DNA of 64,000 bases from Streptomyces sp. NBC_01142 (GTDB taxonomy: Bacteria; Actinomycetota; Actinomycetes; Streptomycetales; Streptomycetaceae): assembly GCF_026341125.1 (NCBI RefSeq), contig NZ_JAPEOR010000003.1, positions 1,488,001 to 1,552,000 on the forward strand. The letters are read 5' to 3'. The notes under the pieces are model-generated. The model did not search any database, was not told the origin of the DNA, and was given only the letters and a program-made list of their open reading frames with translations. The translations under genes and the position numbers were made by a program. Below, one piece after another: positions 1 to 64,000 of this stretch. The stretch's first letter is position 1; every line of letters starts with the position of its first letter.

Positions 1-720
1 AAGCCGAAGCAGTACTACCTCGATACCGCTGGCGCCGTGTATCGCAATGAGGTCGCGGCCTTGGCGCACGAGGCCAACGAGCGAAGTGGTGGCAGGGTCG
101 TGGACCGCCTTACGGGGATGTACGACCACATCTACGTCGACGAAATCCAAGATATGGCAGGGTACGACCTCGATCTACTGGACGCTCTGATGAAGTCGCC
201 TGTCGGTCTCACGATGGTGGGTGACCCCCGACAGGCGACGTTCGCGACCAATACCGCCGCGAGGAACAGGCGGTACCGGGGAAGCGCCATCGTCGACTGG
301 TTCAACGAGCGCGCGGACGTCTGCGTCATCGACAGCCGTGTGGAGAGTTTCCGCTGCAACCAGGCAATCTGCGACTTCGCAGACGACCTTTACCCGAAGC
401 TGCCCCGCACCATCTCGAAGAACGCGGAACTGACAGGGCATGACGGCATCTTCGACATCCGAGGGTCGGACGTGCCGGGGTACGTAGCGCAGTACTCGCC
501 GGTCGTATTGCGGTGGGACCGGCGTACCAAGACGGGCGATCTTGAGGCGATAAACATGGGTGCCTCGAAGGGCAGCACCTACGACCGGGTGCTCATCTTC
601 CCGACGAAGCCCATGATCACCTACTACAAGAACCGCGACTTCAACGTCCTCAATGAGCAGGCGAAGTTCTACGTCGCAGTGACACGGGCGAGGCATAGCG
701 TGACCTTCGTGCTGCCGTGA
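1..720 (+). CDS. UvrD/Rep-like superfamily 1 helicase, C-terminal part (5' end outside window)
   Basis: The frame is open from base 1, so the gene starts to the left; the GTG at 37 is only the first start codon inside the window. The visible 239 residues carry the second half of a superfamily 1 helicase: a Walker B box of the DEIQD type (around 125-150), a GDPRQ motif III, a KG-containing late motif (NMGASKGSTYD) and a C-terminal VAVTRAR motif VI. The Walker A motif is not visible and must lie upstream. Short UvrD-like helicases of this kind occur in Gabija (GajB) and other defence sets, and a pPIWI-RE system follows, so a defence role is plausible, but the partner gene that would decide this is outside the window. 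Confidence 0.85.
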   Translation, partial: KPKQYYLDTAGAVYRNEVAALAHEANERSGGRVVDRLTGMYDHIYVDEIQDMAGYDLDLLDALMKSPVGLTMVGDPRQATFATNTAARNRRYRGSAIVDWFNERADVCVIDSRVESFRCNQAICDFADDLYPKLPRTISKNAELTGHDGIFDIRGSDVPGYVAQYSPVVLRWDRRTKTGDLEAINMGASKGSTYDRVLIFPTKPMITYYKNRDFNVLNEQAKFYVAVTRARHSVTFVLP

Positions 721-1049
721 ATAGGCTGGGTCGATCAGATCTGATGCAGCTGACCTCGCCTGACGAGTACGGTCCCGCTATGAGATACCAGGCTGTAGAG
801 GGTGTCCAGGCGGTTCCGTGACAGTCCCCGGCAGACCCATCATGTGGAGTGCCTCGCGATCTCTGAATCGGCAGCTAAGGGCTCCTGAAATGCGGTTTTG
901 CTCGTGCGCATTATGTTCGGTGTGGGCGTTACGGGCGATATCTTGACGCTGAAATGGCGCTCGTGACGCTCATTTTAAGCTCGTTCTGATTGGACGTCAG
1001 GTGTTTGGTTGTGCTGGCCAGGCGCACTATTGCCTACATGAGTGTGGCC
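721..1049. other. intergenic, no gene seen
   Basis: About 330 bases, less GC-rich than the surroundings, with no ORF showing protein-like composition. It was continuous with 2466-2504 before the ISAs1-family element inserted. I see no convincing terminator or promoter. Confidence 0.5.
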
Positions 1050-1059
1050 GGGCGTTGAG
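1050..1059. repeat. target-site duplication, left copy
   Basis: GGGCGTTGAG, identical to 2456-2465, abutting the left end of the ISAs1-family element. Confidence 0.93.
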
Positions 1060-2455
1060 CAGGGTCATTGCATGATCGAGATCTGTCTGGGTTCGTCATG
1101 TGAGGCCGAGGGTTCGTAGGGGCCGGTGGTAGTCGCGGCCGGTGTGGCGGAGGGCGGCGGCGATGTTGGTCTGGCCGTCCTGGCGGAAGACGCTGATGGC
1201 GAGGTTGCGCAGGGATGCCATGGCGCGGGGCAGGGTGCCGGTGCGGACCTTGGAGGCGTCCTCGCGGAACGTGCGGTCCCGCACGTGGTGCAGGAGGTTC
1301 TCGATTCCCCAGTGACCTCTGATCCAGGTGGCGAGCTCGGCACAGGTGGCGTCGAAGACGCTCAGGCTGGTGATCAGGTAGACGCGTTCGATGGTCAGCT
1401 TCCCGGTGCTCAAGTCGCGTCGCCTCCGGACGACTTGGATCGCCTGGCGGGCGCCGGGGTAGTCGAGGTGGCTGAACGCGGCGACCTTGAGCCGGCGGAT
1501 CTCGTCGCGGTGATGGGCATGGTCGCGAGTGCGGTGCCCGAGCGGCATGTCCCGCCAGGGCAGCTTCCTGACCTGGGCATACAGGCCCGGATGGTTCTTC
1601 TTCACGACGGCCACGTAGTGCGCGCCGCGGCTGGTCAGATAAGCCCCGTGGTCGTACTGGGTGTGCAGTGCGTCGGCGGTCACCACCGTGTTCTCCAGCT
1701 CGAGACCGTCCAGCAACGGCGCGAAGGAGGGGATCTCGTTGCTCTTCGAAGCGACCTGCCGCTGGGCCACGACCACGCCGTGGTGGTCCATCGCCGCCAG
1801 CAGCTGGATCGCCGCGGCCGTGGCGGTTCGCGATCCGCGGACCACCTTGCCGTCGACCGCGATCACCCGTCGCACCGGCCCTCCCTCCGCCTCCGGCTCG
1901 ACCGGAGGCGGCCTTCTGGCCTGCAGATACGCGCTGATCGCCGCGTCCAGCGCGTCACCGTCCACACGCTGCAGCAGGCGGCGCACGGTTGCGGCGTGCG
2001 GCACCGGCCGCAGACCGGTAAGTGGATCGGCAGCGAAACCGAGGACGCCCAGCACATGCTGCGGGGCATCCGTGATCCACTCGCTGATCGCGATGAGCGA
2101 GCGAGCCCCGGTCAGCACCGCCGAGACGGCTGCGCACAGCAACGCGAGGGCCGGATACCGCAGTCCTCGCGCATCGCGGGGATCGGTGACCAGGATCAGG
2201 AAACGCCGCAGGTCAGCGACATCGCTTGAGGTGAAGGGACCAGTCGGGGAGCCCAGTTGCTCCAGTGCGGAAGGGATGGGCGATGATGTTCGGGCAGGCA
2301 CGGTCTCGCTCGGTTCTCATGGGTCTCGACAACCACATGATCACCGGCACCGTGCCTGCTCTGCTCTCCCGAGCCCCTTGCTGCACAACAGACATGACGC
2401 CACGTCACTCACGAGACCGGCGAACCGGACCAATCTCAATCACGCAATGCCCCTG
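1060..2455 (-). mobile_element. complete ISAs1-family insertion sequence
   Basis: A 1396-bp element with terminal inverted repeats of about 22 bp (left end CAGGGTCATTGCATGATC, right end as complement CAGGGGCATTGCGTGATT), four mismatches in the aligned stretch. It is flanked by a perfect 10-bp direct repeat, GGGCGTTGAG, at 1050-1059 and 2456-2465. A duplication of 8-10 bp is usual for ISAs1. The single transposase is intact and the duplication is undamaged, so the insertion is probably recent. It landed in the gap between two convergently oriented genes and does not break a recognisable gene. Confidence 0.95.
1096..2301 (-). CDS. ISAs1-family transposase
   Basis: A 401-residue DDE transposase that moves the surrounding element. 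The N-terminal H-repeat-like domain ([20 protein letters not shown]) is followed by the catalytic core: [11 protein letters not shown] around residue 150 holds the first Asp, [10 protein letters not shown] around 213 the second, and [21 protein letters not shown] around 330-350 the Glu. The C terminus ([24 protein letters not shown]) is typical of the family. Length matches intact relatives and no frameshift is seen. The stop lies 36 bp inside the left inverted repeat. Confidence 0.95.
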
Positions 2456-2465
2456 GGGCGTTGAG
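2456..2465. repeat. target-site duplication, right copy
   Basis: GGGCGTTGAG, the partner of 1050-1059, directly outside the right inverted repeat. Confidence 0.93.
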
Positions 2466-2504
2466 GGGCTCCTGACGCTAAGCGGTGGCCCTGTCCATGC
2501 ATGG

Positions 2505-5126
2505 CTATGAAAGGTCATCTTCGTCATCTTGGGCCTCGCCGTCACCAGGATCGTGACTGCGGAAGTCGGGATGGTCCTGGTCGGTCTTGTAAGCGAGATG
2601 GAGCGGGGCCGGACGTAGCGTGCGGTGATCCCACGCGACGGCCTGGTCGCATTGCCGGGCGATGAACGCGACGAGGTCGCCGGGGCGCCAGCTGCCTGGC
2701 GTGGGGACGGTGAGCTCGATGCGGCTGGTGGCGTGGAGATCCTTGTTCATGGGGTTGTAGGTGAGGGTGCTGAAGTCGTCGCGGGTTCGTTTGTTGCCCT
2801 CGCGCAGCATGGGCGAGTTTCCGGCTTGCTGGCGTGATTGTTGCGTGAGCATCCACACGGTCTCGTGGGGGTGATGCTTCTCGAAGATGAGAGTGCGCCG
2901 GTAGGTGGGGTTCATGGTGGTGAGGTTGTCGACACCGTCGCGGTAGACGGTTGCCGGCCGCGCTGCATGGTGTCCGAAGGCGATGCGTACGGTGGCGACG
3001 TCGATGCCGTCGTGAGCGAGACCGCGTCCGGGGTGCGGCGCGGTGCGGAAGGGATTGTCGTCGAGGGCCGGGTAGATGCTGCGGCTGCCTTCCTTGTCCA
3101 GGACGAGGACGACACGGTTGCTGCCCTCGGGCAGGACGAGGTTGTCGAGGGCGGTCTCGATGTGGTCTCGGACGGCCCGAGCACCGTCGCCGTTGCGTCC
3201 CCAGCGTTCGCTGCCGATCTCTGAGGAGTGAAAGAGGGCACGCCCCTCCGCGATGCGCAGCCATTGCCCGTTTTGGTACATCTCGGTGTACGGCGGGGTT
3301 TGAGCGTCGGGCGTGAAGTGCATCGCGACGAGGCAGGCGACGAGTTTGGGGCTGCGGTAGCCCTGGCCTCGTACTCGCTTGTAGACGTGTCGGCGCATGT
3401 GGATGCCGACCACGGTTACGGGCTCTGTCAACGGCGCGTCCATGGACACCTCGGGCGTGGCGCAGATGGCACGAGAAAGACGGTCGTCGATGATGCCGGC
3501 GTCCTGGAAGATGTGGCGCAGGGCTGCACTGGCGGGAAAGTCGGTGTCCTCTTCGCGCGGCGAGGCGTCGGTCTTGACGAGGAACTGGCTGACGATCCTG
3601 GTGGCTCCGAGTGCCTTGCGGGTGGCGGGCTTGCCGTCGTGGGGGACGGGCTTGCCGTCCCAGGTGGTCTCGCAGATGACGGCGATGAGTTGGTCAGGGT
3701 CGCTGACCTGGAGGGCGCTGTGGCTGCGGATGAGTGCTGCGCGGTCATGGCGGCCGTGCATGGTCAGCTCGGGGATCTTCCGGAATTCCAGTGTGATGGT
3801 GGGGGCGACGTCGACGATCTGCCCATCGAAAGCCGTTGCCCGGTTGGCCAGTGCGGCAGGTGTCGCAATCCCGTAGTCCGACCGGAGTTGACGCAGGATC
3901 CGGTGCGGGGTGCTGTCCGCGGAGTACACCGCCACCAGGCGCACTGACTTCCATCCGGCTGCCTCCACGGCCTGTGGCAGCTTGCCGCGGGGGATGGGGC
4001 CGCTGGTGATGCTCTTGCCCGGGATGGTGTGGCGGGAGGCGTCGTAGATGATCGGTTGGACGCCGAGGGCCTCGGCGATGTGGGTGGTCATGCGCAGGGT
4101 GAAGTAGGCGCCGATGCCCTTGCCGACCAGGTGCTTGCCCTTGTTGCGGAAGACCGCCCGGACACGGTCGAGAGCGCCGTCGGCGTTGACGGGCAACGTG
4201 ACGGGTTGGAGGCCGCACGCCTGGACGATGGCCGCGGTGTGTCCGCGGAAAGTTGTCTTCCAGGTGAGGCGCCCGTCCTTGTCGGTGATGTTTTCGCCGT
4301 CAGGGCCGGTGTGGGGGAGATGGCGGACCGGGACGCGCAGCAGGGTGTCGAACTGGGGGTGCTTGAGCATGACGGTTTTGACGTTGCGCCAGTGGTCGGC
4401 GACGCGGGTGACGTGGCAGTCGAAGCGCAAGATGGGGTCGGGCAGGCCGCGTTGGGTCTCTCCGGTGACCGAGACGTAGGCCATCGCCCAGCCGGTGCGT
4501 TCATTGGCTCGGCCCTGGTAGATGGTGCGGTAGTAGGGGTAGTCCCAGGCTACGAGTCGTTTGGCGTCGTGGGCGAGCGCCACTCGGAAGGACGTGGCTG
4601 GCTGGTCGGGGTGCTGCTGGTCGGTCATGGGGCGGGCTGCCAGTTGCTGGATGGCGGCCCAGCCTGCGGCGTCCTTCCACCACCAGGGCCCGGTGATGTA
4701 GCCGCCGTCGTCGCGCTGCAGGACGTCGGTGAGGGGGCGGCAGGTCGCATTGTGGAAGTCGATGTGCTCGCTAAGGAGTTGGTGCTTGTGGTTGGGGAAG
4801 TGCAGCTTCTGCCACGTGTCGAAGCAGCGCTTGGTGAGCTTGGCATCTAGGGGGCGGTCGGCGACGATCAGGCTCTGTGCCTCGTCGGGCCCGGCGCTGC
4901 GTCGCCGCGAGATCGTGAAGACGATCATGCGTCCGGTGGCGGTGCCCAGGGCCACGCGCAGGGCACCGTGCGGGGTGCGGAAGCCTTCGTCGGGGTCCCA
5001 CTGGCGTTCGCAGACTTCCCACAAGTCCTCGAACTCGGGGGTGAGCGGGTAGAACCACACCTGTCCCATCAGTTCAGGGCTGAGGGGGAAGTCGGCGGTG
5101 TAGAGGCGGGTGGGGCCGGCGGCCAT
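2505..5126 (-). CDS. pPIWI-RE protein (prokaryotic PIWI-like effector/guide protein)
   Basis: An 873-residue protein that I assign to the pPIWI-RE family described by Burroughs, Iyer and Aravind: a large X/N-terminal module, a MID-like region and a C-terminal RNase H-fold (PIWI) domain. In the last third, an LVLDKEGSRSIYP strand near residue 680 and IFEKHHPHETVWMLTQQSRQQ near 755-775 fit that RNase H domain. The assignment rests equally on order: REase, DinG-like helicase and this protein lie in one operon, the canonical three-gene set. The ATG overlaps the helicase stop by one base (TGATG), indicating coupled translation. The family is predicted to bind nucleic acid guides and attack invading DNA, perhaps at R-loops. 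I did not verify every conserved Arg or Glu. The C-terminal tail is acidic. Confidence 0.8.
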   Translation of the reverse strand: MAAGPTRLYTADFPLSPELMGQVWFYPLTPEFEDLWEVCERQWDPDEGFRTPHGALRVALGTATGRMIVFTISRRRSAGPDEAQSLIVADRPLDAKLTKRCFDTWQKLHFPNHKHQLLSEHIDFHNATCRPLTDVLQRDDGGYITGPWWWKDAAGWAAIQQLAARPMTDQQHPDQPATSFRVALAHDAKRLVAWDYPYYRTIYQGRANERTGWAMAYVSVTGETQRGLPDPILRFDCHVTRVADHWRNVKTVMLKHPQFDTLLRVPVRHLPHTGPDGENITDKDGRLTWKTTFRGHTAAIVQACGLQPVTLPVNADGALDRVRAVFRNKGKHLVGKGIGAYFTLRMTTHIAEALGVQPIIYDASRHTIPGKSITSGPIPRGKLPQAVEAAGWKSVRLVAVYSADSTPHRILRQLRSDYGIATPAALANRATAFDGQIVDVAPTITLEFRKIPELTMHGRHDRAALIRSHSALQVSDPDQLIAVICETTWDGKPVPHDGKPATRKALGATRIVSQFLVKTDASPREEDTDFPASAALRHIFQDAGIIDDRLSRAICATPEVSMDAPLTEPVTVVGIHMRRHVYKRVRGQGYRSPKLVACLVAMHFTPDAQTPPYTEMYQNGQWLRIAEGRALFHSSEIGSERWGRNGDGARAVRDHIETALDNLVLPEGSNRVVLVLDKEGSRSIYPALDDNPFRTAPHPGRGLAHDGIDVATVRIAFGHHAARPATVYRDGVDNLTTMNPTYRRTLIFEKHHPHETVWMLTQQSRQQAGNSPMLREGNKRTRDDFSTLTYNPMNKDLHATSRIELTVPTPGSWRPGDLVAFIARQCDQAVAWDHRTLRPAPLHLAYKTDQDHPDFRSHDPGDGEAQDDEDDLS

Positions 5127-8100
5127 CAGTGGTTGGTCCTTTCGTCGGCGAAGTTGAAGATCGCGGTGAGGGTGTTTCCGTAGATGTTCTGCAGGAGTTC
5201 GAGCTGCCCGGTCTTGGCCCAGCCGTGGCGCAGTTCTCGGATGAGTCGCGGCAGGTCGCTGCCGCTTGCGGTGTTGTGGAAGGCGTGGTCGGCGAGGTAG
5301 AGGACGCCTTGGTCGCCGCCTCGCCGTACGCGGCCGCCGAGCTGGATGATGCCGATGAGCATTTCGGCGACGATCGACAGGCGCACCTGGTTGGGCAGGG
5401 ACTGGAAGAAATGGTGGCTGCGGAAGAGCTCTTCGTGGACTGCGCTGGAGGTGCGGGAGAGTTCGCGCAGCATTTCGGCGGGATCTTGCGAGCGGTTCAG
5501 GGCGCTGTAGGCGCGGCTGGAGATGAGCGCGAGGAGCTGGGCGGGTTCGTCCATCAGCGGGATCGGGCGGACGGCGAGGATGACTTCGCCGACCAGGGAG
5601 CGCCCGTTGTGGTCGACCATGTTCAGTCCGCGTTCGGCAATGGCGAGCGGTGCGATGAGGATCTTGGCACTGTTGTGGTGGGGGAAGCGTTCCAGAGCAT
5701 CCGAGGGGATCTCATGCCAGGCGGGGCGTCGCCGGAAGTGCGCCGGTACGGCGCTCTCGCTCTCGACGCGGGCGGCGACGGCAATGCTGTCCGGGTCCGC
5801 GCCGGCGGAAATCATGCCTTCGGCGAGCTGCCCGGCGCCGACGTAGGAGGTGCAGGCGACGAGGATGCGGGCCCGGTGCGCGGTGCTCGCCCGGCTGCCC
5901 AGCTTCTTCAGATGCTGCACGATGTGGGACCACAGGGCGCGGCCCATCTGCTGGTGGGCCTGGTCCCGGTGGATGTCTGATGTACCGGAGATCCGGATGG
6001 GATTGTTGCGCTCGTCCACCAGGGGCAGCGACTTCAGTACCAGGGAGCCGGTGATGTCATCGGGCACGTACCAGGTCGGTGGAGTGATGAGGTGGTGCAT
6101 GGTGCCGCCGGGCATGTGCGCAGTCGCCGAGAGTCCCAGCACAATGCGGCGTTGCCCGCACAGTGCCAGCGCGGTGGTGTCGCCGAGCTGGGCGGTGTAG
6201 GCGTGAGGATCGCCGGCAAAGGAGGTCAGGGCGAGTTCGGTGCGATGCTTGTCCTCGATGTCGTGGATGGCGGTGAAGCCGAAGACGGGTGCGCCCAGCG
6301 GGCCGTACGGGGCGGCGTGCCATTGCTTGTTGTCGTCGAGCATCTCGGCCAGCTGGTTGGCCGCGGTGATACCGGATGCCTTCAGGGAAGTGCCGAAGCG
6401 GGTCACGTATTCGATTTGGGCTCGGATCTGCTCCAGGTAGGCCCGTCGCACCAGGAGGTCGACCAGGAGTTCACGGTCGTCATCGTCAAGTGCCGGGTCC
6501 AGCAGTGAGGTTGTGGCAGCGGAGATCCGTGCGTGCGCGCCGTCGAAGACGGGATCGGCGCCCTCGCGCAAGGCTGTGGTGTCGAGCAGTTCGCTGCGCA
6601 GCCGGGTCAGATGGTCCTGGCTGCTGTCATCGAGGCCGGGGATGGCCGGGACGGTCGCCTCGGTGAGCTGGGCTTCCTCGCTCGGGTTGAACAGCTTGCG
6701 GAAAGTATCGATCTGTTCGTGAGTGGGTGAGGAATCCTCCGGAGTGCGCCACAGACGCGCGGTGCACCAGGCATCCCAACGGCGCGGGATGATCAATCGG
6801 CGGCGCGCGAGTTGCTGGCGGTTGCGTTCGTTGGGGCCGCGTTGGGCGATGCGTCCGTTGGCTGCGTTGCTCACGTAGCTCTCCGACAAGAATCGCGCCT
6901 GGGTGATCTTGGGGTGGATGTAGCGCTCGAGCTCGTACATCAATGCGCCGGCCCGGACGCTGAACTGGTCGTGAAGCTCTTGCAGGGCACTGGGCTGCCT
7001 GCTGCCATAGCGCGCGAGGGTGACGTGGTGGGCGCTCTTGGCGAATCCGGTGGCCTGGAAGGCGTCTGCCTCGTCGATGAGCAGGAGATGGGTGAGGCGC
7101 AGCAGTGCCTCCTCGACGCTCATGTGGTTGCGCAGCCTCCCCTCGGCCAGCACCGGGACATGGAGGCGGCCGGACATGAGGTTGATGTGGTTGGTGACGA
7201 TAATGCTCGCGCTGTCGAGTGCCAACTGGTGGCGGTGTTTGCCGCAGTGGGCGTACCAGGGGCAGCGGTGGCGACGGACCTCGCCGGTGTCCGCGTCGAT
7301 ACCTTCGAAGTCCGAGCAGCGCTCGCGCCCGGGCTGCCACAGGTCGACGTCCTGGGTGTTGGTGGACCTCGCCTGCATGCCGCAGCCGTAGGAGAACTCG
7401 GAAAACGCCTGATCCGCCTCATCGAGCCGGCCCTCCTCCAGGTGACTGCGGGCGGCCTTCTCCGCCTCTGCCTGCATGCTGTTCGGTGAGATCAGCGGCA
7501 CAACCACCGCGTCAGTGCGACCCAGCTCTTTGAGTTCCACGCGTAGTGCGTGGGTGAAGGCGAGCACGCTGTCATTGCGTGGCACCACGATCCCGGTCAC
7601 ATAGCCGTTCAGGACCCCCCATTCGGCCAACAACTTCGCCAGAACACTCTTGCCGGAGCCGGTGCACGCGCTGAGCACCCTGATGAGGCCGGCGTTGAGC
7701 ACTAGGTCCTTTTCGGTGAGTAAGGAGCCGTCGGCGTGACGGATGTACTGGAAGAGCCGGTCCAGACTCTGACGTCGGTGGCTTTGGCCGAAGGCTCGAT
7801 CCAGCGATTCGGCAATCGACCGAAGGGCCTCAACCCGCACGGACAGCATGGGGCACTCGCGAGGCTTGCCGAAGTCCGGCAACGGCGTCTCGACGTGGGG
7901 CACATCGAGGATGTAGTGGGCCTGGATGACCCCGTTGCCTGGCCGACTCGGATCCGGGATCTGCGTGCCGATACGGAAATGCCCCTCAAAGGCCAGCGGG
8001 CGGCTGCGCCCCTCGTCGAGCGAGGCGGCACGGTCATCCAGGACCTCCAGGATCTCATCCACCAGCGCGGCAAGCTGCTGGTGGACCGACTCAGTCACCA

Positions 8101-8434
8101 GGTAGAGCTCGTCATCCAGGAGAGCGAACCCCTCCGGAATCTCGGTCGAGTTGAACAGCTCCTCGACGGCGCGACGAAAGGCGCTCAGGATCGCCAGCCG
8201 CCCGGTGCGGTGCAGCAGGAGCCGGGTGACTCGCCGCGTGTCCTCAGACGACAGATCGGGATAGCCGTTCCACAAATGCGTGTGCCCGGAGACAAGGAAG
8301 TGCGCGTCCCGGATCGCAGTCGCGTGCCGGAAGGAGTTGTCACTGCGGTCGGGAAACAGCCGGGCGGCCAAGGCGAGCGCGGCCACAGTGCTCAAGCGCT
8401 GCACGCTCATCGTGGCAAAAGGGCGACCGTTCAC
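5126..8434 (-). CDS. DinG/XPD-like superfamily 2 helicase of the pPIWI-RE system
   Basis: A 1102-residue helicase. Walker A (ACTGSGKS) lies near residue 260, a DEAD-type Walker B (LLIDEADAF) near 451 and a GGRVRRGG motif VI near 1033. Between Walker A and B sits a cysteine cluster (YGCGMQ, RERCSDF, RCPWYAHCG, about 348-395), placed like the iron-sulphur domain of XPD/DinG helicases. The frame runs open a further 120 codons upstream, but that part is low-complexity and antisense-like. The GTG at 8434 overlaps the REase stop (GTGA) and follows an AAGGAGG ribosome-binding site, so it is preferred. In pPIWI-RE systems the helicase is thought to unwind target DNA for the PIWI protein and nuclease. 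Confidence 0.85.
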   Translation of the reverse strand: MNGRPFATMSVQRLSTVAALALAARLFPDRSDNSFRHATAIRDAHFLVSGHTHLWNGYPDLSSEDTRRVTRLLLHRTGRLAILSAFRRAVEELFNSTEIPEGFALLDDELYLVTESVHQQLAALVDEILEVLDDRAASLDEGRSRPLAFEGHFRIGTQIPDPSRPGNGVIQAHYILDVPHVETPLPDFGKPRECPMLSVRVEALRSIAESLDRAFGQSHRRQSLDRLFQYIRHADGSLLTEKDLVLNAGLIRVLSACTGSGKSVLAKLLAEWGVLNGYVTGIVVPRNDSVLAFTHALRVELKELGRTDAVVVPLISPNSMQAEAEKAARSHLEEGRLDEADQAFSEFSYGCGMQARSTNTQDVDLWQPGRERCSDFEGIDADTGEVRRHRCPWYAHCGKHRHQLALDSASIIVTNHINLMSGRLHVPVLAEGRLRNHMSVEEALLRLTHLLLIDEADAFQATGFAKSAHHVTLARYGSRQPSALQELHDQFSVRAGALMYELERYIHPKITQARFLSESYVSNAANGRIAQRGPNERNRQQLARRRLIIPRRWDAWCTARLWRTPEDSSPTHEQIDTFRKLFNPSEEAQLTEATVPAIPGLDDSSQDHLTRLRSELLDTTALREGADPVFDGAHARISAATTSLLDPALDDDDRELLVDLLVRRAYLEQIRAQIEYVTRFGTSLKASGITAANQLAEMLDDNKQWHAAPYGPLGAPVFGFTAIHDIEDKHRTELALTSFAGDPHAYTAQLGDTTALALCGQRRIVLGLSATAHMPGGTMHHLITPPTWYVPDDITGSLVLKSLPLVDERNNPIRISGTSDIHRDQAHQQMGRALWSHIVQHLKKLGSRASTAHRARILVACTSYVGAGQLAEGMISAGADPDSIAVAARVESESAVPAHFRRRPAWHEIPSDALERFPHHNSAKILIAPLAIAERGLNMVDHNGRSLVGEVILAVRPIPLMDEPAQLLALISSRAYSALNRSQDPAEMLRELSRTSSAVHEELFRSHHFFQSLPNQVRLSIVAEMLIGIIQLGGRVRRGGDQGVLYLADHAFHNTASGSDLPRLIRELRHGWAKTGQLELLQNIYGNTLTAIFNFADERTNH

Positions 8435-9609
8435 TGCGCCTCCTTGAGAGCCTTGCCGACAAGGGTTTTGAACGCGCGGACGGTCCGGACCTCGTAGCGC
8501 CCGGCCGGCAGGGACCGGCGCAGCTGCGCGACCTGCCAGGACCGGTAGTCGGGCACGACCACGTGCCGGGCGCGCGGCGGCCTGGCGACGATCTGGGACG
8601 GGGACCTGGTGTCCTTGAGGTCCACCTCGAAGACGCTGCTGCCAGCCCGGACGCTGATGTCCCACCGGTCCTTGTGCGGCCACTTCGTGATCGCGTCGAC
8701 GTCGATGCCAGCCTGCTCGGCCAGCCAGTCCATCAGTGACACCTCGGTGATGCCGGGAATCGTGATGTAGCGCCAGATGGCTTCGTGTAGACACACTGCC
8801 TCGGCTGAAGGGGCTGCGATGGCGGGCAAGGGTCCGCGCACACGCGGCGCCCCGTCAATGTCGTGCTCCTGCGTGATGGTGAACTGTCCGACATGCTGCG
8901 GATACCGGCACGCCAGCAGAGAGCCGCGCACGTGCATCGGCCACCGGCATACCGGGCAGGGCACGTACCAGGCATCCTGTCCGGAGACGAACTGTCGATC
9001 AGGCGGCAGCGGTTCGTATGCCTCGGTGTGCAGGGCTCCGCGCTCGTGCAGTTCGTCGCTCACCTGCTCAACGGTGCCTGCTGGCACCTCGATCAGCATC
9101 TGCCGTGTGGCGACGTACTCGTTCTGTCCCGCGGACGAGAGAACCAGATAGACGGAGCGCTCGACCTTCTCAAAGGTCTGTTGAGCCCACCGTGGCACCC
9201 AGTCGATCCCTGCTTCGTGGTTCTCGAAGAGGGCCTCGCTGTAGTCGGATCCGTACTCGATGGCCTCGCCGGTCAGCAGGTCATCCTGGCCCAGGATGCT
9301 GAACGAGCCGAGCTCGCTTGGAACGAGATCCCATGGCAGGGGGACCCATGCCCGCATGGGGTGTCGCAAGGCGGCAATCAAGCCTGAGGGCGTCGGGGGA
9401 GCTGCCGCAGGAGGGAGCAGGCTGAGGAACACTCCGTGCATCCGTGACACCTCGCGCCATGCGGCAGGCTCCTCATGCCGGGTGGCAAAGGCGCGGGCCG
9501 CTCGCAAGGCGGTCGTGGTCAGATCGCCGACGAGCTTTTCCGTTGGGCCCCCTGCACGCGACCCCGCCATGGACGGTCGTCTCCCGGCCTGTGATGGTTC
9601 CTGCGTCAT
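8431..9609 (-). CDS. REase-fold nuclease of the pPIWI-RE system
   Basis: About 392 residues from the ATG at 9609; starts at 9573 (with a GGGAG nearby) and a GTG at 9678 are also possible. The C-terminal third carries a PD-(D/E)xK signature: WDISVRAG, then FEVDLKD (Asp...Glu-x-Asp-x-Lys, about residues 305-325), followed by a VVVPDYRSWQVAQLRR helix. A treble-clef-like cysteine group, CPVCRWPM and LLACRYPQH, lies near residues 215-240. This matches the REase protein that accompanies pPIWI-RE. It is first in the operon, and its stop overlaps the helicase start by four bases. No promoter was identified upstream. Confidence 0.8.
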   Translation of the reverse strand: MTQEPSQAGRRPSMAGSRAGGPTEKLVGDLTTTALRAARAFATRHEEPAAWREVSRMHGVFLSLLPPAAAPPTPSGLIAALRHPMRAWVPLPWDLVPSELGSFSILGQDDLLTGEAIEYGSDYSEALFENHEAGIDWVPRWAQQTFEKVERSVYLVLSSAGQNEYVATRQMLIEVPAGTVEQVSDELHERGALHTEAYEPLPPDRQFVSGQDAWYVPCPVCRWPMHVRGSLLACRYPQHVGQFTITQEHDIDGAPRVRGPLPAIAAPSAEAVCLHEAIWRYITIPGITEVSLMDWLAEQAGIDVDAITKWPHKDRWDISVRAGSSVFEVDLKDTRSPSQIVARPPRARHVVVPDYRSWQVAQLRRSLPAGRYEVRTVRAFKTLVGKALKEAQ

Positions 9610-10069
9610 GGCAGATGATGATGAACCCGCCCACTGACACCGTGTGAGGGCAAGCGGCATTTTCGGCCTAAAAGCCACCGGCTCACTTCATGCCGGAACC
9701 CACCCCTGACCTGGTGCACTGACCCAGTTGGCACGAAGGGGTGACTGGAAACGAACTCGGTGCGATGTGAAAGCTGGCGCAAACCCAATACGGCCAGGGC
9801 CGCATTGTCAGAGCCTTCCGATAGTGGGGCTCGGCGACCGCCTGCCGGAGCGCCGGCTTCGCCGCACATGTCGACGACACGGCCGCAGAGCGGCCTGCCC
9901 GTCTGACCGGCACCGGTCCAAGAATCAGGGATGGGTGACCGCACACATCGGCTGTGGCCTGAGCGATCATCGGCCGCAGCAGCGGGATACCTCGTGTACC
10001 GGGGTGCCCTGGGCGAGGGCAGCAAAGGCAAAGAAGTGAAGCAGTGCAGCCACTTGCTCAGCCATCAAC
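9610..10069. other. no supported gene
   Basis: About 460 bases between the pPIWI-RE operon and the following gene cluster. ORFs exist on both strands but have arginine-rich, antisense-type composition and no ribosome-binding site. The promoter of the pPIWI-RE operon should lie near its left end; I could not place it. Confidence 0.4.
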
Positions 10070-10171
10070 CTAGTGGTCGCGGATGTCCGCCGTCACGGCA
10101 TCAACGGCTTGGCGCGGGGACATGTCGTCGAGGTCGGTGGGTTCGTAGGTGTGCAGGTCGTCTCCAGGCAT
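10070..10171 (-). CDS. small acidic protein, unknown function
   Basis: A 33-residue ORF starting at an ATG six bases after the stop of the XF1762-like remnant. It reads as plausible protein (MPGDDLHTYEPTDLDD, then SPRQAVDAVTADIRDH), acidic and unlike the basic shadow frames here. No ribosome-binding site is obvious. It may be the terminal gene of a decayed cluster. Function unknown. Confidence 0.3.
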   Translation of the reverse strand: MPGDDLHTYEPTDLDDMSPRQAVDAVTADIRDH

Positions 10172-10176
10172 GCGGT

Positions 10177-10580
10177 TCAGGGGGCTTGCCACAGGAAGCG
10201 AGCGACGTGGTCGTTGCCGTGACCGGCCCGGGGGCGGGAAGGGGTGTGCCATCCGGCCCGGGGCGGACGGCTGGCGACCAGGTGCCAGCCCGCGCCGCGC
10301 AGAGATGCGCCGCTCTCGCCCTCCTGGGTGATCAAGCGCCGGTATCCGAGGGCTTTCGCCGCGCGTCACGACGCTCCGTACAGCAGGGAGTTGGCGTTGC
10401 GTGCGCCGTCGCTGGCGGTCCGGGTGACTTCGAGGGTGGCGCCGTCGTCGAGGTGGCGGGCCACGGGCAGGCCGAGATGGCCATGGCGCGCAGTGTGCCG
10501 GTCTCGTCGGCGGCTCCGACGGCGAAGATCTGTCCTAGAGGCGGAAGTCGCGGTGCCGCCACAAGGTCGTACGCGGGGGC
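10177..10580 (-). pseudogene. XF1762-family protein, decayed
   Basis: Three blocks in different frames resemble the XF1762 family often found on actinomycete plasmids: LGQIFAVGAADETGTLRAM, then (after a frameshift near 10483) GLPVARHLDDGATLEVTRT and SDGARNANSLLYGAS, then an in-frame TGA near 10370 where relatives have Trp, then RAAKALGYRRLIT and GESGASLRGAGWHLVASR up to the stop at 10177. The 5' end is missing and abuts the end of the methyltransferase-NUDIX gene. The homology is recalled, not computed. Function of the family is unknown. Confidence 0.6.
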
Positions 10581-10584
10581 GAGT

Positions 10585-11781
10585 TCATGCACCTGCGCTT
10601 TCTGGAGCGGATGACGGTGCCGTTCGGCTGTCGTAGGGAGTGAAGTGGGCCGGGGGGTGGTCGATGGGCAGGTCGGGGCGCCAGGCGGTGAGGATCTGTG
10701 CGCTGCACTCGAAGAGACCGTCGGGCAGCTCGTCGAGCGGCCACCAGGCCCAGTCGCCGACGCTCTCGTCTGGCTGGGTGGTGGGTTCGCCCTGCCAGGT
10801 GGTGACGAGGGCGCCCACGGTGACGCGTACGACGTCGCCGGCGTGATCGACGAGGGTGCCCAGGAGGGTGACGTCTTCGGGGCGCGCGGACAGGCCGGTC
10901 TCCTCGGCCAGCTCGCGCACGACCGTCTTCTCCAGGGGTTCGCCGATCTCAAGAGATCCGCCGGGGAGTTCGAGAGTGCCGCGGCGGTGGCGGCCCAGGA
11001 GCAGACCGCGGTCGCCGAGGACGATGGCGCCCACGCCGATCGCGGCGTGCGGGACGGGCGGGCGTCGGCTGCGGGGGCGGCTGGTGATCCGCGCAGGTAG
11101 GACGGTCCTGCGCCGGGCCTGGATGAGCTGGCAGGTGACGGGGTTGTCCGGGTCGGGTGCGTGGAGCTGGGTGATGGCCTCCACCGTGAATCCGTAGTCC
11201 GTCAGGAGGTCTTCCCACACCTGGGCGGTGAGCACCCAGGTCTGCAGCGGCAGCGGGTCCATGCCCTTGAGCCCGACCGTCTCCGCGCGTGGAGCCACGG
11301 TGTCGGAGGGGCCATGGCCGTGCCAGTTGGTGTGCAGAACGGAGAAGACGAGCGGGGCTCCGGGGAGTAGTCCGTCGCGCAGCGCGGGCAGTGAGATGTG
11401 GGGGTCGATTCCGGCGAGTGTGCAGATGCCGTACGTCGCGTCGTACGGCTGAGCCTGCTGAAGGTGCTCGATCACGTCCGCGTGCAGGAACCGGACGCCG
11501 GGTACGTCGCCGAAGTGTCCGGTGGCGCGGCGGTGTTGGGTGGGCGAGAGTTCGACCGCGTCGACGAGTGCGCCGTGGACTTGTGCGATGTGGACGGCGC
11601 CGGAGCCGATGTCCAGGACCCGTTTTCCGGCCAGGGGGCCGAGGACGTCGTCGCCGGGGCCGACACCGTCCCAGAAGCCCCATCGCAGCTGTTCAGGTGC
11701 CGGCGGCATGTAGGACCGGTCGAGCTGAAACTGGCCATAGGCAGTCCAGGTCTCGGGGTTGGGGGACGCCTCGACGGACAT
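10585..11781 (-). CDS. class I SAM-dependent methyltransferase fused to a NUDIX hydrolase
   Basis: A 398-residue fusion. The N-terminal 230 residues form a Rossmann methyltransferase: the SAM motif VLDIGSGAVHIA lies near 55, followed by VDAVELSPTQ and VRFLHADVIEHL. The C-terminal 140 residues form a NUDIX domain with GGSLEIGEPLEKTVVRELAE continuing into ETGL, a complete NUDIX box. A methyltransferase and a nucleotide pyrophosphatase on one chain suggests a small nucleotide-derived substrate. The start at 11781 has GGAG six bases upstream; the longer frame to 11934 overlaps the next gene. It is the last gene of a three-gene operon, 26 bases after the ASCH-NUDIX gene. Substrate unknown. Confidence 0.85.
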   Translation of the reverse strand: MSVEASPNPETWTAYGQFQLDRSYMPPAPEQLRWGFWDGVGPGDDVLGPLAGKRVLDIGSGAVHIAQVHGALVDAVELSPTQHRRATGHFGDVPGVRFLHADVIEHLQQAQPYDATYGICTLAGIDPHISLPALRDGLLPGAPLVFSVLHTNWHGHGPSDTVAPRAETVGLKGMDPLPLQTWVLTAQVWEDLLTDYGFTVEAITQLHAPDPDNPVTCQLIQARRRTVLPARITSRPRSRRPPVPHAAIGVGAIVLGDRGLLLGRHRRGTLELPGGSLEIGEPLEKTVVRELAEETGLSARPEDVTLLGTLVDHAGDVVRVTVGALVTTWQGEPTTQPDESVGDWAWWPLDELPDGLFECSAQILTAWRPDLPIDHPPAHFTPYDSRTAPSSAPESAGA

Positions 11782-11807
11782 GAGAACTCCAAAGGGGAGG
11801 GCCGGGG

Positions 11808-12677
11808 TTAGGTGTGATCGGTGACGAGGTCCTGCGGGCCGCTGCCGGTGCGGGCCCGTTCGATGGCCTCCAGGCGGGCGAACGCTCCCTCGGCCAGCAG
11901 AGGTCGCCACTCGTCGAGGCCGTGGATCGCCCACATGTCGTGCTCTGCCGGGTCGACGCGAATCTGCCGCAGCTGTTCAGGGCTGAGGCTGCCGCCGTCG
12001 AAGATGAAGCCGATCTTGCCCATGGGCCAGCGGGGCCCGGGGTGCAGGTAGTGCGTGAGCAGCAGACGGGGTTGGCCCTGGCCGAGCTCGAGCCCGGTTT
12101 CCTCGGCCGTTTCGCGGCGCGCGGTCTGCAGGGGATCCTCGCCGGCGTCACTGTTCCCGCCTGGAAACTGCCAGGGTCGACCGCCGTACACCGAACGCAG
12201 CATGACGGGCCGATCGCGGTCGTCGCGTACGTAGAAGCAGCTGTACACCGTGTGGTGCGGAAAGGTCTGTACGTATGCCTCGGGGGACACGGGCATCGGC
12301 TGCCCCGCGAGTGCCGGCCGATGGTCGAACTCGATCGCGAGCGGTCCCAGGGCCTCCTTCTCTGGTGGGTAGATGCGGCGCAGGTTGGCGAGCTGCTCGG
12401 CCTCTGTGGCGTCAGGGTCGATGCGGGAGGTGTCCTCCGCGGCGAGCAGCTCGGCGAACGAGGCGTGCGGCGTGATCCGCGCGACCCTTACGTCGAGTTC
12501 GCGGCCGGAGTCCTCGCCGTGGAATACGAGCACGTCGCCGACCGCGACGTCCGTCATCCGGGGTGTGCGCACCCGGACTTCGATGGTCTTGCGGCCGGAT
12601 TCCACCTGGGCGTAGTAGCGCTCGTACAGGCCCAGCCCGTGCTGTGGCTCGACCTGGTCGGGTGCCGGTTCAGTCAT
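11808..12677 (-). CDS. ASCH-domain and NUDIX hydrolase fusion
   Basis: A 289-residue two-domain protein. Residues 15-100 form an ASCH domain (LGLYERYYAQVESGRKTIEV, then a GDVLVFHGE strand), a PUA-like fold that binds nucleic acids or modified nucleosides. Residues 140-270 form a NUDIX hydrolase with GGNSDAGEDPLQTARRETAE continuing into ETGLEL. ASCH proteins include N4-acetylcytidine amidohydrolases, and NUDIX enzymes clean up nucleotide derivatives, so the fusion suggests recognition and hydrolysis of a modified nucleotide. Its ATG overlaps the upstream stop by eight bases, and a second NUDIX protein lies downstream. Confidence 0.85.
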   Translation of the reverse strand: MTEPAPDQVEPQHGLGLYERYYAQVESGRKTIEVRVRTPRMTDVAVGDVLVFHGEDSGRELDVRVARITPHASFAELLAAEDTSRIDPDATEAEQLANLRRIYPPEKEALGPLAIEFDHRPALAGQPMPVSPEAYVQTFPHHTVYSCFYVRDDRDRPVMLRSVYGGRPWQFPGGNSDAGEDPLQTARRETAEETGLELGQGQPRLLLTHYLHPGPRWPMGKIGFIFDGGSLSPEQLRQIRVDPAEHDMWAIHGLDEWRPLLAEGAFARLEAIERARTGSGPQDLVTDHT

Positions 12678-13167
12678 GGGCGCTCACCTTTTCTGGCTGC
12701 GCGGCCGGGGCGTCGGCGGTGTCGGAGCGCCACGTCCACACGAGCCGGTTGTGGGTCTTGTCCAGCACGTGGCCTGTGGGTAGTTCGGTGTCAGGGGTTC
12801 CGGCGGGATGAACCTCCAACTGGGGGTAGCCGTGGGCTCGTTCGTGGACGTCCCAGCGACGCACGGCGAAGGTGAGCTGTTCGGCCAGAGCAGGCCCGGA
12901 TGGCCCGAAGCCGTGAGCCAGAAACTCCGAGCGGCGCTGTTCGGCCGTGGGGCCGTCCTGGACCAGGACGTGGGTCAGGTAGGCGAGGGAGCCGGCCGCT
13001 GTGATCGCGGCGGCGTCCGAGCCCTTGGGCAGCGCGGTGATGCCACTGCTCTGATCACGGTTGCGGGCGAGGCGGCAGAAGCCGGGCAGCGTGGTGGCGA
13101 GGAAGAGCTGCAGGACTGGGCCCGCGACCACGACCAGCCGCAGCCGGGGCACCCCGTCCCTGCCCAT
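12670..13167 (-). CDS. hypothetical protein, first gene of the ASCH/NUDIX operon
   Basis: A 165-residue protein from the ATG at 13167 (the frame continues upstream in a low-complexity stretch). I recognise no domain. It starts with GRDGVPRLRLVVVAGPVLQL and contains a hydrophobic segment (SLAYLTHVLVQDG) and a mixed C-terminal half. The stop overlaps the ASCH-NUDIX start by eight bases, so the proteins are probably made together. Its 5' flank lies 48 bases from an ISAs1-type end motif (13215-13232), so the promoter region may be rearranged. Confidence 0.55.
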   Translation of the reverse strand: MGRDGVPRLRLVVVAGPVLQLFLATTLPGFCRLARNRDQSSGITALPKGSDAAAITAAGSLAYLTHVLVQDGPTAEQRRSEFLAHGFGPSGPALAEQLTFAVRRWDVHERAHGYPQLEVHPAGTPDTELPTGHVLDKTHNRLVWTWRSDTADAPAAQPEKVSAHD

Positions 13168-13214
13168 ATAGTCAGCGTACGCAGCTGAACCAGCCGCAGG
13201 GAGCCCCCACCGGG

Positions 13215-13232
13215 CAGGGCGATTGCAAAGTC
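13215..13232 (+). repeat. isolated ISAs1-type end motif
   Basis: CAGGGCGATTGCAAAGTC here is nearly the same as the end at 15740-15757 (one internal change) and starts like the ends of the complete element at 1060. No transposase is attached, so it is probably a relic of an excised or recombined copy. Confidence 0.45.
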
Positions 13233-13442
13233 CGCCGCCGGACCGGGCCACGCCGACCAGAACAAGAGTCCGAGCGAGGCATCTCCGCGGGCTATGGCTC
13301 TACGCGAGGACCAACAAGCCCTGACGCCCCGTTAGTACTCCAGCCGTAGATCGTGATCTCGATGGTGAGGGGCGCCGAGGCCAGCGTGGATCATCTCGCC
13401 CGAGATCGCCCACGCCGTCACGGGCGTCGGCTCCTTCTTCGT

Positions 13443-13847
13443 CTACCCGAGTTCACCGAGACGGAGGGCGTCCCGTATCTCGCTGAGCTTCGCGGTCGTT
13501 GCCGGGGTACGCTCGTGCGCTTGTTCAGCGAGTCGGAGGGCGTCGTCAATCTCGCTGAGCTTCAGGGAGGACAGGACGGCCTCCCGCTCTATCAGGTCGT
13601 CCCGGGACACAGTGGTCAGCCACGTGCACGGGGTGAAGCCTGGACGCGGGAACGCGAGCCGCAGCACGCCTTCGAACGGCAGCCCTTCACCGGCGCCCAC
13701 CATCACTTCGATGCCCAGACCGCTGATGTCGACGCCCGCCGGAGCAACGACCTGCATCACCCGGATCCCGGACGTGTCCTCTCCCGACAGCAGTACGACC
13801 AACCTCCGCTCGTCGAACTGAACCCACCAGACTTCGCCACGTTGCAC
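13443..13847 (-). CDS. PemK/MazF-like toxin-family protein carried inside the IS701 element
   Basis: A 134-residue protein. The N-terminal QRGEVWWVQFDERRLVVLLS is the typical first strand pair of MazF/PemK ribonucleases. It continues with IRVMQVVAPAGVDI and ends in an acidic helical tail with a repeated KLSEI(D/R)DALRL block. The GTG start at 13847 has GGAGG four bases upstream. Family members are mRNA interferases or their inactive relatives; the usual catalytic Arg and Ser/Thr cannot be assigned here with certainty. No antitoxin is adjacent. Divergent from the transposase, it shares the 88-bp region between 13848 and 13935. Confidence 0.6.
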   Translation of the reverse strand: MQRGEVWWVQFDERRLVVLLSGEDTSGIRVMQVVAPAGVDISGLGIEVMVGAGEGLPFEGVLRLAFPRPGFTPCTWLTTVSRDDLIEREAVLSSLKLSEIDDALRLAEQAHERTPATTAKLSEIRDALRLGELG

Positions 13848-13935
13848 AAGTCCTCCAAATACAGGACGGCAGGCAGACGCTGCGCGACCCTGACGCGCTG
13901 TGGAGACGGGCGCGGCCACCGTTGATCATCGGTGT

Positions 13936-15241
13936 GTGAAGACAAACGATCATGCGTTGGCCGCAGCTCACAGCGTAGACCCTGCCCGCTGGCAGGAAGC
14001 GTTCGAGGGCCTGATGAGCCGGATAGCGGGACGGTTCACGCGGGTGGAGTCCCGGCGCCGGGCCCGGAAGTTGGTACTCGGCCTGCTGTCCGACCTGCCG
14101 CGCAAGAACTGCTGGACCATCGCCGAGTGGGCCGGGGACAAAACCCCTGACGGCATGCAGCACCTGCTCGGGCGGGCCAAGTGGGACGCCGACCAGGTCC
14201 GCGACGACGTGCGCGCCTACGTGGTCGAGCATTTGCACGACGACGAGGCAGTCCTGGTTGTCGACGAGACCGGCGACGTGAAGAAGGGCACCGACACTGC
14301 CGGTGCTCAGCGGCAGTACACCGGCACCGCGGGCAGGATCGAGAACGCCCAGGTCGCCGTCTATCTGGTCTACGCCGGCCGCGGCGGGCACGCCGCAGCG
14401 GACCGGGAACTGTACGTTCCGCGTTCCTGGACCTCCGACCCCGACCGCTGCCGGGCAGCCGGCCTTGGCGACAAGACGGAGTTCGCGACCAAGCCGGAGC
14501 TGGCCGCTCGCATGGTCACCCGATTCCTCGACGCCGGCCACCGGGCCGCCTGGGTCGCGGGAGACGAGGTCTACGGCGGCAACCCGAGGCTGCGCACCGC
14601 GCTGGAGGAACGCGGCACCGGCTACGTCCTCGCGGTGGCCTGCTCGCACGAAGTCACCACAGGCGCCGGGAAGTTCCGCGCCGACATGCTGGCCAGGAAG
14701 GTGCCCAAGAGAGCCTGGCAGAAGCTATCCGCAGGGGCCGGAGCCAAAGGCCACCGCTTCTACGACTGGGCCGTCATCGACCTCACCGCCCGCCAGCCGG
14801 CAGTTGCTAATCCGCCGCAACCGCAGCACCGGCGAACTCGCATATTACCGCTGCTACTGGCCGGCCGCAGTGCCGCTGACCACCCTGGTGCGCGTCGCTG
14901 GATCAAGGTGGCGGGTCGAGGAGTTTTTCCAGTCCGGCAAAGGCTTGGCGGCCTTGGACGAGCACCAGGTCCGCCGCTACCCGTCTTGGTCCCGCTGGGT
15001 CACCCTGGCCATGCTGGCGCACGCCTTCCTCGCAGTCGTCCGCGCGAACGAACACGACCGTCATCCCTCACCCGACGAGCTGATACCGCTCACCTGCAAC
15101 GAGATCCAACGACTGTTCATCACGCTTGTCATCCAACGCGCCTTTGACCCTGTCCACCGGCTTCGCTGGTCCGTCTGGCGACGCCGCCACCAGGCTCGAT
15201 CCCAGACCAGCCACTACCGGCGACAAGCCGCTCAAGCATGA
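13936..15241 (+). pseudogene. IS701-family transposase, frameshifted
   Basis: The first frame runs from a GTG at 13936 (WQEAFEGLMSRIAGRFTR, VLVVDETGDVKKG with the first Asp, VAGDEVYGGNPRLR with the second) to about 14800. The coding signal then jumps to another frame (LLIRRNRSTGELAYYRCYWP, then SRWRVEEFFQSGKG with the catalytic Glu) ending at 15241. Together these make one normal transposase of about 430 residues. The Glu lies beyond the break, so the enzyme is inactive unless the shift is an assembly error or is programmed. Confidence 0.88.
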
Positions 15242-15318
15242 AGATCACGATCTACGGCTGGAGTATTAGGCGTGTGCGACGGGGCTGGGAGCCGAACTCG
15301 CAATGACCAGCACAGATG

Positions 15319-15648
15319 TCAGGCGTCAAAATCCTGCCCGTTCTCATCAGTAACCGAGATTCCCTGCCAAAAATTGACCCTCACGCCTTGGTGGGTCGAG
15401 CTTCGAACTCCAATCGGCGGCCCAATTTCTTCGCTAGCGGGGCCTGCTGCGTACTTTGCAATGGGACTGCCGGACTCGTTCACGACTGTGAGAGAAGCCG
15501 GAATAATGCTCCCGCCGCTGACGACCAGCACGGGCACCCCGTCCACGTATCGCAGGCTCAGCGTGCCCACGTCTTCTGGGTTGACCTCGGTTGCGGGGAT
15601 CTCGCCCAAGGGAACGGTCTCGGCTGTTCTGGCTTGTTCGTCAGACAT
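15319..15648 (-). CDS. hypothetical protein, 109 aa
   Basis: Starts at the ATG at 15648 behind a GAGGGG site five bases upstream. The composition looks coding: an acidic N terminus, then GTLSLRYVDGVPVLVVSGGS and SLTVVNESGSPIAKYAAGP, a likely beta-rich domain, and FWQGISVTDENGQDFDA at the end. No motif is recognised. It sits between two transposon-derived stretches and has no operon partner. Confidence 0.6.
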   Translation of the reverse strand: MSDEQARTAETVPLGEIPATEVNPEDVGTLSLRYVDGVPVLVVSGGSIIPASLTVVNESGSPIAKYAAGPASEEIGPPIGVRSSTHQGVRVNFWQGISVTDENGQDFDA

Positions 15649-15739
15649 AGGTGTCCCCTCACTGGTCCGGCACGCTGCCGACCCGCGTAGATCGTCCCAT
15701 GACGGCACGTCACCACGGCATTACCCCACCTCTAGGAGA

Positions 15740-15906
15740 TAGGGCGATTGTAAAGTCTGATGATCTTGGGTCGGTGCTGGTCAGCTGAGTCCGAGGAGGG
15801 CCAGTGGCCGCTCGAAAGGGCGGAGGGACATCGTGCGGAGTTCGGCGGCGATGTTGGTGTGGCCGGCGGCACGGAGCTGGTTGATCGCGAAGCTGCGGCC
15901 TCGCCG
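15740..15906 (-). pseudogene. 3' remnant of an ISAs1-family transposase with its IS end
   Basis: The minus strand encodes SFAINQLRAAGHTNIAAELR followed by TMSLRPFERPLALLGLS and a stop at 15784. This is the C terminus of an ISAs1-type transposase, compare [20 protein letters not shown] in the complete element. About 40 bases past the stop lies an IS-end motif, AGGGCGATTGTAAAGTC (15741-15757). The rest of the gene is lost at a junction near 15906 with an IS5-type fragment. Confidence 0.75.
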
Positions 15907-15959
15907 CGGCGATCGGCTGAACAGCCCGGCCACCGGCCCCCTCAGGCCGATGCCCGGGC

Positions 15960-16325
15960 CGACAACGGCTCCTGGACCAGGTCGCCGCCGAACACCCCGG
16001 CATCCGCAAGGTGTGGGTCGACGGCGGCTACCGCCAGCACCTCGTCGAGCACGCAGCCACCCTCGGCATCGACATGGAAATCACCGCCCGCACCCCTGGG
16101 ACCAGAGGATTCACCCCGATCCCGAAGCGCTGGGCGGTCGAGCGGACCTACGGCTGGCTGATGCTCCACCGACGTCTCGCCCGTGACTACGAGACCCTGC
16201 CCGCCCGCTCCGAAGCCATGATTCACCTCGCCATGACCGACCTCATGGCCCGCCGCCTCGCCAGCGAGAACACCATCTCCTGGCGCGACCCGACACCACA
16301 GACCAAACAGCAGATTCCCGGATAA
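15960..16325 (+). pseudogene. C-terminal fragment of an IS5-family transposase
   Basis: In one frame: LLDQVAAEHPGIRKVWVDGG (catalytic Asp strand), YRQHLVEHAATLGIDMEI, then KRWAVERTYGWLMLHRRLAR with the Glu of the DDE triad, and a stop at 16325. These match the second half of IS5-type transposases. The first half is absent; the fragment begins at a junction with an oppositely oriented ISAs1 remnant. Confidence 0.8.
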
Positions 16326-16871
16326 AACACCGGGATATAACGACCTTTGAGCAGAATTGGCGCTCCCGCGGGCAGTGGCCGTTGGCGCCAAGGGAGGGCT
16401 GGTGGGCCAGATGCGCAGATTCGACGCAGTGGGCAACCATGACGCAACAGTCCGCTTGTCCAACGACGTCGTCCAGGACACGCACCACGCGACACATGTT
16501 CACGGCCGTCTTCCCGCGCCTCTATGCGACTCCGGCGCTGTTGGGACACAGAGCGCGACCCTCTGTGAGATTTGCGCCCGGGGGGGAGAATGTTGGACCC
16601 GTCCGACCGCGATACAACCCGGATCAGCTTGTACTCCTGTGCCCGCGGTGTGCACGGTGGGCCGGGAACGCAGAGCCCGAGCGCTGACGCAACGACACCT
16701 GCCCGGAACCCCGCCGCGGCGTCGCTCCCACAACCTGACAACGGCTCCCAGAAGGCTGCGGTTGCCGCTGCGGGCAGGGGCAAGCGTGGCGGCAACCCCG
16801 TGTGCTCTGCCACCGCCGGCGAGGACCAGGAGGAGACGAACCTGCGGCAGTGCGGCGGTGGGAGCCGTCGG
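16326..16871. other. no supported gene; IS-adjacent debris
   Basis: About 545 bases. A plus-strand stretch ending near 16687 (QLVLLCPRCARWAGNAEPER) reads like the tail of a small zinc-binding protein but has no credible start. Nothing else was recognised. The region follows the end of the carbamoyltransferase gene, where a terminator would be expected. Confidence 0.35.
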
Positions 16872-18596
16872 TCAGCGAGATGACATCGCTGCTGAGTGTC
16901 CGGGGCCGGTGGGTGGTGGTTCGACGAGGAAGTCTCCGATGGCGAGGTAGTCGATGTTGGCGCGGTGCAAGGTGGTAATGGCGTCGGCGGGGGTGCAGAC
17001 GATGGGTTCGCGGTCGTTGAAAGAGGTGTTGAGCACAAGGGGGATTCCGGTGATGCGGTGGAAGTGGGAGATGAGCTGGTGGAAGCGGGGGTTGAGGTCT
17101 GCGTGGACGGTCTGGATGCGACTGGTGCCGTCGATGTGGACGACAGCGGCGATCTTCTCCGGTTGTAGGGCCCGGTAGCCGACCAGCATGAAGTCGGATG
17201 CGCGGCTCGGGGTGGGGATGTCGAACCATTGGCGGGCGTGTTCGGCCAGGACGCTGGGGGCGAAGGGACGGAAGTCCTCGCGGTTTTTCACGACGCGGTT
17301 GAGCCGCTCGCGCATCGCGGGATGTCGGGGGTCGGCGAGCAGGCTTCGGTTGCCGAGGGCGCGCGGGCCGAATTCCATGCGGCCCTGGAACCAGCCGACG
17401 ATCTTCTGGTCAGCGAGCAGGCGGGCTACTTCCCCGGCCATGTCGTCGACCCGTTTGTAGACGGCTCCGTGTTCCTGGAGCGCGGCTTCAATGGCGGCTT
17501 CCGTGAAGTGGGGACCGTAGTGGGCGTGGCGCATCTCGTCGCGTTCTGGCCCGCCGAGGACGTGGTGCCAGATCAGCAGGGCGGCACCGAGGGCGGTGCC
17601 GGCGTCGTGAGCGGCGGGCTGGATGTAGAGGTTGTCGAACCATCCGGTGGCGGCGATGCGCCCGTTGGCCACGCAGTTGAGGGCGACGCCGCCGGCCATG
17701 CACAGGTTCCGGGTGCCCAGGCTGCGGGCGGCGTGGCGTGCGAGGTGCAGCATCACGTCGTCGGTTGCCGCTTGCAGGGCGGCGGTGATGTCGGCGTAGT
17801 CGCTGCTCATCCCGCCGCGTGGCGGGCGTGGGCCCAGGCCGAACAGGTCGGTGAGCCCGGAGTAGTCGTCCATACGGAAGCGCAGCACGTCGTTGTCCAG
17901 GGAGAACTGGCCGTCGGGCAGGAGTTTGAGGATGTGCCGGTAGTGGTCCCGATAGGGTGCGGGGTCGCCGTAGGCGGCCAGTCCCATGACCTTGCAGGCG
18001 TCGTACTCGCTGAAGCCGAGATACTTGGCGATCTTCTCCCAGAGGAACCCGATCGACGCCGGGTAGGAGATCTCCATGCTCGGGGACAGCCGGGTGCTCT
18101 CTCCGAGGGCGACCATCGTGGAGGCGGTTTCCCCGATGCCATCGACCGCGAGTACGGCCGCGCGGTCGAAGGGGGCGGGGTAGTAGGCGGAGGCGGCATG
18201 GCACAGGTGATGGCTGAGCCAGTGGAACCGCCCTTGGAAGCCCATTTCACGCAGACGTGCGGGGACGGTCTGGAGATGGTCGTAGAAGGTGGTCTCGCCG
18301 CCTGGGCCGCCCCAATCGCCGGCGGCGACAAGATCGGTGAAGACGCTGTTGCGCAACCGTTTGGCGGGGAGGATCGAGGATCCGATGTGGTCCACGTCGG
18401 CGAGCGTGATGCCTGCCTCCTCCAGGCAGTAGTCGATGGCGTTGACGGGGAGTTCGTGGGGGTTGTCGACGCGTGCGGCTTTGCCGTGCTTGACGCGAGT
18501 GAACCGTTCTTCTTCGGCCGCGGCCAGGATGCGGCCATCGTGCACCAGGCACGCGGCGGTCTCGTGGTAGGCGTGGTTGACGCCGAGTGCATACAT
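16872..18596 (-). CDS. NodU/CmcH-type O-carbamoyltransferase
   Basis: A 574-residue enzyme expected to move a carbamoyl group from carbamoyl phosphate, via an adenylate, to a hydroxyl or amine of a small molecule. The N-terminal ASKHA-type domain has GVNHAYHETAACLVHDGRIL and EEERFTRVKHGK; a conserved SHHLCHAASAYY lies near 130-140; the C-terminal YrdC-like half has the hallmark QGRMEFGPRALGNRSLLADP near 435-455 and LVLNTSFNDREPIV near 530. Length is normal. The ATG at 18596 is 21 bases after the amidinotransferase stop, so the two are probably co-transcribed. This family tailors antibiotics and Nod factors. Confidence 0.88.
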   Translation of the reverse strand: MYALGVNHAYHETAACLVHDGRILAAAEEERFTRVKHGKAARVDNPHELPVNAIDYCLEEAGITLADVDHIGSSILPAKRLRNSVFTDLVAAGDWGGPGGETTFYDHLQTVPARLREMGFQGRFHWLSHHLCHAASAYYPAPFDRAAVLAVDGIGETASTMVALGESTRLSPSMEISYPASIGFLWEKIAKYLGFSEYDACKVMGLAAYGDPAPYRDHYRHILKLLPDGQFSLDNDVLRFRMDDYSGLTDLFGLGPRPPRGGMSSDYADITAALQAATDDVMLHLARHAARSLGTRNLCMAGGVALNCVANGRIAATGWFDNLYIQPAAHDAGTALGAALLIWHHVLGGPERDEMRHAHYGPHFTEAAIEAALQEHGAVYKRVDDMAGEVARLLADQKIVGWFQGRMEFGPRALGNRSLLADPRHPAMRERLNRVVKNREDFRPFAPSVLAEHARQWFDIPTPSRASDFMLVGYRALQPEKIAAVVHIDGTSRIQTVHADLNPRFHQLISHFHRITGIPLVLNTSFNDREPIVCTPADAITTLHRANIDYLAIGDFLVEPPPTGPGHSAAMSSR

Positions 18597-18617
18597 CCGA
18601 GTCTTCCCGTCAGGTCG

Positions 18618-19421
18618 TCAGCCGATGGCCAGGATCAGGCAGCGGACGCTGCCGCCCGACTTCTTGAACTCGCTCATATCGGTTCTGACAACCTGATAGC
18701 CCCACCGGTCCAGCTCGTGCTCCAGCTCGGGGGTGCAGTTGTCCATCAGGACATGCCGGCCCAGGGGGATGTTGTTGCACACGAAGTACGAGGTGGCGTC
18801 CTGCTCACTGCACTCGATACGCCGCTCGAAGGTGTCGCGCAGGAAGGCGAGGCTCTCGTCAGTGAACGCCCCGGGGTAGTAGAGCAGCGTGTCCTCGTCG
18901 ATGTAGGAGATGGCGAGCCCGAGGTGGTACATCCCCACGTCCTTAAGCTCAAGCTCGCCACGCAGGACGAGGTCGGGGAAGACCTCCCGGACGTAGCGGA
19001 TCGCCTCGGCCGAGGAGCGCTGGCCGTGCCCGAACAGGATGTCGCTGCCGTAATAGACAATGTCACCCAGACCCTCGAAGTAGACTGAGTCCGGGACCGT
19101 GAACACCGGGATCTCGTGCCGCCTCATCCAGCGGATGTAGTGCTCCACCTCGCCCTGGCGCTCCGCGTGCCGAAAGTTCGTTACCAGGAACTTCCCGCCG
19201 TGCAGCATGCCGGCGTCACCGATGAACGTCATGTCCGGCCATCCCGGCACTGCGTCCATCACCTCGATCTCGATGCCCAGCTGCTTCAGGGTCGCGTAGA
19301 CGTGATCCCATTGTTTGCGGGCTGCGACCTTGTCCACCTTGTTGTCGACGTTCATGTACGGGTTGATGGAGTACTCGATGTCGAAGTAGGTCGGCGGGCA
19401 CATTAGAACCTTTTTGATCAC
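18618..19421 (-). CDS. amidinotransferase-superfamily enzyme (DDAH/arginine deiminase-like)
   Basis: A 267-residue protein with the pentein fold of arginine-modifying hydrolases and transferases. MCPPTYFDIEYSINPYM opens the fold, FIGDAGMLHGGKFL holds the first acidic residue, an HLG motif lies near 165, and GGSVRCLIL at residues 255-265 carries the nucleophilic Cys at the usual C-terminal place. Members hydrolyse methylarginine or arginine to citrulline or transfer amidino groups. The GTG start at 19421 has GGGAGAA upstream. Co-oriented with the carbamoyltransferase, it may supply a guanidino- or citrulline-derived substrate. Hydrolase or transferase activity cannot be told from sequence. Confidence 0.8.
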   Translation of the reverse strand: MIKKVLMCPPTYFDIEYSINPYMNVDNKVDKVAARKQWDHVYATLKQLGIEIEVMDAVPGWPDMTFIGDAGMLHGGKFLVTNFRHAERQGEVEHYIRWMRRHEIPVFTVPDSVYFEGLGDIVYYGSDILFGHGQRSSAEAIRYVREVFPDLVLRGELELKDVGMYHLGLAISYIDEDTLLYYPGAFTDESLAFLRDTFERRIECSEQDATSYFVCNNIPLGRHVLMDNCTPELEHELDRWGYQVVRTDMSEFKKSGGSVRCLILAIG

Positions 19422-19610
19422 CGTGGCTCATTCTCCCTGCACGTCCATTCGGAACCGGCTACGGCGAAGACAGGCAGCGGTGACGGGGCAGGCCGTAAGC
19501 AACCACGAGCACCCTCCCGCCGTACCCAGCCGTCACACCGCACGGGCGGCAACGCGGCCCGCCACAGCGCCTTTCTGGTGTAACCGCAAGACAGCGACTT
19601 CGTAATTAAG

Positions 19611-20027
19611 TTGCAGGTAAATGGCAGACAATGGACCAACCTGGCCAGATCCGTCACAGCACTGCCCAGCTCCACCAGGGAGATCGTCGCCTTGGGCTTC
19701 TCCGGAAGCATCCAGACCGTCCGCCGCTACCTCCGCCCGTTCAAGGCCACCACCGCCGCGCCACCCGTGCACCGCCCGGCTCCACGGCCCCGCCGTATCG
19801 TCCGCTGGATCACGACCGACCCCGGAAACCTGACAGCCGATGATGCCGCCGACCTCAAGGAGGTTCGGACCTGCTGCCCCGAACTCGACGCCGTCACCCA
19901 CCACGTCCGCGACTTCGCCACCATGATGCGCAACCTGCGGAGCGACCAACTGCCCGACTGGATGGAGCGCGTCCTCGCCGACGACCTGCCCGACCTGCAC
20001 ACGCTCTATGGCATACCGCCGCAGCCG
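19611..20027 (+). pseudogene. ISL3-family transposase fragment
   Basis: The frame contains IVALGFSGSIQTVRRYLRPF (the HTH-to-core segment of ISL3 transposases), RRIVRWITTDPGNLTADDAA and ELDAVTHHVRDFATMMRNLR, a mid-section typical of these proteins. Both the N-terminal zinc-binding part and the C-terminal core are missing. The recognisable part stops where the P450 gene ends on the other strand. No inverted repeats were found. Confidence 0.75.
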
Positions 20028-21434
20028 TCACCTATCTCGCCGGCGAGATCCTGTGCGGTTGGGGAAGTTGTTGCTGTCGGTGCCGCGTGGCAGGCGCCGC
20101 ACTGCTCGGGCTGCCAGGGAAAAGTAGATCAACTGTGCCGCGCCGAAGGCAAGGCGCTCCGTGTGGTCGCGTGTCCACACGAGCATCTTCTTGAACCCAA
20201 TCCCGGGAGTTCCGGCCGAGCCGAGGGGCACCAGGCAGCAGAGGCCGCCTCCCTCCAGCGCCCGGGTGTGGCGGATGGGTGCGTGTACTGCGAAAGAGCT
20301 CAGCAGTTCTTGCACGATCACAGCTCCTGCTGTCCGAGAGAACCGCTCGGCAGGACACTTCCGTTGCCCCTTGCCGAAGACCACGAATCCGCTGTCGGCG
20401 CGGCTGTGGTGTTCCCATCTCTCCGGGATGAACGCGTCTGGTTCCGTGTGGCCCATTCGCTGGTGCTGGCTGATGTCCACCAGGAGCTGAGTCCCGCGCG
20501 GGATCGTCACCGTCGGGCTCAAGGGGACGTCGTTTATCACGAGTCGCTGGATCGTGGCGTGCTGGGGGTAGAGCCGCAGTGTTTCCGAGAGGACGTGGTC
20601 GAGGTAGCGGGCGTCGCGCTCGATGACCCGCTCGACGACGTGTGGATGCCGGGATGCCGCGAGCACGGTATGGCAGGCGAATTCGGAGAGCTGGTTAACG
20701 CCCTTGCTGAAGAACACACCCTGCAGGTGTTTCGCCCTGGAGTTCGTGTCGAGCGGGCTCTCGTGGCCGAAGATGCCGGGGCACCCGCCGTACTCGGTCA
20801 CCTTGGCCTGCAAAAGGCCGAGGAGCTCCAGCTTGGTGGAGACGTTTTTTGAGTGCCGAATTCCCTTGAAGTTCTTCGTGGTATCGCTGGCAGAACGACC
20901 GATCAGCACGATTTGTTCCTGCGATGGCGCAGCCCTGAAAACCAGTTCGAACATGAGGCGGGAGGCGATAGGGACGGTGAGGTCCGTGAGCCGCAGCACG
21001 CGGCTTGTGGTGCCGGCGCGCCGGACGTCCTCCAGGACCTGGTGGGTGCACCTCCGGGCCATGGCGACGATCTCCTCGCGCGGAACGGAGAGGGTGCGGA
21101 GCGTCGCCTTGGCCAGCTCCGCGTAGTGGGGATGGTCGGTGTCGATGCACTCCTGGTGTTCGTTCGCTGGCCTGTTGTAGTAGAGGAAGGTTCGCCGCGC
21201 GTGGGTATGTCCGCGTTGGCTTGCGGACTTGTGAGCGAAGAGCTTTTCCAGGAGATGCCCATGGATGTCCCGATTGGGGATCCGGATCGTCGGGGCGTCA
21301 GCCGGGTCGTCGCCTTTGGCGAGCAAGCGGAGCCTGTAGGCGTCTCCAAGGCGTGGATTCGCGGCAAATGCGAGCAGCACGGTGGCGGCAGCGGCTGGCG
21401 GGATCGCCATCAGCAAGATCAGGGGAACGCTCAT
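20028..21434 (-). CDS. cytochrome P450 with an N-terminal membrane anchor
   Basis: A 468-residue haem monooxygenase. Unusually for bacteria it starts with a hydrophobic segment (VPLILLMAIPPAAAATVLLA, residues 3-22), like microsomal P450s. The K-helix ExxR is in LSETLRLYPQ near 285, the meander PERW near 330, and the haem loop FGKGQRKCPAERF near 358 places the Cys ligand, with Ala where Gly is usual. The ATG at 21434 has GGAG seven bases upstream. The C-terminal 60 residues are basic and may be altered by the junction with the ISL3 fragment. No redox partner is nearby. With the carbamoyl- and amidinotransferase genes it suggests tailoring chemistry. Confidence 0.85.
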   Translation of the reverse strand: MSVPLILLMAIPPAAAATVLLAFAANPRLGDAYRLRLLAKGDDPADAPTIRIPNRDIHGHLLEKLFAHKSASQRGHTHARRTFLYYNRPANEHQECIDTDHPHYAELAKATLRTLSVPREEIVAMARRCTHQVLEDVRRAGTTSRVLRLTDLTVPIASRLMFELVFRAAPSQEQIVLIGRSASDTTKNFKGIRHSKNVSTKLELLGLLQAKVTEYGGCPGIFGHESPLDTNSRAKHLQGVFFSKGVNQLSEFACHTVLAASRHPHVVERVIERDARYLDHVLSETLRLYPQHATIQRLVINDVPLSPTVTIPRGTQLLVDISQHQRMGHTEPDAFIPERWEHHSRADSGFVVFGKGQRKCPAERFSRTAGAVIVQELLSSFAVHAPIRHTRALEGGGLCCLVPLGSAGTPGIGFKKMLVWTRDHTERLAFGAAQLIYFSLAARAVRRLPRGTDSNNFPNRTGSRRRDR

Positions 21435-21492
21435 GTGGGCTCCGTAAATGAGACTCGGATCTTGTGCGTGTCCGTTAGCTGGTTGGAGGCCG

Positions 21493-21792
21493 TCACCGGA
21501 GAGCTGTGCCGAAGGCACGCGCGGTGCAGGAAGCCACGGCGGGTGTGCGGGCTGCGGAGACCTTGGCTGGCAGCCCACGGGCGTGCTGCTTCTCGTCGTT
21601 TTCGAGTTCTTCTTCAGGCAGGAGCAGCAGCTTCGTGCCCGGGTTGATGTTGCCGGGGTCAGTGATGTCGTTCGCCTGGGCGGTCGCTGGCCACAGGCCA
21701 GCATCTCCGTACGCCCGCCAGGCAAGGGCTCGTAGGTTGTCGCCCTCCACACACCTGTGGTGGCTCGCGCCGCTGCCGGAGCCTGCCATCAT
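21493..21792 (-). CDS. small LysM-domain protein
   Basis: A 99-residue protein from an ATG at 21792 with GAGGAGG five bases upstream. Residues 10-65 match a LysM fold (CVEGDNLRALAWRAYGDAGL, then ANDITDPGNINPGTKLLLLP). There is no signal peptide or membrane segment, so it may act in the cytoplasm or be exported another way. LysM binds glycans such as peptidoglycan. It precedes the P450 by 58 bases on the same strand. Its role in the cluster is unknown. Confidence 0.65.
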   Translation of the reverse strand: MMAGSGSGASHHRCVEGDNLRALAWRAYGDAGLWPATAQANDITDPGNINPGTKLLLLPEEELENDEKQHARGLPAKVSAARTPAVASCTARAFGTALR

Positions 21793-21868
21793 TTCAGCCT
21801 CCTCATGCCCGTTGACCACGCCAGGGGCGGCCTCTTCTTCAGATATGTGCCCACGTGGAGAGCCTCCC

Positions 21869-22060
21869 TCACGTGCACCATTTGGGTGAGCCCTTTTCTT
21901 CCGGGTCGTGGAGGAGTCGGCGGGCGAGCTCTGTGTACTTCACGGCGGTGGCCGGGGAGAAGTCGAAGAGCACGGTCAGGGTGAGCTCAGCGATGCCTCG
22001 GTGGCGAGGTCCTCGCCCAATACTCGGTCGGCGCGGATGCGGTCGAGGCTGACCCCGTGT
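21869..22060 (-). pseudogene. fragment resembling the C terminus of an actinomycete site-specific recombinase
   Basis: Two frames read SLDRIRADRVLGEDLATEA and, after a shift, LTVLFDFSPATAVKYTELAR, reminiscent of the tail of recombinase-like proteins in Streptomyces (an RIRADRVLDEA block followed by a short helix-turn-helix). Recalled similarity only. Confidence 0.35.
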
Positions 22061-22210
22061 ATGGCGAGCTAGCGCTTGCGAAGTAAGTGCTAGGTCCGGC
22101 ACGTGACGCGGTTGGGGAGCCCCACTGCCATGTGCGGGCGGTCCCTCGCCCCGGCCGCCGCCCCCAGTCGGCCGTTGCCTGGCTGCTCGGCGGCCCGGGA
22201 TGGAGGGGAA

Positions 22211-22345
22211 CAGCTGAACGGCGCCGAGCTCGTCGACCGCGAACCGTACCCGCGCTGCGGCGCCCCGCCCGGCTCCGCCTGCCGGGCCGACTCCGGCGTC
22301 GTCGCCGTCGACTACCACACCGGCCGCTACTGGGCGTCCCGATAG
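22211..22345 (+). pseudogene. fragment of a small zinc-finger protein
   Basis: The frame LVDREPYPRCGAPPGSACRA, then DYHTGRYW, resembles a short CxxC...CR...H zinc-binding protein of Streptomyces that normally continues further. Here it stops at 22345, and its N-terminal part has no homologue I recall. Confidence 0.35.
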
Positions 22346-22392
22346 TACTCGCGGAAAAACAACGGGATAGTCCCTGACCTGTGGGTATTCAT
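22327..22392 (-). CDS. possible 21-residue peptide
   Basis: An ATG ORF 61 bases after the methyltransferase, same strand, reading MNTHRSGTIPLFF then REYYRDAQ. No ribosome-binding site is visible and it overlaps a remnant on the other strand. Listed because short peptides next to methyltransferases can be precursor peptides; the evidence is thin. Confidence 0.15.
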   Translation of the reverse strand: MNTHRSGTIPLFFREYYRDAQ

Positions 22393-22453
22393 GTGTCCGC
22401 CGCGGGGCTGTGGTACCGGTGCCGTGACGGGAGTCGTGGAGGGCAGCGCGTCT

Positions 22454-23248
22454 TCAGGGGCGTCGGCACAGGAAGAAGGCCCAGCCCACGTCCCCGGCGT
22501 CGATGGCGCGGATGACGCCCTGGTAGATCGCGGCCGTCTCCGGAGAGTGGCCGCGGACGTGGTCGGTCGCCCGCTCGTAGCTGGTGCGCATGTGCGCGGT
22601 GAGGTCCATGGTCCGCTCGATGGTGAAGCCGGCGGCGCGTAGGTGGGCGACGTAGGCGCGGCGGTCGGGTTGGGGCCGCATGCCGGCGACCCGGTCGTAG
22701 TAGAAGCGACGGCCGAGGTCGCTGACCTCCCCGGCGGGGGTAATGATGTCGTCGAGCACGAGCAGCCCGCCGGGGCGCAGCGCCCGGCGGATCTGGTCCA
22801 GCGCAGCGGCACGGTCCTCGACGTGGCAGAGCATGGCCTGGCACCACACGTGCGTGAAGGCACCGTGCTGGAACGGCAGCCGCATCGCATCGGCTCGCAC
22901 GAACCGCACGTGGCTCCCGGTGCGTGGTCGGCTGTCGAGGTGAAGGTGGAGGTCGGCGCCCACGACCGCGCAGCCGGTGGTGCGGGCCAGCCACGCGGCC
23001 GTGGCCCCCGTGCCGCACCCCAGATCAAGTACCGTCGAGTCCTGCGTAATCCCGGCCAGACGGCACGCCAGCGCGTCCCACGCGTCAATCGCCCGCCCCA
23101 GCCCGTCTGGGCCCGGCCCGGATGCCCCGTCGAAGTACCCCCAGTGCATTCGCCCCCGGTCATCCCAGGTCGCGGCATACGCGTCGGCGGCCCGGCGGTA
23201 GTACGCCACCGAACGCCCCGCCGCACCAGTCTCGTCCTGCCCCCCCAC
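22454..23248 (-). CDS. class I SAM-dependent methyltransferase
   Basis: A 264-residue methyltransferase of the UbiE/small-molecule type. Motif I VLDLGCGTGATAAWLA lies near residue 70, an acidic residue ends strand 2 (VVGADLH), FVRADAMRLPF is near 115-125 and ALRPGGLLVLDDII near 160. The N-terminal YFDGASGPGPDGLGRAIDAW recalls glycine/sarcosine or terpenoid C-methyltransferases. The GTG at 23248 is the most upstream start in frame and has only a weak GGGGG upstream. It probably belongs to the tailoring set at 16.9-21.8 kb but is separated by 660 bases of fragments. Substrate unknown. Confidence 0.82.
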   Translation of the reverse strand: MGGQDETGAAGRSVAYYRRAADAYAATWDDRGRMHWGYFDGASGPGPDGLGRAIDAWDALACRLAGITQDSTVLDLGCGTGATAAWLARTTGCAVVGADLHLHLDSRPRTGSHVRFVRADAMRLPFQHGAFTHVWCQAMLCHVEDRAAALDQIRRALRPGGLLVLDDIITPAGEVSDLGRRFYYDRVAGMRPQPDRRAYVAHLRAAGFTIERTMDLTAHMRTSYERATDHVRGHSPETAAIYQGVIRAIDAGDVGWAFFLCRRP

Positions 23249-23482
23249 GGGTACCCCCGTCCCACATCAACGTCTGCTCCGTGCAGATCCTGCCACCACC
23301 CGGGCCCGGACAAACGCCGTGCGGAACCGACGATGGGCTGTTGGCCTCGAACGTGACTGGCGGGGTACGTGGTCACCGGGCGGGCTCTGTCTTCTCGGCT
23401 GCTCCATCGAGCCGAAACGCACAGCAGGAGGATCGAACCTCATAACTCCGTGACCTGCGGAAAGGAGATGTGACACAGCTTC

Positions 23483-25082
23483 TCAGCTTGTTCTTTATCT
23501 ACCAAGATCTTCCGGGCTTGCCGATGGCCTTGAGGGTCTCGGCGCGTTTGACGGTCTTGCCGACGTCGTAGCGGGGTGCCCGGTGTTTGTTCTTGGCGCC
23601 GGGTGGCCGTCCGGGGCCGGCGCCTCGGGGTTTGGGAACACGGGTTGGGCAGGCGAGGTGAGCGCGGATGTTCCTGAACCCCCGGCGGACCCGGGCCGGG
23701 GTGAGCCGGTCGGAGGTGGCGGGTTTCTCCCAGGGCCGGCGGAGGTCCGCGGCGAGCGGCCGGGCGAGCCGGAGCTGGGTGTGAGCGACGATCAGGATCC
23801 AGGTCCAGCGGTCCGCCGCCTCGGGAGTACGGAGTTTCGGAGTGGTCCAGCCCAGGGTCTGCTTCGCGAAGCGGAAGGTGTGCTCCAGATCGAAGCGACG
23901 GAGAAATGCCTGCCAGAAGCGGTCCACGTCGTCCGGGGTTGCGCCGGTCTTAGAGGACCATAACCACACCGGCGGGGCATCCCGGTCCTTCGACAGATGC
24001 TCGACCTTCAACCGCATCAACGTCCCCTCGACCAACGGCAGTTCACCATCGTGGTCGAGCCAGGAGGAGCGGTGGGTGAGCCTTGGGTGGACCCGGTCCC
24101 ACGCCTGGGTCTCGGCCTTGCCGTAGTTGGTCGTGTCCGTGACCGTGGTGATCGCGGGCTCGGGCCAGGTTTCCGGCTTGGTGAAGCGGAATTCCGGACC
24201 GTGCTTGGGCGGCCGGCCGTTGACGCCGTGCATCCTCGGCGGCTTCGGCAGACGCATCACGCGGTCGGAGCGGACCCGGCCGACCAGCTCGACCGGCAGG
24301 TCGCGCAGGACCCAGGCCAGGCGGGTGACGTCGTAGCCCGCGTCGCTGACGACCACGATATGCGGGTCCCCGGTCTGCCACTGGCCTGCGGCGATGAGCC
24401 GCTCGACGACACCCCTCAACTGGGCGGCGGTGATCGCGGTCGCGTCGTCCGCAGGGCCGAGCCGCACCGCGTCCAGGATCGCGGTCCAGGACGTGGCACC
24501 CGGCTCCAGCACGGCCACGAAGGAGTAGGGCCAGCCCGGAATGAACTGCGACGCCGTCTTCGCCCGGCCGTAGACGTGGCAGAACAGCCGCTCCGCCGAA
24601 CACGGCGCGTCCGAACGAAGCCACGGCGACACATCGACCGCCAGCACCAGGCGCCCGCCGTCGAAACGCGGCAGCGACAGCCCGGCCAGCAACGCCCGCA
24701 GCCGACCGACGTCGAGCCGGCCGTGGTTCAAGCCGCCGTACATCGCTCCGTGCCCACGACGATGCTCGGGCAACAGCGTCAAGTCCACCGGGGACTTCAC
24801 CGCACCGTCCGCACACAGCACCGCGTCCGCCAACTCGAACAACTCGTCGCGCCGAGCGGTCAGACACTCGTAGAACTCTCCCCGGAAGCGTGACGCTTCC
24901 GCGAACGCTTCCCTCCGGACAGCATCAGGCAGCAGACTCACCCTCACGGCCTTCGTCGTGGTCACGTGCACCTTGGTCGGAGCACATGATCAGGCGAAGG
25001 CCGCCCCCGCGTCCGGCGAATCCCCAGGTGAGCGACTCAGTTCGAGACACCATTCGAGACCGGAAGATAAAGAACAAGCTCA
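23483..25082 (-). mobile_element. insertion sequence with an NF041680-type transposase
   Basis: About 1600 bp bounded by inverted repeats sharing AGCTTGTTCTTTATCT (23485-23500 and 25065-25080). The transposase stop lies inside the left repeat. No target duplication was found by eye, so the exact ends are uncertain by a few bases. Confidence 0.8.
23499..24971 (-). CDS. transposase (NF041680/IS701-like DDE type)
   Basis: A 490-residue transposase. LVLAVDVSPWLRSDA near 110-125 holds the first Asp, HIVVVSDAGYDVTRLAW near 205-220 the second, and RRFDLEHTFRFAKQTLGW near 365-380 the Glu. The C terminus is basic (GRPPGAKNKHRAPRY) as in relatives. Length is full and no shift was seen, so the element may be active. 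The start could be the GTG encoding the V of VRVSLLPDAV rather than 24971. Confidence 0.88.
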   Translation of the reverse strand: MHVTTTKAVRVSLLPDAVRREAFAEASRFRGEFYECLTARRDELFELADAVLCADGAVKSPVDLTLLPEHRRGHGAMYGGLNHGRLDVGRLRALLAGLSLPRFDGGRLVLAVDVSPWLRSDAPCSAERLFCHVYGRAKTASQFIPGWPYSFVAVLEPGATSWTAILDAVRLGPADDATAITAAQLRGVVERLIAAGQWQTGDPHIVVVSDAGYDVTRLAWVLRDLPVELVGRVRSDRVMRLPKPPRMHGVNGRPPKHGPEFRFTKPETWPEPAITTVTDTTNYGKAETQAWDRVHPRLTHRSSWLDHDGELPLVEGTLMRLKVEHLSKDRDAPPVWLWSSKTGATPDDVDRFWQAFLRRFDLEHTFRFAKQTLGWTTPKLRTPEAADRWTWILIVAHTQLRLARPLAADLRRPWEKPATSDRLTPARVRRGFRNIRAHLACPTRVPKPRGAGPGRPPGAKNKHRAPRYDVGKTVKRAETLKAIGKPGRSW

Positions 25083-25639
25083 GGAGGGCCCCAGTTCGGG
25101 TCGGTCGCTTCAGGGGTCCGTTCCTCCTCCGCCAGCTCATCGTCACCGTGATCATTGCCGAGTTGGCGGAGAGTGAGGCGAACTGCTCTGGCTGCGTCAG
25201 GCCCGGGCGACGCCCAGCGGCGTTTGCGCGCCGCACCGCGCTCCTGAACACGGCGTTGGCACCGCAGCGGCTTGCGGAGGTTTCCCCGGCGGCCCCGTCA
25301 GGGTGCCCGTATCCGATCGGTGTGGCTACGACGGCTGCTGACGCTTGGTTTGGTGAAGTCGTACGGCTTGGCGTAAGTCGCACGTTTGGGCGCAGGTTGT
25401 TGTGGCGTGTTCTTCCGGGGCTGGCCCTACACTTCGTCGGGTACGGAAAGTGGCGATTTGCTCATGTAGGGCCGTCTGCGTCTTCGTGGACTCATGGCAA
25501 TTTCGCGTGCGCGCTGCACGTGGCTGGTCACGAAGCAAGCTGCTCCCTCCAGGTCCGCCGGTTCTCGGCCTTCTGCTGGGCGGCCCTGTCCCGCATCCCG
25601 AACATCTGGTGCACCTCACTTGGCAAAGGAGCCCCTTCC

Positions 25640-27508
25640 ATGGCCACCAAGCAGAAGAAGACCGCGTCGTCCAAAGCTTCCGGCAACGGGCAGGACAAGC
25701 TGATCACATCTTTGAGGCAGTTCATCCGGACCAAGGGCGCGGGCTACCTGAAGGACCCGAACGTGACGTCCGTCGGGATCGGCTACAAGGAGAAGGACGG
25801 GAAGCGGGGCAAGGAGATCTCGCTCCAGTTCACCGTCGGCAGGAAGGTGGAGCCGGAAGGCCTCGAAGCGCTGGCGACCACGCAACTGCCCGAATCGGTC
25901 GTCGTCGACGGCGTCGAGGTGCCCACCGACGTCATCGAGCGCACATACGAGACCCAGTTCCGTGTCGTCGCCGAGGCGGAGAGCCCGGCCCGCAAGACCC
26001 GTCTCGACCCGATCGTCCCCGGCGCGAGCATCGGGCACGTCAAAGTCTCCGCCGGGACCATCGGAAGCATCGTCTTCGACAAGAACGACGGCACCCCCTA
26101 CATCCTGAGCAACTGGCACGTACTGCACGGACACCTCGGCGAACTGGGCGACGACATCGTCCAGCCCGGCAAGCACGACGACAACCGCATCGCCCGCAAC
26201 CACCTCGGCACCCTCAAGCGCTCCCACCTGGGCATGGCCGGCGACTGCGCCGTCGCCACCATCGACGGCCGCACCTTCACCCAGGACATCCACGAACTCG
26301 GCGTCATCCCGCAGGACCTGGGCGAGCCTGACCTGGGGGACAAGGTCGTCAAGAGCGGCCGCACCACCGGCGTCACCCACGGCGTCGTACGGCGTATCGA
26401 GACCATCGCCGCGATCGACTACGGCCCGGGCGTCGGCGAACAGGCCATCGGATGCTTCGAGATCGCCCTCGACCCCGACAACCCGCCCGAGAACGGCGAG
26501 GTCAGCATGGGCGGCGACTCGGGCTCGGTATGGATGTTCAAAACATCCAACGGCCGCCCCGGCAAAGTCATGGCCGGCCTGCACTTCGGCGGCGAGAGCG
26601 GAGACAACCCGGACGAGCACGCCCTCGCCTGCCTGCCGCGCTCCGTGTTCGAGAAACTCGACATCAGTCTCCAGCCGCCCACCCTCGACCAGGCCGAAGT
26701 CATCGCCGGCTACGCCCCCGACTTCCTGGGCAAGCGCATCGACCTCCCCAAGCTGAACGCTGCCATCAAGAGCGACGCCGTCCAGCTCGACGGATCCGAG
26801 GTCATCCCCTACACCCACTTCTCCCTCGCACTCAGCGAGTCACGCGGCTTCGCCTTCTACGTCGCCTGGAACATCGACGGCGCCTCGCTCAAGAAGCTCA
26901 GCCGCAACGGCATCAAGTTCGTCAAGGACAACCGCATCCCCGATGACGTCCAGGTCGGCAATGAACTGTACGAGGACAACCCGCTCGACCGCGGACACCT
27001 CGCACGACGCGCCGACCTGCTGTGGGGCAGCCCCGCCGAGGCCAAGAAGGCCAACATCGACTCCTTCATCTACACCAACATCACCCCGCAGATGCAAGAC
27101 TTCAACCAGAGCAGCAAGGGCGGGCTGTGGGGACAGCTCGAGGACGCCGTCTTCGCCGACGTCGAGGTCGACGACCTGAAAGTGAGCGTCTTCGGCGGAC
27201 CGGTCTTCCAGGAAGACGACCGCCTCTACCGCGGCATCCAGATCCCCCGTGAGTACTCGAAGGTCATCGCCTTCCTGGAGAACGGCGAGCTCAAGGCCAG
27301 AGCCTTCCTGCTGACCCAGAACCTCAACCAGCTCGAAGCCCTCGAACTCGACGAGTTCCGCGTCTTCCAGATCAGCCTCAGCGAAGTCGAAGAACGCGGA
27401 CGCTTCCGCTTCCCCACCGCACTGCGCAACGCCGACACCCTCATCGTCCCCGAGGCACTGGTGGACCGCGGCCCGCTTGAAAACCTCGCCGACATCCAGT
27501 GGCACTAA
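25640..27508 (+). CDS. trypsin-like serine protease fused to a DNA/RNA non-specific endonuclease
   Basis: A 622-residue two-enzyme protein. The first half is a trypsin-fold peptidase: TPYILSNWHVLHG carries the His (near 158), AGDCAVATID the Asp (near 202) and VSMGGDSGSVW the Ser (near 295). The second half is an NucA/EndoG-type nuclease, with NPLDRGHLARRADLLWG near 450-465 supplying the DRGH metal site and ITPQMQDFNQ following. No signal peptide is seen; the basic N terminus (ATKQKKTASSK) suggests a cytoplasmic protein. The ATG at 25640 has AAAGGAG eight bases upstream; the longer frame from 24890 is non-coding. Such fusions fit conflict effectors in which proteolysis unleashes a nuclease. 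Confidence 0.9.
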   Translation: MATKQKKTASSKASGNGQDKLITSLRQFIRTKGAGYLKDPNVTSVGIGYKEKDGKRGKEISLQFTVGRKVEPEGLEALATTQLPESVVVDGVEVPTDVIERTYETQFRVVAEAESPARKTRLDPIVPGASIGHVKVSAGTIGSIVFDKNDGTPYILSNWHVLHGHLGELGDDIVQPGKHDDNRIARNHLGTLKRSHLGMAGDCAVATIDGRTFTQDIHELGVIPQDLGEPDLGDKVVKSGRTTGVTHGVVRRIETIAAIDYGPGVGEQAIGCFEIALDPDNPPENGEVSMGGDSGSVWMFKTSNGRPGKVMAGLHFGGESGDNPDEHALACLPRSVFEKLDISLQPPTLDQAEVIAGYAPDFLGKRIDLPKLNAAIKSDAVQLDGSEVIPYTHFSLALSESRGFAFYVAWNIDGASLKKLSRNGIKFVKDNRIPDDVQVGNELYEDNPLDRGHLARRADLLWGSPAEAKKANIDSFIYTNITPQMQDFNQSSKGGLWGQLEDAVFADVEVDDLKVSVFGGPVFQEDDRLYRGIQIPREYSKVIAFLENGELKARAFLLTQNLNQLEALELDEFRVFQISLSEVEERGRFRFPTALRNADTLIVPEALVDRGPLENLADIQWH

Positions 27509-27555
27509 CTCCGCCGGTCACTGCCCGGTGTGTGCCCAGACGCTGCCCGGAGCCG

Positions 27556-27684
27556 GCGGGGGCCGCCAGTTCTGCTCACGCTGGTGCAGCGTCCGTTCGC
27601 AGACGCCGCGCAGGAAGAGCTCGCTGCTCACAGCTTCCGCGCCGTCGGTGCAGGGCCTGCGTGAGCAGAACTGGCGGCCCCCGC
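27556..27684. repeat. 26-bp perfect inverted repeat with a 77-base spacer
   Basis: The arms at 27556-27581 and 27659-27684 are exact complements (GCGGGGGCCGCCAGTTCTGC... in the left arm). They lie 48 bases after the protease-nuclease stop. A hairpin this strong could end transcription, or it may mark a tiny mobile element or an inverted duplication: the arms encode the same short GGRQFCSR-like string on opposite strands. Confidence 0.85.
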
Positions 27685-27796
27685 AGCCGTCTGGCCTGCC
27701 CCCGCACGGCAGGACGCCGCACACCTGCCGGTGAGCGGGGGCGTCCTACTGTGTGAGGGGCACCGCCCTTCATCGACCAGCAGGGAGCACCCGGTT

Positions 27797-28129
27797 GTGA
27801 ACGTCGAGATCCCTTCGCAGATACGCGAGACCGCCATCCAGCTCGGGGCCGGCGTCCCCTACGCCCTGAAGGTCCTGGCCGGCCAGCTGGCCGACGATCC
27901 GGACATGGGCCGGCCTTCGGGTCTGCCCGGCGTCCTCACCGTGACGGTCGACGGCGACCTGTTCGAGGACTGCCCCGCCCTGTCCATCGGCTACATCCGC
28001 GAGCCTGACCGGATCGAGATTCGGTACGTATCCCTGGCTCAGCCCGCCACCCCGGCAGAGGACGCCCAGGCTCAGGCCCCGGGCCAGGGGCACAATGCCG
28101 GGCGCGGCGAGCTCGCCCGCGGCAGGTAG
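27797..28129 (+). CDS. hypothetical protein, 110 aa
   Basis: Starts at a GTG at 27797 with GGGAG nine bases upstream. The sequence NVEIPSQIRETAIQLGAGVP, then ALKVLAGQLADDPDMG and GVLTVTVDGDLFEDCPALSI, looks like a compact alpha/beta protein. No signal peptide or known motif. It precedes the SUKH remnant, with which it may have formed an operon. Confidence 0.6.
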   Translation: MNVEIPSQIRETAIQLGAGVPYALKVLAGQLADDPDMGRPSGLPGVLTVTVDGDLFEDCPALSIGYIREPDRIEIRYVSLAQPATPAEDAQAQAPGQGHNAGRGELARGR

Positions 28130-28546
28130 CCGACGCCCGGCAGCGCATCGCCGCCTGGCTGGCCGCCAACGCCCCCGCCTCGCACGCGGCGCTCCATGCC
28201 GGAGCGAGCGAGGATGCCATCACTGCCCTCGAACATGACCTCGGTCTCCGTGTGCCCGCCGAGCTGCGCGTCCTGTGGCGGCTTACTGCCGGGGACAACG
28301 GCGTGGACGGGACCGGGTGCCTGCCGGGCAACAAGGCCCTCATGCCGCTGGATGCGGTGCCGGTGTTCTACCGGGAGCAGCTGGAGCACCAGGCCGACCA
28401 GGACACCCTCAACGCCCGCCGCGCTGAAGGCGACCGGGTCACCGTGTGGAAGGCGTTCTGTATACCGGTGATCTCCTTGGGCCCTGCCGATCGCACCTCG
28501 GGCCTGTATCTGGACACCGAGTCCGGCTTCCTGGGCCACCCCCGGC
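28127..28546 (+). pseudogene. SMI1/KNR4 (SUKH) family protein, truncated at both ends
   Basis: The frame QRIAAWLAANAPASHAALHA, ITALEHDLGLRVPAELRVLW and LMPLDAVPVFYREQLEH, then PVISLGPADRTSGLYLDT, is a typical SUKH domain; this superfamily includes immunity proteins against polymorphic and contact-dependent toxins. No start codon exists upstream in frame, and the similarity stops near 28546, where sequence from another gene on the opposite strand begins. It is an orphan immunity-type relic. Confidence 0.7.
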
Positions 28547-29090
28547 CGTACCTGGAGCGCCCACCGCCGCTCCACCAGGCGTTTTGCCTTCGACCGCAGC
28601 CCCTCGACCTTCGCCGGAACCGCCTCCAGGCCCAGGGCCGCGGCCAGCTGCTGGCACCGCATACCCTCCCGGGCCGCATCCGACTCCAGCACGGACATGA
28701 TCCGCTGGTAGTCCGGAGGCAGGACCGTCGTTGTCATGCCTTCGGTCCGGCTGGGCACCACCGACCCCGCCACCGCACTCACCACCGGCTCCGCGACCGC
28801 GACAGACCGGCCAGCACCTCGGCCACCGTCACACGGGCATCCGCCAGACGCTGAAGTGCCCGTTCCGCCTCGCCGAGGGCGGCCTGCACCTGCTCGGCCT
28901 CCTCCCTCAGCCGTGTCACCTCTTCCCGGACCTTCTTCTCCCGGGCCTCCAGCAGACCGAGCACCGACGGCACCAGCCACCTCCACAATCGAGACGAACG
29001 GACGAACCACGCCCATCTCTCCCGCAGCCAGCCGGAGTCATGCCTACCCAACCCGAACCAAACGATCACGTTCGGAAAGCGGATGGGCGT
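28547..29090 (-). pseudogene. remnant of a coiled-coil, winged-helix-like protein
   Basis: Two frames on the minus strand: WFVRSSRLWRWLVPSVLGLL followed by a Glu/Arg-rich coiled coil (KVREEVTRLREEAEQVQAAL) around 28800-29040, then, after a shift, LPPDYQRIMSVLESDAAREG and KVEGLRSKAKRLVERRWALQ. This resembles a Streptomyces protein of unknown function associated with transposons. It is cut off by its junction with the SUKH remnant. Confidence 0.5.
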
Positions 29091-29180
29091 CTTACACCAC
29101 ATGCCAGACCAACATCGCGGATCGGGCAACACGACGGCGGTCCGGCGCGCCATGGTGCCGGACCGCCGTAGGCCGTACCC

Positions 29181-29726
29181 CTATCCCGCGAGGAGGCTCA
29201 CGGGTCTGGAGCGCTGTAGAACGCCGTCTTCGAGGTAGGCCGTCTGGCCGATGGCCAGAGCCTGGAGCCCAAGGAGAGCCCGCCGCCGCGCGCGTTCGGG
29301 AAGTTCGGCGATGACTCGGGCGGTGGGAAGAGCATGCAGGGTGGCACGCGGATCGCGGTAGGTAAGCGGCGCGACAGCCTCCTGGGTGAGGGGCGCGGTC
29401 GCCACAAGGTGAGTGATGACCTTCCGGCTCCGCATCTGCACGGAGTCCCGCAAGACTCGCCGGAGCACAGGAATGCCGTCCGGGGCGCCGACGAAGACAT
29501 GTTGGGCTGCTTCTTCCGGTGTCCGCTCACAGTCCATGGCCCCGACGGGGAGCATCAGATTGCCCCGGCCGGACACGTCGGCGACAAGCAGCGCGTCGGC
29601 TCCGACGGGCACCAGTAAGGAAACCCCGATCACCGGAGGTCGCCAGTTCTCGTACGCAGCTCTGCGCCGGGAGGGCGGGAGGCGCGCGGCGGAAGCCGCC
29701 GGAGAGAGGGGCGCGGAGGTCGGCAT
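29181..29726 (-). CDS. NUDIX-fold protein with a degenerate catalytic box
   Basis: A 181-residue protein, last gene of the nucleotide operon. VIGVSLLVPVGADALLVADV, then GRGNLMLPVGAMDCERTPEE and AAQHVFVGAPDGIPVLRRVL follow the NUDIX fold, but the box lacks the REUxEE glutamates, so it may bind rather than hydrolyse its ligand or belong to a divergent subfamily. The ATG at 29726 shares one base with the upstream stop (TGATG). From its neighbours the ligand should be a modified nucleotide, but this is inference. Confidence 0.65.
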   Translation of the reverse strand: MPTSAPLSPAASAARLPPSRRRAAYENWRPPVIGVSLLVPVGADALLVADVSGRGNLMLPVGAMDCERTPEEAAQHVFVGAPDGIPVLRRVLRDSVQMRSRKVITHLVATAPLTQEAVAPLTYRDPRATLHALPTARVIAELPERARRRALLGLQALAIGQTAYLEDGVLQRSRPVSLLAG

Positions 29727-30502
29727 CAGGATCCGCCCGTCACAGCGGTGACGATTTGGTCGAGGTGTTCCGGCTGGCTGGTGCTGGGGACGGGAGCGAC
29801 GTGGTCGCTGAGCTGGAGGAGCCATTGCAAGGGGGCGAAGACCCCGTGGGTGCGGGCGAGGGTGCCCGCGTCGAGCGGCCTGTACGGCACGTAGGGAATG
29901 TTGAGGTCGCGGCAGAGTTCGAGGGCCGGGTCATGGCGGTCGGTCATATTGAGGACGTTCTGCACCGCCGCAATGGTGATGTCCTTGCCAGCCATGCGGA
30001 TGGCCTCGGGGGTGACCTTTGACAGGCCGATGTGCCCGATCTTGCCTTCGTCCTGGAGGGCCTTGAGCGTGCCGAGTTGGTCGGCGGCCAGCACCTCGGG
30101 GTCGATGCGGTGGAGGTAGCAGAGTTCGAGCCGTTCGACTCCCAGGCGGCGCAGGCTCGCTTCGACGCAGGACCGCAGGTAGACGGGGTGGCCGTGAGGA
30201 GCCCAGACGTTGGGGGCGGGTCGGGCCAAGCCGACCTTCGTGGCGATCAGCACCTGCTCCGGGTAGGGGTACAGGGCGTCACGGATCAGGTGCTCGACGG
30301 TGTGGGGGCCGTAGGAGTCCGCGGTGTCGATGTGCGTGATGCCGTGGGTGTGCACGGCCCTACGGAGCACGCTGATCGCGGTGTCCCGGTCGTTGGGGTC
30401 GCCCCACGTGCCGGGCCCCGTCAGACGCATGGTGCCGAAGCCGAGCCTGGAGACGGTCTTGCCGGCGATGGTGATGGTGCCCACGGACGAAACGGCGGTC
30501 AT
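29726..30502 (-). CDS. aldo/keto reductase
   Basis: A 258-residue NAD(P)H-dependent reductase of the AKR fold. TVSRLGFGTMRLTGPGTWGD opens the barrel; the catalytic set is Asp in HIDTADSYGPH (Asp and Tyr), Lys in LIATKVG and His in LCYLHRID; GKIGHIGLS is the conserved strand 6. It is slightly shorter than the usual 280-330, mainly at the C terminus. ATGA overlap with the P-loop gene and AGGAGG upstream indicate coupled translation. In this operon it may reduce an aldehyde or ketone on a sugar or base-derived intermediate. Confidence 0.88.
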   Translation of the reverse strand: MTAVSSVGTITIAGKTVSRLGFGTMRLTGPGTWGDPNDRDTAISVLRRAVHTHGITHIDTADSYGPHTVEHLIRDALYPYPEQVLIATKVGLARPAPNVWAPHGHPVYLRSCVEASLRRLGVERLELCYLHRIDPEVLAADQLGTLKALQDEGKIGHIGLSKVTPEAIRMAGKDITIAAVQNVLNMTDRHDPALELCRDLNIPYVPYRPLDAGTLARTHGVFAPLQWLLQLSDHVAPVPSTSQPEHLDQIVTAVTGGS

Positions 30503-31089
30503 ACGGCGGCCTCCTGGAGGCAGAGCTGAAGCGCCTGCTCGATGGCACGCAACTGGCTGACGGGGTCGCTGGTGACGCGCACGTGCGGGATCGGGTCGTC
30601 GGCGAGGAGACCGTGCACGTGTTGGTCCACCAGGAGCCGGTACCGGGGGTCGTAGTCGTGGCTCTGGTCAACCGGCACATCCGGGTCCAGCACGGTGGCG
30701 AAGAGCAGGTCGTACTTGGGGGCCTGCGTCGAGGCGAGAAGCCGCAGACGCTCCCTCTCCAGCCGGTGCAGGTGCTCACCGCGGAACTCAACGGCGGCGT
30801 GGAGATACGCGATGGCGTCGAGCGAGGCCCGGTCGGCGAGGACGACTTCAGCGCCCTGTGCCGCGGCAGCGATCTCGTCAGCTATGCCCTGCGCGATGAT
30901 CCACTCGGTGGAGGCGGCGGTGTGGTGCTGCATCTTCGGCAGGCCGATGCCCGCAGCGCGCTTGGCCAGGCGACCGGTGCGGGCCACGGAAATGCCGTGG
31001 CCGCGCACCTCCATTTCGATCCGTTTTAAGAGGGTGGTCTTGCCGGTGGAGTGGGTGCCGAGCACGCCGATACGGATGGGATTCACCAC
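30499..31089 (-). CDS. P-loop NTPase, probable small-molecule or nucleotide kinase
   Basis: A 196-residue AAA/kinase-like protein. Walker A GVLGTHSTGKTTLLKRI is at residues 8-24, VVLADRASLDAIAY near 85 resembles a Walker B followed by the DR(A/S) motif of nucleoside and nicotinamide-riboside kinases, and a lid-like Arg-rich helix (LERERLRLLAS) follows. Size and architecture resemble NadR-type or deoxynucleoside kinases rather than a motor ATPase. The GTG at 31089 or 31086 overlaps the exonuclease stop. A nucleotide kinase fits the predicted pathway. Confidence 0.75.
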   Translation of the reverse strand: MVNPIRIGVLGTHSTGKTTLLKRIEMEVRGHGISVARTGRLAKRAAGIGLPKMQHHTAASTEWIIAQGIADEIAAAAQGAEVVLADRASLDAIAYLHAAVEFRGEHLHRLERERLRLLASTQAPKYDLLFATVLDPDVPVDQSHDYDPRYRLLVDQHVHGLLADDPIPHVRVTSDPVSQLRAIEQALQLCLQEAAV

Positions 31090-31688
31090 AGGGTGGGTTC
31101 CTCTTCTGGTTCGGAGGCGCCAGGCAGGCCGGGCGGCACGGCCGCGGCGACGAGCTGGTCCCAGGTGTCGTAGTGGTTGGCCATGGCGGTGAGGAGCTGC
31201 GCCGTGGCGTACGCGTCGTACGTTGCTCGGTGCCGCCCGACGGCGGGGGCTCCTGAAAGGTCGAGCTGCGCATGGGTGATCAGCGCGTCGAGCCCGTATG
31301 AGGGCAGAGCCTTGTAGGTCGCCCTGGCAAGGCGGAGCGTGTCAATGACTCCGGCCGGCTCCCACTTCGGCAGATGCGCCTTCAGCACCCGGTAGTCCAC
31401 GTGCGCGTTGTGGGCGCAGATCCAGGCGTCGCCCAAGAGGCCATGGACTTGGCCGGCGATCTCGTCCCATCCGGGGGAGTGGGCGAGGACTTCGTTGGTC
31501 AGGCCGTGGATCCGGGCCGCGTACGGGGTGACGGGCCGGGGCGGGCGGATCAGCCATGTCCCGGCCGTGGTGGTGTCCGCCTGGCCGTCGCGGATAGGCA
31601 GCGCTGCGACCTCGACCAGGTCGGGCGGGTTCCCGCCGTTGCCCTCGACATCTACGACAAGCAGCTTCGGCCAGGCGGCGAATTTCAT
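31083..31688 (-). CDS. DEDDh-type 3'-5' exonuclease
   Basis: A 201-residue exonuclease-domain protein. KLLVVDVEGNG supplies the first Asp-x-Glu, CAHNAHVDYRVLKAHL near 105 the second Asp, and GRHRATYDAYATAQLL near 160-170 the catalytic His and last Asp, the DEDDh arrangement of DnaQ/oligoribonuclease proteins. The N terminus is at the ATG at 31688, overlapping the radical SAM stop by four bases; an upstream extension to 31775 lies inside that gene. It could trim nucleic acid or hydrolyse a nucleotide phosphoester. Confidence 0.85.
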   Translation of the reverse strand: MKFAAWPKLLVVDVEGNGGNPPDLVEVAALPIRDGQADTTTAGTWLIRPPRPVTPYAARIHGLTNEVLAHSPGWDEIAGQVHGLLGDAWICAHNAHVDYRVLKAHLPKWEPAGVIDTLRLARATYKALPSYGLDALITHAQLDLSGAPAVGRHRATYDAYATAQLLTAMANHYDTWDQLVAAAVPPGLPGASEPEEEPTLW

Positions 31689-32872
31689 GGCGTGGGAGTT
31701 CCGTTCTCCGCCTTCCAGCCGATCGGGGCCCGGCCGTGCTGGCGGTAGTGATGGGGCTTTGCTCGGTCGTGGCACTGGTAGCCGTAGCCGTGCTGGAGGT
31801 AGTAGCGCGGCGGCTCGTCCAGTCCCTCAACGATGATCGCGCGCTCGTCTACCTCTACAGGCCCCGTCGCGCCGAGGGCTCGGGCTTCCTCGGCCACCTC
31901 GGCAAGGTCCGGCTTGACCCACGCCCTCCGGCACAGGCGAAGCTGGTCCTCGGGGCAGATGTTGCACAGCTCCCTGATGCCGTAGTGCCCGTTGTAGTCG
32001 GCCTCACCATGGGCATAGGCGACACCGCAGCTCGTCTTGCGGAACAGGGCTCCCCACGGCGCGCTGGTGTTCTCCGGCCGGTGGAAGAAATCGAGAATCC
32101 GCCTCTCGGCTACCTCCGGCATGATCTTGCGCCGAGCCGTGTCGTCGTACGGCACCGGCAGGCCGTGGGCCGCGTAGTACGAGGCGATCTCCTCACGGAA
32201 GAACAGGCCGGTGAAGACGGTGGCGTGGGCGTGGGTGGACAGCTCGCGGGCTCGTTCGAGGTGCGCGTCGCTGTCGTTGAGGCCCGGGACGATGGGCCGC
32301 CAGTACAGGACGGTGCGGTACCGCTCGGCGTGCTCGAACAGGGTGCGCAGGCTCGTAGCGGCGATGTTCGAGTCCACCGGCTCGATTTCCGCGTTGCCGA
32401 TGCCCGAGTGGGTGACCAGGACGGTCAGCCGCAGGTTCTTGAAGGAGTTGAGCGTGGCGCAGTCGTCGGGCTCAACGCGCCAGCGGGTGATGATCAGGAC
32501 GTGGTTGGTCAGGCCCTGCGCGTCCAGGTGCCGCAGCACGTTGAACACGTGAGGCTTGACCGCCGGCAGCATCGGATCGGTGGCCCGGTTCAGGAGCTGG
32601 ATAGGCGTCTTGTGAGGCCGGAAGTACGGGTGGGTGACGAGGGCCGCCACGGCTTCCTCGTCGCTCATGAGCCGCCGCGGGACCTTCATCCCGAAGTTGT
32701 CGAACAGGTGGCGGACGCAGTAGCTGCACTCCAGCGGACAGCCGACGATCCAGTTCAGGGACAGGCCGGACTTGCGGTACTCGATCACGTCCGCCAGCGA
32801 CGGCTTCAGCTCCCCGATCTTGGCCGGGGTGAGTATGGGCAGAGGGCGGCGATGGAACGTGGGAGCGCTCAT
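31685..32872 (-). CDS. radical SAM enzyme with an extra C-terminal cysteine cluster
   Basis: A 395-residue radical SAM protein. The [4Fe-4S] loop is C-x3-C-x2-C in GCPLECSYCVRHLF near residue 45-55. A TIM-barrel core follows (LNRATDPMLP, VLIITRWRVEPDD, RLTVLVTHSG, VLYWRPIVPGLND). Near 285-320 a second group (SCGVAYAHGEAD, LCNICPEDQLRLC) suggests an auxiliary Fe-S cluster. Overall it resembles spore-photoproduct-lyase-like or SPASM-type proteins, but I cannot name the subfamily. The ATG at 32872 lies 26 bases after the NDK-like gene. In the operon it is the likely catalyst of the most unusual step. Confidence 0.85.
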   Translation of the reverse strand: MSAPTFHRRPLPILTPAKIGELKPSLADVIEYRKSGLSLNWIVGCPLECSYCVRHLFDNFGMKVPRRLMSDEEAVAALVTHPYFRPHKTPIQLLNRATDPMLPAVKPHVFNVLRHLDAQGLTNHVLIITRWRVEPDDCATLNSFKNLRLTVLVTHSGIGNAEIEPVDSNIAATSLRTLFEHAERYRTVLYWRPIVPGLNDSDAHLERARELSTHAHATVFTGLFFREEIASYYAAHGLPVPYDDTARRKIMPEVAERRILDFFHRPENTSAPWGALFRKTSCGVAYAHGEADYNGHYGIRELCNICPEDQLRLCRRAWVKPDLAEVAEEARALGATGPVEVDERAIIVEGLDEPPRYYLQHGYGYQCHDRAKPHHYRQHGRAPIGWKAENGTPTP

Positions 32873-32898
32873 GGGTGCCTCCAGTTCAAGGGGACGGG

Positions 32899-33453
32899 TC
32901 AGCTCTCGACGGGTGCGGCAGCCTGCGGGAAGAGCAAGGCTCGGCGGTTGGCCCCGTACCAGGTGCCGAAATCGCGGCGGGCCGCTTCCGAGTCGTCGGA
33001 CGTGTGGACCAGGTTGTTCACCAACCGCTTCTCGGCGAGCGCCTGGTCCAGGCTGTCGTCACCGAGGTCGCCGCGGATGGTGCCGGCCGCTGCCCTCGAC
33101 GGGTCGTAGTGGCCGAGCTCGTTGCGCAGCCGTTCGTGAATGCCCGGCGAGCCGGAGGCGAGCGCGACGGCGACGGTCTGGCCCACGTAGAGGCTGTCCA
33201 GAGACGCGGGGATGTCCCGGCCGCCGAACCAGTCGGCATCGACCAGCAGATCCCAGTAGTGCACGTGGATCTGCCAGGGGGCGACCGTGACGTTCTGCCG
33301 GCCGACGATCGTCACCCCCGGCAGAGCCAGGCGCTCCAGGATGGTGTCGGTCAGGCCCCGCTCGACCGCGTCCGGCTTGCACAGGATGACCGACCAGTGG
33401 CCCCAGCCCACGCCGTTGACCACGGCGCCGCTGCGCGAAGGCTTCCCGCTCAC
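32899..33453 (-). CDS. nucleoside diphosphate kinase-like protein
   Basis: A 184-residue protein of the NDK fold. HWSVILCKPDAVERGL is the first strand with the KPD motif, VAVALASGSPGIHERLRNEL and PSRAAAGTIRGDLGDDS match the NDK core, and NLVHTSDDSEAA near 150 holds the catalytic His (NxxHGSD in canonical enzymes). Compared with housekeeping NDK (about 137 aa) it has insertions around WDLLVDADWFGGRD and QALAEKRLVN, pointing to a divergent substrate. The GTG at 33453 overlaps the stop of the thymidylate-synthase-like gene (GTGA). Expected to make triphosphates from the operon's product. Confidence 0.85.
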   Translation of the reverse strand: MSGKPSRSGAVVNGVGWGHWSVILCKPDAVERGLTDTILERLALPGVTIVGRQNVTVAPWQIHVHYWDLLVDADWFGGRDIPASLDSLYVGQTVAVALASGSPGIHERLRNELGHYDPSRAAAGTIRGDLGDDSLDQALAEKRLVNNLVHTSDDSEAARRDFGTWYGANRRALLFPQAAAPVES

Positions 33454-34469
33454 TCGGCACCTCCGGAGATGGCACACGATGCCCAGCGCTGTTCCAGCAG
33501 CCAACGCAGGCCCGGGTCCAGCGCCTTGAGGACCCCGGCGTCCACCACGTCGGCGCGGTCGTACTGGATCTGGCGGTAGACCTCGAACAACAAGAGGATC
33601 TGCTGCCAGTACGGCTCCAGCCCGAGGTCCGCGATATCGGCCGGTCCGTACCGCACCTTGTTGGTACGTAGCCCTTCCTCGTGTTCGAGGACACGCAGCA
33701 CGGTCGCCGCAGTGGTGTTCCCGGGCATCACCAGCGGGGCGAACTCAATCGGCGCCGGCCGGGTGGCCGCCTCCTCCAGGACACGTCCGACGCGGTCGGC
33801 GTTGCGGTCGTTGACGTGGGCCGACCCCATGAAGTGCGTGTATGTGCCCAGTCCCAGGCGGAGCTGGATGGCCGCGTACTCCTGAATCATGGTGAAGCTG
33901 AACACGTCACTGAGCAGGCCACAGTCGAGGTCGTTGGCACGCATGTTGCACACCATGTGCAGCCGTCCGCCGCGAGCGAGAAGGTGAAGACCGGCCAGAC
34001 ACGCCATGTCGGGGTTGTCACAGATGGCTAACTCCCGGGCGGAGAAGACCGGCAGATAGCCGCGCTTGCTGTCCTCCTCGGTGCGCAGCAGGTCCAGGAC
34101 ACGGTCGAACGGAGACGCGGTGTCTCCGTCGGCCGGGCTGAAGAGCGTGTAGCCGTACGCGGAGCCGCCCAGGTTCACAGCGTCGGGGGAGCTGGAGCGC
34201 ATGGACGGCGCGTAGTAGCCGATCATCTCCAGGTCCCGGCGGCCGGCCAGGTACCAGAGGGCTTCGGCGAATTGAAAGATCGGGTTCACCCTGCGCTGCT
34301 CCAGGTACGGCAGTCGCTGACGCGGGTCCGGCAGACGGAACCCAACGCCGATCACCTCGCGTGCGTCGTTGCCGCGCGCGGCGATGCGGTGCTCGTGCTT
34401 CTCCGTCGCCAGCTCCAGCAGGGCCACATATGCCCCTTCGAGGCTGGGATAGCTGGGGGGTGTGAGCAT
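33450..34469 (-). CDS. thymidylate-synthase-fold protein, predicted (d)CMP hydroxymethylase-like
   Basis: A 339-residue ThyA-family protein. Aligned without gaps to E. coli ThyA from the catalytic Cys, query CLAGLHLLARGGRLHMVCN then MRANDLDCGLLSDVFSF, the Cys, GxL, Arg (RS-x-D motif), Asp and Gly all fall in register. The Asn of ThyA's PFN, which selects uracil, is Asp here (LLSD). Asp at this site is the mark of dCMP hydroxymethylases, so cytidylate rather than dUMP is the likely substrate. The downstream HxY motif is AHVN. The ATG at 34469 has GGAG upstream. It starts the enzymatic part of the operon and is coupled to the NDK-like gene. Confidence 0.82.
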   Translation of the reverse strand: MLTPPSYPSLEGAYVALLELATEKHEHRIAARGNDAREVIGVGFRLPDPRQRLPYLEQRRVNPIFQFAEALWYLAGRRDLEMIGYYAPSMRSSSPDAVNLGGSAYGYTLFSPADGDTASPFDRVLDLLRTEEDSKRGYLPVFSARELAICDNPDMACLAGLHLLARGGRLHMVCNMRANDLDCGLLSDVFSFTMIQEYAAIQLRLGLGTYTHFMGSAHVNDRNADRVGRVLEEAATRPAPIEFAPLVMPGNTTAATVLRVLEHEEGLRTNKVRYGPADIADLGLEPYWQQILLLFEVYRQIQYDRADVVDAGVLKALDPGLRWLLEQRWASCAISGGAE

Positions 34470-34615
34470 GAAGTCTCCAGTTCGAGATCAGGGCGCGAGA
34501 ACAGATACGTGTGGCGCTGTGCTTGCGATCCGACGCGGGACTGCGACGTCCCGCGCCGGGGTCTTGCGCCGTCCGACGGTCCGGGCTCAGGGCATCCGGA
34601 CCGACGGACGGACAT

Positions 34616-35284
34616 CTAGACCGCGACTGTCGATACCGCGAGTTCTTCGAGATCGAGGGTCGTGCAGCCCTGAAGGGTGACGACCGTGCGGGCTGCGAGC
34701 GTCCAGCGGAGGTGCGGGTCGTCGTATGCCACGAAGGTGAGATCACCCTGTTCGGCAGGCAGCGGCTGAAGAGTCCTGGGGTCGTGCACGATGCCGGCGA
34801 CGCCCCAGGACGGGCTGAACTCCACCAGCGCGGCGGTGAAGCTTTTCCGAAGGTGCGGGCAGTCCCGTACGGCCTCCCGCGCGCAGGCTTCGTGGACCGG
34901 CGGCGTGACGGTCTTCTCGCCCTCACTGATCGGTTGCCCGTCCGCAGCGCGGACCAGGAACAGGTGCCGCCCATCGGGCCGGCCGAAGGTGGACCCGCCG
35001 CAGACCTGACACAGCATGTGGCTCATGGCGTGCCGTTGGCGCAGCGCGTGCATCCCGGCGAGTTTCGGCGTGCCGACGCCGCGCGTGGCGGCCATCCTGA
35101 CCCACAACGTGCTGTCCTTGCGGTCAGCCCGGCTGTATTCGTCCGCGTAGCCGATGCCTTCCCCGTCGATGCCCCGCCGCCGCACGATCGGGCCGGGAAG
35201 AGTTGTCTCTCCTGACCACGGCGCTATGAAGGGCACGCGGATGCCCTTCCAGAAGAACTGGCGGGGGCTGAGCGGGGCGGTCAC
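34616..35284 (-). CDS. hypothetical zinc-ribbon-like protein, 222 aa
   Basis: No known family. SPRQFFWKGIRVPFIAPWSG and IGYADEYSRADRKDSTLWVR open the protein; MLCQVCGGSTFGR and VHEACAREAV give a C-x2-C...C arrangement that may bind zinc; VTLQGCTTLDLEELAV ends it. The GTG at 35284 overlaps the DUF6415 stop (GTGA). The gap of 146 bases to the thymidylate-synthase-like gene could hold an internal promoter. I recall similar proteins next to HATPase/TPR regulator pairs in Streptomyces accessory DNA. Confidence 0.6.
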   Translation of the reverse strand: MTAPLSPRQFFWKGIRVPFIAPWSGETTLPGPIVRRRGIDGEGIGYADEYSRADRKDSTLWVRMAATRGVGTPKLAGMHALRQRHAMSHMLCQVCGGSTFGRPDGRHLFLVRAADGQPISEGEKTVTPPVHEACAREAVRDCPHLRKSFTAALVEFSPSWGVAGIVHDPRTLQPLPAEQGDLTFVAYDDPHLRWTLAARTVVTLQGCTTLDLEELAVSTVAV

Positions 35285-35727
35285 TCGTTCTCCTTCAGGG
35301 AATCCGGCGCCTTCATGCATCCAGTCGCGACCAGCAGATCCAGCAGCTCGTTGACGGCCCAGCCCATCCGCCGGAGGTGGCTGGTGGCTTGCTCGTAGTC
35401 GGCGGGCAGCTCCTCGGCGCGCACGGCACGGGCCCGCGCGAGGAGTTTGGCGGCCCGCGCGTCGCGCTTCTCGGCTTTCGCTGTGATGGCAATGTTCACG
35501 ACCTGCTTCAGGTGGTCGCGGAGCCGCTGCGCGAGCTCCTTCACGTCCGCCTCCGGCGGCATGACGGAATCGAGCGCGTCCGCCACGTCGTCCAGCAGAG
35601 CGTCACCGTCGTATGCCTTCCAGGCGCGGAGCTTCGCTAGGACGCCTTCTGTGCCGTTTGGGTCCATCGGCGGTTCCCAACGTGCCACGGGGCGGTGCCA
35701 GCGGCCGGTGAGGGCGGCAGAGGTCAC
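35281..35727 (-). CDS. DUF6415-like protein
   Basis: A 148-residue protein. VARWEPPMDPNGTEGVLAKL, RAWKAYDGDALLDDVADAL and RRMGWAVNELLDLLVATGC match my memory of DUF6415, labelled as natural-product-biosynthesis-associated. Mostly helical, no catalytic motif; probably an accessory or regulatory protein. The GTG at 35727 overlaps the HATPase stop by four bases and its own stop overlaps the next start, making a coupled trio. Confidence 0.65.
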   Translation of the reverse strand: MTSAALTGRWHRPVARWEPPMDPNGTEGVLAKLRAWKAYDGDALLDDVADALDSVMPPEADVKELAQRLRDHLKQVVNIAITAKAEKRDARAAKLLARARAVRAEELPADYEQATSHLRRMGWAVNELLDLLVATGCMKAPDSLKENE

Positions 35728-36245
35728 TGGCCGACTCCTGTGGCCGGGAGGAGACACCAGACGGTCGCGCCGGAGTCGCTGATCCCCCAGGTGCCGCCGT
35801 GCGTGACGGTGCACCATTCGACCAATTCGAGGCCGCGGCCGTGCTCTGCGTCGTCGTCGGCTTTCTGGACCGAAGGATTCCCTGGCACGTTGCTCTTCAC
35901 GAGGACGTACAGGGCCTCGTCCTGGAGCTGCATGGTGAAGGTGACGTGAGTGCCGCCGCTGTGCGTGATCGCATTGGTCACCAGCTCGGAGACGATGAGC
36001 GCCACGGTGTCCTTCAAGCCGGACAGACCGCAATAGCTTAGGCGTGCCTTGGCCAGGCGACGCATGGCACCGACGCGGCGAGCGTCTTTCGAAAGCGGTT
36101 CTTCGCCTGGTCCACGCTGCGCGATCTCGAAGTCAGTGCTCATTAAGTCGTACGTGCGAGGGCGGTTGGCCGCGTGAGGCAGGGGCCCGCCGACGAACGC
36201 GCTCTTGGCAGGAAGGGTCGTACCTCGGGCCACAGCCGTACCCAT
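35724..36245 (-). CDS. RsbW-like HATPase regulator
   Basis: A 173-residue GHKL-type ATP-binding protein. The N-box IVSELVTNAITHSGG near 95-108, the D-x-G region in DDDAEHGRGLELVEWCT and a C-terminal SGATVWCLLP strand fit single-domain anti-sigma-like kinases common in Streptomyces. The ATG at 36245 has GAGGAG four bases upstream. It heads the operon and faces the TPR regulator across a 200-base divergent promoter region, a very common Streptomyces pairing. Confidence 0.82.
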   Translation of the reverse strand: MGTAVARGTTLPAKSAFVGGPLPHAANRPRTYDLMSTDFEIAQRGPGEEPLSKDARRVGAMRRLAKARLSYCGLSGLKDTVALIVSELVTNAITHSGGTHVTFTMQLQDEALYVLVKSNVPGNPSVQKADDDAEHGRGLELVEWCTVTHGGTWGISDSGATVWCLLPATGVGQ

Positions 36246-36308
36246 TGACTCCTCCTCGTCGCGGTATGAACACATAGCGTTCTGCGACGAGGGTGGCTGT
36301 GACTATGT

Positions 36309-36366
36309 CGTGGTTATGACTTCTGACTGTCCGTTCGGGTGACACCATGACGCGGCTATGACTTCT
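36309..36366 (+). promoter_or_regulatory. pair of 16-bp direct repeats in the divergent promoter region
   Basis: CGTGGTTATGACTTCT (36309-36324) and CGCGGCTATGACTTCT (36351-36366) differ at two positions and are exactly 42 bases apart, four helical turns. They lie between the HATPase and TPR-regulator genes and are good candidates for binding sites of the regulator at 36446. Confidence 0.5.
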
Positions 36367-36445
36367 CGCCGCCTTCTGGCGGGGGGCCGTTACAAAAGGA
36401 GACCAGCGCGGTATCCCATGGGGGAACCGATTCCGTGGAGGGGAC

Positions 36446-37804
36446 ATGGGCGAGGATCGGCGCACAGTGCTGTACACGCTGGTGATCGAACGAGGTATCC
36501 GCTCGCACAAGTCGTTCAGCGATGAGTACGCACGCGTCGCGGAGCAGTTACGGGCCGAGGGCCAAGACGTGGCTCCCGCACCAGTGGCACGTCACTACGA
36601 GCGCCTGCTGGTCGTCGGGGGACTCAAGAGCCAGCCGTACTCTCCGACTGCCCGGGTCTTGGAGCGCATGTTCCATTGGCCCGTCCTGGATTTGCTGCGC
36701 CCGGCTTCCGAAATGCCGGAGTTGGAGCGTCAGCATTCCACTCCGCGGGCCGCAACTTCGCCTGTGCTCAACGAAAGTGAACTGCTGATGACCGCTCGGG
36801 ACGCCGCCGAACACGCCGGTGAGGCCGCCTCGCTCCACTTGGACGAGATGACGCTCGACCAACTCCACGACGACCTCGTAGAGCTCGCCCGTAAGTACGG
36901 CTGCACCGCCCCGGCCGAGGTCTGCCAGCGCGCGAGCAGCCTGCTGCGCACGGCGCAGGTGCTGCTGGAACGCACCCGTTCCCCCGAACAGCACGCCCGG
37001 CTCTACTACGCAGCCGGGCAGGCCACTGCGCTGCTGTCCGCAGTCTCGTTCGATCTGGGAGCGCTCGCGCCGGCCGTCTCGTTCGCCCGTTCCTCCGCGC
37101 AGTACGGCAAGACCATCGAGCATGGCCCGTTGCAGGCGTACGCCTACGGCATGCTGGCCTTCATGGCGTTCTGGGACGGTCGTCCCAGCGAAGCAGTCCG
37201 ACTGGCCAAGAGCGCCCAGCAGTTCGGAGGACTGGGGGACACCGCCTGCCGCCGGCTGTACGCCATCGAGGCCCGCGCCTACGGGCATCTACGCAACGCT
37301 GACCAGGCGCAGCGCGCCATCCGAGACGCGCTGGAGCACAGCAGCGGCGCCCGAGACGAGTTGCACGACGACATTGGCGGCGAGTTCGGCTTCGACGCCG
37401 CCCGGATTGCGATGAGCAACGCGACGACCAGTCTGCTGCTGCGCGACGCCGAGGGAGCGGAAGCCTCAGCCACCAGGGCCCTTGCCCTGCTGAGCAGTCG
37501 CCCTACAGCCGAGCAACCGATCGTGGTCTCAGGGCCCGCAGCGATCGACCTGGCCCGCTCGCGGCTGATGCGCAGCGAGGTGGAGGGCGCGCACGAGGCC
37601 CTGGCGCCGGTCTTCCGGGTGCCGCCGGACTGGCGTGGCGCCGGCATGCTGGAGCGCCTGACGGCCGCACGGATCGAGCTGACGCGCCCCGAACTCCGGA
37701 GCGCGCCAGCAGCCCTCACCCTGGCCGAGCAGATCGAGGACTTCAGCGCCCTTTCTCCTGCGCGCAGGCTCGGCGCCACGAGCCCGCTCGCGATCGAGGG
37801 CTGA
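36446..37804 (+). CDS. DNA-binding regulator with a TPR domain
   Basis: A 452-residue protein. The first 85 residues form an XRE-like domain (VLYTLVIERGIRSHKSFSDE then EQLRAEGQDVAPAPVARHYE); the remaining part is a run of helical TPR-like repeats (YYAAGQATALLSAVSFDLGA, AYGMLAFMAFWDGRPSEAVR, RRLYAIEARAYGHLRNADQA). ATG with GGAGGGG five bases upstream. Such regulators usually pair with an RsbW-like HATPase, as here, and sense an intracellular signal through the TPR domain. It is divergent from the nucleotide operon and probably controls it. Confidence 0.8.
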   Translation: MGEDRRTVLYTLVIERGIRSHKSFSDEYARVAEQLRAEGQDVAPAPVARHYERLLVVGGLKSQPYSPTARVLERMFHWPVLDLLRPASEMPELERQHSTPRAATSPVLNESELLMTARDAAEHAGEAASLHLDEMTLDQLHDDLVELARKYGCTAPAEVCQRASSLLRTAQVLLERTRSPEQHARLYYAAGQATALLSAVSFDLGALAPAVSFARSSAQYGKTIEHGPLQAYAYGMLAFMAFWDGRPSEAVRLAKSAQQFGGLGDTACRRLYAIEARAYGHLRNADQAQRAIRDALEHSSGARDELHDDIGGEFGFDAARIAMSNATTSLLLRDAEGAEASATRALALLSSRPTAEQPIVVSGPAAIDLARSRLMRSEVEGAHEALAPVFRVPPDWRGAGMLERLTAARIELTRPELRSAPAALTLAEQIEDFSALSPARRLGATSPLAIEG

Positions 37805-37807
37805 CCT

Positions 37808-38839
37808 TTACCGGCCGAGCGCGGCCAGGATCATCGTCTCCTTCTCCGGAGCGATGCCGTGCTCGGCCCAGCGGGGATGCTCCACAGGCATCCCGCCGTC
37901 GCGGAGCCACGCCCAGGTGTCCTCGACGGTTTCCGACAGCGGGCGGCACACCAGCCCGGCCGCCTGCGCTCGCGTCGACTCGATCCTCCACACGCCGGCG
38001 TGGGTGCGCCACAGCGGCAGCTCCGTCCACTGCTGCACCTCATGGTCCAGGAGCAGCTTGTCGGGAGCCCACACCAGTTGCGCGTATCCGCCGGTGGCGA
38101 GCACGCAGGCCGTGAGGAAGTCGCTCATCGTCTCCCGGCCGAGCGGTGCGACGCAGTTGTACGCGCCCCCTCGATCGGCGGCGGCCTGGTCGAGGGCGAA
38201 CGCGGCCACATCGCGTACGTCGATCGGCTGGATGGACTTCTCCGGAGCTCCCGGGGCGAGCATCCGGCCGCCGCGAGTGGCGCGGCGCAACCACCACGGC
38301 AGCCGGCCGACGTATTCGCCCGGCCCGAGGATGACGCCTGGCCGGAGAATCACTGTCCGGTCCTCGCCGAACGCTACGGTGGTCGCTCGCTCTGCGCTGG
38401 CCTTCTGCCTCCCGTAGTACCAGTCCGGCCCGTCCCAGTCATCTGGGAGACGGCCGTAGTCGGCATCGGCGTCCGGCGGGCCGTCCAGCAGTTCCGATTC
38501 TTCCGTTAGAGGCTCGCTCGGCCAGCCGCGGTACGCGTTCACGGTGGAGACGTATACGTACCGGCCGACGGCCGGCTCCAAGGCTCGGGCGCCCGCGAGC
38601 ACATCACGTGGCGCCATCTCGGATGCGGAGGTATCCACCACGGCGTCCCAAGGGCCCTCACTGGCCAACCGCGACAAGTCCTCGGGGACGGTGCGGTCAC
38701 CGCGGACCGCTCGGGCTCCTGCCGGTGCAGAGCCAGAACGGCCGCGGTTGAAGACCGTCACCTCCCACCCGCGGTCCAGCGCATACTGGGCAACAGCCCG
38801 GCCCAGGAACCAACTTCCGCCAAGCACGAGGATTCTCAT
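37808..38839 (-). CDS. NAD-dependent epimerase/dehydratase (extended SDR)
   Basis: A 343-residue Rossmann protein. RILVLGGSWFLGRAVAQYAL holds the GxxxxxG nucleotide motif at residues 2-20; DVLAGARALEPAVGRYVYVS and YYGRQKASAERA (Tyr-x3-Lys, near 170) supply the catalytic pair. The active-site Ser/Thr appears to be in VYVSTVNAY. The start is the ATG at 38839; the extension to 38881 lacks support. The gene converges on the TPR regulator with only three bases between stops. Substrate is unknown; sugar nucleotide or isoflavone-reductase-like chemistry is typical. Confidence 0.85.
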   Translation of the reverse strand: MRILVLGGSWFLGRAVAQYALDRGWEVTVFNRGRSGSAPAGARAVRGDRTVPEDLSRLASEGPWDAVVDTSASEMAPRDVLAGARALEPAVGRYVYVSTVNAYRGWPSEPLTEESELLDGPPDADADYGRLPDDWDGPDWYYGRQKASAERATTVAFGEDRTVILRPGVILGPGEYVGRLPWWLRRATRGGRMLAPGAPEKSIQPIDVRDVAAFALDQAAADRGGAYNCVAPLGRETMSDFLTACVLATGGYAQLVWAPDKLLLDHEVQQWTELPLWRTHAGVWRIESTRAQAAGLVCRPLSETVEDTWAWLRDGGMPVEHPRWAEHGIAPEKETMILAALGR

Positions 38840-39239
38840 GCCGTGATCCTGCCCGACCGCGTGGACTGCGTACCAGTGCACGCAGCCGCCCTCAGCGGCG
38901 CGCCAGCGTCTCTCCTATCAACCTTGATAGAGAGTCGCCGGACAGCCCTCTGCGGTGGCTGCACGGCCGATCCGGCCGCCGCCAGGCCCAACGCATGATG
39001 CCCCGCGGCTCGTTATGGACCTGTGGACCCGCGCGCACGTCGCCGTGGCCGCCCCCGCCGCCCCTTCCGCGGGACTGACGGGAGACCCGAAGACGTCGCC
39101 TGTCTTCCCGGGCCTTGGCCAGAACGGCATCGGGAGCCTGGCCTTGCGGGCGGGGACCTCCCCCAGGCCTGTCCAGGCCCGTCCCTCATTGGCGAACGCG
39201 ACGAAACTCCGTGTGATGAGAGGGCCGTCGAGGGACTTA
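38840..39239. other. intergenic, no gene seen
   Basis: About 400 bases between the SDR gene and the left end of the IS630-bounded unit. The ORFs here have shadow-type composition. The 39238-39239 TA is the presumed insertion target. Confidence 0.4.
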
Positions 39240-39310
39240 GTGGTCGGCGCTCGAAGTCCTTCGGGGGTTGACGTAAGAGTCCATCGTGCTGCGTCAGGAA
39301 CCTCCGATTC

Positions 39311-39592
39311 TCAGCCGGATGGCGCGCGCCTGACGGTCACGCGGACATGGCCTGCTCGCCGCCTTCGGCGTCTTCCGCGCAGGCGGCGGCGAGGCCGCGT
39401 GGCCAGGGCTGCCACGGTGAAGAAGGCCGGAGTCGGGGCCCGGCCGGTTTCGATCTTGCGGAGTGTTTCAGCGGACACCCCGGCGGCTGCTGCCACGTCG
39501 ACCATGCTGCGGTCACCGCGGGCTTGGCGAAGCAGGATCCCGAAGCGCTCTCCGCGTTGCCGCTCTTGCGGACTCAAAGGAACTCTCACCAT
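39311..39592 (-). CDS. XRE-family regulator, C terminus probably frameshifted
   Basis: From the ATG at 39592: VRVPLSPQERQRGERFGILL, QARGDRSMVDVAAAAGVSAE and TLRKIETGRAPTPAFFTVAA, a helix-turn-helix of the XRE type. After FFTVAALA the frame turns Arg-rich, whereas another frame gives RGLAAACAEDAEGGEQAMSA and a stop near 39342, which looks like the genuine end. An indel near 39395 is likely. The gene is divergent from map, and the operator palindrome at 39600-39621 lies just upstream of its start, suggesting autoregulation. Confidence 0.65.
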   Translation of the reverse strand: MVRVPLSPQERQRGERFGILLRQARGDRSMVDVAAAAGVSAETLRKIETGRAPTPAFFTVAALATRPRRRLRGRRRRRRAGHVRVTVRRAPSG

Positions 39593-39599
39593 GCCCGTG

Positions 39600-39621
39600 A
39601 TACTAATACCGGTATAAGTAT
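39600..39621. promoter_or_regulatory. 22-bp near-palindromic operator
   Basis: Centred on ATACCGGTAT (39606-39615), extended outwards by ATACT(A/T) on both sides; 20 of 22 positions are symmetric. It lies 7 bases from the XRE start and 33 bases before map. A probable binding site for the XRE dimer, overlapping both promoters. Confidence 0.65.
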
Positions 39622-39654
39622 TGGTTAGCGTCGCATCGCAGGGAGTCACGACAC

Positions 39655-40422
39655 ATGGTGGAGATCAAGACCGACACGGCACTGGAGACGATGCGAGAAG
39701 CTGGACGCGTCGTGGCACACGCACTTGCGGCCGCCCGCGCAGCGGCAGCCGTGGGAGTTCGCCTGCGCGAGCTCGACGAAGCCGCCCGCGCCATTCTCAC
39801 CAAGGCCGGAGCACGCTCTCCGTTCCTGGGCTACCAGCCCTCCTTCGCCCCCATCCCCTTCCCCGCCGTGATTTGCGCGTCCGTCAACGACGCCGTCGCG
39901 CACGGCATCCCCGACGACTACCGCCTGCGCGACGGCGACTTGGTCAGCATCGACTGCGGAGCCGAACTCGACGGCTGGACTGGCGACGCCGCGATCAGCT
40001 TCACCGTCGGCACCCCTCGCCCTGCCGACCTCGAACTCATCGCAGCCACCCAGCAGGCCCTGGACGCCGGCATCGCCGCCGCCACCACCGGCCACCGGAT
40101 CGGCGACATCTCCCATGCCATCAGCACGGTCGCCCGCAAGGCCGACTGCGGCATGCCGGCCGACTTCGGCGGCCACGGCATCGGCCGCCAGATGCACGAA
40201 GACCCCCACGTCCCCAACCACGGACGACCCGGCCGCGGCTTCCCCCTGCGCCATGGCCTCGCCCTCGCCCTCGAACCCATGCTCATGGCCGGAGGACGCA
40301 ACGACTACCGCACCGACCCCGACGGATGGACCCTGCGCACGATCGACGGCAGCCGCGCCGCCCACATCGAACACACCATCGCCGTCACCGAGGACGGCCC
40401 CCGCATCCTCACCCTGCCCTGA
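39655..40422 (+). CDS. map: type I methionine aminopeptidase
   Basis: A complete 255-residue enzyme that removes N-terminal Met from nascent proteins. The dinuclear metal site is intact: Asp in VSIDCGAELDGW (near 100), Asp in TGDAAISF (near 111), His in GGHGIGRQMHEDP (near 175), Glu in LALEPMLM (near 206) and Glu in AHIEHTIAV (near 239). ATG with GGGAG upstream. A housekeeping map is expected elsewhere in the genome; this copy lies inside the IS630-bounded unit next to an XRE regulator, so it may be a resistant or regulated paralogue. Its codon use does not look decayed. Confidence 0.9.
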   Translation: MVEIKTDTALETMREAGRVVAHALAAARAAAAVGVRLRELDEAARAILTKAGARSPFLGYQPSFAPIPFPAVICASVNDAVAHGIPDDYRLRDGDLVSIDCGAELDGWTGDAAISFTVGTPRPADLELIAATQQALDAGIAAATTGHRIGDISHAISTVARKADCGMPADFGGHGIGRQMHEDPHVPNHGRPGRGFPLRHGLALALEPMLMAGGRNDYRTDPDGWTLRTIDGSRAAHIEHTIAVTEDGPRILTLP

Positions 40423-40528
40423 CCTCGAACCCGCTCCCACCCGGCAGCCAGACACATCGGCCAAGCCTCCGGCGCAGAGTGATTGACCATCCCGAACCAC
40501 TCACCCCGAGATCGGCTGTGTCCCTTCC

Positions 40529-41726
40529 ATGCCTGCGGCCCGAGCCGTGTCGCTCACTTTGACCGCCTCCGAGCGCCACCGACTCAAGAAAATGGCCTAT
40601 GGCCACAAGCCCCCGCATCAGGCCCGGCAGCGCGCAACCATCGTGCTGCTGGCTGCCGATGGGTGCTCCAATGCCCGGATATCCGCGCAGACGCGGCTGC
40701 ACGTGGACACGGTGCGCACCTGGCGGGGCAGATTCGCCACCGGCGGCTTGCTCGCCCTCGCCGACCGCAAGCGGTCCGGCCGGCCGGTCTCGTTCACCGC
40801 GTGCAGGTCGCCGAGGTCAAGGCGCTGGCTTGTCAGTTACCCGCTGAGACCGGCACGCCGCTGTCTCGCTGGTCGTGTCCGGAGCTGGCCCGGGAGGTGG
40901 TCGTCCGGTCCATCGCCGGGTCGATCTCCCCTTCCACCGTGCGGCGCTGGCTCAAGCCGGACGCGCTCAAGCCGTGGCAGTACCAGTCTTGGATCATCGT
41001 GCGCGACCCCGCCTTCGGGCCAAGGCCGCACGTGTGCTGGACCTGTACGCCCGCACCTTCGACGGCGCCCCACTGGGCGAGGACGAGTACGTGATCTCCG
41101 CGGACGAGAAGACTTCAATCCAGGCGCGCTGCCGCTGCCACCCGACCTTGACACCCGGGCAGGCCCGGGCGATGCGGGTCAACCACGAATACAACCGCGG
41201 CGGCGCGTTGGCCTACCTGGCCGCCTACGACGTCCATCGCGCCCGTGTCTTCGGCCGCTGCGAACCCAAGACCGGCATCGTCCCCTTCATGAACCTGATC
41301 ACCCAGGTCATGACCACCGAGCCCTACGCCAGTGCCAAACGCGTCTTCTGGATCGTCGACAACGGCTCCTCCCACCGAGGGAAGAAGGCCATAGATCGCC
41401 TCACCAGGGCGTTTCCGAACGCTGCCATGGCCCACACCCCCGTGCACGCCTCCTGGACGAACCAGATCGAGATCCTCTTCTCGACCGTCCAACGCAAGGT
41501 CGTCTCGCCCAATGACTTCACGGACCTCAGCGAGGTCCGGGATCGGCTCCGAGCATTCGAAGACCGCTACAACGCCACGGCACAGCCGTTCCAGTGGAGG
41601 TTCACCACCTCCTACTGGTCCGGCTCGACCGACACACACTCGGTCGGCAGGAAGAATCCTCCGCCCGTCCCGCCGCGTGATCAACCCTCGAAGGACTTCG
41701 AGCGCCGACCACTAAGCTCTAGTTGA
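40529..41726 (+). pseudogene. IS630-family transposase, two frameshifts
   Basis: Three consecutive frames make one transposase: LTLTASERHRLKKMAYGHKP to LADRKRSGRPVSFT (to about 40800, N-terminal HTH); VQVAEVKALACQLPAETGTP, TVRRWLKPDALKPWQYQSWI (to about 41020); then KAARVLDLYARTFDGAPLGE, DEYVISADEKTSIQARCR with the first Asp, VFWIVDNGSSHRGKKAIDRL with the second, and HASWTNQIEILFSTVQRKVV with the Glu. The catalytic residues are present, but the two breaks make it non-functional as sequenced. The last codons lie beyond the right end. Confidence 0.88.
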
Positions 41727-42297
41727 GGCAGACGACGCCGACCCGCACAGGGCGGCCGCACGGGAGCCTTCCGACCCCGTCGAGTCCGCTGTCCGTGCGC
41801 CGTGTCCTGAGGCGGGTGAGTCCCTTCCCGGCGGCTGCGGCGACGGCCTCCCCGGCGGTCGTCAGCAGCCGCACCATGTACTTGTCTCCTTGGTCGTCCA
41901 CCCACAACTCCGCCATCGGCAGCAGATCCTGGTCCAGGTCGCGGGCCCAGGCGGCCAGTGTGCGCAGCAGCTCAGCGGCGGACGCCGTCGACGTAGCGCG
42001 GCGGCCCTGCATGGTGCCGTTGGCGGGCGGGGCGATACCGGCGACCAGGACCACGTCTTGGTCGAGGTCGGCCGTCAGGGACCCGCCCCCGTCATCGCGC
42101 GCTGCGACCGGCTCGGTGCCCGCCACCGCTGCCATCCGCTCCAGGCTCACCCGTGCGGCCATCCCGCTCCCGCACACCTCGATTTGCGCGTCCCGCGCGC
42201 TCAGGCACAGCCGCACCGGCTCCAGTGGCCCGCAGGCATCCAGCAGCCGGGCAACCGCTTCCACGCAACGGGCCAGTGAGAGTGACATGTTCGTCAT
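41719..42297 (-). CDS. hypothetical protein, 192 aa
   Basis: MTNMSLSLARCVEAVARLLD, DAQIEVCGSGMAARVSLERM and LAAWARDLDQDLLPMAELWV form a plausible globular protein of unknown family. The 3' end lies seven bases from the IS630-type right end, so the natural C terminus may have been replaced. No signal peptide. It is divergent from the SUKH gene at 42499. Confidence 0.5.
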   Translation of the reverse strand: MTNMSLSLARCVEAVARLLDACGPLEPVRLCLSARDAQIEVCGSGMAARVSLERMAAVAGTEPVAARDDGGGSLTADLDQDVVLVAGIAPPANGTMQGRRATSTASAAELLRTLAAWARDLDQDLLPMAELWVDDQGDKYMVRLLTTAGEAVAAAAGKGLTRLRTRRTDSGLDGVGRLPCGRPVRVGVVCLN

Positions 42298-42498
42298 TCT
42301 CGTCCCCGCGACGCCGGCCCGTCGGGCACGAACCCCGCCCGTACTTGTTCCTCTGTCTTTCGGCTGGGGGCTCTGCCTTTGGGTAGAGGCGGGTCGCCTT
42401 CAAGGAGTAGGGGGCTCCGTACGGTGTTGGTAAGGACGGCTGTTGGTGAGGGGTGAGTATCCCTCGGGGGTGTCGTAGCGGGGTGCGACAATCCGTCC

Positions 42499-43136
42499 GT
42501 GTCTGAGGAGCTCTCGCGTTGGTATCGGGGCCGCCTGGTGGGCGGTCCGTTCTGGTCGTTCGACCCAGGCGAGTGCGCCGCGCTCGAACGGGAGATCGGG
42601 CTGCCCCTGCCACCCGCGTACCGCTCGTTCCTGCAAGCCGTCGGCGGGGAGAAGCTGGACTACTCGGTCCGCCTCCCGGCCTGTGAACCAGAACCGGTCC
42701 AGGGCTTCGACGAGCTCTACCAGTTGGGCCGTGACGACGCCGGTGAGTACGGCTGGGGAACTCTCATGGGCGAGTATCGGCGCAGTCGCGATGGGTGGCT
42801 CGCTGAGAACGTGCCCCTGACCGGCCTGCTGCCCATCGCCCGCAACGGCGGAAGCGACACCCTCTTCCTGGACCTGAACCCGGCCACTCATGGCCAGCTC
42901 CACGCGTTCGTCCATGCCATCGCCTGGCCGGGGTATCTGGGCAGCCATGTCTTCACAAAGGTCACCGACGACTTCGACGCCTACCTCGACAGCCTGTTCA
43001 TCGACCCCGACATGGCCGAGGACGCCTGGGCCGATGTCGCCGAGAGCGATCCCTCGGACCTTGGCGGAGGACCGTCGAGGAGTGGCTGGACAAGGAACTG
43101 CCAGGCTGGCGTGCTGAAGCCTGGGCCACGACCTGA
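42499..43136 (+). pseudogene. SMI1/KNR4 (SUKH) family protein with a late frameshift
   Basis: From a GTG at 42499: WSFDPGECAALEREIGLPLP, PAYRSFLQAVGGEKLDYSVR and LLPIARNGGSDTLFLDLNP follow the SUKH domain. Near 43062 the coding signal moves to another frame that gives PWRRTVEEWLDKELPGWRAE then AWATT and a stop at 43136, a natural SUKH ending. The unshifted frame would run to 43461 without similarity. It is either a one-base assembly error or a recently broken immunity-type gene. No toxin partner is visible. Confidence 0.7.
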
Positions 43137-43154
43137 TCTTCAAACGCTCTCCTC

Positions 43155-43345
43155 AAGGGTCTTCGGGTCCCCGAGGAATTCGCAGGGCCGCGTAGCCCAG
43201 GTAGTCCGTGCCAGCTCGCTCGGTAGCGCATTGCCGTCTGAGGGTTCACGCCAAGGGCGTCTGCCAAGACGGCCGGCGGGGCTTGGTGGACCATCTGGAC
43301 CCAGGCTCTGGAGCGCGTGGCCATGGCCGGGATCCGAGCGGGCCT
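43155..43345 (-). pseudogene. C-terminal fragment of a recombinase-like protein
   Basis: The minus strand reads RAWVQMVHQAPPAVLADALG and VNPQTAMRYR, then in another frame SELART and DYLGYAALRIPRGPEDP. The 'APPAVLADALGI...TAM' helix-turn-helix tail is common at the end of Streptomyces integrase or transposase-like proteins. Nothing upstream of this part survives. Confidence 0.5.
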
Positions 43346-43478
43346 TCTCCTCCTTTGACGCGTCGGCGAGCGTCACCTCGGGACGCAGGACGACCTCGGT
43401 GATCCAGCCTCCTCCGCCGCTCTCCCCCATGGTCATGACCCCATGGGCGTGGTCCTTGTAGTCAATGACGCTCTAACG
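43346..43478 (-). pseudogene. OsmC-family protein fragment
   Basis: The minus-strand frame SVIDYKDHAHGVMTMGESGG, then GGWITEVVLRPEVTLADASK, matches the middle of OsmC/Ohr-type peroxidase proteins. Both the start and the Cys-containing C-terminal half (FIANSV region) are missing; it joins the recombinase fragment directly. Confidence 0.5.
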
Positions 43479-43885
43479 CCGTCGATAGCGCAGAGGTGGA
43501 TCCCGACCGGCGCGTCGCGAACTACAGGGCGAACGTTGTCTGACGCGGCACTAGGCAAGCTCATTGTCGGAATTGAAGTTGTCGGAGCCCGCCCGGGCAT
43601 GCACCGCACCTGAGAAGGAGGCGCTGGTCTCCGCTGGATTTCGCGCGAAGCCCAGGTCCTCGTCCGGAAACTCCGTGACCCCTCACTGCGGATCAGTGCC
43701 TGATGGTGCCGGGAACTATGGAGTGCTGCGCCATTGCCCTGAAGGAGTATCGCCGAAAGGCCGTCTGGGAAGACATTGCGGATGAGCAGCCCTCCATGCC
43801 GGCCCCGACCGCCTTGCCCTCCTCCCTTCCCGTTTCGCTTGGAACTCCGACTCTCGACTGGTTGGCGATGCCCTGGAGACGGTGA

Positions 43886-44111
43886 TGTCAGCTGCCGAGT
43901 GCGTCCTCGACGACACCCGCTACCTGCTGCCCACCTTGACATGGCAGATCGGTGCCAAGCTGGTAAGTGCTGTGCCACCACCGCCTACTCGCCCGAGCAC
44001 CTGCGGGCTGTGCCCATACCCGCCTACGCCCTGGCTACGGTCTGGGCCTGCCACGCGGCGCTCGCCCAAGCGGCCGACAGCGACGCCGACTCGTATTCTC
44101 CAGTCAGAGGC
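43886..44111 (+). pseudogene. frameshifted fragment of a hypothetical protein
   Basis: MSAAECVLDDTRYLLPTLTW then QIGAK in one frame continue as TAYSPEHLRAVPIPAYALAT and VWACHAALAQAADSDADSYS in another. It reads as a single small helical protein with one shift near 43960. Family unknown to me. Confidence 0.4.
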
Positions 44112-44137
44112 ATGACAGCATTAACGGATCGGTGCGG

Positions 44138-47100
44138 TCAGCTGTTCCTGGGGGCTCGAAGCGTCACCTGTTCGGCGGGCAGCCGGATCACGCCGAGCTG
44201 GGCTGCGATCTCTTGCAGGCACGCCGGTTCCAGGGCGGCCAGTGGGGCAATGACGTCCTCGGCGAAGCCGTGGGCCAGGGAGCGCTTGACCAGGTCGGCG
44301 GACGGCGGCGAGTTGACGGCCGCGGCGAGGGCCAGACAGTAGGCGGCGTCCTCCTGGAGGTCGTCGATGAGGGGGAGTGCCTCGGTCTGAAGGCCTGCGT
44401 CGAGCATCGCTTTGACCAGGCTGGTGAGGACGCCCTCGGCCAGCACTTCGCTCAGTCGGCGGGCTTCGGCGTGGTAGCGATCCCAGAGGCGCAGGCGGAC
44501 GACTGCCTCCAGCGGCACGGTATTCGTCACGTAGTGGGCGCCCGTGACCAGGGCGGCGTGCTGCAGCGTGTCCAGAAGGCTGGTGAAGTCCTCGGTGAGG
44601 CCGGTGGCCTGGCAGGCCGCGGTGAGCCAGGGACGGGCCCAGAGTCCGCCATCCAGAGTTACGCCTGGGTCTGCGGTTCCGGCGAGTTGAGCCGTGACGT
44701 CGCGGCACAGGGCCTGGTGGCCGGCGTCGCACATCTCGACGATCATCGCGGCTGCCTGCTCCTGCCCGCGGGCGCGGTCCTGCGGGGAACTCGCGGGCGT
44801 GGTCAGGGCCGTTTCACGGATCAGGGAGATCGCCGAGGGGATGTCGTCCGACAGCAGGTGCGCGCGCAACTCGAGGGTGAGGTCGGGGAGGTCGGTCCTG
44901 GGGAACCGGCGTGCCAGTTCGAGGGCCGCGTCGGCGTGCCCGGCGCGGAGGTGGAGGGAGATGAGCTCGTGAGTGACGCGGGTACGCCAGCCGGCCACGC
45001 TCGGGTCCGTCGACTTCTCGATGCCTTCGGTCACCTGGGCGATGAGCAGGTCGAGGTCGGCTGAGCGGTGATCGCCGTGCGCTTCGACGCCCCTGGCGGC
45101 GCCCAAGAGGATGTCGATGCGGTCGAGCTGATCTGCCTCGAACGCCGCCGCGATCCTCAGGGCGAGGTCGAGGTGGCCGAGCCGGGCGGCTGCGCTTGCC
45201 ACAGCCTGCGCGTCCCACTGGGCACTTGTGTCGTCGCCGTCCTGCAGCACCGTGTTGAGGGCCAGTTCCAGGGCCGGCGTGGCCAGGTCCGTTCGTCCGG
45301 CGGTGCCGGCGGCCCGGGCGAAGGCCGCCAGGACGGTGGGCGGCGGCGTGTTCCTGGTCTCGTCGAGGACCGCCTCCACCTCGCATACCACGGGAGCGGC
45401 GTCCTGGGGCGTGTCGGAGTCGAGCAGCGCCAGGGCGATCTCCGTGAGGCAGTCCGCACGGATGCCGGGGTTGGCGATGTCCTGGGCCAGGGAGACCGCC
45501 AGCGAGAGGTGGCCGTTGGCCAGGGCAGACCTTGCGGCGTCGGCGAGCAACTCGTCGGAGGCCCCGGGCTGCCGAGGATCGAGGCCGTGGGCGGCGAGGG
45601 CGGCATAGGCGAGCTCGACAAGATCGAGACCGGGAGAGGCCGAGGCGGGCAGAGCGAGCAGGTGGCGGGCCCGGTCCTCGTCCTGGTAGGCGGCCGATTC
45701 CACGAGTTCGGAGGCGGCGAACTCATGGGTCAAGGCGGTGAGGAGCACTTCGGGCACGTTTCGACGGCCTCCCTTGGCGAAGTGCTCGCTGCAGGCGGTG
45801 AGGAGGGCTCGTTTCCTGCCGTCCCGGTCCAGGTCGGCGAGGTGCTGGACGAGGCGGTCGAGTTCGCCGAGAGCGGCGAACGCCGGCGCGAGGAGGCCGC
45901 AGAAGTCGGGGCGGTCCTCTGCATCGGCGTGTTCGATGGCCTCCTCGATGAGGGGCCGTGTCAGCGCGGGGTCGATCTCGGCCAGTGCGTCGGCGGCGGT
46001 GGTGATGGACCAGCCTCGCTCGTCGCCGCTCTCGGTGATGGCTTCGCGAGCGAGATCGGCGGCGCCTGGTTCGCCGTGCCGCGCAAGCGCGAGGGCTGCG
46101 CGCACCGTATGTGGCATCCGCTCCAGGGGCAACCTCCCCGGTACGGCCATGGCTTCGTGGATGAGGTTCCGCGCCTCGGCCGGCTGACTGTCCAGCAGGT
46201 GCTCGCCGATCGCCAGCAGCGCCTCGGCCTGCACGTAGACGTTCTGCAGGGTGCGGGCGAACTGGATGCCCTCCTCGGCTCGGCCGAGGCGTACCAGCAA
46301 CAGCGGATACGTGAAGGGCATGGTGAAGTTGTCGTCCTCGATGCGCTTGCGGAGCAGCGACACCCGCGTCAGCAGGGTGAGGTCGCAGTCGGGGGCTGCC
46401 TCGAGGAGCCTTGCCGCGTTCGACAGTTCGGACAGCGCGGCCAGATCGCCGTCGGTCCGGCGGCGGAGCAGGGTGCGGCGCGCGGGGGAGGCCAGGGCTG
46501 CCAGCGTCCGGCCTGCGCCTTCGGTGAGCAGGAGGGTCGGGTACGCCTCGGTCAGGTAGTCCGGGGTGTCATCGGGCCAGCCGGCCGCGGCGAAGCCGAG
46601 GGCCCAGCCGTCAATGGCGGTGCGGGTATGGGTGAACTCCTCGGGTTCTAGGTCCTCCTGGACGGCGACGGTCAGGGTGTCATGGGCGAGGGTGTACCGG
46701 GTCGGCGTACCGGGGCGCGGCTCCACGACCCGGGAGAGCCCCCGCTCCAGGGTCCGGCGGATCGCCAGCGCGGAGTCGTTGACGATCGAGGCGATGTCCC
46801 TGCTGCTCAGCGCGCCGCCGGCGACCGTCATCGTGGTCAGGACGGTGCGCGGGACAGGCTCGGCGAGTACGTGATCCAGCTCTTGGCGGGCGCGTAGGAG
46901 CAGGCTCGTCGCCGCGGGGAACGGTGTCAGCACCTGGCGGCGGCAGGTGCGCAGCGGGTGGCTGCCGTCCACGTCGAGCGGCACGTCAGAATGGCGGCTC
47001 GTCACCAGGACGTGTGCCGCCGGACCGAGAGCGGTCGGGAGCTGCGCGGCGATACTGGGCTCGGCCAGCTCGCGGTAGTCGTTCTCGTCCAGGCCGTCGA

Positions 47101-48190
47101 CGAGCAGCAGCAGGGAAAGTCCGGGGATCCGCATCGCGCGTCCCCAGAGGCTGAGGAAGGCGGCCGCGTCCGGTTCGGCGGGCGGGAACTCACCCAGCAG
47201 GACGGCGAGCTGGTCACACATGGCCCGGTGGAACTGCTGGACGCGCATCTGCCCATCGCGCCGGGAGATGACGAACGACACCACGTCGAGCCCGGGGTGG
47301 GACCCCGTGGCGAAGCGAGTCACCAGCGAGGTCTTTCCCGCCCAAGGACCGGCGACGAGCACAAGGTAGGGGTCCGGCCCGGTCGCGAACGCTAGGAGGC
47401 CGGCGAGCTCCCGGTCGCGGCCGGTCAGTTCGGCGCACCGGGCTGCGTACTGGCGCAACATCGCCTCGTAGGCCGGGCGACGCCGCTCCTGCCCGCGCAG
47501 GGGTTCCGGCACGACGCCGTGCGAGGCCAGCAGCTCACGTGCGGCGGTGGCACTCGGCTCGGGCTCGCGCTCGCCTTCCGCGCGCGGCTCGTACGCGCCG
47601 ATCACAGCAGCCAGCCGCACGGCTTCCAGCCCGCCCGAGTGGGCCGACTCCACGACGACGCCGACAGCCGACCCCTCACAGATGACGCCCGCGCCCGAGA
47701 AACCGCTCCAGTCGCGCGCTTCCAGGCTGCGGCCATCCGCCCGATGCAGCAGCAGGCGGCCCCGCTTTACACTCGACCCGAGCGGGATCACCCCGTCGAT
47801 CTGGTCGCTGTCGCGCCAGGTCGCCGTGCCCGTGTCAGTCCAGCTCTGATGGCGCGGAAAGCCGATCGCGGTGAACGGAAGCCGTCCGTCAGCCTCGTCC
47901 GGTACAACTCCGATGGCCATCGGAGCGACCTCGTCGAGGGGGACGTCCGGAGCGAGTTCGACAAGCGCGACGTCCAGCCGGGCACCTCGCCACACCGTCC
48001 GGCCGGTGACGACGATCTCGTCGGGGGCGCCGCCGGACAGCCGCACCCTGACCGACCCACCGCCCTCGACCACATGCCCCGCCGTCGCCACCAAGGACGT
48101 CGCCAGCCGCAGCCCCGAGCCGTACCCGGTGCCGCCGTCCTGCTCGACCAGGACCTCGGCGCACCGCCCGGCGAGCGAGTCGACCACCAC
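44138..48190 (-). CDS. trypsin-STAND (NACHT-like) ATPase-TPR protein of a trypco2 conflict system
   Basis: A 1350-residue multidomain protein. Residues 1-190 form a trypsin-like protease: His in LVATAGHVV (near 38), Asp in LDVALVEL (near 75), Ser in GFSGAGV (near 163). Residues 250-560 form a STAND NTPase: P-loop VLVAGPWAGKTSLVTRF (near 280), Walker B LLLLVDGLDEND (near 362), then LVTSRHSDVPLD as sensor. The last 700 residues are TPR-like helical repeats (for example LEAAPDCDLTLLTRVSLLRK, ALAINRHGEP-like units), a likely ligand sensor. The GTG at 48190, five bases after the trypco2 stop, is the start; the open frame further upstream is antisense-like. This layout matches NTP-dependent conflict systems in which sensing activates a protease. 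Confidence 0.85.
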   Translation of the reverse strand: MVVDSLAGRCAEVLVEQDGGTGYGSGLRLATSLVATAGHVVEGGGSVRVRLSGGAPDEIVVTGRTVWRGARLDVALVELAPDVPLDEVAPMAIGVVPDEADGRLPFTAIGFPRHQSWTDTGTATWRDSDQIDGVIPLGSSVKRGRLLLHRADGRSLEARDWSGFSGAGVICEGSAVGVVVESAHSGGLEAVRLAAVIGAYEPRAEGEREPEPSATAARELLASHGVVPEPLRGQERRRPAYEAMLRQYAARCAELTGRDRELAGLLAFATGPDPYLVLVAGPWAGKTSLVTRFATGSHPGLDVVSFVISRRDGQMRVQQFHRAMCDQLAVLLGEFPPAEPDAAAFLSLWGRAMRIPGLSLLLLVDGLDENDYRELAEPSIAAQLPTALGPAAHVLVTSRHSDVPLDVDGSHPLRTCRRQVLTPFPAATSLLLRARQELDHVLAEPVPRTVLTTMTVAGGALSSRDIASIVNDSALAIRRTLERGLSRVVEPRPGTPTRYTLAHDTLTVAVQEDLEPEEFTHTRTAIDGWALGFAAAGWPDDTPDYLTEAYPTLLLTEGAGRTLAALASPARRTLLRRRTDGDLAALSELSNAARLLEAAPDCDLTLLTRVSLLRKRIEDDNFTMPFTYPLLLVRLGRAEEGIQFARTLQNVYVQAEALLAIGEHLLDSQPAEARNLIHEAMAVPGRLPLERMPHTVRAALALARHGEPGAADLAREAITESGDERGWSITTAADALAEIDPALTRPLIEEAIEHADAEDRPDFCGLLAPAFAALGELDRLVQHLADLDRDGRKRALLTACSEHFAKGGRRNVPEVLLTALTHEFAASELVESAAYQDEDRARHLLALPASASPGLDLVELAYAALAAHGLDPRQPGASDELLADAARSALANGHLSLAVSLAQDIANPGIRADCLTEIALALLDSDTPQDAAPVVCEVEAVLDETRNTPPPTVLAAFARAAGTAGRTDLATPALELALNTVLQDGDDTSAQWDAQAVASAAARLGHLDLALRIAAAFEADQLDRIDILLGAARGVEAHGDHRSADLDLLIAQVTEGIEKSTDPSVAGWRTRVTHELISLHLRAGHADAALELARRFPRTDLPDLTLELRAHLLSDDIPSAISLIRETALTTPASSPQDRARGQEQAAAMIVEMCDAGHQALCRDVTAQLAGTADPGVTLDGGLWARPWLTAACQATGLTEDFTSLLDTLQHAALVTGAHYVTNTVPLEAVVRLRLWDRYHAEARRLSEVLAEGVLTSLVKAMLDAGLQTEALPLIDDLQEDAAYCLALAAAVNSPPSADLVKRSLAHGFAEDVIAPLAALEPACLQEIAAQLGVIRLPAEQVTLRAPRNS

Positions 48191-48195
48191 AGGCC

Positions 48196-48507
48196 TCAGC
48201 GCGGGAGCTCGGGCAGCCGGTCGATGACCGACAGCGGCTGGCCGGCGTCGTCGGTGGGCGTAAGGGTCATCCGCACACGCTGTGTCCGGCCGCCGCTGTG
48301 CTTGCCGTCGGCGCCCGCCTCGACCACCCACAGCTTCAGCCCGCCGCGCCCGCCTGCCTCCCGCGTCATCGTGACCTCGAACTCCAGCTCCACAGCCCCG
48401 ACGCCGAACTTGACCCCGCGGCCCGCCCCTTCCTGCTGTGCCGTCTCCAACTGATCGCGGAGTACGCGGATGTAGTCGGCCAGGGGCACACCCTCGGGGT
48501 CGCTCAT
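48196..48507 (-). CDS. trypco2-domain protein
   Basis: A 103-residue protein. VPLADYIRVLRDQLETAQQE is a helix, followed by VKFGVGAVELEFEVTMTREA and GGLKLWVVEAGADG, the beta-rich trypsin-co-occurring domain 2. ATG at 48507 with GGAGG eight bases upstream. It lies five bases before the trypsin-STAND gene. Trypco2 proteins occur with trypsin-like effectors and probably serve as adaptor or substrate of the protease. The 5' flank has an ATATCGATAT palindrome (48528-48537) that might be an operator. Confidence 0.85.
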   Translation of the reverse strand: MSDPEGVPLADYIRVLRDQLETAQQEGAGRGVKFGVGAVELEFEVTMTREAGGRGGLKLWVVEAGADGKHSGGRTQRVRMTLTPTDDAGQPLSVIDRLPELPR

Positions 48508-48653
48508 CAGATGTCGCCTCCACGTATATCGATATCCACGAGTCTGCCAGGCGGCTACCTTGTTCGCATGCGAACCGGATTCGTTTGACCTTGACGCGCC
48601 CGCGCACCTCCTTCCGTCGCGACGCGGACCAACCCATCGAGACGAGGAGAGGC

Positions 48654-48770
48654 ATGTTTACGTCCCCGCAGATCGAGCACTGCCGGACTTTCGGGTTCGT
48701 CGTGCTGCGCGGGCTGTTCAGCCCGCAGGAGACTGCCCGGCTCACCGCCGAGGTGACGGAGCTCCGCTTC
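48654..48770 (+). pseudogene. N-terminal fragment of a phytanoyl-CoA dioxygenase-like protein
   Basis: ATG with GAGGAG upstream; FTSPQIEHCRTFGFVVLRGL then FSPQETARLTAEVTE is the usual start of PhyH-family Fe(II)/2-oxoglutarate oxygenases. After about 39 residues the similarity ends and the frame closes at 48818; the iron-binding HxD...H core is absent. Confidence 0.6.
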
Positions 48771-49481
48771 AACTACCCAACGGCACCTTGCAGATGCGAC
48801 GCCTTAGCGCCGGCCTGACCTTCTACCAGGACCTCCACACCCTGCAGGACCTGCTGCTGTGCTGGGCCGGCGCATGCCCCACCTGCCACCGCCAGTTACC
48901 AACACCAACGAGGAGACAGCACCCCCACCCGACTCGAAGTACTACTAGGGACCTGTCGGTTGCCAGGCTGAGCCCATGCGGTGGAGGAGAGCCTGCTGCC
49001 GGAACCAGGCCAACCGGGGCAAGGCCGCTCGCCCTGCCGAAGTCGGCCGTGCTGCCTGAGAACGTCGCCCTGCCGAAGCGGACCGTGCCGCCGGAGAACG
49101 TCGCCCGGCGAAGTCTCCGCCGTCGAATAACCGAAGCACAGGGTGAGCGGGGCGGGGCGGCTCCGGATCACCTGCCTCTGGCGATGTCTTCGTCCGGCCC
49201 GGCCTCGTCCAAGGTGGAATCGCCTCGGCATCCCAGGGTTCTCCAGCCGTGAGGGACTGACCGGGGTGAACTGGGACGGCGACGGGGGCGGCGCCGGGTC
49301 GAAGGCGGGCACCCGGCCCGCGCTGAAGCGGGTGGTGTCGGGCCGCACGGAAGATTTCAGTGGGCGGGGCTGGGACCTGGGCACTGAAATCTTCCGTGCG
49401 GGGCTCATGGCGGTTCGGGCGCACCGGTTGCTTCAGTTCCGGTGGCTGCGGTGTTCGGCCGCCCCTGGCGGTGGGAGCGGG
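48771..49481. other. no supported gene; repeats and hairpin only
   Basis: About 710 bases. It contains a 36-bp unit repeated twice in tandem (49028-49063 and 49064-49099, sharing GCCCTGCCGAAG and GAGAAC) and the 20-bp hairpin at 49343-49401. The ORFs on both strands have repeat-driven or shadow composition. Confidence 0.4.
49343..49401. repeat. 20-bp perfect inverted repeat downstream of the pentapeptide gene
   Basis: CCGCACGGAAGATTTCAGTG (49343-49362) and its exact complement (49382-49401) with a 19-base loop. A third, single copy with one change lies at 52985-53004, upstream of the same gene. The hairpin could act as a terminator for the gene ending at 49482; the flanking copy suggests a small repeated element. 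Confidence 0.75.
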
Positions 49482-49582
49482 TCAGCGTTTGACGCGGTTA
49501 CGGACGGCCAGGACGGCCAGGCCGAGAAGGATGGGCTCGGTCACGCGGGAAGCCATTTCGATGTAGGTGCCGTTAGTGGTCA

Positions 49583-51242
49583 GAGGCTGTCGCACGGCTC
49601 CTGCCCGGTGAAGGTCAAGAGTGCTTCTTGGGCGTGTGGTTGATGAGCTTGTTGAGGTTGTGCACCGTGCCGAGGAGCTTGATCTCGGCGTCCACCGCCT
49701 GGCGGCCGCGGTAGTTGAGGTGCCGTCCGAAGCGTTGGAAGATCCGGGCGAATCCCGGCTCGACCAGGGCACTGCGTTGACGGTACTGGGCCCGTCCTGT
49801 TGGGGTGGCGAGGCGGGCCGCCATGTCCTGCTGGCCGGCAGGGGCCTGCTGACGTTTCGCGGGAAAGCCTGCCTGGTCGGCATCGCTGGTGACCGAGACC
49901 AGTAGCGGGAGGTCGGCGAGGGCCTCGAAGGACGCGGCGGAAGCGTACCCGCTGTCGGCGAGCCAGAGTTGGATGTCGCCGGGGAGCCGTGCGGCCTGGT
50001 GATTGTGCTGGGTCTTCTTCACCATCGGAACGAGGGCCGTCCTGTCCGAGGGATTGTCGTGCGCTTCGATGGCCAGCAAGAATTGACGGCGGGCGCACAC
50101 GATCTGGATGTTGTATCCCTGCAGGTAGCCGCCGCGTTTGCCGGGAATCAGCCGGGAGTCGGGATCGCTCAGGCAGGAACGGGACTCCGGGGAGGGGGCC
50201 GGTCGGGGTGTGCGGGCCCGCTCCAGCCAGGCCCGCATCTTCACCAGTCGCGTTCGCTGGCGAACGAGGACGGTCTTGTGCTCCATCGGGACCGGCGGCC
50301 GTCCGTTCGCTCCACGACGTCCTGCCGCCCGGTCCTCTCGGACGCGGAGCTCGTACTTCTTCAGCTTCTCCTGGTGAGCCTCGGTCTCGGCGGCCAGGCG
50401 CTTCTCCGCGCGGGCCACCATCCGCTCGGCGGCTTCGACCTTGATCCGGATCTCGGTGGGTGAAGGCATAGCCCGTTCATGCAGTCTGTCCCTGGCCAAG
50501 TGGGCCCGGGTGAGCCGGTCGCACAGCCGGGACAGGCGAGGCCAGTTGTCGCACGCGTCCTCGCCATCTCCCTGTGCTGCCGAGTCATCGGCCTCGACGC
50601 TCAGCGCGTGGTCGACTACATCCTCCATCAACGCGTGGATCTCTTTCTCGTACTGGGAGATGGTCTCCTCCAGGCGCTGGAGCCGCTGGTTGGCGTCGCG
50701 TGAGGCGTTCGCCTCCATCGGTGAGCCGTCCACGGCCACCGCCGAAAGATCGACCAGGCCACGTCGGCCGCACAGCGACAACACCTGCACGAACAGTGAG
50801 TTCAAGGCGGCACGGTGGCGTCGTACGAACCGCGCGACGGTGGAGTGGTCCACTCGGCGGTTCGCGGTGATGATTCGGCAGCCCACGTCGTCCCAGCAAG
50901 CCTGCTCGATGCGACGGGAGGAACGCACTCCCTTGCTGTAGCAGTACAGGAGCAGCGCAATCAGGCTCGCGGGAGGGTAGGCCACCCCGCCCCGCCCGTC
51001 GTCACGGTAGCTGTTCTCGAACGCCGACAGGTCAAGTAGCTCGACGACGTCGAGCACCTTCCAGCACAGGTGCTCGGGCGGCAGCCACTCCCGGACATCC
51101 CGCGGCATCTCAAGATCACGTTCACGGTCGCACGACCAGAAGTTCCGCCCCACCAGCCAAGATTCCGACGCCTCCTGGATCCTCGGAACCGAACAACGAA
51201 TCGCTCTTGACCTTCACCGGGCAGGAGCCGTGCGACAGCCTC
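49583..51242 (-). mobile_element. IS1182-family insertion sequence
   Basis: A 1660-bp element with perfect 39-bp terminal inverted repeats (left begins GAGGCTGTCGCACGGCTC) and a 4-bp target duplication GTCA at 49579-49582 and 51243-51246. It carries one intact transposase and sits in the 3' part of the pentapeptide gene. Identical ends and intact duplication indicate a recent insertion. Confidence 0.95.
49615..51153 (-). CDS. IS1182-family transposase
   Basis: A 512-residue transposase. REWLPPEHLCWKVLDVVELL and RGGVAYPPASLIALLLYCYS, with VDHSTVARFVRRHRAALNSL, are the N-terminal part; LVDLSAVAVDGSPMEANASR has the first Asp near 145, a long coiled-coil insertion follows (LERLEETISQYEKEIHALME-like), QLWLADSGYASAASFEALAD near 400 the second Asp, and EPGFARIFQRFGRHLNYRGR near 475 the Glu region. 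Full length, no shift. Confidence 0.93.
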   Translation of the reverse strand: MGRNFWSCDRERDLEMPRDVREWLPPEHLCWKVLDVVELLDLSAFENSYRDDGRGGVAYPPASLIALLLYCYSKGVRSSRRIEQACWDDVGCRIITANRRVDHSTVARFVRRHRAALNSLFVQVLSLCGRRGLVDLSAVAVDGSPMEANASRDANQRLQRLEETISQYEKEIHALMEDVVDHALSVEADDSAAQGDGEDACDNWPRLSRLCDRLTRAHLARDRLHERAMPSPTEIRIKVEAAERMVARAEKRLAAETEAHQEKLKKYELRVREDRAAGRRGANGRPPVPMEHKTVLVRQRTRLVKMRAWLERARTPRPAPSPESRSCLSDPDSRLIPGKRGGYLQGYNIQIVCARRQFLLAIEAHDNPSDRTALVPMVKKTQHNHQAARLPGDIQLWLADSGYASAASFEALADLPLLVSVTSDADQAGFPAKRQQAPAGQQDMAARLATPTGRAQYRQRSALVEPGFARIFQRFGRHLNYRGRQAVDAEIKLLGTVHNLNKLINHTPKKHS

Positions 51243-52269
51243 GTCAGGTCCTGGCCGGAGGAGCGGAACACCACCGAGTTGAGCGTGACGTTCAGGGCCT
51301 TCTCGAAGCGCTCGCCGGTGAACCTGTCCCTCGTGGGGTTCTGGGGGTCAGCCTTGTCGATCTCGAAGGTGACCTTGCCGCCGCCGGGCGGCACGGTGCC
51401 GGTCGCTTCCTGCTTCGGGGAATCCTTTGGGAGCCCGAAGCCCATGAGCAGCACGATGGTGATGAGCATCGCGGCAGCGAGCCAGCCCAGGGCGCGGGAG
51501 GCGCGCAGGCCGTAGCCAGCAAGCATCCAGTAGCCGTGGAGCAGTCCGCGTTCGGCGCGGGTGGCGGTGTGGTCGTGGCGGCGCATCTCCATCTCGCCGT
51601 AGTAGAAGTCCGCCGCCCCGGGCTCGTTCTTGCTGTCCTCGAACGCCTTGCGCAGCGCCCGGTACACCGGCGCCAGCTGCGCCGGCCTGACGTGTTCGGC
51701 GTGGAGCACCCCCACGTTCCAGCCCGGGACTGCTGTCAGCTGGCTCGCGCGCCAGTGGTGTTCTTCGGCGAGGGTGCGGCGCTGGGTAAACCGGACGGGG
51801 CGCCAGCGCCGCCAGTGCGTGCGGGGCGGGACCTTGTCGAAGGAGCAGGTGCCCTCCAGCCGCAGCTGGTCCAGATGCACGGTCCCGGTGAACAGGCACC
51901 CCGACAGGTTGACATCGGCGAGGACTAGATGGGCCGCGTCCACCCCACGCAGCGAGCTGATCCGCACGGTGGCGTCGGGCGCGTCGGCAATAGCCTGTTC
52001 TGCCACCAGCCGTCTGTCGGGGAGCTCGAAGGGGTCGGCTTCCGCGGCGATCGTGAGGGGGTATTCGAAAACCGCGTGGGCGAAGTCCACCGTGGCGTAG
52101 CGCAGGCGCAACTCGGCCGTTGATGACCAGCGGGTCCGCTGACACTCCAGGCGGCGCGCGGCGAGCGAGAGGGTCGCCGGGCCGCTGAACACCGCCTCGG
52201 ACAACTTCACCAGCCTTGCGCACACCAACGGTCCGAGGCTGACCGCCCCGGCGAAAACTGCCAGTTCGA

Positions 52270-52640
52270 AGAAGGCGTCGCGATGGAAGGTCGCCGCCTT
52301 GAACCCGGCGTCGCCCTGGAAGGTCGCCGACCGGAACTCGGCGACGCCCTGGAAGGTCGCCAGCTTGAACCCGGCGACGCCCTGGAAGGTTGCCGATTCA
52401 AAATACGCGTCGCCCTGGAAGGTCGCCGCCTTGAACCCGGCGTCGCCCTGGAAGGTTGCCGCCTCGAACCAGGCGACGCCCTGGAAGTTCGCCGACCCGA
52501 ACCGGGCGTCGCCCTGGAAGATTGCCGACCCGAACCCGGCGTCGCCCTGGAAGGTTGCCGACCCGAACCCGGCGTCGCCCTGGAAGGTCGCCGACCCGAA
52601 CCGGGCGCCGCTCTGGAAGTTCGCCGACCCGAACCAGGCG
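52270..52640 (-). repeat. 30-bp coding tandem repeats
   Basis: About 12 copies of a 30-base unit with the core GCGTCGCCCTGGAAGGTCGC, encoding the decapeptide repeats of the pentapeptide protein. Near-identity at the DNA level suggests copy-number change by slippage. Confidence 0.85.
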
Positions 52641-52984
52641 CCGCCGAGGCGAGGGTGGCCGGTGGCGGGGTCACGGAGGGCGGCGAGGAGGGCATCGAGA
52701 AGGGGCCCGGTGAAGTGGGTGCCGCGGTGGTCGATGTCGGTGCCGGGGGTGAGGCCCGCCAGGTAGGCGTCGCGGTCGGCGTCGGCCAGGTGGGCGAGGC
52801 ATGTGGTGTGGCCGGGGACGTGGATGCCGCGGCAGCCGACCGGGTCCTCCGGGGTGGTGCCGTGGCCACAGTGCGCCCAGCCAGGCGGAGATAAGGACGG
52901 TTCGGGGCTCGGGTGTGTCATGCCCGAAGGACGATCGAGCACGGCCGGATGGTTGCCCGCCCCGCCCCGCCTCCGACGCCGCGA

Positions 52985-53004
52985 CACTGAAATCTTCGGT
53001 GCGG
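52985..53004. repeat. single copy of the 49343/49382 repeat
   Basis: CACTGAAATCTTCGGTGCGG, one base different from the arm at 49382-49401, 64 bases upstream of the pentapeptide start. May be part of its promoter or a scattered repeat. Confidence 0.55.
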
Positions 53005-53204
53005 TCCGACAGCCGCGTGATCCCGGCCCCGTCCGTGCCGTGCAGGTTGGCCGAAGCAGCACGAGCGGTTCCGCCAGCATCGGCCCGGGGCTCCAATCCG
53101 CGGATGGGCTGCAAGGTAGAAGAGTCCCGCGCTGGTCAGTGCACTGGCGTGAGCTCGCAGCTCGCCCTGTTCCTCAAAGTGGCGAAAGCCCTGGGTTCAG
53201 GGGC

Positions 53205-53810
53205 TCAGGGCTGCTTGCGGCCCGGTGGTGTGTCGGGTGCGTGGGGCTGGCGCAGTTGTGCGAGTTTCTTGCCTGCGTCGCAGAGATTGCATGGGGTGGC
53301 TGCGGGCTGTGCGGCGGCTTGGAGTGCCTGCTGGTTGGTGAGGTCGAACGGGCCCTTGTATGTGAAGCAGCCGTCGGTGTGGACAGTGATGCGGCGGGGC
53401 CCGGTGTCGTCGTAGGCCATCCGTTCCCTCTCCACGGCCCATCGTGCGTCGTGGCTGACGGTGGGCCGGGGTGGTGGGTCGGGCAGGCGGCGGCCGGTGC
53501 GGGCCCGGAGGACCGCGTCCCGGTGCCTGGTGAGCGGGACGCCTTCGTAGCAGACGCCGTCGATCGGCCTCACGTGCGTCTGCGGCGCGTCGAACTCGAC
53601 GTCGGCCGGCTCGGGGACGTCGCGGGCGCCCAGCTGGGTGCTGGCCCACAGCGTGACCGAGACGCGGTAGAACCAGCTGCCCGTACTGCCCTGCCATCGG
53701 CGGTGGAGACGGCCGGTGAGCTCCTGGCCGTCGTAGAGCACGATCCGGATCGCGGGCGCCGGCGGCGGTGACGGCGGCTCCCCGTCGGCCGGACCCGCGA
53801 CCTCGTCCAT
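53205..53810 (-). CDS. hypothetical protein, 201 aa (plasmid-type)
   Basis: IRIVLYDGQELTGRLHRRWQ and GSWFYRVSVTLWASTQLG form a beta-rich N-terminal part; RITVHTDGCFTYKGPFDLTN and ATPCNLCDAGKKLAQLRQ a C-terminal part with a CxxC. It resembles proteins of the DUF6233 type frequent on Streptomyces plasmids, but I am not sure of the assignment. The ATG follows the upstream stop after three bases, so the two genes form an operon. Confidence 0.55.
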   Translation of the reverse strand: MDEVAGPADGEPPSPPPAPAIRIVLYDGQELTGRLHRRWQGSTGSWFYRVSVTLWASTQLGARDVPEPADVEFDAPQTHVRPIDGVCYEGVPLTRHRDAVLRARTGRRLPDPPPRPTVSHDARWAVERERMAYDDTGPRRITVHTDGCFTYKGPFDLTNQQALQAAAQPAATPCNLCDAGKKLAQLRQPHAPDTPPGRKQP

Positions 53811-53813
53811 GAC

Positions 53814-54215
53814 CTACGCCGCCGTGTCCACGGTGTCCTGCCCGCGACCGCCCGCCGCGGCTGGATGGGACCGCACCGCATCCATCTGCTTCAGCGCCAT
53901 CCGGGCATCGACCCGCTCGCCCGCCGCCACGGTCTCCCACCAGGCATGGCTGATGACGGCGGCGGAGAGCCGGACCAGGCGGCGCCGCAGCTGCTGCACG
54001 CGTACGACCTGCTCGGGGGTGTAGCCGGGAGAGTCGGGAAAAGCGGCGGTGTGGGTCGCCGGCCCCAGCGTCGAGCGCTCCTCGTAGGTCCAGCCCCGCG
54101 TCGGATCCACGCTCCACGGCAAGGAACGGCTCAGCTGTTCGTACTCGCTCTGGACACGGTGGAGCTGCAGCTGCAGGCACTGCAGACGGTCCGGGAAGCG
54201 GTGGGTGGTGCTCAC
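53814..54215 (-). CDS. hypothetical protein, 133 aa
   Basis: HRFPDRLQCLQLQLHRVQSE, TRGWTYEERSTLGPATHTAA and VQQLRRRLVRLSAAVISHAW describe a mainly helical protein. The GTG at 54215 is unusually close to GGAGG, so the true start may be internal. It is divergent from Ku with a 126-base shared upstream region. Function unknown. Confidence 0.5.
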   Translation of the reverse strand: MSTTHRFPDRLQCLQLQLHRVQSEYEQLSRSLPWSVDPTRGWTYEERSTLGPATHTAAFPDSPGYTPEQVVRVQQLRRRLVRLSAAVISHAWWETVAAGERVDARMALKQMDAVRSHPAAAGGRGQDTVDTAA

Positions 54216-54341
54216 CCTCCAAAAGGTACACCTGTTCGAATGGGGTGGGCGACCGGCACGCCGCCCGGACGGAGGGCACCGGATGCCCGGCTTGGTCGGC
54301 CGTCTTAGGCTGGCAGTCCGCAGGGGGGCCGGAGGTGTGCC

Positions 54342-55271
54342 ATGCCGAGGCCTGTATGGAGCGGTGCCATCTCGTTCGGGCTGGTCACGATCCCCTGCAA
54401 AGTGCTGCCGGCCACTGAGAACCACAGCATCCAGTTCCACCAGTTCCACCTGAAGGACGAGGGCCGGATCCGCACCCGCAAGGTGTGCGAGCTCGACGAC
54501 AAGACGCTGCGCCAGGACGAGATCGGCAAGGGCTACGAGGTCTCCAAGGACACCCTCGTCGAGGTCACTGATGAGGACCTGGACTCGATGCCGCTGCCAA
54601 CCGCGAAGGCGATCGAGATCGTCGCGTTCGTCCCCACCGACAGCATCGACCCGATCCGGGTGAGCACCGGCTACTACCTGGCCGCCGACGGGGCTGTCGC
54701 GGCCAAGCCCTACACCCTCCTCCGCAAAGCCCTGGAGCGCAGCGCGAAGGTGGCCATCGCCAAATTCGCGTGGCACGGCAGAGAGCGCCTCGGCCTGCTG
54801 CGGATCAAGGACAACGTCATCGTCCTCCACGCGATGCGCTGGCCGGACGAGATCCGCTCGCCCCAGGAGCTGACGCCGAAACCGACCGACGTGGACGACG
54901 ACGAGATCAACGCCGCGATCCAACTCATGGAAACCATGGCCGCCGACAACATCTCCGGCTACACCGATCACTACCGCGAGGCCCTCGAAGAGGTCATCGC
55001 CGCAAAGGCCGAGGGAAAGCAGCCCCCCAAGGCCGAAGGCGAACAGGAGCCGGACGGGGGAGAGGTCGTCGACCTGATGGCCGCGCTGAACGCGTCGGTG
55101 GAAGCCGCCCGGGAAGCACGCGGCGAAGGCGAGCACGCCACCGTCCACGAGATGCCGAAGAAGACATCCGGGAAGAAGACGGCCGCGGCCACCAAGAGCA
55201 CGGCCAAGAAAACAAGCGCCAAGAAGACCACGGCGAAGAAGACAGCGGGACGCAAGCCGAAGTCGGCCTAG
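54342..55271 (+). CDS. ku: bacterial Ku protein (NHEJ)
   Basis: A 309-residue DNA-end-binding protein. PRPVWSGAISFGLVTIPCKV is the diagnostic N terminus; IQFHQFHLKDEGRIRTRKVC, ISGYTDHYREALEEVIAAKA and VVDLMAALNASVEAAR mark the core and bridge. The C terminus is a Lys-rich tail (KKTAAATKSTAKKTSAKK) as in actinomycete Kus, which aids DNA threading. ATG with GGAGG six bases upstream. No LigD is in the window. Ku genes on linear replicons fit end repair or integration. Confidence 0.95.
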   Translation: MPRPVWSGAISFGLVTIPCKVLPATENHSIQFHQFHLKDEGRIRTRKVCELDDKTLRQDEIGKGYEVSKDTLVEVTDEDLDSMPLPTAKAIEIVAFVPTDSIDPIRVSTGYYLAADGAVAAKPYTLLRKALERSAKVAIAKFAWHGRERLGLLRIKDNVIVLHAMRWPDEIRSPQELTPKPTDVDDDEINAAIQLMETMAADNISGYTDHYREALEEVIAAKAEGKQPPKAEGEQEPDGGEVVDLMAALNASVEAAREARGEGEHATVHEMPKKTSGKKTAAATKSTAKKTSAKKTTAKKTAGRKPKSA

Positions 55272-55328
55272 CTCACGCCGGTTCCACGAGGCAGGCTCCT
55301 ACGGAGCCCCGCCAAGCGCGGCCTTCAG

Positions 55329-56027
55329 GTGCGCCATGGTCGCCGCGGCCGCCTCGCACACACCGCCGTCGACGGCCGTATCGGCGAGTTCGGACCTCAA
55401 CCTCGCCTTCACCCCCGTCTCCGCGTCCTGCGCGGCGCCTGGAACCTCCAGGCCGGCGGCGTGCCCGCCGACCCTCCGAAGGCCGGGAAGTCGGCCGGCG
55501 CCGAGGGTGGCAGGAAGCGCAAGGGCGAGCCCGAGCTGAAGATCCCCTCGGTCGCCAAGTACCGCAAGGCATACGGCATGCCCGCCCCCGAAAAGGGCCG
55601 GGCCTGCCTGGTCTGCGAGGACAGCGGCCGCATCACCGCACCCGGCATCAGCATCGGCTGCACCGAGTGCGCCGGCCCCGCCGCCGCGGCGATGGCCGCC
55701 GCCGAGCGCAAGGCCGAGCGGGCCCGGACCGGCAAGACCCCGCCGCGCCGCGCCCGCCCGGGCACCGATGGCAAGACGACGGGAGAGAGTGGCGGTCGCA
55801 CCCCCGGCGCCGGCCAGGGCGTCACGGTCGATGGAGACAACAATCATCCCATCCGCGTCAACTCCCGCGCTGGCGGCGGTGGCCCGCTCACCGCTGACCA
55901 GGCCGCCGCCGTCAGGGACGCGGTCAGCTCGGCTGCCTCCCGCAACTCCAGCGGCGTGCACGTCGCCGGTACGAACAACGCCCCCATCACCAGCGTCACC
56001 CGTGGGGGTCGCATCCGATCGTGCTAG
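55329..56027 (+). CDS. hypothetical zinc-binding protein
   Basis: The frame runs from a GTG at 55329, but the first 44 residues look non-coding; the GTG at 55461 (VPADPPKAGKSAG) is a likelier start. Then IPSVAKYRKAYGMPAPEKGR, ACLVCEDSGRITAPGIS and GCTECAG give two CxxC pairs, probably one zinc site, and DGDNNHPIRVNSRAGGGG with SRNSSGVHVAGTNNAPITSV end it. It heads the plasmid-like cassette. Function unknown. Confidence 0.5.
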   Translation: MRHGRRGRLAHTAVDGRIGEFGPQPRLHPRLRVLRGAWNLQAGGVPADPPKAGKSAGAEGGRKRKGEPELKIPSVAKYRKAYGMPAPEKGRACLVCEDSGRITAPGISIGCTECAGPAAAAMAAAERKAERARTGKTPPRRARPGTDGKTTGESGGRTPGAGQGVTVDGDNNHPIRVNSRAGGGGPLTADQAAAVRDAVSSAASRNSSGVHVAGTNNAPITSVTRGGRIRSC

Positions 56028-56130
56028 CCGGTAGTCGCCTGACCAGTCAGAACTCAAGAAACCAGGACTTGATGTATGCATACCCTTGAAATGAATACTC
56101 GAAGTCTGCATTATTGAGATGTTGCAAGCA

Positions 56131-56175
56131 CCCGGGGCGGACGCCAGGTCGCCAACTCAGCCGGCCGCCCCCGGG
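56131..56175 (+). other. recurrent intergenic hairpin, copy A
   Basis: CCCGGGGCGG pairs with CCGCCCCCGGG around a loop containing CGCCAGGTCGCCAACTCAGC. Located 40 bases before the ribosome-binding site of the gene at 56218. Confidence 0.65.
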
Positions 56176-56217
56176 CCTCCCGACCCGCAGCCCGCAGCAC
56201 CACCGAAGGAGCAGCAC

Positions 56218-56796
56218 GTGACCATCTCCGCCGAAGCCGGCCAGTCGCGCCCGACCGCCGGCACCGCCCGCCGCATCACCGTCCGCGCCCTGAAGTGAGT
56301 CCGCTGGCTCACCGACACGGCCGCCAGCGCAACCCTCCTGGTCATGGTCGGCCTGTGGCTCACCCACACCGGCCCGGCCTGGCTCACCACCGCCAGCGAC
56401 TGGACGGTCCTGCTGTACGCCGTCGCCATCCTCGGCACCAAGACCACGACCGACACCGTCGCCGAGTACGTCATCGACCTGATCGACCCCGACCGCTGGG
56501 ACGGCGACATCACGTTCGAGCTCGCCGAGGGCCTGACCCAGCTGCGCGCCGACATCGACAACGGCGCCGACATCGACGACGTCCTGGACAGCCTGCGCGC
56601 CAGCAACCTGGTGCCCGAACTGCTCTCCACGCTGCGGAACCTGGCCGCCGAGTACGCCGCCCGCGGCGACGAAGACGAGAACCAGCGGCTGCTCGCCGCC
56701 GTCCAGCATCTGCGCAACGCCGACCAGTACATCGGATACGGCAGCGAGCTGGACGCGCTCGAGGCCGGCGGCACCTGCCAGAAGAACCTGCAGTAG
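56218..56796 (+). pseudogene. small membrane protein with an in-frame TGA (alternative start at 56344)
   Basis: A GTG at 56218 with AAGGAG upstream opens TISAEAGQSRPTAGTARRIT then VRALK, meets TGA at 56296-56298, and continues in the same frame with VRWLTDTAASATLLVMVGLW and the rest to 56796. The residues on both sides look coding, so the TGA probably replaced a Trp codon. If translation starts at the ATG at 56344 a 150-residue protein remains, with two hydrophobic segments (residues 1-40) and an acidic cytoplasmic part (DIDNGADIDDVLDSLRASNL). Confidence 0.6.
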
Positions 56797-56801
56797 CTAC
56801 G

Positions 56802-56850
56802 CCCCGGGGACGGCGGCCAGGTCGCCAAACTCAGCCCACCGTCCCCGGGC
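56802..56850 (+). other. recurrent intergenic hairpin, copy B
   Basis: CCCCGGGGACGG pairs with CCGTCCCCGGG around a loop with GGCCAGGTCGCCAAACTCAG. It begins five bases after the stop of the preceding gene. Confidence 0.7.
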
Positions 56851-56919
56851 CTCCCAACCCGCTCCAACCGGAGCAGGGGGCCGGAACCATCGTCCCTCAT
56901 CCCCGCGAGGAGCAGAACC

Positions 56920-57171
56920 ATGACCCCCCGATCCGACGACACCCGCAAGGACGCCCGTCAGGAGCTGAAGGAAGCTCTGGCAAAGGCCAAGGCCAAGCGC
57001 GACAAGGTCTTCGAGGACACCTACAAGCTCCGCGAGGCCGCCGACGAAGAACTCTGGAAGACCGTCGGCGCCGAGCTGGACGGCGCGTACCACGGCGCTC
57101 GCACCGACGCCGTCGAAGTCCTCGGCGTGACCCGCGACTACATCCTCAAGCAGACCAAGAAGTACAGCTAA
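56920..57171 (+). CDS. small charged helical protein, 83 aa
   Basis: TPRSDDTRKDARQELKEALA then KAKAKRDKVFEDTYKLREAA is a strongly helical, charged protein. ATG with GCGAGGAG upstream. It lies between two copies of the recurrent hairpin. Function unknown; small plasmid proteins of this type are common. Confidence 0.6.
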   Translation: MTPRSDDTRKDARQELKEALAKAKAKRDKVFEDTYKLREAADEELWKTVGAELDGAYHGARTDAVEVLGVTRDYILKQTKKYS

Positions 57172-57182
57172 CCCACCCACTA

Positions 57183-57230
57183 CCCGGGGCCGGCCGCCAG
57201 GTCGCCAACCACTCAGCCGGCCGCCCCCGG
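57183..57230 (+). other. recurrent intergenic hairpin, copy C
   Basis: CCCGGGGCCGGC(CGCC) pairs with GCCGGCCGCCCCCGG around a loop with CCAGGTCGCCAACCACTCAG. It begins 12 bases after the stop of the preceding gene. Confidence 0.7.
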
Positions 57231-57273
57231 ACCCTCCCTCCCACCCGCCCGTCGCAGACAAGAAGGCCTTGCC

Positions 57274-57966
57274 ATGCCCGCATCCGCGACCATGACCGCC
57301 CCCCGGACCTTCTGGTCCGAAGCGGCCCTCGCCGCCGCGGTCGACGCAGCCTTCGCCGAAGCGCTCGCCGAAGAACTGGCCGCCCCGGCTTCTGACCGGC
57401 CCGCGATCGGCCTGCCGGACACCGAGACCCTCATCCGCCAGGCCGGCATCGCCACCGGTCCCTGTCCGCGCGACCCCCGCGAGCCCTCGGGCCGCGGCCA
57501 ACTCCTCAAGAAGGCCTCGGTCTTCACCCTCCGGGCAGCCTGGTGGCTGCTCAAGCACACCTCCCTCTTCGCCATTGCCGCCCCGGTCGAGGTCATCCGT
57601 CTCTGGCGCTTCGCCACCCCCAGCACACCCGCCAGTCACGAGCCTGTCCCGCAGCCGGCGCCCCGCACCGGCCGCGCCGTCACCCCCGCCGACTTCCTTC
57701 AGGCAACGTCCGACCACATCAAGACCCGCGGCTGGACACAGCACCTCCTGAAGTCCCAGCGCGGCGTGTGCATGCTCGGCGCCCAGCGCTCCCTCATCCG
57801 CGGCGGCACCTGCACCCGCACTACCGCCGCCGAAGCCAACACCCACCTGCTCGCCGTCACCGGAGCCCGCTCGGTGCCCCGCTGGAACGACCGGCTCACC
57901 CGCACCGAAGCCCAGGTCCACGACGCGCTCCTGGCCGCCGCCGCCCGCGCCCGCGCCGCCCGCTGA
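57274..57966 (+). CDS. DUF6197-like protein, 230 aa
   Basis: The N-terminal half contains a hydrophobic stretch (AAWWLLKHTSLFAIAAPVEV, residues 88-107) that may be a membrane segment. The C-terminal part (QATSDHIKTRGWTQHLLKSQ, GVCMLGAQRSLIRGG, VPRWNDRLTRTEAQVHDALL) matches DUF6197, a domain found repeatedly in Streptomyces plasmid proteins, with the conserved Cys-x-x-Gly-Ala and Trp-Asn-Asp. Function unknown. ATG preceded by AAGAAGG. Confidence 0.65.
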   Translation: MPASATMTAPRTFWSEAALAAAVDAAFAEALAEELAAPASDRPAIGLPDTETLIRQAGIATGPCPRDPREPSGRGQLLKKASVFTLRAAWWLLKHTSLFAIAAPVEVIRLWRFATPSTPASHEPVPQPAPRTGRAVTPADFLQATSDHIKTRGWTQHLLKSQRGVCMLGAQRSLIRGGTCTRTTAAEANTHLLAVTGARSVPRWNDRLTRTEAQVHDALLAAAARARAAR

Positions 57967-58107
57967 CCGTCACCGCCGAGACCGAGCACCCGCAACAGCT
58001 CCAGCCGCTGATCTGCCCACCCGGCCGTGCGGTCTGTTGCCACCGGACCGGACGACGCGGGGGACCGGACAGTCCGGTACCTCACCCGACCCGAAACGGA
58101 GTCCTTC

Positions 58108-58821
58108 GTGACCGCATCCATCACCACGACGACCATCGCGGCCGCCAGGCCGACGCAGCCCGACTGGCTCGCCGACATCCGCGACCGGCGCCAGGCCGCC
58201 GCTGACGACCCGTTCCACGTCACCGACTGCGAGGGCGACCTGTCCGTCTGGCGCCAGTCCGCCCTCACCCACGTCATCCGCAACGACAACGGCGAGATCA
58301 CCGGCTGGTCCGCCCCGTCCAGCTACAAGGTCACCGACCACGTCATCGAGATCAGCCTGGACACCTGGGATGAGGGCGAGGACCCGCTGGACGACCAGCG
58401 CCGCTGTGACATCCACGGCCTGGTCACTGCACGCGACCGGGACGTGCCGCGCCTGCTCGCCCACATCGACCAGCTCCAGCAGCGCCTGGACTGCGCCGAG
58501 GCTGCGCTGCCCGGCATCACGCACCTGGTCCCCGGCGAGCCGGTGAAGGTCACCGTTTACCGCGCCGAGCACAGCGAGGACCTGGAGCCGCTCGGCCTCT
58601 ACACCAACCGCGGCGCCGCCCGCGCCCACGGCGAGGCCATGGCCGAGCACGACAACAAGCAGCCCGGCCTCACCCACTGCTGGATCCCCGACGACGGCGA
58701 CCCCTCCGCGGTTGAGGAGCTGTCGGAGTTCGGACCCGGCGAGGACGACGAGGACGCCACCGGCTACGTCGTCGTCCCCGTCACCGTCACCTCCGCGTAC
58801 GAACCGGAGGCCGAAGAGTGA
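58108..58821 (+). CDS. hypothetical protein, 237 aa
   Basis: The GTG at 58108 has GGAG seven bases upstream; the frame upstream to 58027 lacks coding character. TQPDWLADIRDRRQAAADDP and FHVTDCEGDLSVWRQSALTH, then a helical centre (LLAHIDQLQQRLDCAEAALP) and an acidic end. Overlaps the next gene by four bases. Plasmid-type, function unknown. Confidence 0.6.
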   Translation: MTASITTTTIAAARPTQPDWLADIRDRRQAAADDPFHVTDCEGDLSVWRQSALTHVIRNDNGEITGWSAPSSYKVTDHVIEISLDTWDEGEDPLDDQRRCDIHGLVTARDRDVPRLLAHIDQLQQRLDCAEAALPGITHLVPGEPVKVTVYRAEHSEDLEPLGLYTNRGAARAHGEAMAEHDNKQPGLTHCWIPDDGDPSAVEELSEFGPGEDDEDATGYVVVPVTVTSAYEPEAEE

Positions 58822-59093
58822 TGGACAGCCGCGCCGTGTGGGAGATCGACGTCCCCATGAAGCACCGCGAAGATGCCGCCCGCCACGGCGTGCACGTCTT
58901 CACCGGCCTCGCCGAGAACGCCAGCGACGCCATCGCCGCCGCCCTGCGGGCCTGCGAGATCGCCCAGCTGCACGCCATGTCCGGCCGGCCGATCCCCGTC
59001 GGCAGCAGCCGCGGCGACTGGTCCGCCCGCGGCCTGCGCCCCGACTGGGAACTCCAGTGGGACCGCGCCGAAAAGAAGCAGATCGTCCTTTGA
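58818..59093 (+). CDS. hypothetical protein, 91 aa
   Basis: AVWEIDVPMKHREDAARHGV, HVFTGLAENASDAIAAALRA and WSARGLRPDWELQWDRAEK make a compact protein without known motifs. GTG at 58818 or ATG at 58821, coupled to the upstream gene; hairpin copy D follows its stop. Confidence 0.55.
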   Translation: MMDSRAVWEIDVPMKHREDAARHGVHVFTGLAENASDAIAAALRACEIAQLHAMSGRPIPVGSSRGDWSARGLRPDWELQWDRAEKKQIVL

Positions 59094-59099
59094 CTACGC

Positions 59100-59145
59100 C
59101 CCGGGACGGCCGCACAAGGCCTGAGAAACCGCCGGCCGTCCCGGG
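59100..59145 (+). other. recurrent intergenic hairpin, copy D (variant loop)
   Basis: CCCGGGACGGCCG pairs perfectly with CGGCCGTCCCGGG, 13 base pairs; the loop (CACAAGGCCTGAGAAACCGC) differs from copies A-C. It begins seven bases after the stop of the preceding gene and is followed by GGAGAAGGAG and the next start. Confidence 0.6.
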
Positions 59146-59184
59146 CGCCTCACCCCGCAGCAGCGGAGAAGGAGAAACCCCATC

Positions 59185-59454
59185 ATGCACGCCCCGGCCA
59201 TCCGGCTGAAGCGACAGTCCACCACCACCGACCGCACGCGTCCCCTCGCTGGGCGCCTGCCGGCCCGCCGCCAGTTCGTCTGCGACCGCGCCCACGGCGC
59301 CGTCAGCTGGAAGGGCGAAGAGGCCGACTGCTGGAACTGCGGCCGGCCCGCCACCTCCCGGCACTTCCGCCGCGGCTCCGCCCTGCACCGCCTGCTCGAC
59401 CAGGCCTGCGCCGCCCACCGCCCCGCCCGGCACCGGAAGGCGGTCTCGGCATGA
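59185..59454 (+). CDS. small zinc-ribbon-like protein, 89 aa
   Basis: RLPARRQFVCDRAHGAVSWK and EEADCWNCGRPATSRHF contain C-x3-H and C-x2-C elements, a probable zinc ribbon. ATG with GAGAAGGAG upstream. Overlaps the next gene by four bases (ATGA). Confidence 0.55.
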   Translation: MHAPAIRLKRQSTTTDRTRPLAGRLPARRQFVCDRAHGAVSWKGEEADCWNCGRPATSRHFRRGSALHRLLDQACAAHRPARHRKAVSA

Positions 59455-59941
59455 GCCTCCTCGGCTTCCTCAACCAGCTCATCGGCGGCCAGGCGCTGGG
59501 CGACCACCTCTCATCCGCCGTCAACGACCTCATCGAACGCGAGCACGTCACCCGCAGCGAGGCCTACCACCGCATCACCGAGCAGGCCGACACCGGCGAC
59601 CCGGCCGTCATCACTGCCACCCGCCAGACCTGGGTGCGCCGCCCGGACGTCGACCCCGAAGAAGCCCCGGTGCGGCGGCTGTACGTCCTCGAGCGCACCG
59701 AGACCGGCATCGTCGTCGCCTACCTCGACACCAACCCTCACACCGCCGGCGTCCACCTCGGGCCAAGCGGCCTCAAGCTCGAGCACCAAGCGCTCGACGA
59801 CCACTTCACGGGCGCCGAAGCCGAGTTCGGCACCGACCTGCTGGAGCTGTACGAACTCGAGTCCTGGAAGCCCTTCGAGTTCCTGCTCCCCACCGTCGGC
59901 GGCATCGGCAACATCCGCCCCAAGGGGCGAGGAAGTCATGA
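59451..59941 (+). CDS. hypothetical protein, about 163 aa, end frameshifted
   Basis: SLLGFLNQLIGGQALGDHLS, DLIEREHVTRSEAYHRITEQ and VRRLYVLERTETGIVVAYLD are coding-like. The frame has no stop until 60512 and turns Arg/Pro-rich after GNIRPKGRG. A one-base change in CCCCAAGGGG near 59925 would end it at a TGA overlapping the next ATG (ATGA), the pattern used throughout this cassette. Confidence 0.5.
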
Positions 59942-60147
59942 CCACCGCCCCGCCCCGTACGGCCCTGACCGCCTGCAGCTCGTGCGCCGGCCGCCCGGCC
60001 GCCGTCCTGGAAACAGTCTCCGCCAGCAATCTCAACGGCAGGCGCATCGCCGACCAGCGCGCCGGCGAGCTCGGCGACGGCGCCCACACCCACGCCGACC
60101 GCAACGGCGACATGCACGTGGTCCGCCCGACCGGGGCGACGTCGTGA
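59938..60147 (+). CDS. hypothetical CxxC protein, 69 aa
   Basis: TTAPPRTALTACSSCAGRPA and AVLETVSASNLNGRRIADQR, then HTHADRNGDMHVVRPTG. One CxxC pair. ATG with GAGGAAG upstream. Precedes the WhiB-like gene, overlapping by four bases. Confidence 0.5.
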   Translation: MTTAPPRTALTACSSCAGRPAAVLETVSASNLNGRRIADQRAGELGDGAHTHADRNGDMHVVRPTGATS

Positions 60148-60418
60148 GCCCCGTCTCGCCCCGTTCCCGCGGTTCACCGGCACCGAGCCCTGCCAGGCCC
60201 CGGACGCCGAACCCGACTGGTGGACCAGCGAGGACACCAACGACCGCGCCGCTGCCCAACTGTCCTGCAGGCGCTGCCCGACTCGCGAGGCCTGCCTCGC
60301 CTGGGCCATCGACCACCCCACAGACGCCGGCGAAGTCATCTGGGCCGGCACCACCCGTTCCCGGCGCTCCGAACTGCGCCGCGAGTTCACCCCCACCGCC
60401 CCGAAGGAGTCGAAGTGA
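60144..60418 (+). pseudogene. WhiB-like (Wbl) protein, start frameshifted
   Basis: In one frame: LAPFPRFTGTEPCQAPDAEP, AAQLSCRRCPTREACLAWAI and GEVIWAGTTRSRRSELRREF. The four Fe-S cysteines (C...C-x2-C...C) and the G(V/I)W(A/G)G turn are intact, so this is a Wbl iron-sulphur regulator. No start codon is in frame; the GTG at 60144, coupled to the previous gene, is one base out (run of C near 60160). One indel, real or technical, separates start and body. Its stop overlaps the next GTG. Confidence 0.75.
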
Positions 60419-60997
60419 ACGACGCCTACCGCGCCGCGATCATCACCATGCTGAAGAACGGCACGCCCACCGAACAGATCCAGCAGCAGCTCCCGGACGT
60501 GAGCGTCGGTGAGATCGCCGCCATCGCCGAGACCGAGGGGCTGACCAAGGCCCACCGCAAGACCGGCCACTCCCCGATCCCTGACCTCGACCCGCAGCTG
60601 GCGCTCGCGCTCACCGCCCTGGCCTGGGGCGAGAACAGCCACACCGCCCGCATCCGCAACCTGGCCGCCCGCACCCGTGCAGGCCTGACCGAGCTGCAAC
60701 AGCTCCAGCGCGACGCCTCCGAAGTCGAAGCGGCGGAGAAGGAAGTCGCCGAAGCGGCCCAGCACCTCACGAAGGCTCAGGCCAAGCTGCGTCGGCTCAA
60801 GAACGGCGGCAAGACGACGAAGGCCGCCCCGGCCGGCGCCCCGACGCTGGACGACAAGCGCCAGCGCCGAGATCCGAGCCTGGGCCCGCGCCCAGGGAAT
60901 GGACGTCTCCCAGGTCGGCTCCATCTCCGCGAAGGTCATGGACGCCTGGAACAACCGGGACAGCAAAGCGGCCGTTCCCGCTCAGCGGGCCGGGTAG
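60415..60997 (+). pseudogene. Lsr2-like nucleoid protein with an internal frameshift
   Basis: From the GTG at 60415: NDAYRAAIITMLKNGTPTEQ, PDLDPQLALALTALAWGENS and an alanine-rich coiled coil to KAAPAGAPTLDDKRQR. A shift near 60865 leads to SAEIRAWARAQGMDVSQVGS then ISAKVMDAWNNRDSKA and a stop at 60997. The second part is the C-terminal DNA-binding domain of Lsr2. Reading frames joined, it is a full xenogeneic-silencer-like protein with a different N terminus. Confidence 0.75.
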
Positions 60998-61431
60998 TGC
61001 GATGGCCGCCTTACCCGCCGGCGCGGAAGGCGGCCAGCTGCTCGCCGGTACGGGTGGAGGCGGTCATCGCCGCCGCCCGCCCCGAGGACACCGACCCGGC
61101 CTGGGGACTCCACCACCCCCGGCCGTACGGGCCGCAGGCCAGCGAGACCCGGCCGCTCATGCGGTGGGCCGCCGCCCTGGACGAGCAGCTCAAGGCCGAC
61201 AGCGCAGCCGACTACCGCGTGCGCCTGGCCGTCGACCTGGTCCGCATCGGCCACAACACGCGGATCAACCCGCCGCCCGGTTCGATCGACCTTCCGCTCG
61301 CCACCTGGGAGATGACCACCGAGCACCACATCGAGCTCGTCAGCAGAAAGTGGCCGACCGGATATGCCGGCCACACCATCGCCCGGATCGGCCGCCTGGT
61401 CGCGGCCTCAGCAAAGGAGGTATGGGCGTGA
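60997..61431 (+). CDS. hypothetical protein, 144 aa
   Basis: The GTG at 60997 shares one base with the Lsr2-like stop. VEAVIAAARPEDTDPAWGLH, PLMRWAAALDEQLKADSAAD and TWEMTTEHHIELVSRKWPTG look coding; no known motif. Part of the coupled plasmid-type cassette. Confidence 0.55.
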   Translation: MRWPPYPPARKAASCSPVRVEAVIAAARPEDTDPAWGLHHPRPYGPQASETRPLMRWAAALDEQLKADSAADYRVRLAVDLVRIGHNTRINPPPGSIDLPLATWEMTTEHHIELVSRKWPTGYAGHTIARIGRLVAASAKEVWA

Positions 61432-61508
61432 CCAGTCAGCCAGAGGAAGGCCCGAACGACGACCGAGCGCAGGGCCAGGTGTGCCGACGCGGTCACCTCA
61501 TCCCGTGA
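61428..61508 (+). CDS. 26-residue ORF, probable truncated gene
   Basis: The GTG overlaps the previous stop (GTGA). TSQPEEGPNDDRAQGQVCRR then GHLIP, then a stop. CRRGH is a typical beginning of a zinc-binding plasmid protein, so the rest was probably lost at a junction near 61508. Confidence 0.35.
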   Translation: MTSQPEEGPNDDRAQGQVCRRGHLIP

Positions 61509-61651
61509 AGCTCTGGGGAAACTCCCAGGCGCATGACTTGGAACGTGAGCGCGGGGCGGTCGCCGGTTCGCGTGGCTCAAGCCGGATCAAGATAGCAAAT
61601 GGGATGATTCCGGACAGGAGTCGCGAACGGGAACGTTGAGGAGTCCGGAAA

Positions 61652-62296
61652 ATGACAGTAGCTGGGGAGGCCGACGACGGCAGCGAGCCGTTCGTGGTCG
61701 ACGACACGTCACCTGAGACAGCCGCCGACGACCCATCCTTTGAGGGCGTGAATGTGTGCCGGGTAGCTGCACTCTCGACGATGTTTGGCGGTGAGAGTCA
61801 GGCGGTTCGCGAACTGACACCCGAACTCCAAGAGCTCGGGTTCTCCTCGACGCTAAGTTCCGGCGAGCGTGTCTGGTCAGACATCAATCCATTGGAACTC
61901 TTCCCTGACTTCCGAGAGTTGCAGTGGGACGCCCCGGGCCGGAACCGCATCCAGCTCTGGCAAACGCTCAATGGGACGTCAGCGCCGGAGGCGGCCTCTG
62001 CGTTTCTCGTGGCCGTTCTCGGGAGCGGACTCGAACGCGAGTCAGCAGCCGCTGCAGCTGCACTGTGGCGGCAGACTTCCGAATACGACCTTCCTGCACC
62101 GCGGCATGACCCGCACTACTACTGGCGCCTTTGGGAGCTTCTCTGGCGGTATTGGGACCGCGGCACCCCCAGTTGGAGAGGCTTCGCCTGGCCAGGTCCG
62201 GGTCCGCTAGACGTCGACCCCGACGATGACGACCTTGAGGTCGTCCCCTGGGACCCGCAGCGGTGGACGGGGATCTACCAGGACGTCATGTCATGA
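61652..62296 (+). CDS. hypothetical protein, 214 aa, in frame with the following hydrolase
   Basis: VCRVAALSTMFGGESQAVRE, SPELFPDFRELQWDAPGRNR-like segments and FLVAVLGSGLERESAAAAAA indicate a helical domain unknown to me. It ends at TGA (62294-62296). The same frame stays open past the stop with coding-like residues (RIAFINFLAQWRLNEALRSP) into the hydrolase ORF, so the two may have been one protein of about 455 residues. Moderate GC, unlike the plasmid cassette before it. Confidence 0.5.
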   Translation: MTVAGEADDGSEPFVVDDTSPETAADDPSFEGVNVCRVAALSTMFGGESQAVRELTPELQELGFSSTLSSGERVWSDINPLELFPDFRELQWDAPGRNRIQLWQTLNGTSAPEAASAFLVAVLGSGLERESAAAAAALWRQTSEYDLPAPRHDPHYYWRLWELLWRYWDRGTPSWRGFAWPGPGPLDVDPDDDDLEVVPWDPQRWTGIYQDVMS

Positions 62297-62380
62297 ATCG
62301 ACGATCCGTACACGCGAATCGCTTTCATCAACTTTCTCGCACAATGGCGCCTCAATGAAGCTCTGCGATCCCCCGATCCC

Positions 62381-63019
62381 GTGACGCGCTCGCTGGCCAT
62401 GACGGCATCTCTGCCAGCCCAACGACCAGACACCGGCGATTTGCCTACTCCTGGCGGAGTCGCGGCTGCACCAGCAGGGGCGGTGGAGGTCTCAACGATG
62501 ATTCACGGAACCTGGGGGTGGAAGGGCGACTGGTGGCGTCCACGCGCCGACTTCCACCAGTTCATCCTGACCCAGCACCGCCAGAACCTTTACAACCGCG
62601 GCGCTCGGTTCAGCTGGAGCGGCATGTATAGGAAGAGCCACCGCAGGAAGGCGGCGGAGGACTTCCGCGACTGGGCAGACGACGTGGCGCCCTCTGGGCT
62701 GCAGACGGTATTCGCCCACAGTTACGGGGGCGAAGTCGCAGCGCGCGCCATCCGGAACGGAACACGGCTGAGGGAACTCGTGCTGCTCAGCGCTCCGGCT
62801 ACGCGCCACGTCAAAGCAGCCGCCGCAACGTCAGGCCTTCGCGTGGTCGATGTCCGCTTGCGCTTCGACCCCGTGTTGGTCTTGGCGCGGACTCGACAGA
62901 AGATTCAGCACCCCAACGTGACCCCTGTCGTGCTTCGTGACTGGCGCCTTGGTCACAGTGCCACGCACAAGAGGCACGTTTGGCTGAAGGAAGACGTGGC
63001 CAGACTAGGACAGATCTAG
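62381..63019 (+). CDS. alpha/beta-hydrolase-like protein
   Basis: A 212-residue ORF from a GTG at 62381. TMIHGTWGWKGDWWRPRADF has the HG oxyanion-hole motif, LQTVFAHSYGGEVAARAI near 110-125 the nucleophile elbow (H-S-Y-G-G), RFDPVLV a possible Asp and HSATHKRHVWLKE the His near the end. This is a small serine hydrolase without a cap domain. It continues in frame from the preceding gene across a TGA, so its true N terminus is uncertain. Substrate unknown. Confidence 0.65.
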   Translation: MTRSLAMTASLPAQRPDTGDLPTPGGVAAAPAGAVEVSTMIHGTWGWKGDWWRPRADFHQFILTQHRQNLYNRGARFSWSGMYRKSHRRKAAEDFRDWADDVAPSGLQTVFAHSYGGEVAARAIRNGTRLRELVLLSAPATRHVKAAAATSGLRVVDVRLRFDPVLVLARTRQKIQHPNVTPVVLRDWRLGHSATHKRHVWLKEDVARLGQI

Positions 63020-63097
63020 CTGCGTCCCGGCAGCAGCTGTCGCCGCTCAAGCCGTGGAGGACGACCCACCGCGGATTTCGTCACTCCGCTGGGATCC

Positions 63098-63698
63098 ATG
63101 TCGTCGCTTCCCCACTTCTGGACCCGGTATGCCACGGTCCGCGGTGACACCAACACCTTCAACGCCCACTACATCGCCGACCGCAAGCGCACCGTGCTCC
63201 TGCTGCGCGCGGTCATCGCCGACCTGGTCGCCCTCGCTAACCCGGCCGACTCCCACGCCGCCGCCCAGGCCGCGGGCGCGGCCAACGCCCTGCGCCGCGC
63301 CGACTGGAAGATGTGCCTGCCGGCCGAGGCGGCCCGGGCCTGGCTGCGTGAGCAGTACCTGGAGCACCAGGAAGCCGAGGACCTGCACCCGCCGAACTGC
63401 CCCGGAGGCTGCCGCGGTTCCGGCACCCTCCTCGAGCCGGTGATCTGGCAGAGCGACGGCGTCCCGCTCCACGCCGAGCCCGTCGACTGCCTGCGCGGCG
63501 AGGAAGCAGACCCGCACGCCGCCGACTGCACCGGCTGCCACGGCACCGGCAGGAAGTACGACGCCGAGCACCGCGAATACAAGGCGTGCGGCTACTACCC
63601 CCGACCCCGCGTACGAGCCCGCTCCCCGGCCGGCCGACTTCGGCGGCCCCTGGAGCAGCGGCCCGCAGGGCGGGTACGACGATGAACCGCCTTTCTAG
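63098..63698 (+). pseudogene. hypothetical zinc-binding plasmid protein, C terminus frameshifted
   Basis: SSLPHFWTRYATVRGDTNTF, YIADRKRTVLLLRAVIADLV, then CPGGCRGSGTLLEPVIWQ and CTGCHGTGRKYDAEHREY, two CxxGCxGxG elements like a DnaJ zinc finger. In a run of five C near 63600 the signal shifts frame to PDPAYEPAPRPADFGGPWSS then GPQGGYDDEPPF and a stop at 63698, a natural ending. Either an assembly indel or a recent mutation. Confidence 0.6.
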
Positions 63699-64000
63699 GC
63701 GCCGGCTCGCACCGAGGACCCGCTGCCGGGCCGGCCATGATGGGACTCGTTGAAGTTGGCTCTGTCCGCAGTTCCGTGAATCTGCAGGTCAGCGATCCAG
63801 CGCACCTTCGGTGCGCGCCGGGGGCGTGGTAAATGCCGTGGCGTGCGCCGGGGGTGCTTCTGTCTGCCCTGACGTGGACTGATGCCGGTTCGGGATCGTG
63901 GTGGGGTTCGTTCCGGCCGAAACCGGTGCCTCTGTGATGCCGGTGAGCTCGCAGGTCAGCGTGGTGCTGGGGGCCGTCCACGGGAACCGTGGAGTGTTGC
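63699..64000. other. intergenic to window end, no gene seen
   Basis: About 300 bases without a convincing ORF. GCAGGTCAGCG occurs twice (63783-63793 and 63951-63961), and GTGCGCGCCGGGGGCGTGG/GTGCGCCGGGGGTG are near-repeats; possibly regulatory or part of an attachment region. Confidence 0.35.

Follow-up and report, generated by a model that had tools for sequence, protein, structure and literature searches.

The CMP 5-hydroxymethylases MilA (mildiomycin) and BcmA (bacimethrin) are the described enzymes against which the present locus can most directly be compared. In the available part of PMC5175136, Asp186 of MilA is assigned to the choice of cytosine and Lys133 and Ala176 to the choice of ribose, and the accessible text of PMC4081090 links the ThyA homologue of the mildiomycin and bacimethrin pathways to a MilB-type N-glycosidase that acts on hydroxymethyl-CMP (hmCMP). 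Another described set is the Photorhabdus thmA-C cluster, in which, as the portion of PMC12691670 at hand has it, a radical SAM enzyme, a kinase and a triphosphatase giving self-resistance lead to 4'-thiothymidine, and an excerpt of PMC9415739 describes the radical SAM-made chain terminator ddhCMP as excisable from RNA by an exoribonuclease. The thmA-C cluster appears to be the nearest published logic for the locus described below, the likeness being one of gene content. To our knowledge, few radical SAM enzymes making nucleotide antimetabolites are known. Literature searches for the gene set of this locus, judged by title and the start of the abstract and covering few subscription papers, gave no publication describing it, in agreement with an earlier sequence-only reading that knew of no named system with these genes.

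The window, that is, the whole stretch of Streptomyces DNA that was analysed (64,000 nucleotides), contains among its open reading frames ten operon genes, all on the minus strand and running, after refinement of the starts, from 36275 down to 29181. These genes and an upstream neighbor are:

36446..37804, plus strand: divergent protein, probably regulatory, which may not belong to the operon
35724..36275, minus strand: RsbW-like HATPase, regulatory and accessory (Pfam HATPase_c_2, 1e-8)
35281..35727, minus strand: DUF6415 protein, accessory (Pfam, 7.3e-18; 4-base overlap with the HATPase gene)
34616..35284, minus strand: CxxC protein, DUF6302-like, accessory (PHROG 30088, 6e-22)
33450..34469, minus strand: MilA-like (CMP hydroxymethylase-type) ThyA-fold enzyme (MilA 6.9e-67 vs TS 1.8e-9)
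32899..33453, minus strand: NDK-like nucleoside-diphosphate kinase (Pfam NDK, 8e-16; catalytic His kept)
31685..32872, minus strand: radical SAM enzyme, core (CxxxCxxC and predicted structure); a further set of four Cys, C282/C303/C306/C314, is invariant
31083..31688, minus strand: DEDDh 3'-5' exonuclease, core (Pfam RNase_T, 5e-18)
30499..31089, minus strand: AAA_28 P-loop kinase with a dTMP-kinase/NadR fold, core (AAA_28, 1e-12)
29726..30502, minus strand: aldo/keto reductase (Pfam Aldo_ket_red, 4e-51)
29181..29726, minus strand: last gene, no family match

Seven of the nine gene junctions overlap, six of them by 4, 4, 4, 4, 7 and 4 bases and that between the reductase and the last gene by a single base if ATG 29726 (a CTG precedes it) is taken as the start of the latter. 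At the remaining two junctions the genes stand apart, by 146 bases in front of the ThyA-fold gene and by 26 bases in front of the radical SAM gene. This is the layout that the sequence-only reading gave, with ten co-oriented genes of which most overlap by 1 to 7 bases. Its name for the last gene, a degenerate NUDIX, is not retained, as neither Pfam, NCBIfam nor PHROG gives a match.

The ThyA-fold protein (Pfam Thymidylat_synt, 9e-13) has MilA as its closest relative, the homology extending over residues 8-330, i.e., the full length. Residues K135, A178, D188, C157 and H218 match MilA, and Asn220 replaces MilA Tyr218. The window Asp188 aligns with the cytosine-selecting Asp186 of MilA, so the Asp first proposed to occupy the uracil-selecting position does sit there. 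Among the operon ThyA copies (n=50), the Asp186 equivalent is Asp in 50/50, the Lys133 equivalent is Lys in 50/50, and the Ala176 equivalent is Ala in 48 and Gly in 2; four of these rows are near-identical, and with them removed (n=46) the counts are D 46, K 46 and A 44. The Cys, Glu and His216 equivalents are likewise kept. (Counts of conserved residues for ThyA, NDK and DEDDh include frames trimmed by a script.) The sugar-binding Tyr218 of MilA, on the other hand, is found in 0/50 operon copies, which have Asn (32), Gly (13), Cys (3) or Arg (2) instead; Tyr is present at this position in two homologues, L141 and L142, that lie beside MilB-type genes. Because Tyr218 is lost, we call the protein MilA-like and not a member of MilA/BcmA.

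Since Asp, Lys and Ala are kept as in MilA, hmCMP is the likelier product than its dCMP counterpart. Of the hydroxymethyl-(d)CMP proposed earlier, the cytidine-type substrate stands by these residues, and dCMP is less favored than ribo-CMP; the modified DNA base that had been offered as one product is weakened with it, and the ribose-type residues exclude the dCMP/DNA-base route as the leading idea. With Tyr218 replaced, the enzyme may act on CMP weakly or in a changed manner, and its substrate may differ from plain CMP. A housekeeping thymidylate synthase making dTMP is rejected, because Asp replaces the uracil-selecting Asn and ThyX is present in the genome. The operon ThyA also differs from MilA/BcmA in its partners, as it is coupled to NDK, radical SAM, DEDDh and kinase genes, and a MilB-type glycosidase is found in 0/99 loci and not in the window (two NDT queries, each of which finds the other, E 1e-3). 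On this result base release of the mildiomycin/bacimethrin type is rejected, and the nucleotide is therefore probably kept.

The comparison of neighborhoods demonstrates that the operon is real and conserved, and the co-occurrence of its enzymes that had been anticipated is borne out. The conserved core is a trio, with the order radical SAM-DEDDh-kinase kept across phyla, and it occurs without ThyA and NDK in other actinobacteria, Pseudomonas, alphaproteobacteria and a melainabacterium. A DEDDh gene lies near the radical SAM gene in 88/89 loci; a Nostoc locus has none. ThyA is present in 42 of these 89 loci, which were chosen by similarity to the window radical SAM protein, and NDK is near the radical SAM gene in 42/42 loci with ThyA and in 1/47 without. 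ThyA and NDK are thus an actinobacterial add-on and not the heart of the system. As the heart consists of the radical SAM enzyme, DEDDh and kinase, the radical SAM enzyme is to be read as central, and not as the tailoring enzyme it was taken for at first. Five of the 42 ThyA-containing loci have no recognizable kinase. Pairwise identities of the partners track those of the radical SAM protein (Mantel r 0.63 for ThyA, 0.55 for NDK, 0.85 for DEDDh, 0.74 for the kinase and 0.83 for the reductase; each p 0.001), with values inflated by related loci.

Copies of the operon are found on plasmids as well as in Streptomyces genomes. The genome loci are the 80, out of 235, most similar to the window's family, a choice that over-represents loci with ThyA, and two near-identical radical SAM pairs remain in the sample; genes in unannotated loci were called with a simple custom caller. 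Scoring at most four candidates per genome among the matches listed, a sample of 396 genomes from the phylum of the window yielded the window's own copy only, and a sample of 398 from the phylum of the Pseudomonas locus yielded that locus's own copy only; the family is therefore rare and patchy. In the radical SAM tree the rows nearest to the window are from Streptomyces. Six loci were set to ThyA-positive by hand in this tree, and L081 (which has ThyA) and L019 (a partial piece) are wrongly labelled ThyA-negative, which makes the number of changes counted on it an upper bound.

Pfam matches the radical SAM gene only marginally (0.081, not passing the cut-off), and the assignment of this gene comes from the CxxxCxxC motif and from a predicted structure that matches radical SAM enzymes. 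The nearest predicted fold is that of spore photoproduct lyase (SPL), and the nucleotide-acting viperin is among the fold matches. The family differs from SPL in its C-terminal Cys set and its gene neighbors, and there is no PDB match at the sequence level (the sole match of the profile among PDB sequences is an unrelated chain, E 0.45). Compared with viperins and prokaryotic viperins (ddhCTP synthases), the window protein is longer and has the extra invariant four-Cys set; no Pfam, NCBIfam or PADLOC (0.01) match names viperin, and the likeness is at the fold level only. Remote relatives sit in nucleotide- or sugar-type operons, where they adjoin enolpyruvyl transferase and aldolase or glycosyltransferase genes.

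The other enzymes keep their catalytic residues. Of 58 sequences of the NDK-like protein, 95% or more keep the His of the NLVHTSD segment, and among 111 DEDDh sequences D42, E44, D145, H182 and D187 (positions counted in the longer ORF) reach the same 95% or more. In the reductase, Asp, Tyr, Lys and His, which we take to be the catalytic tetrad of aldo/keto reductases, are found as D 52, Y 54, K 54 and H 53 (n=54); the gene is present in 51/89 loci. The predicted fold of the AAA_28 protein is that of nucleotide and nucleoside kinases. The two phosphorylating enzymes proposed at the outset are supported. For comparison, the albomycin kinase AbmG is a deoxycytidine kinase homologue in the part of PMC9032320 available, and the diDNase enzymes, as the available text of PMC11706625 presents them, are NrnC-type (DEDDy), unlike the DEDDh of the operon.

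On six alphaproteobacterial plasmids the core trio lies inside defence islands, in which 222 PADLOC models are matched among 65 neighbors against 11 among 96 control proteins; these are numbers of models and not of genes, since PADLOC holds many models per gene. The model names for these islands are the best 25 of the 222, and CBASS and Thoeris-type genes are included among the matches listed. The six plasmids (five from Hyphomicrobiales) were chosen from nine non-actinobacterial plasmid loci after the annotation had been viewed, leaving out two from Labrenzia and one from Nostoc, and end-cut genes and the module's own genes are excluded from the counts. The Streptomyces neighborhoods have no defence enrichment (18 models among 101 neighbors vs 25 among 113 controls, three very large proteins of the 116 called having been left out of the scan), and for this reason the copy in the window is not presented here as proven to act in defence. 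A known PADLOC anti-phage system is rejected: among the ten operon proteins only the DEDDh protein finds models in PADLOC-DB 2.0.0 at 0.01, namely PDC-S48 and a generic DEDDh model.

From the genes, their conservation, residues, predicted folds and contexts, we infer a chemistry, an order of steps, a product, a means of self-protection and a target. The explanation that we favor, at roughly even chances of being right, is a mobile cassette whose enzymes produce a nucleotide analogue inside the cell and whose exonuclease serves as self-protection. The core radical SAM enzyme would modify a nucleotide by radical chemistry, and the kinase of dTMP-kinase/NadR fold would phosphorylate the product in the direction of the triphosphate. 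The producer would be protected by the DEDDh exonuclease, which would either take the analogue out of the cell's own nucleic acid or cleave the analogue itself. Lineages differ in what they add: a reductase (the 51 loci above), a triphosphohydrolase resembling SAMHD1 (four loci, rhizobial or Labrenzia) or, in a Nocardia, a NUDIX enzyme, and the latter two hydrolases may at times serve self-protection. In streptomycetes and relatives, the MilA-type ThyA with CH2-THF would give a 5-hydroxymethylcytidine-type nucleotide, and the dedicated NDK would complete the triphosphate. The product would act against phage or competitors, the alphaproteobacterial contexts favoring phage.

The likeness to thmA-C lies in a small set with a radical SAM enzyme, a nucleoside kinase and a nucleoside triphosphatase, for which the possible counterparts here are the radical SAM enzyme, the kinase and the SAMHD1-like HD protein (one such protein matches 2o6i at 1.3e-43); the three occur together in 4/89 loci, the window not among them. 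The differences are the added DEDDh, the frequent reductase and, in actinobacteria, ThyA and NDK. The kinship to MilA, the cytosine and ribose residues, the kept order of the trio and the kinase and radical SAM folds are consistent with the cassette, and the operon ThyA and NDK are additional to the ThyX and another NDK elsewhere in the genome. Against it count the frequent role of DEDDh enzymes in the processing of ordinary RNA or DNA, the replaced Tyr218, the lack of Streptomyces defence enrichment, the kinase missing from some ThyA-containing loci and the Nostoc locus.

The same early chemistry could instead serve an exported antibiotic, the nucleoside being released against competitors with no role in phage defence. 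A Streptomyces host, plasmid copies, regulatory HATPase and DUF6415 genes, the Streptomyces copies outside defence contexts and the thmA-C precedent suit this explanation, and it keeps a real, if minority, chance; no exporter, phosphatase or glycosidase is recognized among the ten genes, the two kinases drive towards a triphosphate, and the alphaproteobacterial trio lies in defence islands. Nucleic-acid repair or end-processing, in which an SPL-like radical SAM enzyme repairs or edits DNA or RNA, the DEDDh trims ends and the kinase or HD/NUDIX proteins sanitize pools, is unlikely: a substrate cannot be read from similarity to the SPL fold, and both a dedicated CMP-hydroxymethylase-type ThyA with its constant NDK (42/42) and the neighbors of the remote radical SAM relatives are left unexplained.

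Very unlikely is a signalling nucleotide (cyclic, dinucleotide or hydroxymethylated) by which an effector is switched on; CBASS and Thoeris-type neighbors and the lack of a recognized toxin among the ten genes would fit, but the family matches of the operon include no cyclase or CARF/SAVED-type receptor. Phage-type hypermodification, with hmdCMP made for the element's own DNA, seems highly improbable. The ThyA fold does match 320 phage ThyA/pyrimidine hydroxymethylase records (all below 60% identity), but the residues are the ribose-type Lys and Ala and not Arg and Ser, the ten genes include no DNA polymerase or glucosyltransferase, and the Rhizobium radical SAM protein has no tblastn match in 50,697 phage records. 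That ordinary dTMP/NTP salvage genes were gathered by chance we scarcely credit, even though every enzyme is from a common superfamily: ThyX and another NDK lie elsewhere in the genome, Asp stands in place of Asn, and the gene order is kept across families.

Returning to the nucleotide-analogue cassette, the recurrence of the core genes in distant bacteria, sometimes among anti-virus genes, makes it possible that the operon is an unrecognized route to a nucleotide with a toxic or a protective effect. A bolder form, which we regard as rather unlikely, is an unrecognized class of small-molecule immunity: the radical SAM/kinase/DEDDh cassette, spread horizontally, would make an intracellular chain terminator or fraudulent nucleotide, a dedicated proofreading exonuclease would spare the host, and streptomycete ThyA and NDK would turn it into a 5-hydroxymethylcytidine-class triphosphate whose sugar is altered beforehand. 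Such prior alteration would explain the lost sugar-binding Tyr. The compact mobile trio with its candidate immunity nuclease would offer new nucleotide analogues from a source that is easy to test, and would connect natural-product chemistry to bacterial defence islands. The MilA-like enzyme, with its sugar pocket rewired, offers a sharp and cheap prediction on substrate.

A HATPase homologue is near the radical SAM gene in 11/89 loci, and the last gene is present in 23/42 loci with ThyA and 0/47 without; a Nocardia locus (L083) has a true NUDIX gene after the kinase. The sole family match of the CxxC protein is a PHROG of unknown function; a plasmid relative has a gene annotated DUF6302 at this position, and in another locus (L079) a homologue lies directly upstream of the radical SAM gene. 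The divergent, probably regulatory protein has no Pfam match. In 37 loci the ORFs lying upstream, which in 34 are on the opposite strand, form one loose cluster, of which 14/38 members match the window's protein.

Gene calling places ten minus-strand genes where the sequence-only reading had put them, and with refined starts seven of the nine junctions overlap by 1-7 bases, as it had also described; the ThyA-fold gene is preceded by a gap of 146 bases and the radical SAM (rSAM) gene by one of 26. Families were assigned with Pfam, NCBIfam and PADLOC, plus PHROGs for 7 of the 10 proteins. The last gene, whose upstream junction is a 1-base overlap when reckoned from the ATG at 29726, had been called a degenerate NUDIX; this label is not confirmed, because the gene has no family match in Pfam, NCBIfam or PHROGs. 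The idea is a reasonable one, since a Nocardia locus (L083, 11390-11830) carries a true NUDIX gene (3.5e-21) directly 3' of the kinase. Upstream in a Nocardia plasmid locus (L033), on the opposite strand, is a gene named as dihydrofolate reductase family.

We then consider which of these genes travel together. Relatives of the rSAM were gathered from plasmids, species genomes (80 of 235 kept) and viral contigs (7), and co-occurrence is counted at those 89 of 99 loci whose flanks reach 3.5 kb or more in each direction; the flanks of the other 10 are too short. The gene order rSAM, DEDDh exonuclease, kinase is found again at almost all loci. The exonuclease is near the rSAM in 88 of the 89, the kinase in 83, the aldo/keto reductase (AKR) in 51, NDK in 43 and ThyA in 42, so that the conserved co-occurrence for which a neighbourhood search had been proposed is indeed found. 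NDK accompanies ThyA in 42/42 loci and is present in 1/47 loci without it, while the kinase is in 37/42 and 46/47 respectively. The loci without ThyA and NDK belong to Nocardia, Pseudonocardiaceae, Pseudomonas and one Melainabacteria MAG, and to Rhizobium, Sinorhizobium, Agrobacterium, Mesorhizobium, Labrenzia and Gluconobacter; a Nostoc plasmid has the rSAM and kinase without the exonuclease. Because the presence of ThyA needs only 5 changes on the rSAM tree (87 rows; shuffled mean 29.3, 0/500 shuffles as low), ThyA and NDK look like a largely single addition inside the actinobacteria, with losses afterwards. The partners' identity matrices follow that of the rSAM, with Mantel r values of 0.55-0.85 (p 0.001 each), which, given the kinship among loci, is less than independent evidence.

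The gene set is rare outside the window's genus, patchy and mobile. Within the genus, 27 of 295 genomes have an rSAM match at E 0.001; by our count, 15 of these cover almost the whole protein with at least 57% identity, and the rest are partial or remote. Streptomyces plasmids carry the operon in unchanged gene order. In the window's phylum 1/396 genomes matched and in that of the Pseudomonas locus 1/398, these being the window's and that locus's own copies. Partial rSAM matches are numerous in Streptomyces (L017-L022, L024, L026, L028-L030 and several plasmid rows), which suggests fast turnover, though some may be contig ends.

We turn to the ThyA-fold protein. Among solved structures, those of MilA match it most closely (5jnh, 6.9e-67; 5b6d, 1.1e-66; full length), with thymidylate synthases trailing at 1.8e-9. 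MilA is the CMP 5-hydroxymethylase of mildiomycin biosynthesis, and PMC5175136 assigns its Asp186 to cytosine and its Lys133 and Ala176 to the ribose preference. When the operon sequences are aligned, the equivalents are D in 50/50, K in 50/50 and A in 48/50 (G in 2), which upholds the earlier placing of Asp at the base-recognition position; the catalytic Cys and the His216 equivalent are likewise kept in 50/50. The position of the sugar-contacting Tyr218, however, holds N in 32, G in 13, C in 3 and R in 2, and Tyr in 0/50. Removing near-identical rows leaves 46 (D 46, K 46, A 44; N 31, G 11, C 3 and R 1 at the Tyr218 position). Two further MilA-like genes, carried by Streptomyces plasmids (L141, L142), keep Tyr218 and lie near MilB-type nucleoside 2-deoxyribosyltransferase genes. 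Used as queries, these two transferases find a MilB-type gene in 0/99 operon loci and none in the window. From these residues and neighbours we infer that the substrate is a ribo-cytidine nucleotide, which would be hydroxymethylated and would then escape hydrolysis to the free base, its sugar end presumably being recognised otherwise than in MilA. In the source genome (10.1 Mb, 15 contigs) the operon copy is the sole ThyA-family match. A ThyX (6.7e-49) and a second, strong NDK match (4.4e-50) are found elsewhere; the operon NDK keeps its catalytic His.

A mobile cassette making an intracellular nucleotide analogue could combine these parts as follows. The rSAM would carry out radical chemistry on a nucleotide, the kinase (and NDK) would phosphorylate it, the base could optionally be hydroxymethylated, the AKR would perform a reduction, and a nuclease or triphosphohydrolase would give self-protection, all of this chemistry being our proposal. 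A precedent for the last step is nsp14 ExoN, a DEDDh enzyme. Its removal of ddhCMP from RNA (PMC9415739) shows that a terminator made by an rSAM enzyme can be excised again by an exonuclease. Among published systems, the thmA-C cluster comes closest to the proposed logic in working form; it comprises an rSAM, a nucleoside kinase and a triphosphatase, the last of which confers resistance (PMC12691670). Searches of the open-licence literature list no paper that, judged by title and abstract opening, describes the operon's gene set, and we file it as related in kind to rSAM-based nucleotide-analogue cassettes and a member of no family tested. In four loci, rhizobial or from Labrenzia, the gene for an HD protein comes after the trio of rSAM, exonuclease and kinase; the one such protein tested belongs to the SAMHD1-like triphosphohydrolase family.

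Would such a cassette serve in defence? On six alphaproteobacterial plasmids, 222 PADLOC models are matched among 65 neighbours of the trio (1e-8) versus 11 among 96 proteins of control stretches 100 kb away on each plasmid (round the circle for Mesorhizobium), totals that are not gene counts because many models match one gene. The matches listed for the 65 neighbours include GajA/GajB, a CBASS cyclase with E1-E2 and phospholipase, SduA, ThsB, dGTPase and LmuB, and the best E is <1e-200 for GajA, GajB and E1-E2 versus 1.9e-38 for the best control. In the window's genus, eight neighbourhoods give 18 models per 101 proteins versus 25 per 113 in controls, and this absence of excess counts against a defence reading. 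A SIR2-like gene adjoins the AKR gene in the Pseudomonas locus (L114), and a HerA-like gene is upstream in a viral-contig copy (L124). On Sinorhizobium meliloti psymA (L139), one hypothetical gene separates the trio from the CBASS-type set immediately upstream of it (patatin, DncV-like, ThiF). As a single observation, the window has at 2505-8794 on the minus strand, about 20 kb from the operon, a pPIWI-RE protein (RNaseH_pPIWI_RE 1.2e-35, pPIWI_RE_X 1.7e-21) together with a large neighbour with a weak AAA_22 match; we take the pair to be a predicted defence module.

Other genes of the window are the following.

11808-12677, minus strand: a single protein with ASCH and NUDIX domains
16872-23248, minus strand: clustered carbamoyltransferase, DDAH/ADI-like, cytochrome P450 and methyltransferase genes, possibly a small natural-product cluster
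24890-27508, plus strand: close to the operon's 3' end, a long protein with a C-terminal DNA/RNA non-specific endonuclease domain (2.2e-37)

Among remote rSAM relatives, one clade (L143, L146, L147, L148) has as neighbours genes for a glycosyltransferase, a class II aldolase and a MurA-like enolpyruvyl transferase, of which L148 shows only the latter two; in L143 and L146 the rSAM is followed by DEDDh and kinase genes. We take this setting to resemble the nikkomycin/polyoxin logic of an enolpyruvyl transferase with a radical SAM enzyme. The annotated operon around another remote relative (L149) contains two dCTP deaminase-type genes, a cytidine deaminase, a methyltransferase, a UTP-glucose-1-phosphate uridylyltransferase, a glycosyltransferase and a HAD hydrolase.
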